Source of the DNA: Tetraselmis striata | Taxonomy: Eukaryota > Chlorophyta > Chlorodendrophyceae > Chlorodendrales > Chlorodendraceae | NCBI GenBank assembly: GCA_006384855.1 | Contig: VCJN01002425.1 | Span: 62,001-126,000, forward strand | DNA: 64,000 nucleotides | Direction: 5' to 3' | Shown: in pieces, positions 1-64,000 of the stretch | Layout of the letters: the number at the start of each line of letters is the position of its first letter | Position numbering within the stretch: position 1 is the first letter of the stretch | Notes under the pieces: generated by a model | Seen by the model: the letters and a program-made list of their open reading frames with translations, nothing else | What the model was told of the DNA's origin: nothing | Database searches by the model: none | Position numbers and translations under genes: made by a program

Positions 1-809
1 GATACAGGACCACGGATACCATTGGGGAACAATGACCGAGAACCTGGCTGGTTGGCATCTGAGGGTCACGTTTAGGGGTTAGGGGTTTGTCCTTTACTTG
101 AGAGTCAGTAACCCCCGGTTCTTTAATTGGGTCAGCCATGCGGTGTTTGGCGGCCGGCCCTGTCTAGGGCTGCCAGGAACCCAACACGGGAAACGCTTGA
201 GAGCAGGGAAGTCACATGGGGCCACAAGATTTGATGGCAGTGGGGAGGGAGAGAATGCAGACCCGCCAGGTCACTTCTTAAGCTGCTAGGGTTTCATGTC
301 TTTTTGGGTTGTTTATGGTTGAGGCGCAGCGACTTTGCTCGTGGGTCGGTGTCAAGTGTGTGAAGGGGAAGAGTATGGTTTCGGAGCCTTTGCACGAGCT
401 GACCCTGAGAATGATATTGTATCCGGACGGTACATCCCTAATAGCTAAGCGTATTCCTCTGGCTTGGCGGGTCAGAAAGTACTTGTGGCGGTTTGTATAC
501 ATAATTCCCGACGTTATACTTAAATTATTGTGTGTGACATCTGATATAATTACAATGTCTATATGTAGCTATATATAATTATATACATAATTACCAAAAC
601 TACACTTATTGTATGTGTGAATGTGTGTGTTTTTGTGTTCGGTGTACGCGCACATACTTTTTTCTTCTACTTCGCGACGGAGAGGATGGGAAGAAAACAT
701 AAACTCAAAGCGCGCCCAACCCCGACACACAGCAATGCACTCTCTTCTACGGCAACCCACGGCAACAGGGGGGCATCGGCTCGCGTGGCGGTCGAGCTGC
801 CCCGCGCAC
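1..809. other. No recognisable gene; flank beyond the helicase
   Basis: No exon with helicase or other recognisable coding content was found on either strand. The missing C-terminal exons of the helicase would be expected here if introns kept the size seen in the rest of the gene (about 90-900 bp), but none is visible. A short TTTAGGGGTTAGGGG-like stretch lies near 70-85. The part from about 540 to 620 is AT-rich. Confidence 0.5.
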
Positions 810-7845
<7,036 letters not shown>

Positions 7846-8214
7846 CGCGCCCCACCTGCCCTTCTGCGAGGCGATAAAAAGGTAGGGTCGGCAGAGGAAA
7901 GTAGTGACAGCGTTCGGGGGAGGGTGGTGGTGTTGCTGTACTGCTGGTGACGGTGCGCCTCTGGCTTCTGCAAGTTTGTTCGACGTCTGCCCAGTCTACC
8001 CTCTGTTCGGTGGGGCGGCGGCACTGAGTGGCGTGGCGGGTGACGCGTGGCCGAGCGCCAGGTTACAGGGTGGAGACCAACGCGCACGCCGCCGCGCGAT
8101 GGCGATAGGAGCTGCCTTCGTGCGCGGGCGGGCCAGGTCGTGGAGCTGCGCCCATCATAAATCCGCCTCATGATCGCGTAGCAGTCAGACCTACAGGTAT
8201 CGTGATGGGTTATT

Positions 8215-8350
8215 TGTTTGGCTGGATTTCCTTCTGGATTTCTGCACGGATTTCTGCACGGATTTCTTGAATGTTGCATCTATCACATGTAAATCACATC
8301 GCATCTTTTCCGATATCGCCTTCTGCTGCTAGCTCATGTAAAAATAAATC
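8215..8350 (+). repeat. Dispersed repeat copy (GGATTTCTGCA / GATATCGCC family)
   Basis: Two tandem GGATTTCTGCAC units are followed by GATATCGCC-TTCTGCTGCTAGCTCATGTAAA. The same order of blocks appears in reverse complement at about 49310-49425. The second block recurs at about 31385-31440 and 31715-31765. No coding content; probably part of a non-autonomous element or an element terminus. Confidence 0.55.
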
Positions 8351-10061
8351 ACATCGCATCGTCCTGTCCGGGGGCGGGAAAAAAAGGATATGTATTCACT
8401 TTCACATTATACTGGGTGAATACGGGGTAGAGTCGGGCCAAGGCAAAGTACTACTACAGGACTAAATGCCTGTCGTCCTGGACTAGAGGCTGGCGGGAGG
8501 TTATTGATTCTCGTTTGAATAGGGTTTTACTAGGGTATGACTTCAAGTCCCCACATTGGGTGTAGGTATCACTACAGGGCTTTTAAAACCCTAAAAACCC
8601 TGTATTAACAGTGACAGTTGACATCTACATTGACATTGACAGTTTCCATTTCATTGTGGGAACCCCATGAACAGCATGTTGAATGTAAGAGATACTTCCG
8701 GAGGTTGATGCTCAGCTCATGATGCGCTGCATGCTGTAATATCCGACAAGCACATTTTTTGAGTTCAGCGCTAAAACGGCAAGGTCGTAAACAGAGCTGG
8801 TTAGAGCACTAGCTAGGTTTTCGAGGTTTTCAAAAGGCGTTCCCATAGTAATCCCATGTGGCCAAACTATAATGTAGTAATAGTGAAAAAATGTCACTAT
8901 TAAACTGTTTCGAATTCGTCTTATTTTTCAAAGAGTTTGCCACTGAATAAGGCGACTTATAAATTATAACATGTTGGCGTAGGTGACTGCCGGCAAGATG
9001 CTTATTAGCAGCAGAATCATCGAAACCACACGGCAGTCAAAGAGTGTTCGATCGCAATAAAGCATGATGGCATGCACGAAGCGCTGAAGCGCGACTATAA
9101 TCCATAATCTATATATGTGTATATAGGATACAATATGACTTCAATCAAAGACAAGCCGAAGAAGAAGAGCAGATGACGCAACCCTGATGATGAAAATGCA
9201 CAGTTTCTTTGTACTGTAGATAGATAGCCTAACTAAGAACGTCTAGCACGACTACGTACTGTAGGAAATCCATCACCCAACTATTTCCCCGACGAGAATC
9301 CGTATTTATTATTTGTATAGTGGCCGACAATCGCGCCTGATATAATGGAATCCACAATATTGCTTGTTCTAAAATCGATATTTATTAACTAATCACTATT
9401 ACGAGCGAGTCACGATGGTACTGCCAAATCATATTAACATCTAGCATAATAATGTACTATCACATTCATATGATCTTAGTACCTATACATCACTTCTTAT
9501 ATCAATGCCGGTTTGTGTGCATGCATGCATGTTCCGGCACTCCATAAATCCCGTGCGTCCTAAGCAAGGGACAAACAAACATATTCTTACGTACTATTCG
9601 TCTTATCATTACATTCTGTTCCTGCCGCTGATTCCTCCAGCGTTTTTTGTTTTACCCCCCCCCCCCCCCCCCCCCCGGGACATCAGGACTGGCACCAGTG
9701 AAACCCTTGCAGCGTCTCTACGACGGCCGTTTACGCAGCGATCCAGTTACGGAAAGCCCTGGGTAGGCGACGCTCCGTTACAGTCATCAAGCAAATTGCC
9801 GGAGCATTCTGCAAGACTAATTCGAGGCCAGTGATAGAATTTCCAACACTGTTGGATCACCGTATAAAACACTGCCATCAAAATACCCGGCACTGACCAC
9901 GAAAGGTCCGCCCTACCCTTTTGGGTGTCGGCCCATTCGAGTAATGCGAGTTCGATGTTCCCATACGGGGATATGTTATTACTAGCGAGAGGATGCGAGC
10001 GACGAATTAGCGACTATAATCCTTCAAGTACGATGACTAATAAGGATCCTTAGCTATTGTG

Positions 10062-10088
10062 AGGATTACAGGATTACAGGATTACAGG
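10062..10088 (+). repeat. Tandem GGATTACA, three units
   Basis: Three consecutive GGATTACA units are directly visible. Confidence 0.85.
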
Positions 10089-10818
10089 TACATGATTAGC
10101 CACGAATAATCACACAGCGACGAATGACCAGCTCGCGCGCCTGCCGCACGCTCAGCTGTCGACGATCGAGTGTGCATGCAGAAGGCGGCCCCGCCTGCCG
10201 CGACACCCCTCCCGCCTGCGCCTGACAACGCCGACCTGTGGAGCTCAACCAGGAGCAACTCAGGAAGCAGCGTACTACCCACGGTGACGACCAACCCGAT
10301 CGCCCGAGCAGACTCGACGGCCTGCAAGCAGGCGCGCTGCCATAGCTCGAGACACGCAGGGGCGGACCTAAGGGTAATAAGCGGGGGGAGGCGGGGGGGA
10401 GTATCAGAAGGGAGGCACCAACAGGCAAATAGCAACCTGGTTCCCTTGTTGCCCTGGTGGAGGCCGACGACGTGCGATCGCTCAGGCAGTGCCAGCAGCA
10501 CCGAAAACAGCTGGCACTGTCTTTGCCCGGGCAGCCTGGTTAGCCTCCCGCATTGCAGAAGCGCGTCCCCCAGGCAGGCAATAGTTCCTCCAGCGTTATG
10601 ACACTGCTTTGTGCCAGTGGCAACGGCGGGGGCGATGGTCACCTACGCTGCAAGACTTATCGCTGCATCGGGTCGGCGTGTCCCGGCATCGGTGCGGCGA
10701 GCGTCCAAGGCGCTGCGAGGCCCGTGCTGGCGGCGGCCAACCCTGATAGCGCGGTCTCAGAGACAGGCAGTTGCCGGATGCGCAAGCAGCCGGCAGTGAT
10801 GAGGGTAGCATCGAGGCG

Positions 10819-11329
10819 ATGGCGCGTTCCGGGCGGTGGGAGGCTGCTGCTGCCGCGCTGCAGCAGCGCCAAGCGGCAGGGGGGCACGCGCCGGCGGAAC
10901 GGACGGTGACCGCGGTGTTTGAGGCACTGGAAACGGAGCAGCAGTCAGACAGGTGCGCATTCGCGCCTATGGCCCGCGTCCCTTGCCCCGCAGCCGCTTC
11001 TTGTTAAGCAATCCCCTCATCTGGGGCTCCATCATTCCCGACCCCCAACGTGCAGGGCATCGCAGCTGTTGGCGGACCTGGTGGCGGTGGGTGCTAGCCC
11101 CGCGTCCCTGAGCGGCGCCTACAACTGCACTGCACGTTGCCTGGCGCGCCAGCCAGGCGGCCTGCGCGCCGCGCTGGAAACGCTGCGCACGATGGTGGCG
11201 CTGGAGGAGGTGGGCGCGCTGTACGAGACCTTCAACGTGGTCGCGCAGGCCTGCCAGGGCGCGGGGTTGCCGGAGCAGGCGGAGGCGGTCATGCAGGTCC
11301 GCTACTCCATGTACCACAGCAGCGACTAA
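10819..11329 (+). CDS. Helical-repeat (PPR-like) protein, incomplete model
   Basis: Two exons are supported: one ending at 10952 (donor AG|GTGCGC) and one starting at 11056 (acceptor GTGCAG). They join in frame as QQSD-R-ASQLL. The product is Ala/Leu-rich with spaced helical units such as SGRWEAAAAAL, SQLLADLVAVGASP and YNCTARCLA, reminiscent of pentatricopeptide or related repeats used in organelle RNA metabolism. No exact 35-residue unit could be proved. The start is uncertain: ATG 10819 is the first in-frame ATG, but the frame is open upstream to a possible acceptor at 10770. A basic Arg-rich ORF from ATG 10635 could be a targeting-peptide exon. The end is either the stop at 11329 or a splice at CAG|GTCCGC (11296). 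It ends 48 bp from the stop of the convergent cyclase gene. Confidence 0.45.
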
Positions 11330-11377
11330 ACAGAGGGCGGGGGAAGTCTGGGTGGCTATCCGCGCTCTACACCATCG

Positions 11378-12813
11378 TTAATGAATGCCCCCCTCCACCT
11401 CAACCGCGCAATGCAGAGCTGTCAACCAGCTGGGGCGACATGCATGTATCGAAAGCACTACTACAGCTAGCCGCGGCCACGGCCGCCCGCCACGGATGCA
11501 CCTGGACGGGATGGCCGCCCCCAGGGAGTTGGCCTCTGCGCAGGGCTTCTTCACTAGCGCCACCTCGTACAGCTTGGGCCAGTACTTGCCGGTCAGAAAG
11601 AGCCGCCGGTTCATGGCGTCCCACGCGATGCCTGCGGGTGGTGAGCAAGAATCAGTCACTGTAGCCACGCACCACGGGAAAGCAGGGCGTCACATATATA
11701 TTCCGGGGGGGGGGGGTTGACTTTATGTATATATCACAAGCACAGTAATGAATAGATTGCTTGTGGCGTGTCAATTGAATATATGTAATACCGTTTGGGG
11801 GAGAACACTCGCGCCATCATGGAAGGGGTCGGAGTGATTGAACATCCAGGGGCCTGTGACTACACCGTACGTATTTCCAAAAGACATTTGACGGCATCGT
11901 TACGTTAACGATTGGCCTTGCATGTGTATCTTTTCCATGGAGAGGGGTAAATAAGAGTGCCCAAACGTTGAATCGATCCCTTTTCAAATGGCCGCGCCAC
12001 ATGGGCGTCATCTGTGACGAGGGAGGCGGTGTCTGCGGATGGGGAGAGGCGAGGCGCACCATTGAGGACGTCCATGCGCGGCGTCTGCGCCCGGTTGGTG
12101 CGCTGCGTGAGGCCGTCCATCAGCACCCAGGACGTCACCTCCGCGGTGGAGGGGTTGATGCGAGCAATGCACTCCGTCTGCCAGATGTTGCCCCACAGCT
12201 CGCCGTCGATCCACTCCAACTGCACCGCGAGGGAGCCCGAGAGATGTGGGAATCATAAGAACATATGGGAAGCTGCTGCGTTTGCGAAAGATGCGTGTGT
12301 GTCTGCTTATGGAATGACTCACATGCGACGTGCGCCAGCCATGAGGGGGGTAAGTTGGTGGTGGGCTGCGGGACCGGGTCGCCGTGGGGTCGGGCAGGCG
12401 CACCTCACCTCGTTCACCCACGGCACCGGCGTGCCCTTCCACGTAATCTCCCGGCTGCCCGTTACCTGCAGTGTCTCCGCGCTGACGGTGTGCAGCTGGG
12501 TGCTGCTGTCAGTCACATAGAGAACCGCGCCATCCGTGGCTATACCCCAGCCATCGCGCAGGCCGGTGTCGTGCGTGCCAATCTGCGGCGCCGCACCGTC
12601 CAGGCGGCCGTGTCAGCGCGCACTGAACCCTTTCCGCCTTCACCGCTGACAGTTGTGCGGCGGCAGCGCATAGCTACGCATCAATACACCCGCCATAATA
12701 CCATCGGGTAAACCATTGTATACTGTGCCATCAAATTGGGCGTGCAAGTAAAAAAATGATGTTTTGAAGCATTGATTTTGCGTATCCATGCAAATTTAGT
12801 AGGTTTTCCGGTG

Positions 12814-12862
<49 letters not shown>

Positions 12863-13696
12863 CGCGCGCACACACAAACACACAAACGACACTTTACCTG
12901 GCGCCTTGGTTTATACCGTCTTCCAGGCGAGCCAACATTAACACGGCTTACAATGTATATGTGTTGGTTCAGGTGCGGGTATGTGGGTGTATATCCATAC
13001 ATGCCTATTATATCTGTAAGGGTATATCTGAGCATGAAACTGAGGAATACAGTTGGGGCGCTTATGCGCTGACCTGCTCTAGAGTGGCAGGATCGTAGGT
13101 GTAGGTCTTGCCGGTGCGCCACAGCAGCTGCACCAGCCGCCCGCTCGCGTCCTTCACGAGCCCCTCCCCAAAGTCGGTCCGCCCCAGCCTGTGCTGCGCC
13201 AGCACCTCCCCCGTCTGCAAGTCCACCTTGCGCACGGTGGACGCGCCGTACATACCGGTGGACTCCCACAGCACGTCGCGGCAGGCCGGCTGCCCGCCGC
13301 CGCCGCCGTCGCAGATGCGCTCGAACTCCAGGCCCTGAGTGAAGGCGGTGTGGTCGTGGGGGAAGGAGCGCACCACCTGGTAGCCGTACAGGGAGTCGCA
13401 ACTCTGCCCGCTGCTGCGCAGGATGAGCAGCGCCGCGGCAGTCTGCCGTAGGGTAGCGCGAGCCGGGAGTGGGAACGGTCAGCGACGAAGCACGACAAAC
13501 ATCTGGCTTCGCCAAGCTTGTCACAACCGCGAGCTTTCCACGGCAGCGGACGCTATCGAGTCGACACCTGACCGATCGCCTGTGACACCGAAGCTCGGGC
13601 GCTTCGGCGTACGGCAGCGGTGTCGGCAACGCATGGAGGCAGGAGCGGCCTTACCAGCACGCCGAACACCAGTCGCGGCCGGCAAAGCAGCGTCAT
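11378..13696 (-). CDS. Secreted plant-type glutaminyl-peptide cyclotransferase
   Basis: Converts N-terminal glutamine of peptides to pyroglutamate. Exons on the minus strand: 13696-13655, 13442-13074, 12582-12409, 12219-12060, 11631-11378, giving 332 residues in frame. The first ATG (13696) gives a classic signal peptide across the first splice: MTLLCRPR, then a hydrophobic stretch LVFGVL-TAAALLIL. The mature part matches the beta-propeller plant/bacterial QC family (Glu_cyclase_2): FPHDHTAFTQGLEF, LWESTGMYG, GEGLVK, GWGIATDG, LYVTDSS, LEWIDGELWGNIW, RINPSTAEV and GIAWDAMNRRLFLTGKYW, in the family order. It therefore probably acts in the secretory pathway or apoplast. The C-terminal approx. 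45 residues after LYEVALVKK are not family-like and could be a misread 3' end. The intron at 12583-13073 holds a (CA)n array. Confidence 0.9.
12815..12860. repeat. (CA)n microsatellite in cyclase intron
   Basis: About 23 uninterrupted CA units on the plus strand, followed by a short CG-rich string. Confidence 0.95.
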
Positions 13697-14280
13697 CGCG
13701 GTCCAAGCTTCGGGGGCGTCGCTGTCCTGTGCAGCCGCCTGCAAGTGTGGGGTTGTAATCCGCAAAGTTAGGGTTTACTCGTAGCCCTATAACACCCGCA
13801 CTCCTCCGGGGAGACGGGAAGGTGGGGGGCGAGGAGGCGCAGACTCTTCATGCGCTGGCGTTGCTCGCAGATTGTGGGAGTCGAGATGGGAGTAGAGGAG
13901 GGTCACGTACGTTTCGAAGGTGCGCCGCCTTTCTGGCCGATTTCTTGGCGCTCCGCGGCGCCTGCTGGGCGGTGCCGGATGTGGCAGACGAGGCGGCGGA
14001 GCTGCTGCGTGGATGCTGCCGCCGCATCCGCCGCGCCAGCCGGCAACTGGGCTACGCCGCAGGGTGCGGATGATGCCCTGCGCGGGTGATGCCCTGCTTG
14101 GCAGCGCGGACACGGGCCGCACTGGGCGGGCGAGGGAGGCGAGCTTGTGTGAGAGCTTTCTGCTGCATTTTCGAAGTCGTCCAGAAACTTATTCGTCCTG
14201 CTGCTGCCAGGGTCGTCGACCGCGTGTTCCGACTGGTCGCTGTATCTAACTACCTGTACTGTACAGGGTACAGTTAAATT

Positions 14281-14400
14281 CGCTGGTACGAGTAGCCACC
14301 GGCGCGCCAGTCGCGCTATTGGACGTATGCTACCTGGTGATCTACAGGTAGCATACGTCCAATAGCGCGACTGGCGCGCCGGTGGCTACTCGTACCAGCG
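14281..14400. repeat. Perfect inverted repeat, 56-bp arms, 8-bp loop
   Basis: 14281-14336 is the exact reverse complement of 14345-14400, with loop GTGATCTA. The arm is GC-rich in its middle (GGCGCGCC). It would form a very stable cruciform or RNA hairpin. Confidence 0.97.
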
Positions 14401-14443
14401 ATCTACAGGTGATCTACAGGTGATCTACAGGTGATCTACAGGT
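14401..14443 (+). repeat. Tandem 11-mer ATCTACAGGTG, about four units
   Basis: It starts at the last base of the palindrome. The same unit is present across the palindrome loop (GTGATCTACAGGT), so the palindrome and tandem array are related in origin. Confidence 0.9.
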
Positions 14444-15594
14444 ATGGGGATACCCTCTAGTCAACTTATCCTGCCTATCAATTTTTCATATGTCAATTTC
14501 CAGAGCGTGGCTTGAGATGATGGGGATATTATTCATCCGTCCGTAATTTTACAGGCCTCTGGTTGTAAACGAAATTATATTCACGGCGGTAGAATGTGAT
14601 TAATGTGACCGGGTACTCCCTATTTGCGACAGACTTTGTGTGGATTATCAGAGATATTATTATTTATTATGTTCATACGCCTTAGTCCCCTTTGCCGCCA
14701 CCACCAATAATAATTTTTCTAAACCGTCCAAATCGACCGGACGGTTAGCCATTACCGTAGAGGTCCCTATATTCATCCCGCGTGCCTCCTCCGCCCCCCA
14801 GCCGGACCTTCGCTAGCCGTGCCCGCGCGGCGGTTGCGTCACCCTTCGTACTGCTACGAACTGCCGCGCATCTCGTTTTACAGTATAGCGAAACAGACGC
14901 GCGAGTAGGACGTGACCAGCGAGTTGGCCACGACAGCAGGACAGTCAGAGCTTCGAGTGGAGAGTCGGCATAGCACGGCGGCGTGCCTACGCCTACGCCT
15001 AACCTGTATACCGGCGCCTGCCTGTGCGCAGGCGGCACGGTGAGTTTTCGACGCCGACGTTGCACCAGAGGGCCTAAAAAAACACAGCCCTCGACAGGGG
15101 GTGTGCTGGCAATAACTGGCTCCGCCGCGCCTGAGAATAACTTTTCCGCCGCACGCGCGCGCCGGGGCGAACGGCCGTTAAACTGACAAGCGGGTGCGCC
15201 AGCGCACCGGGACAAGAGCGCCGCGAGCGTATATAGGGAGGGAGTCGGCCAGTCTACACCGCGAAGTAAACGAACTGGCAGTTCTTCTCTCGCGCGTTTT
15301 GCGATATTTCAGGCGAGTGGGGTCTCGGAAGAGGTGTCACGGCGGCGCTTGTGACGCCCCGGATAGGCAGGCGCGCGCTGTATGTACACTGGTACAGTTG
15401 CTGCGGCACCGGTGGGCACCGATAGACGCCAAGCGAAACTCGTCCCGGCTGACATCTATCAGCAACACTTTCCGCCCTCGCAGTGGAGCTCGGTTGGCGG
15501 TTTCCGTGCCACGCCCCGGATCGAGGCGACGTGGTGCCAACCGGGACGTCATAAACATATAAACGGCGTCGTCAGTGTCTCCGTTCCTTTCAAC

Positions 15595-18024
15595 ATGCTG
15601 GCCGTGAAGCGGGCTGGCGTTTTGCTGGCGACTATGCTTTTCGCCGGTCTATGTGGAGCGGCGGTCTCACAGGAGGAGGTGTGCATAGCATGTGCCCATG
15701 AGCCCCCCCCCCGGCCCGCCCCGCCCCACCACCGCCACAACCTTCTATGTCACTGAGAACGGTTTTCGTTCATCAAAGTTTGGCCTAAAAGCACCTGGTA
15801 CCTTGCAGGGCAAGAACCAGGTGCATATCCAGCTGACAAACAGGCCAGACGAGATGGTTGTATGGTGGGTCACTGAGGAAGCGGTCGGCTCTGTGGCGGA
15901 ATACAAGCTGGAATCCAGCGCGCAGTGGCTCCGGGCCACCAACTACTCCGGGCCATACCGGTACAACCACCTCGACAACAACCACAGGCCTTACACCTCA
16001 GGTGTGCCCTGCTAGACACGCTGCCCCTGGCCTGATTTCAGAAGCTGTGAGCCGTGAGTAAGGTTTAGATTACAGTGACATTGAGCACACATCACATTGA
16101 TTCGGCATGTATAGATGATAGAGGGAGAGAGAGACGGAGAGAGAGCGAGGCAGAGAAATGGAGAGGATACATGTCCAAAAGGAGCAGTACTGGACAATTC
16201 CTTGCTGGCGCCTACTTTATTCGCTTGCAGGTTGGATCCACGAGGTGGTGCTGCCCGACCTTGCTCTGAACAGGCAGACCTACCTGTACCGGGCAAGGGT
16301 GAGCAGAGACGATGAGTACCCGTGGTCGAAGACCTACTGGTTTTCCACCCGCAGCGACGAGCCGGATGCGGAGGTCAAGATTGCGGCCCTTGGCGACCAG
16401 GATCTGCCCACCTCCCCAGGTACGAAGGGGCCCAAACGAGAGCATTGGGTGCCGCTGCATGGCTATGACATGGTGCCATCACATGGCCATGCGGTGTATT
16501 CCCCAGCCCTGGTCTGATCAGCAATGGCATTCTGAATGTTATGCAGCTTCGCCTGGCGCAACATGTCATGTCCGTCAGATTATCTGATAAACGGGTGCAT
16601 GCATGGCTTGGCAGATGGCAGGGCGGCAGACTCTGTGATGGATGCACTGATGGAGAGGTTCTCCTCCTTTGATTTCGTTCTGCACATGGGCGGGCTTGCG
16701 TACGCTCAGGGCGATCAGGTTCTGCCCGCAATGCAACCCGTATCGCTGTTTTTATTATGTTCCGTTCTTATGTTTATTACCATGCTCTACATTTCCCAGT
16801 GCACAGCTTTATGCGGCGCAGCGGTCAATGTGACGTGTGACGGTCATCCAGCAGCATTTTTTGAATAGGCAATGCTGTCTGCACGAGCAGGAAAAGTGGG
16901 ACGAGTACGGCCGGTGGATGGAGCCACTAGCCGCGACGAAAACCGATCCAAGCTGCCGTTGGCCAGCCAGAGAAGGAGTCCAGCAGTGGCGTGACACGTG
17001 AGCGGCCCCCGAGTGAATGGCCGGAGACCGCCTTGTCTCCCTCATGCGCGCCGACCTGACCAACCCGGGCCCGAGGTTGCATTATCAGCTGGCAACGACG
17101 AGCCCTGCGCCGATGCGTGATGTTAGAGGAGTGTGCACCCTGGGGACAGGACGGCATGTCAATGAAAACGGGCGGCATCAAGCGTGATTACCGCCCCGGT
17201 GGATGCATCATCAGATGACATAGCTGTGGCACGTCATGCATGCGCTGCACAGGGATGTACCCAGCGTGGGAGGACCGTTGGCGGCATGGCGAGGGGAGGC
17301 AGCTTCCGGAGGGCAATGGCTCTGCCGCTCTGTTCTGGTACAGCTTTGACTACGGTGCGAGCACGGCTTGCCTACGCCGGATCCTGCCATGCCATTATTC
17401 AGCATCTGAACAAATTAAGATTTTAAAGCGCAGTTGGCGTGCACTTGTCGGAATGCTCTGTCCGCCAGATATCGCATACCACAACGGTTACGGTCTTGGG
17501 CTTGTGGATATGCGAGAACGACTTGTGACTCTCCGGGCCGGATTGCTATAATTTCTCCTTTCGCCATGGCTTTGGCTTGTGCCTCGCTGCGCAGGGCCCG
17601 TCCATGTGGCTGTCATCAGCAGCCAGCATGATGACGCAGGCATGTACTCTTGGCTGGAGGAGGACCTCAAGGTGTGCGCCGCCGCCGCTCCAGTATCAGT
17701 GCCATGTGTGCGCTTGGCGCCATTCAGTAGTCCATTTGCGCACTCTTGGGTGAACTGACACCGCAAACCGGCGGGGTGACAGAAAGCGGATAGCCCACAG
17801 AGCCGGGCATTCCGACCCTGGGTGATTGTGATGATGCACCGCAGTGTGATCAACGATGGACTCAGGTGCGCGGCTACGTATCAGCTGCTTCGGGCATCGA
17901 GGGGCCAGCAATATATGCATGGTGCCTGCATCAGGCGGTGCATTGGTGCCCGGCTTCCTAACTCCATGGCATTCGATAATAATGAACAGCGTGTGTATAT
18001 ATACATATATATGTATGTATATTG

Positions 18025-18062
<38 letters not shown>

Positions 18063-19470
18063 TATTATATTTTATATATTGTTGCCGTGATACCCTTTAT
18101 TGCCACTACAGCTCCATTTGTAAAGTTTCTTTCTGTCTGTCTCCCTCTATTATACATACTTCAGATGAATGATTATCACACTACATCTCGAATCTTGCCC
18201 ACCTTGAATACATATTTCACAGCTGTCTAACGATTGCTCCTTTTTAATGTCAAGGCCGCTGATGTCTAATTGTCGTTGACAGTGCGCGAATTGGGCGGCG
18301 AGTGGAGAGCCTATTCACGCGATACCGAGTCCAGATTGTGCTCTCCGGAAGCTGCCCGAACTACGAGCGCACCTACCCCATGTACATGCAGAACGTGACC
18401 GACTGGAGCCAGGGCACCACCAGCGAGCCGTACATCACAAACGCATTCGCCACCAGCCGTGGCATGAACAACAGCGCGCCGATCTACCTCACTATCGGCA
18501 CAGGTGGGCGGGCGGTGCCGACACTGCCTGCTGAGGGAACGGATTTTTTTTTCAAAATGCGATTGCATTCGACACAACTGTCGTCTGCCAAAATAGTCAA
18601 CAGTGCTTCTATCCGGTACTAACCCCTGCGGACGCTGTCCCTGCTCTGGCAGGCGGTCGGCGGGGTGATCGGTGTGCGACCAACGAGTGGACCGTCGGGG
18701 AAACCAAAAAGATGTACGGCTTCGGTCTGATGGAGGTCACCCGTACCAAGCTCTACTTCGAGATTGTGGACGTCGCGGATCGTTTCAACGACAATTTCTT
18801 GATGTGTACCCGGCCTGGTTGCCTCGACGCCCCGGATGCCGCCGTGCTGGAAGCGCGTGCCCTCAAGCTGCGACGCAAAGAGCCGGCAGCCGCTCGGGCT
18901 CCAGCCCCGGCGCCGCTCCGGCAGCAGAACGTGTCGGTGATATACCAGAGCGCAAATCAGGCCGACGCTGCTTCCGAAGGCGGCGTGCCTTGGTACAGAG
19001 AGATTGCGGAAGTCGTGACGACCAACTACTGGGTGCTTGGCATCGTTGCCGCCGCCATCGCCAGCGTCGTCGTCTTCATGACCGTCGCATGCTGCGTCTG
19101 CTGCGACCCCATCCCAGCAGCGCCAATGGCGCAGGCTGCGTCGGATCAGGCTGGCGGCTCTGACTCGCCGCGAGACACGGAGGGTGGCAGCGGCGAGTCG
19201 CGCACGCTGCTGCTGGAGGAGGCCACTTCCAGCACCAGGCATCAGCCCTTTGCGCGCCGCGTGTCAAATCCGGGCCGGAAGTGGACCAGCGACGAGATTG
19301 ACAGCACGCAGCTGGAAATGCTGGCAGCTGGTTGCAACGTGGTCAGTCATGCGCTGGAGGTTGAATCTGACCTCGATTCCGCGTCTGTCTCCGTGAACAT
19401 CACCCCGCTGCCAACGCCCGCACACCAAAGAAGCAAATGGGCCGCAGGCTCTGGCGCTTTCCACAAGTAA
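15595..19470 (+). CDS. Purple-acid-phosphatase-like membrane protein, likely pseudoenzyme
   Basis: Exons: 15595-15678, 15809-16001, 16231-16419, 16615-16718, 16891-16990, 17253-17354, 17595-17671, 17801-17865, 18283-18503, 18653-19470. They give 650 residues in frame. A signal peptide (residues 1-about 24) precedes a PAP N-domain (SGWIHEVVLPDL; YRARVS) and a metallophosphoesterase domain. Landmarks are conserved (WYSFDYG-PVHVAV, WVIVMMHR, NYERTYPM). Of the dinuclear-site ligands, Asp148 (GDQD), Tyr185 and His296 remain. GDxxY has become GGLAY (181-185). GHxHxYER has become GSCPNYER (327-334), losing both histidines. No GNHE segment is visible between exons 5 and 6. A hydrophobic helix at about 503-529 ending in CCVCC and a tail of about 120 residues make it a predicted type I membrane protein. 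The exon 5/6 junction is the weakest part of the model. The fold call is secure; catalytic loss is inferred from missing ligands. Confidence 0.85.
18017..18056. repeat. (TA)n array in intron 8
   Basis: TA-rich dinucleotide array in the 417-bp intron between exons 8 and 9 of the phosphatase-like gene. Confidence 0.9.
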
Positions 19471-19947
19471 TAGCAAGCGCCCCTCCTGTATCTGATCGTA
19501 CATCTCCAGCATTGCAGCATGCGTCTAGTGGGGCGCTAGCTACTTGATCAATTTGACCGCATGCTTGCTCGAGAGGGAGCTTTCCAACCTCGTGGTGGGT
19601 CATGCAGGAGCAGCAGCAATCAGCGCTGCCAATGATACTTCGTGAGGAAGCCTCAGAGGCAGCGTGTGACAGTGCAGCATGCAGCAAGTATATACTCGCG
19701 CGTCGCCCTGCCTGCTGTAGCTGGCATTTATTGATTGTGGCAAACAGCAGTAAGCAGCGGTGCCTGGCTCCGTGTTTTGCCACCCCTCTACTGACCCCTA
19801 TACCACCCTGTAGCGTGTTTTTTTCCTTTTCTGTTCTATTCTGGGATTATTCTAATCTCTGGGATTCTTTGTTTGCTCGCTCAGGGTGTTTTAGAGTTTG
19901 TGAAGGTTGCCTTGGAGACAAGAAGCAGCTGAGGGTGATTTAGCATC
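19471..19947. other. 3' flank of the phosphatase-like gene
   Basis: No recognisable coding or RNA feature up to the start of the LTR-like repeat. Confidence 0.5.
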
Positions 19948-20404
19948 TGTTACGGTTCTCAGGGCTCAACAGAGCCCTTTGTACTGTCAGCAGCTACACC
20001 TGCTGGCTATGGGCTAAGCTGGGGCTGCTAGCTGGTGCACCTTGACACTGCTGTGGTCTAGTATATAATGCATGTTGAGCCTCCATTCTGGCGGCTCCCG
20101 TCTCTAAACTACTGGTTGAGATGGCGCCCAGAGTTGCATGACCATCTGAGGTCATTCTAGAGTGGGCATCTTCGCCACATGCCTGGGCGCTGATGGCTCT
20201 CTAGGCGCTCGGCTCCTGGGGGAACTCTCAGCTCCTTAATATATCACGCCATATATGTAAGATGTCTAAGTACTACTGCCAAATATCGGCGCAACACATC
20301 CAGCTCCCAGTGGGCAGTGCAGCCTGCCTAACACTGCAGCTGGTGGTCTTACAGTCAGATCAGCGGATCAACAAGAGACCAGTGTAATCTAGTACTACTT
20401 AACA
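19948..20404 (-). repeat. Copia LTR, copy 1
   Basis: On the minus strand it begins TGTTAAGTAG immediately after the purine-rich GAGGAGGGG and ends ...AACA. It is closely similar over about 420 bp to 21097-21521. The outer boundary at 19948 is set only by the terminal CA dinucleotide. Confidence 0.7.
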
Positions 20405-21071
20405 CCCCTCCTCACGCGTTGCTGCGGCTTGCGTATCATTCATGACCTCAGCGCTGAGTGCCTCAAATTGACGTCGTGGCAGTGCCTTGGTAAACATGTC
20501 TTCACACATCTCGTGAGTGGGCACATAGTGGATGTGCACGGCACCTGCTTGATGGGCGCCCCGCACGAAGTGAAGTCGGATGTCCAGATGCTTGGTGCGC
20601 GCTGACGTTGCATCCGTGGTGGCGATGACTATGCACGCCTGGTTGTCTTCACCAACGGGAGTGGGTGCTGTCTGCCGGAAGCCCAGTTCTCCTCGCATCT
20701 GGCGCAGGCAACCTGTCTCTTGCACTGTCATGCAGAGAGCGGTGTACTCTGCCTCTGCTGTGGATATGGCCACCAGTGCCTGTAATTTCGACAGGAATCT
20801 GATTGCTCCTCCGCAAAGGAAAAAGACGTGGCCAGTTGTAGATTGGCATTGACTGGGGTAGGTCGTTGGCGTCACCGTATCCAGGTAGTGTCAGCTTGTC
20901 GTCACCACGGAAGGTGATTCCACGGCTGCGTGTCCCCTTGAGGTGCCTCAGACACTGTCTTGCGTCCTCCATGTGTGTCTCGGTTGGGGTAGACATGAAG
21001 CGGCACAGCCGGGCGAATGACTGGCCAATATCTGGCCAAGTGGCGGCTGCGGCGTAGAGCAGAGCTCCCAC
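20399..21071 (-). pseudogene. Copia RNase H fragment, copy 1 (frameshifted)
   Basis: Carries the copia RNase H landmarks AEAEYTALC, RTKHLDIRLHFVRG and YVPTHEMCEDMFTKALP. The frame breaks near 20855: the upstream part (LLYAAAATWPDIGQSFARL ... GYGDANDLPQS) is in a different frame from the downstream part. At 21071 it is truncated abruptly into the second LTR-like repeat. Near-duplicate of 21516-22200. Confidence 0.85.
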
Positions 21072-21096
21072 AAGGCTGCGGTAGGTTCGACGTAGC

Positions 21097-21521
21097 CCGT
21101 AGTACTATCAGCAGCTACACGTGCTGGCTATGAGCTCAGCTGGGGCTGCTAGCTGGTGCACCTTGACACCGCTGTGGTCTAGTATATAGTGCATGTTGAG
21201 CCTCCATTCTGGCGGCTCCCGTCTCTAAACTACTGGTTGAGATGGCGCCCAGAGTTGCATGACCATCTGAGGTCATTCTAGAGTGGACATGTTCGCCACA
21301 TGCCTGCTGATGGCTCTCTAGGAGCTCGTCCCCTGGGAGAGCTCTCAGCTCCTTAATATATTACGCCATATATGTAATATGCCTAAGTACTACTGCCAAA
21401 TATCGGCGCAACACATCCAGCTCCCAGTGGGCAGGGCAGTCAGCCTAACACTGCAGCTGGTGGTCTTACAGTCAGATCAGCAGATCAACAACATACCAGT
21501 GTGATCTATTTCTACTTAACA
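21097..21521 (-). repeat. Copia LTR, copy 2
   Basis: Direct repeat of 19980-20404 with scattered substitutions and small indels. It again starts TGTTAAG after a GAGGAGGGG purine tract on the minus strand. Confidence 0.75.
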
Positions 21522-22460
21522 CCCCTCCTCACTGCTTGCTGCGGCTTGCGTATCATTCATGACCTCAGCGCTGAGTGCCTCAAATTGACGTCGTGGCAGT
21601 GCCTTGGTAAACATGTCTTCACACATCTCGTGAGTGGGCACATAGTGGATGTGCACGGCACCTGCTTGATGGGCGCCCCGCACGAAGTGAAGTCGGATGT
21701 CCAGATGCTTGGTGCGCGCTGGTGTTGCATCCGTGGTGGCGATTACTATGCACACCTGGTCGTCTTCACCAACGGGAGTGTGCTGTCTGCCGAAGCCCGG
21801 TTCTCCTCGCATCTGGCGCAGGAACACTGTCTCTTGCACTGTCATGCAGAGAGCGATGTACTCTGCCTCTGCTGCGGACAGGGCCACCAGTGCCTGGAAT
21901 TTCGACAGGAATCTGATTGCTCCTCCCCAAAGGAAGAAGACGTGGCCAGTTGAGATTTGCATTGACTGGGGTAGGTCGTTGGCGTCACCATATCCATGTA
22001 GTGTCAGCTTGTCGTCACCACGGAAGGTGATTCCACGGCTGCGTGTCCCCTTGAGGTGCCTCAGACACTGTCTTGCGTCCTCCATGTGTGTCTTGGTTGG
22101 GGTAGACATGAAGCGGCACAGCCGGGCGACTGACTCAGCAATATCTGGCCAAGTGGCGGCTGCGGCGTAGAGCAGAGCTCCCACAAGGCTGCGGTAGGTG
22201 CCGACCTCAGTGTCGGGGCACGGTTCGGACTCACGGGGGTCTTGGGCTAAACAAGGCGCTGTAGGCTCTGAGGATCGGGGCGTCGGGGGTAAAGCACTGT
22301 CTTCAGGAGTATCACTGCCGTTGCTGTCTGGGGCGCCGTATCGGTGTAGTGGTTGACTTGGCCAGTGCACACGCCTCACAGAACGGTAACCTGACGTGCT
22401 GGAGTTGACCATAGCGGGGGATGTCGTGGCCCGCCAGGGCGGCATCCATTGCCCGCTCAT
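21516..22460 (-). pseudogene. Copia pol C-terminal part: RNase H, copy 2
   Basis: A single open frame through SLVGALLYAAAATWPDIAE, GYGDANDLPQS, GHVFFLWGGAIRFLSKFQAL, AEAEYIALC, HLDIRLHFVRG and FTKALP. This is the RNase H and C-terminal part of a copia polyprotein, without the RT palm that normally precedes it. The upstream 100 residues (Pro/Ser-rich, HRYGAPDSNGSDTPEDS) resemble the linker before RT, so a deletion has joined the integrase linker to post-RT sequence. Confidence 0.85.
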
Positions 22461-23100
22461 GGAGATGACCGAGACGAGCGCTCCGCAGCATCTTGGTATG
22501 TTTCTTCGGTGAGCGCACTGCCAGCAGGCCTGTGGAGCTCGATGTGTCGGCGGACAGCGATGACTGAACAGTAGTGATTGCTGTGCTCAGCACAAAGAGC
22601 TGACCATTGACCTCAATGGGGACAGATACGGCGTCGGATAGCTGCATGGCATTGCGCCGAGCTGTCATCAGCACCTTGAAATCCGGGTTAGCTATCTGAG
22701 CGGCTCGCGCACTGAACAGCCTAAGTACGCGTCCATTTGATTTCGATGCCAGGTCGGGCACGAGTAGGCTGTTGCGGACCATAGAAGACACAGTGCGTCC
22801 ATCCTCAGTCTGCATGGTAAGGTGCATTGTGCCCACACCCACTGCGTAGGCGCCAAGCCCACTGACCCATCGCCGGCTTATCGTTTGGTAATCACCGGCG
22901 CTGGCATAGTCTGCGAAGCAGGCTGCCATGTGGGACGTGGCACCGGCGTCGAAAACCCATTGGTCAGGAAAGCTGTGGATGCTGGGCAGGGCTGTTTCAT
23001 CCCTCCAGGATGTCAATGAGATGCCGAGAGCCAACCAGCGAGCAACGTTGGCATCAATAACGCTCCAAGTGCACGATGTCGTAGGTCCTCAGATATCCCT
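22312..23100 (-). pseudogene. Copia aspartic protease and GAG-pre-integrase domain
   Basis: The protease signature WVFDAGATSHM (Ala where Ser/Thr is usual after Asp) is followed about 150 residues later by a GAG-pre-integrase region, LGHLHERAMDAALAG ... FCEACALAKSTTTP, with paired His and Cys of the integrase zinc finger. The frame stays open upstream of 23034 and overlaps the methyltransferase frame in the -1 register. The integrase DDE core is absent: soon after STTTP the sequence passes into the pre-RNase H linker. Confidence 0.85.
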
Positions 23101-24151
23101 GGGAGGTTGAGCGTGGACTGATCGAAGCCTGTGCTCTCGCAGCAGATGTCGCAATCGGGTTCCGTCCAGACTCCATCGAGAAGCAGCATGCCGCGGCCCG
23201 GAGTTGGGCCGTGCATTCTACATGCCCAGGTTCCCTTGCGAGACAGGAGTTTTGGAAGGACGCTGTCTTTCAGGTGCGGGGGAGCCGCCCATGCAGGCGA
23301 GAAGTTGCCACGGGTAAGCATGTCATCCACTGTCATCGGTGGTCTCACAAATCGCTGATAGTGTCGTCGCAGATCATCGAAACTGTGAATATTGGTCCAG
23401 AATAGAGTGTCGCGTCGTGCGGTGGAGCAGCCCAGTTTAAGCGCCCGTGCAAGCATGGACTGCGCAAGGGCTGCGCGGATCTGTGGTGATCGAGCCGCGC
23501 CAGTGACATTTTCCACCACGTAGTTGAGACCATGCGGCTGTTGGCGCTGGATCTCATAAGTGAGTCTGGTTGCCGCATGGAATGCCCGTGCTCGGTCGTC
23601 TCGCAGGCCTGTACCGAGGTCCGCAGCAGAGAACGGTTGACATGGTGGAAAGCTGACCAAAAAGTCGACAATTGGCAGGGACTGGAAGTCCTTAGCCAAG
23701 AGTTGGTTGACATCTTGTGATGGGAGGCGATTAAACGCATTGTACAGGCTGCACGTGGCAAGCTGTGAGACCATTTGCGTTGCAGAGTATGTAGCTCTGA
23801 CTGAGCTGCGGCTGCGATTGCACGGTTGTTCTCCACCAGTGTCACCATACCGAAATGATGCCCCAATGAGCACAGCTCATCAAGGATGGCGAAGGTTGCT
23901 CCGCTGCAGAGGCCAACGTAGTGAATAGGCCGTGACTTGCTGAAGGCCGTGCTATCTGGTTTCAGGTGTTTCAGGCTCCGACAGGGGAGCAATGTTGTCC
24001 TCGATGTCACGCTCTTTCTGTTGGCATGCAGCCCATGCTGACAGTTGGTCTGTAGCGTCAGTGCGGGTGCACCAATGCTGCGCGCGGCGGCGAGCTCGGC
24101 GGCGTTGACGCTGTGTGCGGCGTCGCCATCGTCGCTTGGCATCGCGGTCAA
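23013..24151 (-). pseudogene. C5-cytosine DNA methyltransferase module inside the copia element
   Basis: Predicted DNA (cytosine-5) methyltransferase, normally using S-adenosylmethionine. Motif I-like IHYVGLCSGATFAILDEL is followed by VTLVENNRAIAAAA (SAM-binding acidic turn). After a frameshift near 23795, motif IV PPCQPFS with the nucleophile Cys comes next, then motif VI ENV and the C-terminal RHRALGALLMPTLLAGWL block (motif X position). About 380 residues in two frames. The second frame stops at 23013, within the open protease frame. Placement between gag-like and protease regions, same strand and overlapping frames argue that it belongs to the element rather than to a host gene. As it stands the frameshift would prevent a full product unless the genome has sequence error there. 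Confidence 0.8.
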
Positions 24152-24267
24152 TCAGCCCATTGTCATGGTGACGAGGTTCATCGTGATGTAATTCTGCGAG
24201 CGCTGTCAGCTCACGCCTCAGGTAAGCATCTCCCGGGGAGTCATCATCCTAGTCCGGATCACTGCTG

Positions 24268-25027
24268 TCATCGGTGGAGTCGGGAGCGAGACGGCGTGCC
24301 AGGGTCGGTTTCTCCCTTCGCGTGTTTTGTGCGCGCAGAGCGCTCATGCTCATCCTCATCAGAGTCATCTGATGTGTCAGAGTCGGATTCGATACCAGGC
24401 ATGTCTCCATCACTGTTTGTCTGGTTAGTGTGGGTATTGTTGATATGCATCAAGTTGCCTACGCCTGGAGTGTTGCGCAACCATCTGGAGTGCGTTGATA
24501 GTGGATGCCATGCCGGGCGCGGGATGTTCATGGCGGATGATGAGCGCATTGAACAGATCCTCGGCTTTCTAGCGAGCAGGTGAGAGCCATAGAAGTCGTA
24601 GCCTTGAGGTGTGCTCTGAAACGTTTCCACAGCCGCAACTGCAGCTGAGCTCTCCACCTGCTCTGTGTGAGAATTGCGAGCCAGAGAGGTCTTGTCTGGC
24701 TGAGCAGGCGTCTTGGGCGGGGGCTGGCGTCGGCCCTGCTTGCGGCAGAAAGCCTGAGACATCTGGCGCTTGGTGCGACAGCCACTCGGCAGGAGCGCGG
24801 TTTGCTGCGGCGATGCGGCTGGTACATGCTTGACATTGGTACACGTACTGATGTAGCCATTTGAGCTTGTTGTCATGGCGTTGCGAGGGGCTGAGGATTT
24901 CCGGCTCCGAAATTAACTCCTCGATTTCCATGACATGTGCTGCAACCACCACCTCCATCGCGGCTTGTGTGGCCCGTTTTTCCACCGCGAGGCCATGTGC
25001 TCGCGCGAGTGTCGCACGCTGACGCAC
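24268..25027 (-). pseudogene. Possible gag region of the copia element
   Basis: Two overlapping minus-strand frames upstream of the methyltransferase: a Pro/Gln-rich, Ser-rich part and an acidic tail (DSDTSDDSDEDEHE). Position suggests gag, but no CCHC knuckle was found. No confident identity. Confidence 0.35.
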
Positions 25028-27200
25028 AAGTGTTGGTGTATCTTCATGTGTTGGTGCCTGTCTGCATGCCGCACATGCGGCGGTTGGAGAGGACGTTGTG
25101 GGCTACGTTGGCAGCATGTACCAGCGTAAACGATGGTCAAATCATCACACCAAGAAGCCCCCCCACTGAACCCTACAAGCAGGATATGATTACAGTTCTG
25201 GAAGACATGCTCTTCACTATGCAGTCTGACTTAGCAAGCGCGAAAGCTGAGGCAGCAGAGCTTTCGTCAGCTTTGCAAGAAGCGCAACATTTCGCACGGG
25301 AGGCGCGGGCTCATGCCAGCTCAAGCAGTACCCACGCTGTTCGGGGGGCAAAAGCAGCTAGTGGTGCTGTTGCTCATCACGCTGCAGCAGTGCGCAAAGT
25401 CCAGGATGCATGCAATGAGAATGAGCAGCTTCGGGCAACCCTACTGGCTGAAGAGCGCATTAATCGGAACACGTGTGAGGAGCTGAAATTGCTAGTGCCA
25501 AAAGGAGCCGCGAAGAGGCCTTACGGCAGTTGGAAAACTAGCGCAAAACGACACGCCTCCAGTCGACGGAGACAGCCAAGCAGCGCACAATCCTGTCATT
25601 CAGCTCCGCGCCGCCAAGAGAGGTATCCGGCAACTATACCATCCCAAAGCTGTTTGAGGGGTTGGGGCTGCGAAAGACTGGCAGTGGCGATCCCATCCCC
25701 AGAGATTTGGAGGACACCAGCTTCCAGAAGCATCCAGCTGAACCGGGGGCAAAACGGCAGAGTCAGCTCATGGAGAGACTCAACTATCCAAACGATGCAG
25801 TGTTGGAAACGTATCTCCATGATCCAACTTAAAAAGACACTTTGTTTGAGATGTACGCTGCTTGCCGGTACATGCTCGCGCGGCTGCACAATGCCTTGGC
25901 AATTGACCTGATTTCATTGCAGCACAACAATTTTCTGAATAACGTCACATTTTTGTATTAGGGAATGCACATCATCTGCGCAGACATGCTTTCTAATGGC
26001 TATCGCGTCTAAGATGCCCATCGTCACCGGCGCAGTGGAAATGTTCAATTTGTCTCAGGACCCAAATGAGCGGTCCCAAATCTTGTCCACACTGGTGCGC
26101 GTGTTTGACCGCCATAGCCTGAACAACCTTGGCTTCAAGGGTGCTATTTCCAAGCACGCCTTCACGCGTGCCGGCACCATGCTGCTGCATTCGGACCGGG
26201 ACGACAAAAGTGGAATCACCTCACACAGATCCGGCGCACCCGTGGGAATTGCCTTATGGCGTATTGGCGCTTCGAATACAGCCCAGACGGAACATGGCTT
26301 AGCATCACGTTCTTCAAGCATGCCATCTGTGGCGAGGGACGCTTCATTGGTGCAGACATGGTAGCCAAGAACTTTGTGGACGGCACACCGCAAGGGCCGA
26401 CAGGGGTGAAGATCCAGGGCTGCGTCTTTTGTGAGGCTGCGGAGAAGTTCAAACGGACGCCTGTCACTGCCATTCCACCATTACCCGGAGGAGCTGTGGA
26501 GGGGGCGCAACCCCAGCATGATGCTGCTACTCGCCCAGTAGGCGGAGATGCAAGCAACGTCGTCCTGGACGCCGATACAGCGCATGTCCAGCCCCCTGCC
26601 CGTGTTGGTCTGTGCACGAAGCGCAAACCAGGTCTGCAAGAGTAGGACAGGCAGAAATGTGTGAAAATAGCCCAAGATAGGCATGCCGCAGAGCAAAGAA
26701 CCTATCATGGACCTCCGGAGCAGCGGCGGCAAAGGGCATTGGTGCCATGTGAAAGGTTGCAGGCGCTTTTTCATGTGACAGCATATGTATTTTTTGCCTC
26801 AAATTGTATGGGTACATGTGCAGCTTACATCATAGCGCTGATAGTTTGTGCGTAATGCTCGTTTTGTCTAATAGGTCTACATTCTGGTTGCAAAAGCACA
26901 TGGAGGGTGATGGCTGCCCTGACGCAGGCACCAATCCATTTCGGTGCAGCACGTACCGCTTGAAGAAATCGGTGCCCTTCTGTCATCAACGCCATGTGCC
27001 GCGCGAAGAGTGTCTGTGGACATCCGGCGCATCTGGCAAGTGCAAGTTCCGTGCTCCGGAATCGCCGGAGCATTGGTCTTTCCGGACTCAGTTTTCTGGG
27101 CACAAGCAAGCATTATTTGTTAGCAAATGGCACAGACAGTGATAAAGAAGAAGAATTTGGCAGCAAGCTTGCCGGACCTTTTATTGGACAATGATGATTA
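24937..27200 (+). pseudogene. Unrecognised decayed coding region (coiled coil, then Cys-rich)
   Basis: Plus-strand fragments read in shifting frames. 25180-25500: Ala/Glu-rich coiled coil (MITVLEDMLFTMQSDLASAK ...). 25620-25910: KLFEGLGLRKTGSGDPIPR and DTLFEMYAACRYMLARL. 25996-26240: MAIASKMPIVTGAVEMFNLS. 26256-26645: YWRFEYSPDGTWLSITFF ... GADMVAKNF. 26880-27140: Cys/His-rich (CPDAGTNPFRCS, FCHQRHVPREECLW). Frame changes at about 25550, 26250 and 26700 could be introns or decay. The order and single strand suggest one original gene, perhaps of a mobile element. Not recognised. Confidence 0.4.
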
Positions 27201-28330
27201 GGATATAGTTAGTTGGGGATGATGATGGTGTAGAGTAGTTTATATTTCTGCCAGCACATTATTAGTGCGCAATTTAGCATCATCATGGACGCATACAGCG
27301 AGCACATATTTCATGTCGTTTTGTAATGAAAAATGCATCTACAAGCGCTTGGCCAAATTTGGCGCATGGGGCTTCGCCCCCCGACCCCCATGGACCAGGA
27401 CTACGTTGACCGTTGACCCGTTGACCCGTTGACCGCGCTCTCAGGACCAAGGGTCATTTCCCGTAGAATCCCATACATACTTCTCATTTATCAACTCTTA
27501 AGTGGCCCGGACGTGAGCAGGGAGGCGGGCAGGCAGGCTCCCCCGCTCTCGATTTCGGAAATGGATCGCTGCAGTACCTAATACTAATCGACAGAACTCC
27601 ACGCGGGTCGACCCATTGCATTCCAGGTTTGGCCGCTCCGGATTCCAGTACTTGATAGAACACGCAGGTCGCACCGGTAGTGTCGAATTTCGCGGCCACT
27701 CAACTGGAAGGGATAAGGGAACATATCTGGCCAAGGCACTACGGGTAACTGGATTGGCGACGACTCAACGACTACAGCCGATCCAGTTGCCTGGGCTTTA
27801 TGTTGCGGTGATCTCGTATCGTAGTACTTTACAGCAGGACTTCTCTTCGCAGTGGATGTCATCTTCTTGTACTTGTGTAAATTAGCGACTTCAGTTCAGG
27901 AAAAATCCACAGCTTAATAAAGCAGTATCGGGACTGTACCCTGTACTAAAATATCACTACTAGATCAGCATCAAGATCACTAGCTAGATCACCTGTAGTA
28001 TGTAAAAAGTCCGGGGACGAAAAAAAGCTGTAATAAAAATGAATTCAAGCCACCGAAAAGTACTGGTGCCCGTAGTAGGTATGTAGGTCGTCGTAGCCTC
28101 GTAGGGCCCCTTGCGTTGATCCCGCCGTGTGCTGATAATATCCGCTGCAAGGGTTTCCCTGCCAGTCCAGTCCCGGAGGCGGAGGCGAAAAAAAATCCGC
28201 CCAGCCAGTACCCGTACAGCAGTACGGTACTGGTACTGTACCTATGTTGGCGGATTTGTTACTGGCCCACTGGTGTGAATTACAAAAAGGACAGTTCCCC
28301 AGAATTAGAAAATCAACACAGCAAGCCGCC
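27200..28330. other. Non-coding stretch
   Basis: No gene recognised. Holds a tandem TTGACCCG array at about 27404-27434 (four units). The 28000-28330 part shares AGCCGCC/AAAAGCGGCCCGC words with the LINE 3' end at 49.05 kb and with 31.8 kb. Confidence 0.5.
27404..27434 (+). repeat. Tandem CGTTGACC, about four units
   Basis: Consecutive CGTTGACC units, the first one base short, directly visible. Confidence 0.85.
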
Positions 28331-28334
28331 TAAA

Positions 28335-28850
28335 AGCGGCCCGCATCCCGCATGAGGCGGGATGGATGAGTGATACGCGCACGGTTCAGAGTCCGGGCCA
28401 CGCGAGCACGTGTGTGTGTGGGTGATCCTCGGACGTGCTGTGCAGCTTCAGCAACGGGATGGCAGACGAATCTGCGCCGTCTGATGAGGCAGCGAGCGCG
28501 CTCTCGAGCGGCCACCAAGCTCAGGACCCCGAGGAAATCTCTTGCGAGCAAGGCCTCCTGGTGAGCCCGGGTGATGCACCGAGTGCCCCGCGATGAGAGG
28601 GCACCCCGATCCGCAGCCAAGCATGCGATACCACGCACTGTGCGGTGCACCCCCTTGCTCACCTCACTCACTGTGCCGAAGACCATGCCCGTGTACTCCG
28701 ACATATCCAGGATGTCTCGAAGAGGACCCTTCTGCCCGGGCTCCGTGTTGTGCCACGCCGCATCCCGCGCAGCCAACCCCCCTTGTATGTCGCCCAACAG
28801 GGAGCGCTCAAACCGATCCACAGCCGTGGCCCGAGGCACTGGCCCACTGG
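28335..28850 (-). mobile_element. 5'-truncated copy of the LINE 3' end
   Basis: Minus-strand sequence matches 48545-49070 closely. It encodes TAVDRFERSLLGDIQGGLAARD and PLRDILDMSEYTGMVFGT in the same order, then the shared 3' untranslated region. It ends in the hairpin CATCCCGC-ATGAG-GCGGGATG and the GCCGC-C-TAAAA-GCGGC hairpin. Homology stops abruptly near 28850, the typical outcome of incomplete reverse transcription. Confidence 0.85.
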
Positions 28851-29438
28851 TAGCGACTCCCGAAAAGGGACTGCAGTGCAGTAACCCAAACAGCCCCAAA
28901 TATCACTGGATAGCGTTTCGATGGCGCCCGCCAATGAGAACAAGCCATATGGCGACAGTTCCGGCGGTCCGAGCGCCGCGGATAGCACCGTACTCGCTTG
29001 TACAGTACCATCACACGTCGCCGCATCGGGGCACATACCAGTAGACCACACACACCAGCCGAACCTATCCTCACTTTACGCTCACCGTGCTCATCCTCCT
29101 CTCGTCACTCTTCGTCAATTACATGGAGGGTTACCAGTCTGCCGCGGAGCAAGGCGCAGCAGCGATGGCGGACGAGGCGATGGCAGCGGACAGCACCGGC
29201 GCCGCAGCGGCCAGCACTGCAGCCAACAGGTTAGCACGAGTGCCACAGCCGGCTGTTGGGGCGGCACCCAGTGCGAGAACAGCCGTGCCGTCTGGTCTTT
29301 TTTCGTGCCGCATGACACTAGCCTACCGCCCGACGAGAGTAGGAAGTCGAACGTCCTGTGTTGTTGGTTGTGCCACTTAGCCGACACGGGCGGCCTACAC
29401 GGCTCACTGCCCCACGAGGGCCCCCACGCCTTGTCACC

Positions 29439-29726
29439 ATGCACTTAAGAAATAGAACGAACCTGGATAACATGGGTGCCTGGGTCTTTATTCAGAAGAA
29501 TCTGGATTTGGATGCCAAGGTCAAGGAGCTACTGGCGTCGTACTACGGGGAGGCTGCTTTCAGCGCCGTGGCGGCGGATCTACTCAAGCCATGCGGGGAG
29601 GATTGGCTGGCCAGCCAAGTCCTTGATGGCGAGGGGGAGGCCAGCCGCATTCAATGGGACGCGGTGGAGTCCATGCTAGAGCAGTATGAGGAGGCAGCGC
29701 CAGCGGATGAGGAGGCGGGGGATTAG
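29439..29726 (+). CDS. Small acidic hypothetical protein
   Basis: ATG at 29439 opens a 95-residue frame: MHLRNRTNLDNMGAWVFIQK, LDAKVKELLASYYGEAAFSA, and a highly acidic C-terminus (MLEQYEEAAPADEEAGD). Codon use is GC-rich and no stop interrupts it. No family recognised. It could be the last exon of a longer gene, because the frame is open for about 80 bp upstream of the ATG. Confidence 0.35.
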   Translation: MHLRNRTNLDNMGAWVFIQKNLDLDAKVKELLASYYGEAAFSAVAADLLKPCGEDWLASQVLDGEGEASRIQWDAVESMLEQYEEAAPADEEAGD

Positions 29727-29954
29727 AGGGTTTTTATGCCATCATGCTTTTTTACGCATGTTTCACTATGCATACGTGGGGACAGCATCATCGTTGGACA
29801 CACACAAATGTACACACAGTAGGCTTTTCCCCTATGTAGGCAATTTAATGATGTATTACAACTTCCACCACGATTGCTGCCCCTCTGCATCCGCCATGGC
29901 AGCCCCTTTGCCCTTCACTGTCCCGCCCTTCCCTTCCCTAAAATCAGCAAATGC

Positions 29955-30066
29955 AGTGCTACTGCAGCCTGCACTGCAGCATGTACTGCAGCCTACTGCA
30001 CTGCACTGCAGCCTGCAGTATTCAAAAGTGGACTGCAGCCCAACCCTGGTAGCGACCAGGGTTGGG
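29955..30066. repeat. CTGCAG-rich cluster and a 10-bp hairpin
   Basis: Six closely spaced ACTGCAG/CTGCAG words (29960-30035) are followed by a perfect hairpin CCAACCCTGG-TAGCGA-CCAGGGTTGG ending at about 30066. No associated gene is evident. Confidence 0.7.
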
Positions 30067-30262
30067 ATTAACACACGTACACACAATAAGTTAGGTCGTC
30101 AAGTAAAGTCATTTTAAATAAGTAAACTTGGGGTCGACTTAAGTGCTCGAATAGCAGGAAATTGAATCCGCAAAAACAAGCAATTACGCAGCCACTTGTT
30201 GCGGCGAGCCTCACGGCAGCAGGGCAGCACAAGCAGCAAGGCTTAAAAAGCAGGCCAACAAC

Positions 30263-30640
30263 CTAGTTCATTTCACTAACCACGGTGTCGACCGACGACA
30301 CAAAGTCGTTAGAATCAGACATGTCTTGGTTCTCGGCGGGCCGAGTGCGCGACGCCCCAGCCGCCTGGTGCATGGCATCCTGAACCATCATAATGAGCGT
30401 ATTATTGCTACACTTATTATTATCCCGGCAGAAGAACGCCCAGACGGGCTTCGTCCTGTTGTGCGTTGCCCAATTGCGGGTCAGATTCTTCTTCAATAAG
30501 CCGATTACGATCTCGACCGCAGTGGGCTCATCGACATCACAGTCCCCATCGAGTGAGATAGCGGCATCGCCCTCACCGACAGGGGGCGGAACCTGGCGCC
30601 CCCTTTGTTGTTGGGGTTCAGGATGGCAGAGGAGGTTGGC
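30263..30640 (-). CDS. Unrecognised C-terminal coding fragment
   Basis: A minus-strand frame is open for at least 115 codons and ends at 30263. It includes GEGDAAISLDGDCDVDEPTA, VEIVIGLLKKNLTRNWATHN, FFCRDNNKCSNNTLIMMVQD and an acidic C-terminus. No in-frame ATG near the 5' side, so it would be an exon or a fragment. No family recognised. Confidence 0.3.
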   Translation of the reverse strand, partial: ANLLCHPEPQQQRGRQVPPPVGEGDAAISLDGDCDVDEPTAVEIVIGLLKKNLTRNWATHNRTKPVWAFFCRDNNKCSNNTLIMMVQDAMHQAAGASRTRPAENQDMSDSNDFVSSVDTVVSEMN

Positions 30641-30954
30641 GTTTTCCCCGCTTCGTCGCCTCCTTGGCGAGGGCTAGTGGGCGCGTCTCATGCCGCCCCC
30701 GGCACCAAGCGACGCGTTGCCGCCCGCCGTGCCCGACATGCGTGAATGCGAGGCGGCAGGTTTACTACCGCTTGGGCGAATGGACGTTGGGACCGTGCGG
30801 GCGACGGCCTAGTGCTCGACCTCGCTCGGTGGGCGACTGCGACAGTTTATGTTGCGCCCAATCATGGGCGTTGAGAATGCTGCTTGGCGTCACGGCACTC
30901 AACAATGCATGCCGCTTTGAAAAATCTGTGAGCTTCCGTGGCGATTGAAGCGGG

Positions 30955-31121
30955 GGACACATAGACACATATACACAGACACATAGATACACATATACAC
31001 AGACACATACCCACACATATACACATACACACACTGGCACACATACACACGGACACAAACACATACACACAGACAGACAGACACATACACGCACACATGG
31101 ACACACACAGACACAAGCATA

Positions 31122-31180
<59 letters not shown>

Positions 31181-31183
31181 GCG
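30955..31183. repeat. Long CA-type microsatellite ending in (CG)n
   Basis: Interrupted ACACATAC/ACACAGAC units run over about 170 bp, then a pure (CA)n block and a block of about 10 CG units near 31166-31183. The Cys-Val reading frames across it are artefacts. Confidence 0.95.
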
Positions 31184-31880
31184 CAGTCATTGAATATGGG
31201 GTATACATAAGTGGTATTGAGCATTGGAAATCCTCAGTCGGTATGGAATTCCAAGTATCCTGGAATTCCTCAAGGAATTCCTGGCGCCCACGTCTCGCCG
31301 ACTTGCGGGCCGCCTTTCAGCGGCTTGTCTCGATATCCCCTAGGTAGGCAGTGTGGATTAATCCTTACTAGGGTTTCTTATTGCCTTTTCGGGTGATCTC
31401 CTGATCGCCCTTTGCAGCTAGCTCATGTAAATTAATTAGTCCTTACTGCTTAGTGCGGTGGATGTTTTACTGATTACCTTTTGCCATCCACAGTTGAGGT
31501 AAGGATTCCTATCGGTACCCGTATGAGCAGGTACCATTGTGCCGCTGCTGCGTTGTTGCTTCGCGGCGCGCGGGCCGCGCGGCCGGCGGCAGGGATCAAT
31601 AGCTACCAGTACGGTACCTATACTGTCGTGAATTACAATTGAAGGGCAGCAGGAAATCCACCTACCGTTACAAGCTCCACCCCGCAGTCGCTGTAGAGGA
31701 CCTTTCTGATTGTCCTTTTTTGTGATTTCCTGATATCGCCCCCTGCTCCTAGATACCTCATTTAATTTACTAAAAGATCAACACCGCAAGCAAGCCGCCC
31801 AAAAGCGGCCCGCACCGCCGCCCGATATTTACGGCTACCATGTTGTACGGTACTGATATGTTCTAAGCCAGTTATTTATG
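31184..31880. other. Repeat remnants, no gene
   Basis: Holds two copies of the GATTTCCTGATATCGCC / GCTAGCTCATGTAAATT block (about 31385-31440 and 31715-31765). An AGCCGCCCAAAAGCGGCCCGC word near 31798 matches the LINE 3' terminus. Confidence 0.5.
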
Positions 31881-32071
31881 ATCTAAAATAGTTTATGGGG
31901 TTTCCTCCCTTGAGCTAACTGCTTTTCAGCTACAAGTGCTGCTCAGTGGTACGGGAACTGTCGTGGCACCTGTCGTGGCGCCCTTTTTGGGTGCAGCACG
32001 AGTAGACACCCCATAACAGCCATAACAGTTGAGCCTGCCATCTTCCAGTTTTCGCTGCGTTCCACGCAGCG
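31881..32071 (+). repeat. DIRS element 1, left repeat A
   Basis: About 190 bp from GTTTATGGGGTTTCCTCCC to TTCCACGCAGCG. It matches 38893-39080 in direct orientation, and 59780-59985 and 62740-62912 in reverse complement. Confidence 0.85.
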
Positions 32072-32187
32072 ATGTAAAAACTGTCTCGTAACCTGTTGCG
32101 AGCAAGGTCACCCCAGGTTGTTCAAGACCACACCCGGCTCACCACCCGTGTGTGATATTCTCATCCGTACGTCCGCCGTGCGTCACC

Positions 32188-33518
32188 ATGCCAGATGGAG
32201 AAGAACCCGTCGTTGAGCCGACGCTCGAGTCGCCACACGCAGACGTGAAGGCCCAATCTACATTACTGCGCGAGCTTGCCACATCATTGGCTCAATTGAC
32301 GGCTCGTGAGCGCGTTGTTGATGGAGAAGGAGCACATGGGCAGCGCATTGCGGGACAGCCGACACGCGGCGGGGGAGCCGCACAGCGCCATGACTTGCTA
32401 GAGCTAACCCAGAGCGGCCGTGTCGGAGCAAAATCCGCGAGTGAGTGATGACTACCTCGCGGTGCCAGAGCTACTGCAACTACGAGCAGAGTATGGTTAC
32501 GAGGCCGTTCGACCGGCCAGCCGAGTGCATGGACTCTTCCCGACCTAACGAACGAGTACCTCAAGCAAGATGATCGGCGTCTGCCGGCCCAGGAGGAGTA
32601 TCTATGGATGTCGTGTTTCGGCGCCCACATGGCCGCACTTTTCGTGGCACTAGACGAACTGCTGCCCTCCGTCCCTGCTGCTAGTCAGGACTTCACCCCC
32701 TACCTCGCGAGAGCTCGGAACCACGCCGAGGCCATCGACAAGGCGTTTCGCTTTCGTTTGGCCTTACGAAGGCTTAATGAGGTCAAGCGTGTGCACGGTG
32801 ACCAAGGTGTTCTGGACGTGCTGCGAGCCCAGCACTTTCAGCCTGCTTATGAGCATCTGGATTCTGCGATTTTTTGGGACATCGTGAGGGACTACGAGCG
32901 TCGCGTCTTCGAGACGACAGTGAGCACGAGTGACGCTGTGGGGCGCCTTTCGTCGGAGCTGATGGAGCTTTGCGAGGCCACCTTTCGGTGACCGCCGCAA
33001 AGCGCACCCTTGCAGCTCAACGACGGGATGAGCGCCATGTTTCAGGACCTGCCCCCCCCCCCCCCCCCCCCACCCCCACCTTACAGACTTCATTTAGACC
33101 TTCCTCGGTTCGGCGCTTCCTACAGCTACAGCCGAGTGCGGCTCAACCATCCGCACACATGCACATGGCGGCTCAACCAACCGCCTCCCGTACCATTTCA
33201 TCATTGCGTCCGTCGGTTGTCACACTGCGTGTTACAACCGATTCGCAACGACCAAGCTTCGCGCGTGTACGTTACGCGCGTGACAGGCGCTACGAGCGCA
33301 AGGGACGCGCGGGGCGGCCCTCTTACCTGAACCTAGCCCCGCAAACCCGTACTGGCACTACTGCAAACCCGTCCAGCAACTACCGGCTAACCGCCGGGAA
33401 CCTAACCGCTGCTGCCGAGTACTTTGCAAACAGACGTCGTCCTCTTGGTACTATGTCGGTACAACGACGCACTTACGTAATTGACGAGCCCGAAGCTGTC
33501 GCCCCTTGGGCTGCTTGA
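32188..33518 (+). pseudogene. DIRS element 1 gag-like region
   Basis: ATG 32188 begins MPDGEEPVVEPTLESPHADV. Later frames carry YLARARNHAEAIDKAFRFRL, DIVRDYERRVFETTV and MSVQRRTYVIDEPEAV. The last two blocks recur in element 2 (MRDYERRVFEATIA; MSVKRRTCVIDEPEAL), so both copies derive from one element family. Stops and frame changes at about 32450, 32550 and 32990 show decay. A C tract lies near 33053-33070. Called gag-like from its position before the recombinase, not from a known domain. Confidence 0.6.
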
Positions 33519-33949
33519 CTGCGATCACGACTGCAAGATGCTTTCGGCTCAGACGAACTAGGAGAGCGGACGCTCGACCTGCTCTCCAGCTCCCTCACCA
33601 CTCAGACACTCCAGAGCTACGCCACAGCGCAGTTCCGGGCCCGAAAATCGGACATGTTAACGTACGCGACGCGTACGCGCCCTCCAATACCTTTGAGCGT
33701 ACTGGCAGTCACCATAGTGCCCGACCTATGTCTAGAGACCTTGTAGATACCTCTGCGAAGCCCTTTGGGGGCAGTACATGCGGTGTCGGGAGGCGGCTGG
33801 TGCGCAGGCGGTGGGGGCGACCTGGCGGCCGCATACAATCAGGATGCAACATCTGCCACTCCACGGCATGTCACAGAAGCTTGCATAACACATGTGCTTA
33901 CAACAGCCACGTCTTTTGACCCCCTCCCCCCGTCCTCCGTCCGGGTACC

Positions 33950-35290
33950 ATGGGCTACAAGTCAAAGAAACGGCAGTCTGAGAAAGCCGCGGCGATGCCG
34001 GTGGTGATGGAGGAGGCGGGGCGGGTGCCAGCGGCAGCGGCATGCCGGCCGGGCCGTCGTCGCATGCATCAGCAGCGACGACTCGTGTGTCGACCCAACT
34101 GCAAAACCTCGAGTCAGAGGTCAAGTACATGCTGAAGAGAGCAACGGAGCGTTGTTGGAGGGAGGTTGTCAACAGGCAGAAAGAAGTGGAGAAGGAGCTG
34201 CGGTCCCAACTTGCGGCGGAGGAGAGGGCGCGAGTGGGGGCGGACATCTGCGCCGGAAGCGCGACAAGAAGGTAGCGCGCCTAAAAGCCAAGATACGGCT
34301 CATGTGCGAGTCAAATGGCAGCGAGGTCGAGTCAGTTGGCAGTGAAGGCAGCGGCAATGACGAGGAAGGCGGGGGCCAAAAGCCGGGGAGGGAGCGGCCG
34401 GCAGGCCTGTCCTACAAGATGCGGGAGGCGACGACCCGAGCGACGGTGCGCAAGTTCATCGGCCGCAAGGCCGAGCAGCTGGAGGCTTTGCTCACCCACG
34501 CAGTCGGAGACGACGACAGCTGGCAGTCTGTGTATGCGGAGGGCGGGCCCGGCGCACAGTTTGGAGCCCCTTCCGGCGGTGACGAAGGAGCGGAGCAGCA
34601 GCAGCATCAGGGCGATGTCGACGCGCATGGAGCTGACGGCGGGGAGGAGGCGGGCATCATGGAGGAGGCGGACCTAGTGGGCCAGCCAGCGGATGTGCGA
34701 GCAGCTCACACCCCCCGCGTGTTATCCTAGGCGCCCTCCTAGCCAACTACCCCGAGTTGCTGGCCTCCATATTGGAGTCTAGGCAGTTTGAACATCACTT
34801 GAAAGCAGCAGAGAGGCGTACCCTGCTGGCCATTAGAAAGCTGTGGGAGCACAACGCTGTGCATGTCCACACTGACCTGAAGCTATCTCAAGATGCCTTT
34901 CAGCGTCTCATCAACCTCAGCAGCTCCGTCCAAGGGGGACGCGGACATGGCGAAGCATGTGCAGATGGTGCTGCCATATGGCAACTTGATGATCAAATGG
35001 CCATCAGTGGAGGACATGCTGAAAGGGCAGGGGGAGGAGCTGGCTGCTGTGGGGCTCAGCATTACGGAGGACATGATATCAAGCACATTGGATCTCAAGC
35101 TGGTGCTTCGGCATCGTGCCAGGCTACGGCTGAAGGAGGGGCTCGTCAAACCCGGGGAGTCTCAGCATCCAGCTAGTTGCTGATGCCACAGGAATCTTCA
35201 GTGCCACAAGGACTAATGGCACAACTGTGGTGCTGAAGGTATGCTGCAACTATATTTTGATGTCATTTATAGTCATTGTGTTTACACAAC
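33950..35290 (+). pseudogene. Unrecognised protein of the TIR insertion, plus-strand module
   Basis: Frames in order: an N-terminal basic and Ala-rich part with coiled coil (TQLQNLESEVKYMLKRATER), KVARLKAKIRLMCESNGSEV, SYKMREATTRATVRKFIGRK, an acidic Gly/Gln-rich linker, LASILESRQFEHHLKAAERR, MVLPYGNLMIKWPSVEDMLK and LSIQLVADATGIFSATRTNG. Frame changes near 34270, 34735, 34930 and 35165 may be introns or decay. No transposase family recognised; DATG could be an acidic catalytic position but this is speculation. Confidence 0.4.
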
Positions 35291-35516
35291 ATGTCACTAA
35301 AAGGGATGGTGATGTTATGGCTGCGCAGAGTGTTTGGGCACTGGGCATGTGGCTAAGGTAAAGCGAGAGAAGCATGAGCAGACACATGCCAGCCTGGAGC
35401 GCAAGTTCCCGGAGCACACCTTTAACACATCCCGTGCGGCAAAGAAATAGGTTGGAAATGTAAGTACACACATGCTGGCATCCTCCCGCAATGCCGCCTA
35501 TGCATGCTGGTGACTA

Positions 35517-36720
35517 TCAGCGACGCCGCCTTTTTCCCGGCTTCTTGAACTGCCCCAGAAAATCTGTCACCCATGCGTCATAATCATACACCCCCCTAGG
35601 TGGTGGCGGCACCTCAGACAGGTCCATGGAATATTTCACGCCAGGTGCCTTACCCTGCCCATTGAACATGGGATCGCGGCTGGGGGAATAGTTGCCGTTG
35701 GCAGCCAGCCTCTTTCGCCCACCTGGCACAACGAGCATCCGAAGACGCTCATTGCGCTTGGCAAGGTAGCCTCCTCCAACGCCCTCCCCTCTTTGCGCCT
35801 CCCGCTTAGCACGAGCATTAGCTTGCTTCTCCAGCCACGCCGCGTGATCCCCGTATGTCACGAAGCCGGCCACAGCCTTCGTTAGCGCCGGGTGCTGATA
35901 CCTCATGGCAGTGACTGGGTAGTACTTAATGTGCCCTTGCTGACCCCAACATGGCCTCAGGGCGGGCTCAGGAAAGCCCCACGTGCAAGCCTGATGGATG
36001 AGCTGCTCCACGTCTGGCAGCTGCAGCTTATCCTTGTATATCTCTGGCTCCCCCAGCACTGACTGCTGGAACTTGTACTGCACATACTCGCGCTGGTCAC
36101 ACGCCCATGGGGGGGATATGGGGGTACCAGGTCACCTTCGCCTGCTCAAACATGAGCTCCATCGCGCGCATTGTGAAGAAGACGTAGCCACGCACGAGGC
36201 GGCCGACTCCATGCTTCTCGCTGTCGCCGCGCTCGCAGTACTTGGCCGAGGAATACTCCCGGTCTCACGCCTCCAGGCTCGGCTCCCGACACTTCTTGAC
36301 GATGTCGTTGACCCAATTGGCAAGCAGCGCCGAGGGGAAGCCGCAAAGCTTAAAGGACTTGGCGGCATTCGAGAGCCGCCAGTCCCGGCCGAGCTCATTC
36401 CACGCGGCCAATTGGAACTGCGCCTCCCACGTTGCCCGCTCCACGACCGCCACCGGGGCCAGAAGAGGGCCGAAGCATGCTGTGCATGCGGTGTTCTTGT
36501 AGCGCTGCGGCTCCGAGGCGTAGGCTTCCTCGAAGCACTCCACCAGGCACTCAGGCACTCGCCCTCTAGGACGCGGCTCCGCCGATTTACGGCCGCCATT
36601 AGCCCTCCCTACGTGACGGGCGGCACATGTGCAGCAGAGGGGCAGTGAGGGGAACTTCTTTGATAGGGAAAAACTCGACAAACCCCCGTGTGCGTTCATG
36701 CAACTGGTCCTAAGGAACAC
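35517..36720 (-). pseudogene. Unrecognised protein of the TIR insertion, minus-strand module
   Basis: The upstream frame (36720-36265) has paired cysteines (LCCTCAARHVGR; NTACTACFGPL) and WEAQFQLAAWNELGRDWRLS. The downstream frame (36083-35517) reads LPDVEQLIHQACTWGFPEPA, GHIKYYPVTAMRYQHPALTK and ends in a basic KKPGKRRRR tail. The two may be exons of one gene. Convergent with the plus-strand module, so the insertion could be a two-gene DNA transposon. No family recognised. Confidence 0.4.
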
Positions 36721-38892
36721 GATGGGCGAAAAAATGCCACGCGAACGGGGATGGCGAAGGAGGCGTGCTCATCCCCGTGGCAACGAGTGGGTGAGTGAGT
36801 GGGTGGTTGCGAGCCACGCCCAACCCAAACCCACCTGGAGGTGCCGGTCTCGCAGGCAGATGCGCGTATGCTCCCACCTACATGTCGGTCAACGCTATGG
36901 GTGCACTACCCTGGAAGGGCGCTGGCCGAGAGCGGGTAGCAGGTGCGCACGGTGGGCCGGGCGAGGATGACCCTGCAATGGGTGAGGCGGTTGTGCGGGG
37001 CGTCTCGCTGACGCGGCTTTTTACACTCGTGTCCCGCGCGCGCGCGATACTAAAATGTCCGCGCGTATTATAGCGGAAATTTGCTGTGGCCGGCAGACTG
37101 TCTCAGTTCGCGGAGTTCTGCCACGACTCCGAGAACATCAGCCCGCTGGAGGCAACGACTCCTACTGTCGTCCGGTACGTTGCCTGGATTGATGAGCGAG
37201 GGCACATTGGAGCTAAGTCACTGCAACCCTACCTGTCTGCAATCCACACGTTCTTCGAGCTGCACAACCTCGACCCAATCGCCAAGGACAGTCCACACCA
37301 GACTGCAGCTAGGCGTGGGCTGATGCTGCGGCAGCGACGTCTGGAAGCCGCCCCTGTGCGAGTTCCTCTGCCTGCTAATAATGTAGCTTACAGCTTCGTC
37401 GAACATGCCGAGTTGATTGTATCTGCTCCCACCACAGAGTACCAACACGACTTCCGAGCCCTCGTGGCCTCGGTTGTCAACTTCATGTTCTTTGCCAGGG
37501 GCCAGGGGACTTACTGGCGTGTCCTGCCGAGTGCGGGATGTGCATGTCGACGACTACAACATTACCCTGCATGTGTACCGCGAGAAAGGCCGCGCTGGCC
37601 GACAGTGACCCGACGACCTGCGCGTGCTTCTCCTGCCGGTGTCAGAACACCCCCGAGTTGCACGTCTCCTGCACCACTTCATCGACAACGTACAGTCTGT
37701 CCCCCTGGTTACTGTTGCCTTGGCTGAAATAAACTTCTGGGCGGTCACCCCGAGCGAGCAGTCCAAACCTTATACCGGCCGCATGGCATTCAGCAGGTTC
37801 CAGGCGGCCGGCGTTGCTACCGGCAAGTGACCCTGCCTTCCCTTCCTACCACACAGCGTGCGCCGACCTCTTCCCACTGTGCTATCTAGGGGCTCCCGGC
37901 CGGCCGGCGCTTGGAAATTGGACGCGGCCTGTGCCCACTGGGCCCTATGTCCAGCACTCCTCGCAGCAAGTCAGCCGGGCAAATGCGCGTCTGCACCCTC
38001 CGGGAGGAAGAAATGGGGGACGACGACCTAGGCTCGCTAAAGAAGAAAGTCTGTGTGGTGTGGGACGAGGACAATCTCATCAATAATGAGGGCATCAAGG
38101 CGGACATAAACTGCCAAAAAATAGACGAGCCAGACACCCCCTTCGTGCGCTCCCCCTTGCGTGAGACGGACAGCAACGACGATGAGCAAGGTGAGGGGCT
38201 TCGCCAACCTCGCCCCGTCCTGCTTTGCAACCTCGGCCGCGGGGGATACGGGGAAGGGTAGAGGGGAGGGGGATTGCAGAAAACAGAAAGAGCTAGCTGG
38301 GCGAGGCTGGGCAAGCATAGTGGGCAAAAGTCCACTGCGCTGCGGCACCCTCACCCACAACTACTCCTATTGCTACAGCCACAGCCACAGTCGCTATGAG
38401 ACTACGACTCGCTACTCCACCCACCAGGCATGATTAGCTATACGGATGTATGCAGCCTGTTGCTTCGTCCCCCTGGCGTAAGCAAGCATCCGGGATTGGC
38501 TGTCTACACTATCGGATTGGTTGTCTACAACCGTCCGTCTTGTCGGTGCTGCCCCTCCCGCCGGCACTTCCTAGACCTCACACAACCTTCGCAAGGGAGC
38601 AGCGTCTGCCGCCAACGCCATCGGAGTTCCATTGTCCCACATTCGCTACCAAGGCGGTTGGGCCACTAACTGCGACGTCGTTTTGGACTACATCGACCCC
38701 AACGTTCTTCCTTCACTTGGCGCATGGTTCTTCTTTGGCCATATCGCCCCCCTCCGCCACTTCCAAGTCCAACATGACTCCGCAGCGGTGGCCTTCCCGG
38801 TGCCCCCTTCATGACATGGCGCTACCCCTTCTCCGTCAGTCCACCGCTCTCTCCGTTCGCTCATGACTGGCAAAACCAGACTCAACTTTGAA

Positions 38893-39205
38893 ATGATTCA
38901 AACTAGTTTATGGGGTTTCCTCCCTTGACCTAACCGCTTTTCAGCTACAAGTGCAGCTCAGTGGTACGGGAACTAGGCACCTGTCGTGGCGCCCTTTTTG
39001 GGTGCAGCACGAGTAGACATAAAAGCAGCCATAACAGTTGAGCCTGCCATCTCCCAGTTTTCGCTGCGTTCCACGCAGCGCCCTCCCTGACTCCGTTTTC
39101 CCTCCACGAATTTCACTTTACCTTCCTGCCAATTTCGGCTCTTGACCGTGTAAAACAGCCTGCGCGACCTTTTTGGCATAACCAGACTCAACTTTGAAAT
39201 TTTTT
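38893..39205 (+). repeat. DIRS element 1, right repeats A and B
   Basis: A (38893-39080) repeats 31881-32071. B (39081-39205, CCCTCCCTGACTCCGTTTTC to ACTCAACTTTGAAAT) recurs in reverse complement at about 59665-59779 and in the same orientation at about 62915-63046, where it lies inverted relative to the adjoining A copy. Confidence 0.85.
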
Positions 39206-39360
39206 CTACGAGATAGCTCTGGCGCGGCGCCCGGAGCGCGCGTGTGCGCGCGCACGATTGCGGAGGCCGGTCAGGGCCACCACTTGCCTTCACGTAGCAC
39301 GGCGGACCGACCGGTCACTCTCCCATGCTGTGGCACGCTCCATCGAGCGCACCACAGCAA
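39206..39360 (+). repeat. Direct repeat C, left copy
   Basis: GAGATAGCTCTGGCGCGGCGC, GTGTGCGCGCGCACGATTGCGG, GGACCGACCGGTCACTCTCC and CGCACCACAGC occur in the same order and spacing at 41950-42100. Contains the self-complementary GTGTGCGCGCGCAC. Confidence 0.85.
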
Positions 39361-39768
39361 AATCGCGGCAATTTTGCCGCGCAGGGTGCTGGTCTTCCGC
39401 CATCGTACCATGTACGGTGAGCGAAGCCTTTCGGGGCCCGCCCTGGGAGAAACCGTTAGGGTTTGTGTGGTTAATGGACGCGCGCCGCTTGCGACATGCG
39501 AACTACTACCCGCGAACGAGCTGCTAATTACTCGCCTAACGCGAGGAGAGGACGAAGCTGCAGCGCTTCCCCATTAAGTGGAACAAGGTCTAAGCCCTTC
39601 GACCAGTGTCGACCAACATGCCAACCCATGGCTGCCCTTTCCCTTTGGGCGGCATGGCTCGATCCGTACTGGCCCCTACTCGGCGTAGGTGTCGCGATGC
39701 GCTCCGACTGGGGCGTATGCCGACGCATGCCCGTCGTCTAGTGCAAATTCGAGTACTCTGACAGTACT

Positions 39769-41960
39769 GTGCCAGTGGCCAAGCCAGCGCCCAGTGGCAC
39801 ATGGCTACTCCCACGCCGCGGCACTCCTATTGTGCCGCGCACCGTGGACCCTGACGCCGACGCGGAGAGGGCCAACAGAGCGACAAGGCGCTCTGCTCGC
39901 CCCCCTCGCGACATCCATCGCGCCAATTCATGTACTCCCGACTCCCCCTTTATGAGACATCGCGTCCGTCGTAATCTCGGCAACTGGCAAGCCGCTAGTG
40001 CGAATCGCAATGTTCTCAACTGGATCTCCAAAGGTGTATGCGTTCCTTTCTTGGACGGGCTTGCTCCACCTTCTTTTCATCAGGGGGTGTCAATGGGGGA
40101 TGCTACTCCTGCCCAACTGGAGTTTATGGACGGTGAATTGGCTCGCTTCCTGGCCGTTGGGGCCTAGGAGCGAGGCTACTGCGCAAAATGGGTGTCCCGG
40201 CTGTTCTTGGTTTCTAAGCCTAGAACAAACAAATGGAGGTTCATCATTGACCTTCGCCCCATGAACCGCTATTGCGAGACGCGCGATATATCGTTCGAGA
40301 CGCTTTCGCATTTGCGCAATCTGGCGCGCCCTGGGGACTACATGTTGCAGATGGACATGCAGGATGGGTTTTACGCGGTTGGGAATCGCCCCTGAGGACA
40401 TGGAGTTTTTCATTGTCGATTACCGTGGCACTCTGTACCGACTGGCTGGCCTTCCCATGGGCCGGTCTCTGCCCCCCTATTACTTCTGCCAATTCACCAA
40501 CGTCCTCACTATATATAGGGCATTGCGTCGTAACCCGGCTGAAGTAGACGGCACACCTATTCCCCGGTGCCGATTTGGCATACGCATGTTGCCCTACATA
40601 CATGGACGATTTCCTGTTTCTAGCTCGGACTCGGGCTGAGGCCATCTGGCAACGTGTCTACATCGAACGCCACCTCTCGGGATTTGGCCTGCGGCGCAAC
40701 CCCAACAAGGGCGTGTGGGAGCCCACCCAAAAGCTCGTGCACCTGGGGTTATAAATTGACACATCGGCGTCGCCTATTCTTCGTGCACCCGCTGAGAAAC
40801 TCGCCGGCATTGCTCGCGCAGGCCAAACGCCTAATCAACGAGCAAAACGCGATCGTCGGTGGCTGCCAGCTCGCAAGTTGGCCGCTCTCGCGGGCAAATG
40901 ACATTTTCTCTACTTGGCCATCGCCCCTGCCCGTTCCTACCTCCGTGAGCTGCATGATGTGCCCAAGACGCGCGACTCTTGGTCCGGCCGCATCAAGCTC
41001 ACTCGCCAGCTCGAATCTGCGATCTGCAATGGTAAGTGGGCGTGCCCACCCAACACAACGGCCGCCCCATTAACCGCCCTATCGAAATCGGATACTTACA
41101 CGTTGACAGTTCGTCGTACAGTTGGGGTGCCTTTCTGAACGAACACCATGAAGCTCGGGGTTTTTGGTACGACGACGACCGCACTGCGCACATTATCCTT
41201 AAAGAGCTCAAAGCCGTCCGCTTGGCTATTGAGTCCTTCCTCCCCATGCTCCGTAACCGTCACATCCGCTTGCACGAGGATTACCTCGCGGTTGTCGGCG
41301 TCCTCACCAACCTCATTTCTCGCTCTCCGCGCCTCATGGCTGAGCTACGCAAAAAATTGGAACCTCGTGGACACGCATGGCATTACCCTTTCCGTGCGCT
41401 ACATCCGTTCTGCGGCGATTAGTTGGGCTGACCGCCTTAGTCGCGAGGTTGACTGCGACGACAAGTATTGTTGTTCAACCCTCGTCGATTCGCCTAGCTC
41501 ACTGCTAAATGGGGCGCCTGCACCATCGACCGCTTCGCGACGTCCGAAAACGCCCTCCTACCCCGCTACAACGCCCGCTGGCGTGACCCACGGTGCGAGG
41601 CCGTCGACGCAATGCGCCTCTCCGACGCCGCATGGCGTTGCGAACGTAACTGGTGTAACCCTCCATGGAACCTCATCGGCGATCTTGTCTCCAAACTGGA
41701 GTCCAGCGGTGCCCCAGCCATCGTCGTTGTTCCCTACTGGCCTAACAAAGCTTGGTACCAGCTCCTCTCGGAGATGTGCTCCGACATGCGCTCCTGTTGG
41801 AAGCCGCGCCACGACCTCTTCATTCCTGGCCGTACTGGCGACCGCCTTCCCGTGGGGGCACCCTGCTGGCCTGTCGTCGCCTTCAACATTCCCGCCCATG
41901 ATCCCCGCCCATGGCCTGCTGCGCCCGGCATTTTCTCGTCGGCAATCCAGACGAGATAGC
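39769..41960 (+). pseudogene. DIRS reverse transcriptase, RNase H and NPPW methyltransferase-like domain
   Basis: RT: KWVSRLFLVSKPRTNKWRFI, IDLRPMNRYC, MLQMDMQDGFYAVG, LAGLPMGRSLPPY, then YMDDFLFLART (catalytic box, about 40600-40630). RNase H: GYLHVDSSSYSWGAFLNEHH, ARGFWYDDDRTAHIILKELK, AVRLAIESFLPMLRNRHIRL, IRSAAISWADRLSRE. C-terminal domain: GACTIDRFATSENALLPRYN, then NWCNPPWNLIGDLV, the Dam-like (N6-adenine) motif IV position known from DIRS elements, and VVVPYWPNKAWYQLL. An in-frame TAG (40165) and frameshifts near 40390, 40590, 40750, 41040, 41400 and 41510 make it non-functional. Confidence 0.85.
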
Positions 41961-42100
41961 CCTGGCGCGGCGCGCGTAGCTCGCGTGTGCGCGCGCACGA
42001 TTGCGGGGGCCGGTTAGAGCCACCACCTGCCTACACGGCGGACCGACCGGTCACTCTCCTTTGCTGTGGCACGCTCCACCGAACGCACCACAGCCCGCCC
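41948..42100 (+). repeat. Direct repeat C, right copy
   Basis: Repeats 39206-39360 (see that entry). Its start overlaps the end of the methyltransferase-like coding block, where the shared word is ACGAGATAGC. Confidence 0.85.
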
Positions 42101-42110
42101 AACCCTCCCT

Positions 42111-42850
42111 GGCTGTGGGATTTTTTTTTTCGCCCCCGGGACAGGACTGGCACCAGCTGTGGGATTGTATGCCTGCAAATTCCTGATTATAACAATATGT
42201 AACCACACCTGGCATTCTTCGGCAAACTAAAAGTTCATTTGAAACCACTAGTCGCTGGTCTTTGCTACGGGTAATCCTTACCTGATGTCCCCGGAAGCAG
42301 CGACCACGGGGACCCTGTACCGTCGCGCAAACACGTGCTGACGTGCATCAGAGCGGTGTGACGGCGTGCATGTGAACAATGAATCCGGAGTTTCATGCAG
42401 TACTTTAGGACTGTACTGAAACGCCGGTTTCGTCCGCCTTTGATGAGACGAGGAGCAGCGCAGGGCGGCTGCTGGGGCTCATCCTTAGCAGTATCATCAG
42501 GTAGGGTCACTTACCCCTACCGCGATACCCCCATCCCCATACTGATACCAGTACTTATAACGGCGGATTTTTCTGGCCTTATTTTTGTACTGCACACCAG
42601 TACTTTGCCCCTGCTACTGATTATTGCGGCTCCTACGAGCTGCTCACTTTCAACCGCTCCGCCCCGCCACCCACCTGCCCGGAGCTGATCCTGCGTAATG
42701 TACTCACTTGTCTTGTCCAATCCTTAGTAGACGTCTACCGGGTACCCGTGTGATATTCGCGGATGATAATCCGCCTTACACGTATATTGGTACGGTACCG
42801 GTACTGCGTTTTGGTGACTGTAGTCAATTAATCATTGTTTGGCGGCGGCA
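42111..42850. other. Non-coding stretch between mobile elements
   Basis: No coding or RNA feature recognised on either strand. Confidence 0.5.
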
Positions 42851-42851
42851 A

Positions 42852-42875
42852 GGGGTTTAGGGTTTAGGGTTTAGG
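42852..42875 (+). repeat. Interstitial telomere-type repeat (TTTAGGG)3
   Basis: GGGG followed by three TTTAGG(G) units. TTTAGGG is the plant and green-algal telomere unit. Followed by G tracts at about 42919-42932 and 42950-42976. Confidence 0.85.
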
Positions 42876-42984
42876 AAGAGGCGCGGGTGGGGGAAGGTGT
42901 GCTTGGGGCCAGAGGGAGGGGGGGGGGGGGGGACTGAGGGGCGGCCAAGGAGGGGGGGGGGGGGGGGGGGGGGGGGATATACTA

Positions 42985-44300
42985 GGGTTGTGCCGAAATC
43001 AGTTCTAGGGAGTACGGGCCGAAACCGAATTGAACCCCTTGAATTCAGTTCGGACTGAACTGCCTCGAAAATCGCCCAAACTAGGGTCTCCGAACCACAA
43101 CGCAACTGAAGAGATATGACCCTAGCGAGCTACCGCAGCGTCCGTACATGAAGATAATAAAGTGTTCTATGGTGAGAAACTTGCCGCGCACGCCCCAAAA
43201 CCCCTACCTCCAGACAAGGTGCACCAATCGGTGCACCGGCCGCCATCCAGCTATCCATCAGACATCGCTTCCACACTCCAACACCCAATGAAACCTCGAC
43301 CATGTACCTTGTCAGCCTGATATGGAGTCCCCCCCCAACACACCTCATATACGCAGCGATGACGTCATGGCGGAGACATCCAACGACACCAAATGGTGCC
43401 TTTACAACATGTTACCACTGCATTTTCACAATTGCACAAGCCATCAGTTCCATGCATATTGAGGCCGTAGTTCGGTGGCAATTCGGTGTTAGTCCGGACC
43501 GAACTCAGTTCGGTTCGGTCACTTCGGATAGTTCGCTTGTTTGGTTCAGTCCAGCAAACTGCGGTTCAGTTTGGTCCGAGTTGCATTCGGCCGAACTCCC
43601 TAAATTATATACTACCAAGGTTGAGCCGAACTTAAATCGCGACCGAGGTCGATTTGGACCGAACTGAATTTAGGGCGTTCGGCCGAATACAACTCGGACC
43701 GAACCGAACCGCAGTACGGACTGAACCGAACAACTGAACTATCCGAAGTGGCCGAGCCGAACTGAGTTCGGTCCGAACTAACACCGAACTGCCACCAAAC
43801 TACCACCGAAATGCGGTCGGAAATTGAAATTGCTAGTCTGTTGCGGTCGGAATATGCCTAGAACTGGCTGATGAAATTGGTAACATGCACTGGCACCATG
43901 CGGCATGCAACATTTTTGGTGTCGTTAGATGATGTCTCCACGACCTCATCGCCGCGTTTATGGGACGTGGTGGGCGGCAACTCCATATCAGGTTGACAGT
44001 GGACAACTACGTTTAGGTTTCATTGATGGGTGTTGGAGTGTAGTGATGGAAGTGCTTTTCTGCTAGACAGCTAGATGGCGGCCGTTGCACCAATTATTGC
44101 ACCTTATCCGGAGGGTTATGGGGCGCGCGCCGCAAATTTCTTATAGTAGAACACCGTATCTGATTATCTCCATGTGCGGACGCTGCGGTCACTTGTTGGG
44201 GTCATATCGGAGTAGTTCGGGCGATTTTCGAAGCAGTTCAGTCCGAACTGAATTCGGGGGTTGAGTGCGGTTTCGGCCCGAGTGCCCGAACCACCCCGAA
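42985..44300. repeat. 1.3-kb imperfect palindrome (foldback)
   Basis: The left arm (about 42985-43605) is similar along its length to the reverse complement of the right arm (about 43672-44300). Matched pairs from outside in: CGGGCCGAAACCGAATTGAA with 44250-44280, ACCGCAGCGTCCGTACATG with 44170-44192, ACACTCCAACACCCA with 44025-44045, CAACGACACCAAATGGTGCC with 43905-43930, GGTGGCAATTCGGTGTTAG with 43780-43798. The centre is near 43640. The inner 130 bp of each arm are rich in TTCGGT/ACCGAA words. Arms are diverged, so it is an old inverted duplication or foldback element. Confidence 0.85.
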
Positions 44301-44458
44301 GTGCATTGAGTTTGTGGGCACAACCCTGGAGCATATCAAAAACCCCGCCGGCGGTGTATACCGGTACGGGTATTGCACAGACCTTTACATATATGTTGTT
44401 GCGCTGATCTATATAATGCGCTGCCACTATGTATGTAATGTTACAGTAGTACTGTATT
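44301..44458. other. Short spacer
   Basis: AT-rich sequence between palindrome and LINE with no recognised feature. Confidence 0.4.
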
Positions 44459-47400
44459 ATGGTAGTCGTACCCCGCGTGCGCCCCTCGCGATGTTCCGTA
44501 CTAGGTACCAGGAAACCACCACCCACCCAGCGGCCCCGGAGGCGCCCCGGGGCCGTGTGTCGCCATGCCTCACCCGCCGCCCAGATCGCGTACCTGCCCT
44601 CACCCCCCTCCCACGCGACGTCACCGTTATGCCCGGGCTGTGGCGAGTCGCTTGTATCCGGCGTTGCGCCGCGCGATGTCTGCGCCTTCCGCCGATGGTG
44701 CGGCAAAACGCGCCGATGACCCCGGGTCGCCGCCGCCCCCAAGTACATCGTCCAGTATATCAAGCAGCCCCGGCGCATTGCGTGCGGCGGGAGCGTCGCC
44801 CGCGGCAACAACACCGTCCATCGGCAATGCACGCACCCGACGCCACCCAGCCAAGGCCGAGCCCGCCCGCGGCGGCCGCCCCGCCGGCTCCGACGTACGC
44901 CCAGGAGGTGAGCCGGTCGTCGAGTCCCGAGTCCGCGACGGGCGCGGCAGGTACGACCGGCGCGCGCGCTGCCTCGCCTGCGTCGTCGCCTCGCCGCAGT
45001 ACTTTCAGCAGTATTTCGGGGCCCTGCGCGTCGCAGCGCGATCACGACGGCGTTCCGACCGCCCAAGAAGTCTCCGAGCGGCCCCAGCCGCGGCCGCGCG
45101 GTGGCAACCGAGGCATGGTGCTTACCGGCCTCGATGCTCTCGCCCGTCCGCATTCCAGGCTACACTACCGCGGGCCGGCGCGGCGGGGCGTAGCGCCGGC
45201 GGCCGCTTGGACAGTCGCCGACGCGCTTTCAGTCGTTGGCGTCGCCGCGGGCGCCTCGTGGGCGCCGGGGATTGACGCCGCAGCCATGTCGCTTCAACCC
45301 GCCCGCGTCAGGCACCACCCGGCCGACGTGGTGGCTTTCGCCGAGGTCGCCGCCGCGTGGCTAGCCAAGGCGCGCGCCGTGCTGACTGGCCGAGCGGCAC
45401 CGCTCTCGGGGGGCGCGCCGCGCCGGTGGAGCGGGACAATCGTCAGTGCTGCCGTCGCCCGCATTGCCGTCCGTCGTTGCGTTTTGGGGCGCAGCGCGTC
45501 GCAGCGCCCCCGGTTGTTGCTCCCGCGCCGCCAGAGGTCGGTGCACCGGCCGGCCACCCCGGTAGCCAGGCCCCACGGCCTCGGTATCCGCCCCCCTCCC
45601 CCCTACTCGCCCATCTCCAGCCGGCGACGGGGTGGGGTGGGGTGCGGTGGACCACCTCTCCGACGTGGACATGGTGCACATGCCGGCGGAGATGTCCATG
45701 GAGACGGCGGTGCCTATTGACTTTCAAGAAGCGTGGGCGGAGGCACAACGCAACGTGAATGAGCGGGTGGTGGCGGTGGTGGAGCGAGGCCGATGACCCC
45801 GTGGTGTTGGATAGGGCGTTGAAGTGGAAGTACTTGCTGCCGCAATTGTTGCTTAGGGCCCCGAGCCGAGGCGGGCGGCGGCGGCGGCAACAAGCCTTGG
45901 TGTGGCGCTTCCGCGCTTTCGCGGAGAGGCGCATGACCGAACTCGTGCGCTCATGGGACGACGCGCGCACTGAGGCGTTCTACGCCGGACATGCCCGCCA
46001 GCGTCGAACGGACGCCGATCTCTTCGCGGCGCTACTCGGTGGCACCGCGGACACCGTTGTGGCGTTGGTGGAGGACGGATAGCTCTCCCGAGCGGCGGGC
46101 CGACTATCTTCTAAGGGTATGGGCGACCTATCCGATCCTGCTATCCTCGCCTAGTTGCGCGACAAGCACCCGTCCCGTAGCCACCCGATCCCAGACGCGG
46201 CGTATGACATTCCCGTCGACGAGGCCGCCATGACGGTGGACATGCGCGTGCCATACTAGCAACTCAAGCAGCACGTGGCGGCGGGGACCTCAGGCATGCG
46301 CAACGAGTATCTCCGCTGCTTGGTGGGCGAATACGCCCTGGCGTCCGGGCCTGCGGCGGTCTACGCCATTTCGGAGGTTACCCCCATGTACCTCCAAGGT
46401 CGCCTGCCCCGGGTGGTTCAACCGGCTCTTCGCCTCTGCTAGGCTCGTGGCACCTGTCAAGAAGCTAGGCGAGGGGAGGGCCCCGGACGTGCGGACTGTG
46501 GCAGTCGGGGAGGCGGAGCGGCGCGCAGCGGAGCGGGCAGTGGTGGACAACATGAAGGAGGCATACGTGTCGGTGCTTGCTCCATCTCAGCTCGGCGTTG
46601 GCATTTCCGCGGGCGACTCTATGCTCTCCATTGCGTCCGGCTCATCGCCGAGAAGCTTGGCCCACGTGCCGTCATTGTTCACACCGACGTTCGCAACGCT
46701 TACAACGAGGCATGGCGCCGCACCATCATCCAACGCCACATCGATTGCTCTCCACTACACCATGTCATCCCTGCGCTCTTAGCCTCCCTCTCCACGGATT
46801 CGTATCTGGTCGTGGACGACCGGTCCGCCCCTCTGCGGTCAGAGGACGGCGTGCAGCAGGGCGCAGCGTTGGCCACGACTTCCTTTTGCGTCGCGATTCA
46901 CCCCGAGGTGTAGCACTGTGACAGCACGTTGGAGGTAACTGACGGGGCGGCGCGCTTCAACGCCGACGATGGGTTTCTGGTGGGCATTCCGGAGCACGTT
47001 TGGCCGGCTCTTCACGCCTTCCGCACGTCCATCAAGGCGTCCGTGGGGCTTGAGGTGCGCTTCGACAAGATGCAGGCGTACATTGCAGACATGGAGGCCG
47101 CGCGGCGTGAGGCTCCGGCCGACATCGAGTGGCCCGAGCTAGATGGCCATCACGGCATCGCGGTCCTCAGCGTGCCGCTCGGATCGCCAGAGTATGTGCA
47201 TGCGTACATAAGGCGGAGGAGCTACGAGAGGAGGTGGACGCTAGCTTGAGCAAGCTCCTATATGCCAAGCCCAGCCGTCGGTACACCCACGCCCTGCATC
47301 ACCACGCATGGGCGCTGCTCAAGCATTGCATGCAACACAAGGCGGGGTATTGGCTCCGCAATTGTCTTCCGTCCGAGGTGGAGGCCTTTGCGGAGGCGGT

Positions 47401-49075
47401 GGATGCCACCGTCCTCGCGGCGGTCGAGCGGGTAGTGCTAGGGGTCTCTTTCGATCCCTCCACGTACGGCACCGACAGCAATCCGGTAATCACCGATTTC
47501 CTGGCGGAGCTTTTGCACGACCCCGACCCCATGGCAGCGGAGGTGGCTACCTTGAGCGAGGATGCCGTGGCCTGGGCGCGCAGCAGGCTTCACCTCCCCA
47601 CTCGGTTGAAGGGAGCTGGCATCCGTCGCATGGCCACCGTTCGTGATGCCGCCTTTATCGGCTGCATGAATGCCATCCTCCCAAGGTTCTTGACTAGGAA
47701 CTCCGGCAGCAACACCCCCACCCCTGGTTTCTTTGACCCACAGCTTGGGTCCGTACTTGGCCGAGGCAGCTTCAACGCAACTTCTTCCGCCCGCCGGTAT
47801 GACCACTTCCTCAACGATGCTCATGGGTCGGAAAGCTACGCCGCGGAGATGCGCGAGGCGTGGGGCCGCCTCCAAGCGGCTACTGGTGGCCATCTCGGCG
47901 ACACAGATGCGCGAGTGATGGAGCGGGAAGTGCAGGCTGCGTCGGGCTCGCAAAAGGAGCTGACGGCATTCTAGACCGGGCCAACAACTCTCGGCTTCGA
48001 AATGAGGTGTGCGCTCTCCCTGTAACATGTAGGGAACGGATCTTGTTCAACCAGCTCGACGCGGCGTCAGGCATGTGGTTAGTGGCCATCCCCATCGCGC
48101 GGACGGTCATTTCTCCGCATCAGCTGCGGGAGGTCGCTGCCGGGTACTTCTTTCTGCCTAGCCCGTGCTTGGCCGCGGTGGTTGGGAGCAAGATCATTCT
48201 GCCCTCGCTCGACGGAGCACAACCCCGTCACTGTTGACCTATACGGCGATGCGCTCATGAATCTCCCGGCGCCTGGAGACGCTCACTGGCGTGTACAGCA
48301 CGATGCTATCGCAGATGCCTTCCGCGATCACTGTGTTTACGACTTAGGTATCGTTGTACGCCGGGAGGTGGATGACTTGTTCCAGCAGGCAGTGCCTCTC
48401 GGCAACACCGTACCCAGGGATTAACTCAAGGGCCTAGTGCCGGACGCAGAGCTCTCCCTTCCGGCGTTCGACGTCGTGACCGGGAGCTATGATCCCCGGA
48501 GCTTCAAGTCCACGCTAGTGGAGTTCAAGACAATGCGGTACGGGGTCAAGTACACTGCAGTGCCCGGGGCCACGGCTGTGGATCGGTTTGAGCGCTCCAT
48601 GTTGGGCGACATACAACGGGGGTTGGCAGCGCGGGATGCGGCGTGGCACAACACGGAGCCCGGACAGAAGGGTCCTCTTCGAGACATCCTGGATATGTCG
48701 GAGTACACGGGCATGGTCTTCGGCACAGTGGGTGAGGTGAGCAAGGGGTGCGCCGCACAGTGCGCGGTATTGCATGCTTGGCTGCGGATCGGGGTGCCCT
48801 CTCATCGGGGGGCACTCGGTGCACTACCCGGGCTCACCAACCGGGAGGCCTTGCTCGCAAGAGATTTCCTCGGGGTCTAGAGCTTGGTGGCCGCTTGAGA
48901 GCGCGCTCGCTGCCTCATCAAACGGCGTAGATTCGTCTGCCATCCCGTTGCTGAAGTTGCACCGAGGATCACCCACACCCACACGTGCACGCGTGGCCGG
49001 ACTCTGAACCGTGCGCGTATCACTCATCCATCCCGCCTCATGCGGGATGCGGGCCGCTTTTAGGCAGCTTGATGT
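44459..49075 (+). mobile_element. Non-LTR retrotransposon (LINE) with C-terminal restriction-like endonuclease
   Basis: A GC-rich 5' region with a possible zinc-finger (LCPGCGESL ... CAFRRWC), then the RT-type polyprotein, a PD-EFK endonuclease block and a 3' untranslated region ending at about 49070 with two hairpins. A truncated copy of the same 3' end lies at 28335-28850. No 5' boundary or target duplication was identified. Confidence 0.8.
44565..48880 (+). pseudogene. LINE polyprotein: RT and PD-(D/E)XK endonuclease, frameshifted
   Basis: Landmarks in order: KWKYLLPQLLLRAPSRG (about 45820), MRNEYLRCLVGEYALASGPA, LVAPVKKLGEGRAPDVRTVA, VLAPSQLGVGISAGDSM (RT motifs 0-1), VIVHTDVRNAYNEAWRR (RT motif A), GVQQGAALATTSF (motif B), RFNADDGFLVGI (catalytic box, ADD), then LFNQLDAASGMWLVAIPIAR and WRVQHDAIADAFRDHC, and PDAELSLPAFDVV ... 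STLVEFKTMRYG, a PD...ExK nuclease signature. Frame changes near 46420, 46630, 46912 (in-frame TAG), 47200 and 48235 show it is dead. Family knowledge: such elements nick target DNA with the C-terminal nuclease and prime reverse transcription there. Confidence 0.8.
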
Positions 49076-49309
49076 GTTGATTTCTAGTACTACTTTTAGC
49101 AAGAGGTGGATTTGTTACTGCCCTTTTTGTAATTCACACCACGAAACGAACATGTAGCTTGCCCTGCCCCTTGTCTATCTATATTCAGCACTGGCAAGCA
49201 AGCTCGACTGCACTGAAATCTGCAGCATCGCATATGAATGATTATACTAAGACTGAAGTTGGTAAACATGTCCGATGTCGACGAGGAGATTGTATTAATT
49301 GATTTACAT

Positions 49310-49425
49310 GAGCAAGCAACAGAAGGCGATATCAGGAAATCACCAAAAAATTGTATTAATGACTACATGTGCTAGCTGCAAAATTCAAGAAATCCATGCA
49401 GAAATCCAGAAGAAAATCCAGCTAC
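49310..49425 (-). repeat. Dispersed repeat copy (reverse of 8.2-8.35 kb)
   Basis: On the minus strand: CTAGC-CATGT, GATTTCCTGATATCGCCTTC, TTGCTCATGTAAATC and nearby GGATTTTCTTCTGGATTTC-TGCATGG, as at 8215-8350. Confidence 0.55.
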
Positions 49426-49544
49426 GGGCCACAAGAGGCGGGAACCGCCATGACAGCCACCGATCAGGCATCGCCACCAGCCAGCCGCCGCTCCACGCAG
49501 TAGGGACGCTCTCCGCAGCACACAATCCCGGGCCACAGGAATTA

Positions 49545-49910
49545 ATAGCGGCACTAGGCCGAATGTGATGTGGAGGCGCCAACAGGACAAGAAGGGAGAG
49601 GGTGCTCAACGAGTAGGGAATGGAGAGCCGACCGGGCCAGCAACGACGTAAGACGCCGGTGTCCAGTGCGCGATGTTCCGCCCATCGCCAGATCCGCCGC
49701 CGGCTCGGCCGCGTCCCCTTCCGCCGAACGTAGAACTTCCTTCCCAGCACAACATCCCGGGCCACTCCAATAGCGGCACTAGGCCGAATGTGATGTGGAA
49801 GCGCCGACATGACAGGAAGGGAGAGGGTGCTCATCAAAGAACAACGAACGGGGACTTGACCGGACCAGCAACGACGTGAGACGCCGGTGTCCAGGTCACA
49901 CTGCTCCTCC
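49545..49910 (+). repeat. Two-unit direct repeat, about 227-bp spacing
   Basis: AATAGCGGCACTAGGCCGAA, GAAGGGAGAGGGTGCTCA and CCAGCAACGACGT-AGACGCCGGTGTCCAG appear first at about 49545-49660 and again at about 49770-49895 in the same order, with substitutions. Confidence 0.85.
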
Positions 49911-50837
49911 GCGGCAGTGGCAGCACGGGCGGGGCCAAGGCTACCAAGGCGCCACCTGTGCACGATCCCCGCCCCCATCCCTAGCCGGGGGTGGAGGCGG
50001 AGGAAGGGCCCGCGATTCCGAGGCCCGAGGACGGTCGTCGGGCCCGCCCATGCGGTGGGTGGGTGGGATCTTTTGAATTTTGTAGTAATCCTGCGGCGCC
50101 GCGGGATTTACATGACCCATATCCTGCGGCACGCGGACACGCGGGTGTGTCCACCGCATTGAAGTTGGTAATTAGGCAGGTCCGATTAATGTATGTTTAA
50201 TGTATGATTAACGTATGTTTTAGTACTCTACTTTCCGGAGAAACAGGGGGGGGGGGGGAAACTTTATGTTCACGTACTTAAGCAGTACTTGGCGGTTGGG
50301 AGCGGTGCATGAGTCGCTGGGGGCTCAGCACCGCACCGCCGCGGTGAATAGATGTGTTGGATACATTGATAGCGTCTAGAGAACGCACGGAAAGTCTTTA
50401 ATATCCAAGCCAGGCATACAGCAGCTTGGCAGCATCATAGCACTACACGGAGGGGTGGATAGCCCCCCCCCCCCCCGTATGGTTCGTTTGTCATGATGCT
50501 GACTGTAATACGGTGATGGTTCCAAAAAGTGCCCCACCCCCCTCCCCATTTTATGCTTGCATATGGCAGGGAACACCCTTCTGCACACAGCCATGCATCG
50601 AGACCATATTAATAGTACCATTGCATAGTGGTAGTTATTATGCAACTTTCAGCATGCTCTACTAAGTACTGTGAAATCAACATAAATAAAGTATGGGGGG
50701 ACGGGGGTTCGAAAACATAAAATTAAACCGGATCTGCCTTATTGTCGATTTCAAGGATTTCAATGATTATTATTTGCGACGATACTTAATTAATATATCT
50801 GTTTATTTATTACTATTTATTTAATACTTTAGGGTAT

Positions 50838-50842
<5 letters not shown>

Positions 50843-50890
<48 letters not shown>
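50843..50890. repeat. (TA)n microsatellite
   Basis: Uninterrupted TA dinucleotides over about 48 bp in an AT-rich context. Confidence 0.95.
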
Positions 50891-50891
<1 letters not shown>

Positions 50892-51177
50892 CTATTACTA
50901 TTTAATTTATTTGCTACTATCGACTACAATCTGGCGCCCCGTGTATTTCATCAGCAGGCAAGCATCAATATCATCGGCATCGCTACTTGTTGCCACAGGC
51001 GATTAATTAGCGACCGCTTCTTGCAGTGCTGTAGCTACTACTGTAGGCGGACTACCTGATGCGAAAGTTAGCCAAACAGCAGTTAGCACGCTACTCCTAC
51101 CGATCCCGCTTATTGCCGAGCTGCCGGTGCGTGCAAGGCACTCACCCGCCCCCCAATCGCCGGCCTCGGCGCGGCTT

Positions 51178-54100
51178 ATGACTAGACAGTCGATCTTGTA
51201 CTCAGCACCAGCAGACATGACCGTCACGGTGGGGGCGGCAGCTCTGGCGCCACTTGTGCAAGGCGCGGCATGCCCCGACGTAATGAAAAGGGAGCGCTGG
51301 TGCATTTGGGACTACAAAACAACTCACTCCCTATATGAGGTGCACCCGGCCATACTGATGTCACCATCTGCTCGATGCATTGCAAGCTTGCTCAAATAGT
51401 GCTGTGCCTGCTGCTTATATCTGAGCGCCCATTCGCATGCTGCTGGCTTCTTTGAATATGAATCCGCTGCTGTTCTTGTTTTTATGTTTATTATTGGGTC
51501 CGTTTCACTGAGCGCAGGGTAGATATGGAGTCCGGTGTACGCTAACAAATAATCCTTATCCCTGTTGCGTGTCTACCCCCCCGGCATATGTGTGTGTGTG
51601 CCGAATGTTTGATCCGGACAACGCCATTGCAGGGGCAATACTCGATGGTTGTAGCAGCTCGGTGCCTTCAGTCTGGCCTGCCTGTTGCGGTGAAGCTGTA
51701 CGTCAAGGCCGGTCTGCACGAGGTCCAGCGCCGTCAGATCGAGCGCGAGATCGCTACCCACTCCAAACTGATCCACCCGAATATCATCGATCTGTACGCC
51801 GCGTTTCACGACGACGACTGCTACTACCTCGTGCTGGAACTCGCAGAACAGGTGAGATGCCACTGGGTCGAAGAACATAGCCAAGCTTTTTGCGGGGTAT
51901 ACAAAGTCGCGACTGTCGCACATATCTATTGCAACTAAGCCCGATTATCAGTGTTTTTAAATTGGGCGCAAACTACGACATGTGTAAACGACATTATACG
52001 GGTAAAACAGTTGAAGGGGCTCCACCAGTAATTATTCCAGACCTGGAAACTTCCTGACCTGCGTCGTCGATGACCTTGCTCAGGGGTATGGGCACGCCGG
52101 CGCCTGGCTGTATTGACATTATTGTATGTCTGAGAGTCCGAGCTGCCAGCGTCACAGGCTGCGCGTCCAAAGGCGCTTGTATAAGCGCTGCTTATTGCCG
52201 CGCGCGAAGACGACTGATGCTGCGACACTGACTTGTTATCGGCGCCGCTGCGTGCCACTTCCGCACCGCCTCGGCAGGACCTGTTTGAGGCGATCAAGTC
52301 CCAGACGAGACTGTGGTCTGAGCAAGAAGTGGTGAATGTGGTCGCGCTGCCACTGCTCCGTGCGCTGTCGGTACTGCACCACGGCGTAAGTGCTGCCGTA
52401 GCATATAACAATAAGCCCTGTTCGAATGCGACTAAAACTATTTTGCTAATTTGCGGCACTGCGATAGATGTACTTTTCTGCCGCGTGAGGTTCTCATTGT
52501 GATCTCATCAAACGACGAGGCTCGCAATCACGCCGCTATGCTGCTGCCACAGGGGAACATCCATCGAGACATCAAGCCCGAGAACCTGTTGCTCACACGA
52601 GACGGTGTCTTGAAACTTGCCGATTTCGGAGTCGTGGTGAACAAGTTTGAAGAGCGACCGGTCAGTCGAGCAGGAACAGTTCAGTACATGGCCCCGGTGC
52701 GTTATTGGCACCACTGTGCGGATTCGTCATCCGGGCTGCGGCAGTTGAAGTCGTGTATCTTAATAGCCAGTAAACCGCATATCTTCAATAAAGTATTCGA
52801 ACATCTGAACTGTGCTGCATGCATAATGGTCTGTATTAGGACATATCCGGCTATTCTAGCAGCAGTATGCCTTCTTAATACTTATGATTATGTGTTCCTG
52901 GGATCTTGCGCCCCCCAGGAGATTGTTGATAATCCGCTGAAGAATGGGCCTGACGACTTCAAGGACCAGCAGGAGCTTTGGTATGATGAAAAGGTAGCAA
53001 AGTGCCTCCGATCCGGTGACAGTGCAGCATCACCTTCGGATAATTGCTGTTTAGTAGAGGCTAGAAAATAGAAATGGGAGGCAGGGGGCATGGCCTCCCA
53101 GTCTCGCCCCCCTCTCACGCCGTCTCCCACGATGGCGTCCATCAGGTCGATATATGGAGCGCCGCGGTGGTGATCTACGAGGTGCTGTATGGAGTCCCCC
53201 CCTTCGGAGCGCCGGCGAAGACGACCGGGAAGCAGGCGGTGGCCGCCAGGATCGCCACTGCAGAGCTCCGGTTTCTGCCCCATATCCGCTTTCTCTCTGA
53301 TGGTGCGGTGGCTGCGCATAGACCCCCCCCCCCCCCCCCCCCCCCCCAAAAATCCTTCTGCAAGAGCAGTCCTCTGACCTTCAGCAAACATGCCAGCCAG
53401 GACCTACTATCAATTCTCTCACAATTTACCCACGATATTGTGAGAGATCAAACAACGCATTTGACCTCCCCACAGGGAGAGAGAAGCAAAATACATGCGG
53501 AAATATGTCAGCATGCACCACGAGCAGCGCACGGAACCAACTTGATGGCGCCAACCAATTCATCGCTATTTGAGCTCCGCGTGAGTCGAATTATTCAGTT
53601 GTTGCACGAGCATCGGACTCCCGAGCGAGCGATGCTCTGAGGAAGGCATGTCGGTTTGAGTATTGTTTGAAGAGCGAATGCCATGTCTCTGCGCAGAGGC
53701 CACGGACTTTTTGACGGCTTGCATCCAACGTCAGCCCGGGGGGCGCAGCTGTGCCGCGCATCTCCTCTTCCACGACTGGCTCCGGCTGAGCAGCGAACAG
53801 CTCATGCCCCGAGGGCTCCGCCAGCGCCACCGCAACATGAGCGTGCCAAACGTGCGCGCCCTGCTGCCTGATGAAACGCCCGTGCCAGCTAAAAGTGCAA
53901 AGCATGCGGAGCAGACAGGCAGCGCAGCAGCGCGCAAGCAAGCGGCAGGTGCGACAAATCACGTGACGGTACGCAAAGCGGTACGAGTCGCCGTCACCTC
54001 TGCCAACTTGTCAGCGCGCCCCGGGGCCACCTTGCAACGCGATGGAGGCGACGCTCCTGAGGACCCCTCGCTCCAGAGTGGCGTCAGCTGTCGGCGCGTT

Positions 54101-54616
54101 CAAGTGGCCCCCACGCAGCGCTTTCCGCTGCGAGGTAGCCAGACCGCGCCATACATGCCGGAGCTCATCGCGGGCCAGACGAGCCAGGCGCCAAGTCTCC
54201 AAGCGCGGGCCCCCTACGAGTTGATACCCTCCATTTCTGGTCCTGCTCCCACAACCCGTGCGCAACCCGCCATCTACGAGCCCGGATCCTCTCGCGGCAC
54301 CGGGACAGGGTGGACACGGCATGGCTCTGCGGGTGAGCTCGCGGGCCTGACCAACAGCATGATGCACTCTTCCCAAGAGCGCAGCGGCACCGAGCTTCAG
54401 AAGCCTGGCGAGCTCCGAATGTACGAGAGCCGCGGTAGAATGTTCAGCTCTGCGAGGGAGGCTGTGAAGCTCCCCGACATAGTGAAAGCTGCACCCGCGC
54501 ACAGCCCCATAGATGTGGTCAAGTCGCAGGCTAGCATCCTCAGGATGAGCCTCTACGGCGCCCTCAGCGGCATGTTCCCATCCCGCAAGCCCAGGCAGCA
54601 GCAGTCGATGAGCTAG
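51178..54616 (+). CDS. Aurora-like serine/threonine kinase, CALK type
   Basis: Exons: 51178-51339, 51633-51851, 52278-52385, 52553-52696, 52919-52993, 53146-53302, 53697-54616, giving 594 residues in frame. The kinase domain follows [11 protein letters not shown]. Landmarks: VAVK with ATP-site Lys75, [11 protein letters not shown] (Asp169), ADFG (Asp187), and an activation loop [12 protein letters not shown] (201-212). The insert [20 protein letters not shown] after APE is a feature I associate with the Chlamydomonas aurora-like kinase CALK, which controls flagellar length and shortening. The glycine loop reads [11 protein letters not shown] and lacks the second canonical Gly. The C-terminal 280 residues are Ser/Ala/Pro-rich without a domain. 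The start is uncertain: ATGs at 51217 and 51283 are also in frame. A sense poly-C tract (about 53325-53347) follows the exon 6 donor. Confidence 0.88.
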
Positions 54617-55403
54617 TGCATGCGTGCCCATGACCAAGCGGCACCAGGCGCATGCATTGAGTGATGCGAATACGCCCGTGAGTCATAAAGATCATCACAT
54701 GAACCGATACAAATGCCACGACCTTTCGATGAGTTAATATCAATGCTTACGGCGAATAGATCATAAAAGACCATGAGACGAGACCACAGAAAAGGACTGG
54801 CGATGTAAGGTCATGAATACAAGCGCGGCGGGTGGCCGATATGATGTTGCTGTTGCTGTGAATGCTTGCGTGCCCCCTTGTTTCAGGTCAATGCGGGGAG
54901 AGCAATCTCCCCCATGAATGAACCAATGAATGAACCAATGGCGTTCCTGCCCATTTGGTTGCTGCTTCTATTCGCCACCCGCCGCTGACAAATGTCGATG
55001 TGCGCTGCCGCCGTTTGCAGCAAACACCCCACGCTGTTCGATGGCTATTGGGTGGTAATATGCATGGTGTGATACAGACGCTGGAGTGCATCCAAAACAG
55101 TGCTTTCCGCAGTTTTACACGCGGCTCGGTGGTTCTGCCCCTACCCTCTGGCAGCATGTGAATGCAGCAGCTTGTGGATCAAGGGGTGGAGGCGAAGTAC
55201 GGCCAAAAAATGGAACAATTGAGATTGCAATGCTCAACCTCATTGCTGGTGACTGTTTGCCATCTGCTTCCCTGTTCAACAGCAACAATCATTACACTCG
55301 CATGCCTAATATGGTACACTTAGCATTAAATATCTCGGGGGGAGGGGGGTAACAGCCAGGGGACAGCAGCACCTGCGTATCCGCGCCGGGCTGATCCACA
55401 AAA
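54617..55403. other. Convergent intergenic region
   Basis: 3' flanks of the kinase (plus) and transporter (minus). No coding feature recognised. ATGAATGAACCA is repeated twice near 54914-54938. Confidence 0.5.
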
Positions 55404-58400
55404 TCAGTCCAGCTTCTCTTGTGTTGCTTTCCGGAAGGGGAGCTGCGGCAGCCACTTCTCAAAGAAAAACGGCTCGTTCTGGTCAAACGGCCGCCGGTCA
55501 CCGGTGCCCGTGGCCATGTAGGCCGCAAAGCCCGTGACGAAGAAGAGGATGCACGGGAAAAAGAGCGCCAGGTTCCAGTCGCCCGTCTTCTCCAGCATGT
55601 AGCCCGTGAACGTGACCCCCACGATGCCGGGCACGGCGCCCGCCGTGTTGGTGATCCCCAGCAGGATGCTGCAGTACTTGCGGCTCATGTCGGCGTGGTT
55701 CGAGTAGAGGCCCGCGAGCGAGAAGGCGTTCAGGCCCAGCGCGCCCGTGATGCAGGCGATCTGCGAGATGTTGGGGGGGGGGGGGGGGGGGGGGCACGTG
55801 GTGGGGCGAGGGGATCTCAGGGCTGAAAGGTTAAAGCAGTGCTCATTCCCATGTGAAGGTACTATAATTCTTGGTTTGCTATCATATATATATACATATA
55901 TATATGTATACATATATACATATATACATATATACATGTATACATATGTATGTACATATATATATATATATATGCCGGGGCCGACGTGCCTTTGAGCCCC
56001 AAATCACTTCATTGTTATAAGCCCTTAATCGGTGTTTGCATGCCACCAATAAGGTCATTTGCTACAGTTCCGCTATACAGATTTGTCTACATTTGACCTT
56101 TGACAATTAGGGCAGGTTCTTATTCTCAGTGTTCTTATGAGCGCTTTGGCGCCCGGACATGTTCCAGCGCGCGGGAGAGTTAACGCTGCAAATAAAGACC
56201 CACCCTGTCTGCGAGAGGTTGAATCGTGGCGAGACTACTGCAAATGTTCTTTTCGATTGCATACAAGCCCGAATTGAGGCCTATATATTGGGTTTTAATC
56301 AGTGCATCGACACCCGTAATGCCTTTATGTTGGACGAATAGCTGCTGTCATTAACAACCGGGGCCCTAGATGCAACGTTGATGCACTACGGGCATAGTAC
56401 TTGCAGCACGAGCAATACACCGGGGAGGGGGGGGGGGGGGGGAGACTCACCCGAGCGACGTGCTGGTCCTCCAGGACGGCGGCGCCCAGCAGCATCAGGC
56501 TGGGGCCCACAAACGCGATGCCCTGCATGCCCTTGCGCACCGTGACAACGCGCGTGCCGCCGTTGATGAGGTTGTCCGCGATGGGACCCGCGATGTTGCT
56601 GAACGCAAAGGCCGCGATGGGCGGGATGAGCGACAGCTGCGAGGCGCGGATGAGGTCCAGGTCGAGCGTCCTGATGTAGAAGGTGGGCAGCCACGCCAGC
56701 ATGGTGTAATGGAACCTGGGTACCGGGCAATATGTGCTCAGTCTCGGCCACCGATGCGCAGGGCTCACAAGACCACTTGCAGAGTTTGTGATTGCGCCGC
56801 AATGTAGTATAATGGCAGGTGCAAGTGTAGCACCGATGGATTTTGGTTGCAGGTCAAACAACGAATGCCTTTAGTAATCATCGAGCCGATACATCCATTG
56901 TGGAGTTTTCTTATGCATTCTGATATATCAAAGGATAAATATAGTCTGTCTCCGTCTCTCTGTCTCTCTCTCCCTCTCTCATGGGTGTGTGTGTGTGGGG
57001 GGGGGGGGGGGGGGGGTGCTCACCAGTTATTGCAAAAGTGGACGTACATGAGGCCCTGCATGGCGGGGTCCCGCAGGAAGCCGCGCCATGGCAGCTCGTC
57101 CGTGCCGCCCGCCGACGTGCTGGGCGCGGGCGCCGGCCGCTCCACGCCCGCCGCGTCCTCAAACGCGCGCTTCTCCGCCTGCGCCGTCCCGCTGTCGAAC
57201 GTCGCGCCCAGCAGCCGCTCCCACCACACGCACCACCCCAGGCCTGCGGCCCCGAAGATGTAAAACACCGGCTGCCACCCCAGCGTCTGCAGGTGTTGTT
57301 GGGGGGGGGGGAGCGCAGGTCAATGAATACAGCATGTCGCACATGGGATGACGTTTGTCCCTGGAGGATGGGGCGAATGGGAAGCTCGCCTTGATGAGGG
57401 CGGGACCGGCAAGCAACGAGAGGACAGAGCCGACGTGCAGGCCGCTGAAGGCCTTGGACACGGCGCTGGAGCGCTGGCTGTCCGGGACGGTGCGCGCGAT
57501 GAGCTCCGTGGTGGAGGGCGGCGCGAGGCCCTGGCCGAGGCCGACGATGGCGCGCGAGGCGCAGAGCGTGGGGATGGCGGTGGCGGCGGCGACCGGCAGC
57601 GCGGCGGTGGCGAGCGACCACAGCGCGACGCCCACCGGCAGCATGCGGCGGCCGCCGGCCTTGGCGACCGCGTAACCGCCCGGCAGCTGCACCAGAATGT
57701 AGCCCCAGAAGAAGGAGGACTGCACGAGGCCGGAGATGGTGGGACTGAGGCCTAGGTCCTGCGCCATCGGGATGATGGCGATGCTCAGGATGACCTTGTC
57801 CTGCGGGGACGCAGCGGGGCAGCCAGGCGCTGTGTCAGCAAGCACATTGCCAGCTGGCATTCTACCCATTACTTCCCCCGCCCGACCAACCCCCCCCCCC
57901 CCCCCCCACACGTGATTTTACCCCAATCCCGGGCCTGCAGACCAATTACAGCATGTGTCCTCCGCATGACAGTTGTGCCCTGCGACGCTTGCGGCGCTGC
58001 GCCTAGCTGCACCCAGGTGTCACTGTCGAGTGCTCTCCGCCTATATCCCCAGCAAGCACAGCCAGGTGTCTACTGCAGCCAGATGACATTTGCAGTTGCG
58101 CAGTCTGGTAAATTCTGCCTCTCGCCGCTGCGCACAGGGGCGCTGCAGGGGCGCGAGCTCCAGGCGGGTGCGCACCAGGTTGGAGAACACAAAGGCGCCG
58201 AGCGTGGCGTTCACTATCTTGGAGCGCGCCGGCGACGCCTCCCAGCGACCCGCGAGGAAGCCCAGCGGGGACGCCGACGACGGGCCGCCTTCGCCGCCGC
58301 CCTCGACGCCGCTCGCCCGGGGCTCGCCCTCGTCGATCGTGCTGTGCTCCACGTCGATGGACGCTTGCGCCACTTCGGCGAGCTCGTCCAGCGAAGGGCC

Positions 58401-58517
58401 GGCGCCGCCTTGCTCGGAGCGCAGCGCCCCGGGCGGTGGCAACGCGGCACGCCGCCGGCGCACAGCAGCAGGGGAACCGCCGGCGCCGAGGGCGATCACC
58501 CCACGCCTGGGGGTCAT
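55404..58517 (-). CDS. MFS anion/phosphate transporter, PHT4 (SLC17) type, plastid-targeted
   Basis: Exons on the minus strand: 58517-58176, 57800-57390, 57286-57024, 56715-56451, 55760-55404, giving 545 residues in frame. The first exon (ATG 58517) starts MTPRRGVIALGAGGSPAAVR, Ser/Arg/Ala-rich like a chloroplast transit peptide. The carrier core follows: GAFVFSNL-DKVILSIAIIPM (TM1 with the family N-D-K/R turn), FFWGYILVQLPGGYAVAKAG (TM2-loop), RAIVGLGQGLAPPS, GWQPVFYIFGAAGLGW, HYTMLAWLPTFYI, ACITGALGLNAFSLAGLYSN, ITNTAGAVPGIVG and LFFPCILFFVTGFAAYMATG. Family members move phosphate or organic anions with Na+ or H+; substrate is not decided here. The intron after exon 2 uses a GC donor (AAG|GCGAGC). 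C tracts in the sense strand sit beside three splice junctions. Confidence 0.9.
55883..55972. repeat. TA/TACA microsatellite in transporter intron
   Basis: ATATACATATAT-type simple repeat over about 90 bp in the last intron. Confidence 0.9.
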
Positions 58518-59640
58518 GCAGCCGCATACCGGCCTCAGCGTGACCCCACAGCCGGCATGTGGGCAGCATTTGCGGGCAGCACAGTGCAACCAGAATATAG
58601 ATACGTAAAACTGCAGCGACTAACTGCTCTTCAGGAGGAAAGGTAGCGCCAGTTCAGAGCGATCGGCCGAGGTGGCATGCGCGGTGCGCTGGCTGCGCTC
58701 CCTGCCGATAGGTATTATTCGACAGCTGGCTAATCGTCTGCCATAAGTTCTTTTGTATGACGTGTGTAATCCTGTATGACTGAGTAATCGCTGCGCTAGC
58801 GAGTAAAACAACTGGCCCATCGCCCGCTCGTACCTGTACCTGCCCGGGACGCGCGGCTCGGGCCGTCTTCGCGCGGTGCCTGCCTTGCCATGGTGCACGC
58901 CCACTGCGCTACACCCGGCGAGCTCCATATTCGCGCTTGGGACTGCACGCTCGCTGAAAAACGCCGCTGTTGCGAGGCTAGTTGGGGCGTTGTCGGTGGG
59001 CCGTGCTCGCTCGCGGGGCGTTTACCAGTGTTATGCTCGGAACTTCCGCGGACGGGCGGTTTGCTGCCGCAGGCCAGCAGCAGCAGCGGGCACGACGGGG
59101 TGGCGCCATGGCGTAGCGACTCCCAGGTACCAGTACGTGTCGCTTTGTGACGGGTTTCTGAAATGGTTTATGTCTTCGCCTGCTTGTCGTCGCGAATAAG
59201 CAGGGGCCTTGCAGCACGGGGCGATCCTTTTTAGAATTCAGAGCATGTGTAAAATTTCGCGGGTTTGCGACTACAAAATGACGAGTACTACACGAACTAT
59301 TCACGTGGCACGACGATGTTATCACGAAGATAAAGCCGAACAGATCCTGCAATGTCGCGCCCTCTGCCCGTCACCAGAGGGTCCCCCCCACCCGCGCGAA
59401 ACGAAAAAACAGTGTCAGCAATACCCTGTAGAGTAATCGGCACCTGATGGCAGAGATACGGGGATTGTCGACGTTAGTGTTTCGGTGAATATTCGGAATT
59501 TCACCTGCCGCTCCGCGGTACCCGCAGAGTAATATCGCCAAATTCCCGTATTACCTCGGATCCTGAAATATTGCTTAAATTTTAAACATGATGTCCCCGG
59601 CGTGATTGCAACACGCGCAGCAGCTGCAGGATGAGTGCAG
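58518..59640. other. 5' flank of transporter, no gene recognised
   Basis: Short ORFs on both strands without recognisable product. The transporter promoter should lie in its left part. Confidence 0.5.
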
Positions 59641-59664
59641 GCGGCATCAATAAATTTCAAGCTA

Positions 59665-59985
59665 AGTACATCTTTGTCAAAAAGATCGCGCAGGCTGTGT
59701 TACACAGGCAAGAGCCGAAATTATTGGCAGAGAGGTTTCGTGAAGGCGGGGAGGGAAAACGGAGTCAGGGAGGGCGCTGTGATAAAATACAGCGAAACTG
59801 GAAGATGCCGGCAGGCTCAGCTGTTGCGGCTGCTACTATGTCTACTCGTGCTGCACACGAACGGGCGCAGCGAAGAGTGGGCTAGTAACCCGTACCACTT
59901 AGCAGCACATGTAGCCGGAAAGCGCGGTCATTAGGAAATAAAGGAGGAAACCCCATTATCTGGTTAAGATCATTTCAAATTGAGT
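59665..59985 (-). repeat. DIRS element 2, 3' repeats A and B
   Basis: Reverse complement of 38893-39205 with about one in five positions changed; includes AGGAGGAAACCCCAT and GGGAGGGAAAACGGAGTCAG. Confidence 0.85.
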
Positions 59986-60059
59986 TTGGTTTTGCCAGGG
60001 AAGAGCGAATAACGAAAAGAGCGTCAGATTGACGAAACAGGGGTCACTTCAGGTCACGA

Positions 60060-61258
60060 ATGGGGCACCGGAAGGGCCACTGATGCGGAGTCTTGTTCAA
60101 CTTGGAAGCAACGAAGGGCGCGATGTGGCCGAAGAATGACCATACATGCGCCAGGTGATGACGTTGATGTCGATGTAGTTTAATACGACGTCGGAGTTGG
60201 TAACACACCCGCCTTGGTGGCGGATATGGGACAGCGGACGGAGTCCGGACTCCGATGGAGTTGGCAGCATAAGTTGCACCCTTGCAAAGGTTGTGAGAGG
60301 TCTGGGAAGTGCCATCAGGGGCGGCAACACCGACGATCGAGACGAATGGCCATAGAGATCGAGCCAATCAAACATATTGTAGCAGCAGTCCGCGTCTTGG
60401 ACTACTCGCTCGGGGTGACCGCCCCGAAGTTAGTCTCGGCCAAGGCAACATGGATCAGAGGGGTAGATTGGACCTTGTCGATGAAGTGGTGCAGGAGCTG
60501 GGCGACGCCGGGGTTCTCCAAGACGGGTAGGTAGAGACGGGCATTACGCATAAGTCGTCGGGGCCGCGCCGGCCTTCTCGCGGTACACCTGCAGGGTGAT
60601 GTTGTAGGAGTCGACATGCACGTCCCGCACTCGGCAAGACACACCACTCGTAAGCCCCTGGGCGAAGAACATAAAAGTGACAACCGCGGCCATAAGGGCC
60701 TGGAACTCCGGAAGTCGTAGTGGCACTTGGGGGGAGGAGCAGAAACAATCATTTCGGCACGCTCGACGAAAGACGAGTAAGCGACATCGGCATGCAATGG
60801 AACACGCAAGGCGACAGCCTCCATGCGGCGTTGCCTGAATAGCACGCCGCGAAGTAGTGCGGCGGTGAGGTGTAGGCTGTCCTTAGCGATGGGGTCGATG
60901 TTGTGCAACTCGAAGAACGTGTTATAAATGGTTGTAGACATGTAGGACTGCAACGATTTGGCCCCAATGTAGTCCGCTCACCGATCCAAACGACGCACCG
61001 AACGACGGTACGAGTAGTCGCATCCAGCGGGCTCATGTTCTCCGAACCGTGACAAAGCTCGGCGAACCCTACTGAGACAGCTTGCCGGCGTGCTCCGTAG
61101 AGTCTTTGATGTGAGAGAGCTTGAGAGGAGGTTGAGTGTGCGTTGCTCACCCAGCTCGTCCGAGCCGATCGCCTCATGTAAACGGGCCCAAAGCGAGGCC
61201 GCCGAAGGGCGAGAGCTTCTGGCTCGTCAATCACGCAAGTGCGACGTTTGACCGACAT
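60060..61258 (-). pseudogene. DIRS element 2 tyrosine recombinase, dead
   Basis: Matches element 1: MSVKRRTCVIDEPEA, VGFAELCHGSENMSPLDATT, AYSSFVERAEMIVSAP, VSCRVRDVHVDSYNITLQVY, VAQLLHHFIDKVQSTPLIHV. The HxxR box reads SHNLCKGATYAANSIGV: the catalytic Arg codon CGC has become TGC (Cys). Several frameshifts are also present. LSHIRHQGG and LNYID follow. It runs uninterrupted where element 1 has the 3.5-kb insertion, and so marks the pre-insertion site. Confidence 0.85.
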
Positions 61259-61299
61259 GGTAACTAAGTGGAGGCCGGGCCATTACGGCAAATAATCGG

Positions 61300-62630
61300 C
61301 CGCGGCCGTTATGTTGTGACAATTGAACGGTTCTTGCTGGACGGGTTGGTCTGAACACTAGAAGGGGGTTGCGGGGCAATGTTGAGGTAGCTAGGCGGGC
61401 AGCCACGCGCGCCCCTCGCGCTCGTAGCGCATGTAACGTATGCGCGCGAATGTTTGTCGTTGCGAACCACTACTTGTAGTGATGAAGTGGTACGGGTGAC
61501 GAGTGTCGAACCGTGATGTATAGGTGTGCGGATGGTTGAGCCGCACTCGGCTGTGGCTGTAGAAGCGCCGCACCGAGGAAGGTCTAAATAAAGTCTGTGG
61601 GGAGGGGGGGTTCCGATTTGGGCACAGGGCGCACATCCCGCCGTTGAGTTGCTAGGGCTGCTCGCCGTGCGGCGGTCATCGAAAGGTGACCTCGCCAAGC
61701 GACAGCTGCTCCGGCGGAAGGTGCCTCACGCCAACACCTGTGCTACCCTCATGCGTCCACGCCCCTGACCGCCGCCGCACCCGCGTCCGAGGCTGCGACC
61801 TACGAGCATCGATCGTCGCCGCCACACGAGCAGTAGTGGCGGTGGCCTCGGCGTTGATGGCGATTGTCGCCTCGAAAACCCGACGCTCGTAGTCGCGCAT
61901 CATGTCCCCGAAAACCGCAGAGCCCGAATGCTCCGCTGGGGCTGGGAGTGCTAAGACATATCCAACACTCGGTGGTCACCGTGCTAGCACACGCTTGATC
62001 TCGTTAAGCCTCCGCGTGGTGCTCAAGGCCAGACGAAAGCAAAACGCATTGCCGATGGCCTCGGCGCGGTTCCGAGCGCGCGCGAGGTAAGGGAATGAAG
62101 TCTTGATGAGCAACTGGAACGTGAGTAGCAGCTCGAAGAGAGCGGCTGTGTGAGCCCAAAGTATGCCATCCAAGTACACTAATGGGCCGATATACTATAA
62201 GCCGGTCATCCGCCTTGAGGTAGTCGTTCGTTAGGTCGGTACGCAGAGGGAAGAGCCCATGCAATACGCTGACCGGTCGAGCGTCCTCGCAACCATGCTC
62301 TTCTCTCTGCAGTTGCTCTGGCACCGCGAGGTAGTCGTCCTCGTCACTCGCGGATTTTGCTCCGACACGGCCGCTCTGGGCGGGCTGGCTCTAGCAAGTC
62401 GGGGCGCGATGCGGCTCCCCCGGTGCATGTTGGTTGTCCCGCAACGCGCTGCCCAGCTCCAAAGCCATGTCCTCCGTCCCCATCGACAACACGTCCATGA
62501 TCCGTCCATTGGGCCAACGACTACGATGACAGCTCGAGGAGCAATGCATGTCGGCTTATTGTTGAAGCGATTCGAGCGTCGGCTCGGCGACAGGGTTTTC
62601 TCCATTTGACATGGTTGCGCACGGACGTAC
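61300..62630 (-). pseudogene. DIRS element 2 gag-like region
   Basis: MMRDYERRVFEATIAINAEA corresponds to DIVRDYERRVFETTV of element 1, and FPYLARARNRAEAIGNAFCF to the element 1 block PYLARARNHAEAIDKAFRF. Broken into several frames. Confidence 0.6.
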
Positions 62631-62739
62631 GGATGAGAATTACACAGACGGGTGTTTAGCCGGGTGTGGTCTTGAAACAACATGTGACCTTGCTCGCAGT
62701 AGGTTACAAGACAATTAATCGTTGTGTGTAACACAACGA

Positions 62740-63046
62740 AACTAGAAGGCGGTGGCAGGCTCAGCTGGGACGGCTGCTTTTATGTCTACTCGTGTTGCAT
62801 ACAAAGGGGCGCAGCGACGGGTCAACTTGTATCTCGTACCACTCAGCAGCAACGGTCGCCGGAAAAGCGGTTAGGAAGGGAGGAAACCCCACAAAGTAGT
62901 TTAGATCATTACACACAGAGCCCTCCCCGACTCCGTTTTCCCTCTCCGCTTTCACTTACTCAACTTACTTCCCGCCAATCTCGGCTCTTGATCGTGTAAA
63001 AGCGCCTCTTCTATCATTTTGGCAGAACTAGACTCAACTTGAAATC
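62740..63046 (-). repeat. DIRS element 2, 5' repeats: A with inverted B
   Basis: 62740-62912 is A in reverse complement. 62915-63046 (CCCTCCCCGACTCCGTTTTC to ACTCAACTTGAAAT) is B in plus orientation, so B is flipped relative to A, unlike at the other end. Confidence 0.85.
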
Positions 63047-63362
63047 GTCGCGCGACCGTCATGTAAACTGTACCCGTACCTGTACCTTGTTCATCGACAG
63101 CCGCGCGGACAGCGCGCGACGAGCTGTCGTTGCTCGAGCTATCGTTGCCCGGGTCAGCGCCGTCGCGGCGCCCCAGCGCTCGAGCATCAGCCACGGCCCA
63201 CCCGACTCTCTCCGCCTCAATAACGCCCCGCAACCCATCACCTCCCACGCCTAGGGAGGTCCCTTGTCCCCGCCGGCCTGCCCCGCAGGCCTCCATCCGC
63301 GCGCCACCATCGACCCCTCGCCCTCCGCGGGCCCCGGTCCCGCCGCCGGAGGTGCCGAGAAC

Positions 63363-64000
63363 ATGACGCTGAGCGACGAGGCCATGGCCAGCGGCGGGCA
63401 CGCCGCCGACGAGCTGTTCGCGACAACGCGCGCCGAGCGACTGGGTGAGCGACAACCACCACGCCCCGTCCCGCCGTCCCCGGGCTCACCCATTCCGCCC
63501 GCGCTCACCTCCTCATCCGGGATCTCTCCCTTCTGACCCACCAACAAAGCTTGCTGGCGGTGCTTGCGGCGATATTCAGCTAGTCCCCGCCCCCGACCCG
63601 CGCCCCGCCCTTGTGCCGCTGTCAGTCTGTCGGAACGGGCCCTGTTGTGCCGCTCATTCCCGCGGGCCGGGATCTTCTCTGGCTTAGACCGCGCTGATCA
63701 GCCCCCCCTATTGCACGCAGCTGCAGCCACAACCGCAGATGTAGCATTAGCGACAGCAGCTCCGTTGCGCTGGCTGACAATATGAGTGGCATTGGGTCGC
63801 AATCCCCCCCCCCCCCCCCCCCCCCCCCCCTCGTAGAATAACGATGACTGACCACACCCCTCTCTCTCGCTGCACCCCCTCACGCCGCAGCCTCACTGGA
63901 GCAGAAGGCCTTCTCCGTGTCGCAGCTGGCCAAGCGCTTCGAGCTGGGCCTGCTCTTCGACGAAGAGGAGGGCGACAACGAGGACACGGTGTCGGGGAAG
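63363..64000 (+). CDS. 5' end of an unrecognised gene (cut by the window)
   Basis: Exon 1 (63363-63444) starts at ATG: MTLSDEAMASGGHAADELFA. It ends at CTGG|GTGAGC. Exon 2 starts at 63891 after a CCGCAG acceptor and runs to the window edge: SLEQKAFSVSQLAKRFELGL, then an acidic LFDEEEGDNEDTVSGK. The join is in frame (64 residues so far). The frame is open upstream of the ATG without another ATG. The intron holds a C tract (about 63807-63830). No domain recognised. Confidence 0.55.
63807..63830. repeat. C homopolymer in intron
   Basis: About 24 C on the sense strand, some 60 bases before the acceptor at 63890. Confidence 0.85.

Follow-up and report, generated by a model that had tools for sequence, protein, structure and literature searches.

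A C5-cytosine DNA methyltransferase between gag and protease in copia retrotransposons of Tetraselmis striata

Copia retrotransposons carrying their own C5-cytosine DNA methyltransferase (MTase) were confirmed in the genome of Tetraselmis striata. Five families (A to E), with reverse transcriptase (RT) identities down to 37%, have the enzyme at one position, and the gag-MTase-protease architecture is present in all five. An earlier note on a stretch of 64,000 nucleotides (the window) had read a copia element with its own MTase there, and this reading is supported. The carriers were found as complete elements elsewhere in the genome, whereas the copy in the window is a dead, decayed relic.

The decayed copy in the window

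The relic was previously placed at 22,312 to 24,900. It lies on the minus strand and spans about 19,974 to 25,030, reaching about 25,030 on its 5′ side and 19,974 on its 3′ side. It consists of a gag-side remnant, the C5-cytosine MTase, the protease, GAG-pre-integrase, RNase H and an LTR, followed by a second RNase H-LTR fragment. The following features were assigned, with the complete element L148 as the main reference:

23930..25030, minus strand: polyprotein remnant upstream of the MTase (blastn, window 22332-25030 is 88.3% identical to L148:3661-6352)
23030..23930, minus strand: C5-cytosine MTase domain, frameshifted (PF00145, TIGR00675 and profile; in frame in L148 and L131)
22312..23088, minus strand: ORF with copia protease (DAGATSHM, Pol_BBD) and GAG-pre-integrase (Pfam; 88% DNA identity to L148)
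22254..22332, minus strand: deletion joint, with integrase core, SH3 and RT gone (blastn pieces against L148)
21522..22247, minus strand: coding part of the RT end and RNase H, then polypurine tract (L148:8692-9857, alignment of two copies)
21095..21521, minus strand: 3′ LTR, about 427 bp (90% identical to the L148 LTRs, 92.8% to the second LTR)
20405..21086, minus strand: second RT-end/RNase H fragment of the same family, 5′-truncated (89.5% identical to L148)
19974..20404, minus strand: LTR of the second fragment (blastn and alignment of the two copies)

The upstream remnant starts at about residue 559 of the L148 ORF, so that the zinc knuckle and the 5′ LTR are missing, and it gave no match to a Pfam family above cut-off. 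At the deletion joint, positions 6352 to 7375 and 7446 to 8692 of L148 are absent (blastn), and a 75-base island from between SH3 and RT survives. The RNase H part and the 3′ LTR (window 21094-22247) are together about 89.6% identical to L148:8692-9857; no Pfam family matched the RT end/RNase H part. The two 3′ units of the relic are 94% identical (second fragment against 21094-22199), and the second one matches complete elements over 19901-21086 (blastn). Within the 64-kb window no third LTR was found, and the relic is without a 5′ LTR.

The MTase with the motif PPCQPFS, as first described, was recovered by several models. Its core matches PF00145 at E 5.1e-7, above cut-off, and TIGR00675 at 6e-10, below the cut-off of that model. 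A profile built from 102 prokaryotic and viral C5 MTase ORFs matches the MTase frame at 1.9e-11, while the next best of 1361 window pieces reaches only E 5.8. A single-sequence structure prediction of the window MTase gave no reliable model (mean pLDDT 36.5). The proposed location directly before a copia protease and GAG-pre-integrase was also borne out: the matches to Pol_BBD (5.6e-4) and gag_pre-integrs (7.2e-4) are below cut-off, and the identity of both regions is confirmed by 88% DNA identity to the complete elements L148 and L149.

Three details of the earlier note need correction. Motif I sits in a different frame from PPCQPFS and has no clear statistical support when taken alone, but it is credible because intact relatives have it in frame. 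Motifs IV-VIII are located in 23876-23016, and the motif X end lies in the protease frame. Half of the block 'RHRALGALL' is an out-of-frame reading that results from frameshift decay: the intact L148 has LRRRALGACIDANVARWL at this site, and the second half of that sequence falls in the protease frame of the relic. The overlapping frames are present but are the product of frameshift decay, since the complete relatives have a single ORF. Against L148, the MTase of the relic shows a dN/dS of 0.40 over 249 codons.

Complete elements and their families

The 224,097,584-base assembly containing the window was searched with PF00145, and 123 of 337 candidates were scored, many of them inside open frames of 1000-2300 amino acids. 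Twenty loci were fetched first, picked mainly for long open frames and variety. Nineteen of these are copia elements, assigned either by Pfam (L131, L137, L140, L148 and L142) or by motifs together with LTR pairs (the remaining 14), and one locus (L147) is LINE-type. Copies with both domains between LTRs, for which the earlier note had suggested a search, were thus found in open polyproteins. All 19 copia copies have LTR pairs with 98.7-100% identity (0 to 5 mismatches). Single ORFs, at most 2,483 amino acids long, encode gag first, then MTase, protease, integrase, RT and RNase H.

In L131, L148 and L137, Pfam reports zf-CCHC, PF00145, Pol_BBD, gag_pre-integrs, rve, SH3 and RVT_2 in this order, some of them below cut-off. 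The L131 ORF (2299 aa) contains zf-CCHC at 281-297, PF00145 at 872-957 (7e-12), Pol_BBD at 1137-1205, gag_pre-integrs at 1288-1334, rve at 1351-1447 (below cut-off), SH3 at 1508-1576 and RVT_2 at 1803-2050 (1.4e-63). The L148 ORF (2483 aa) has the same domain order, with zf-CCHC and gag_pre-integrs below cut-off. The integrase precedes the RT, as in Ty1/copia elements, in L131, L148, L137 and L142, with rve above cut-off only in L148. The zinc knuckle is above cut-off in the family A ORFs and below it in L148 (family B) and L151 (family D), and Pfam reported no zf-CCHC match in the ORFs of L142 (family C) and L152 (family E). Pol_BBD was matched in families A, B, D and E; no match to it was reported in L142, where the D(S/T)GA motif is present.

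The near-identical LTR pairs show that families A, B and C inserted recently. Family C has 5-bp target duplications and TG..CA ends in 7/7 copies, with LTR ends shiftable by up to 13 nt. For families A and B, 4-5 bp repeats occur at the blast-defined ends of 6/12 copies, and under the TG..CA rule target duplications were found in 0/12. Three copies (L136, L139 and L140) lack the RT motif, with the absence of RVT_2 confirmed by Pfam for L140 only, and keep the MTase between LTRs of 99.4-100% identity. These RT-less copies suggest that RT is supplied in trans; as they have young LTRs and retain the MTase, the latter may act in trans as well or hitchhike.

The position of the enzyme is nearly constant. 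In 23 measured copia copies, motif IV lies 230-251 amino acids ahead of the protease motif, and at least 22 of the 123 PF00145 matches have a protease match 753-800 nt downstream on the same strand. For this count, the 123 MTase matches were compared with the best 72 of 150 protease matches, among which none of the copies read for families B and C occurs; in the protease search of the genome, 150 of 328 candidates were scored. Families D and E were found through the protease matches, at places without a PF00145 match. The MTase is present at 3/3 places in family D (L151, L162 and L165, the last with a broken frame) and at 3/3 places in family E (L152-L154); in L151 it matches PF00145 at 5.8e-4, below cut-off. 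Eight further PF00145 places were read, and seven have the MTase of family B or C. In L169 and L172 the MTase is followed by no more than the distal end of the protease-integrase region, in L166-L168 and L170 the frame is broken, and the eighth place (L173) gave no match. All family copy numbers are lower bounds.

A copia family without MTase was identified in the same genome. In its 1561-aa ORF, gag passes directly to the protease (2/2 places, L155 and L163). Such elements make up much of the RT and protease matches listed, and from their number among these matches the enzyme appears dispensable for spread. In the stretch L164 no MTase match and no gag-protease ORF were recognised; its RT (L161) groups with the 1561-aa family.

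The earlier note had named copies of the family without the enzyme, together with the MTase alone as a host gene, as the finding that would contradict it; as far as this was checked, no such arrangement appeared. The comparison with possible host genes covered the C5 MTase ORFs L123-L130, which are only distantly related (element profile, E 2.6e-4 to 0.029); exon-like PF00145 matches that may be host genes, for example on C726, C1756 and C11, were left out of it.

Phylogeny, selection and a LINE-type carrier

In the RT tree (10 sequences, profile-based extraction), families A, B and D group together (98/97), as do C and E (96/97), and the family without MTase lies between them as a separate RT lineage. 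In the MTase tree (18 sequences), all 10 element enzymes form one group (96/96), with the LINE-type enzyme outside the copia ones (weak, 81/77) and with the copia subgroups {C,E} (91/93) and {D,(A,B)} (98/99). The RT and MTase trees agree. This is compatible with a single capture by an ancestral copia element, after which the MTase descended together with its carrier; as the trees are without an outgroup, one gain and one gain plus one loss are indistinguishable. The references of the MTase tree were six prokaryotic enzymes, DNMT3A and L129, without DNMT1, CMT and DNMT5, and L123 and L130 were left out because their ORFs fall outside the motif filter. With these references, the element enzymes are placed beside DNMT3A on long branches against the prokaryotic enzymes. 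At motif IV, the elements have PCQ, PCA or CCE, versus PCN in DNMT3A.

The MTase of the elements is under purifying selection. MTase identities fall to 30%, and dN/dS is 0.04-0.43 within families (10/12 pairs, two near-identical pairs being undefined) and 0.25-0.39 between families (3/4 pairs, one being saturated), as estimated by a simple counting method on pairs which are not independent. The catalytic Cys and ENV are kept in 24/24 domains (23 copia, 1 LINE-type). Some deviations were found: motif I of the SAM site is weak in family C (PCHGPSA), the PCQ site reads PCA in family D and PCCE, with Cys-Cys for Pro-Cys, in family E, and a pattern search did not find motif VIII in L140. Because of these deviations, some of the enzymes may be weak or dead.

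The LINE-type carrier L147 (on C2687) encodes in one ORF, in this order, RVT_1 (1.7e-25), PCIF1_WW (PF12237, 8.4e-15), PF00145 (1e-8) and RNase_H (8.3e-11), and matches the copia MTase profile at 9.6e-61. An alignment of its PCIF1-like region with solved PCIF1 (3.6e-6) shows NPEY in place of NPPF, which makes the activity of this region doubtful. On C653, C2172 and C596, PF00145 matches with range and E-value equal to those of L147 were observed.

Possible role of the enzyme and known carriers

The explanation we favour, with some confidence, is an old capture of the MTase by a copia lineage which kept it between gag and protease, where it would be packaged, freed by the protease and used to methylate cytosines of the element's own cDNA. 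The domain would be made as part of Gag-Pol and packaged in the virus-like particle, the site of reverse transcription, where the adjacent protease could cut it free. The freed enzyme may then methylate the cytosines of the cDNA after reverse transcription, and new copies would arrive already marked, so that they could pass as host DNA or insert silently and with low damage. Packaging and release in the particle should follow from the location directly upstream of the protease in Gag-Pol. Given such a release, cDNA methylation would be the most immediate function, in line with a proposal for DIRS elements in the accessible part of de Mendoza et al. (2018; PMC5890265). Nine complete elements show a CpG observed/expected ratio of 0.74-0.89 and a TpG ratio of 1.28-1.42, with CpG ratios of 0.85-1.11 in their flanks and 0.88 in the stretch of the MTase-less L155. 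This CpG depletion agrees weakly with methylated elements, as it is mild and confounded by coding content.

DNMT2 methylates tRNA, and PCIF1 methylates the cap-adjacent adenosine in mRNA. A DNMT2-like action on RNA (the genomic RNA, the tRNA primer or host RNA) instead of cDNA is an unlikely alternative, for which the occurrence of the same MTase clade beside the PCIF1-like domain of L147 speaks, as does DNMT2 among the best PDB matches of the window frame, a match that is not significant (E 0.56). RNA methylation was also raised for LINE enzymes in the available text of the 2018 paper (PMC5890265). However, a profile of seven element enzymes is matched by M.HaeIII (3.1e-10) and DNMT3A (2.3e-8) no worse than by DNMT2 (6.9e-8).

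It is similarly improbable that catalysis was lost in part of the lineage and that the domain persists within Gag-Pol to bind nucleic acid or to fill a structural role. The substitutions in motif I and PCQ in families C, D and E would be in line with this, and the domain always adjoins the protease in the fully read copies, but the Cys, ENV, the motif VIII Arg (R190) and the motif X Gly and Asn (G306, N312) are invariant across seven enzymes with a minimum identity of about 30%.

No more probable is a role in which the element methylates itself or its surroundings, restrains its own expression and thereby spares the host. The CpG depletion and TpG excess within the elements would agree with this, and the MTase-less elements are much of the RT matches listed, as might be expected of a less restrained element, although the relative abundance of families with and without MTase is not readable from these score-ranked matches. 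Against it, the MTase-bearing families also have near-identical LTR pairs. Finally, a host MTase gene that decay or chance placed beside a copia fragment would be compatible with the window copy taken by itself, which has broken frames and no 5′ LTR. This explanation is refuted by complete elements that encode the same domain order in a single ORF, by the recurrence of this order in five families and by the 753-800 nt spacing in at least 22 places.

Beyond the favoured self-methylation of copia cDNA, the enzyme clade may be a module common to unrelated retroelements of two replication types, located at gag/protease in an old and diversified copia lineage that still inserts and at RT/RNase H with a PCIF1-like domain in the LINE-type element, and serving to mark their own nucleic acids; this broader idea is tentative and falls somewhat short of an even chance.

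DNMT-bearing retroelements were published in 2018: the accessible part of de Mendoza et al. (PMC5890265) reports them from dinoflagellates (LINE and DIRS elements) and from a charophyte (a Gypsy element), and describes the copia elements of Symbiodinium as free of any DNMT domain. According to an opinion from 2019 (PMC6338049, accessible part), C5 MTases are carried by Ty3/Gypsy and DIRS elements. One sentence in the available text of a 2025 paper (PMC12344493), citing the 2018 work, mentions DNMT3 members embedded in 'LTR Copia and DIRS' and in this resembles our finding; it concerns DNMT3, the LTR element of the cited work is a Gypsy element, and the architecture is absent from the accessible text, so that the wording may be a slip for Gypsy or an unpublished detail. 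The accessible portions of PMC9998398 and PMC12477816 name no copia-borne MTase, and no description of a gag-MTase-protease copia polyprotein was found in the open-licence PubMed Central literature. As far as these sources extend, copia elements with this order appear to be new.

The known system closest in form is KnitGypsy-Dnmt3 of Klebsormidium nitens, an LTR retrotransposon whose polyprotein ORF includes a C5 MTase under purifying selection (Ka/Ks below 0.2; PMC5890265, accessible part). It is a Ty3/Gypsy element with a Dnmt3 enzyme, whereas here the integrase precedes an RVT_2 RT, which is the copia order, and the enzyme has a PCQ-type motif and follows gag directly ahead of the protease. 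In the protist Symbiodinium, SymbioLINE-Dnmt and SymbioDIRS-Dnmt3 are likewise retroelement-borne C5 MTases, in two element classes of one genome. According to the same partial source, these classes carry different enzyme groups, whereas the copia elements and the LINE-type ORF described here share one clade; the DNMT of SymbioLINE-Dnmt is encoded by an ORF that precedes the RT ORF, while in L147 the MTase lies between RT and RNase H in one ORF. With Pseudoviridae (Ty1-copia) the elements share the LTRs, the zinc knuckle, the protease-integrase-RT-RNase H order and the RVT_2 RT, and they differ by the additional MTase, some 340 residues long, ahead of the protease.

The capture described here bears on the question of why retrotransposons take up DNA methyltransferases: it is old and occupies one fixed site in five copia families. 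As the C5 MTase of the gag-pol precursor immediately adjoins the protease, its position hints at packaging and at maturation inside the particle. The MTase-less copia family of the same genome can serve as a natural control, and a LINE-type element carries an enzyme of the same clade. Methylation and insertion, compared between families with and without the MTase in one cell, could tell apart protection, concealment and restraint of the element by its enzyme.

Methyltransferase-bearing LINE-type and copia elements

A LINE-type open reading frame (ORF) was found in the host genome assembly at G000:C2687:15400-25399 (positions 2-7795 of this locus, + strand). Its single frame encodes a reverse transcriptase, a PCIF1-like methyltransferase, a C5 methyltransferase and an RNase H, and the C5 methyltransferase falls into one clade with the copia-borne enzymes.

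Three of the methyltransferase-bearing copia copies (L136, L139, and L140) have ORFs of 1767-1806 aa, in which the YxDD motif of the reverse transcriptase is missing; in L140, RVT_2 was not found by a Pfam search. All three retain the methyltransferase, the integrase motif and near-identical LTRs. They are taken as non-autonomous forms that moved recently.

Copia elements lacking the methyltransferase, and repeats in the window

Copia elements with a 1561-aa ORF and no methyltransferase (L155, L163) make up a large share of the reverse transcriptase and protease matches listed. Among these matches they are clustered on some contigs, with many rows on C805, C776, C440, C1303, and C1435, and the clusters perhaps lie at centromeres.

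In the window, repeats were identified at these positions:
31878-42094 and 59654-63045: repeated fragments, both orientations
28310-28841 and 48558-49083: inverted repeat pair, ~530 bp, 93% identical

The former may be pieces of a tyrosine-recombinase element; a Phage_int_SAM_1 match (37074-37724, E 1.9e-3) lies under the cut-off.

Other C5 methyltransferase ORFs

A C5 methyltransferase ORF (L129, G000:C2385 near 456294-457154) is flanked by transposase-like and RNA-polymerase-like ORFs, both judged by eye. The GC content of this stretch is lower (0.537), and it is possibly an endogenous large DNA virus.

Additionally, a bacterial-type C5 methyltransferase ORF of 323-325 aa occurs at seven places, a count which excludes three strongly scoring rows on C1230:
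L123-L128 and L130, G000 contigs C1993, C776, C1647, C2337, C355, C1455, C2272: bacterial-type C5 methyltransferase ORF

A conserved second ORF adjoins it in all three places examined for neighbours (L123, L124, and L130). Based on this neighbour and on its own repetition, the methyltransferase ORF is probably part of another mobile element with its own methyltransferase.
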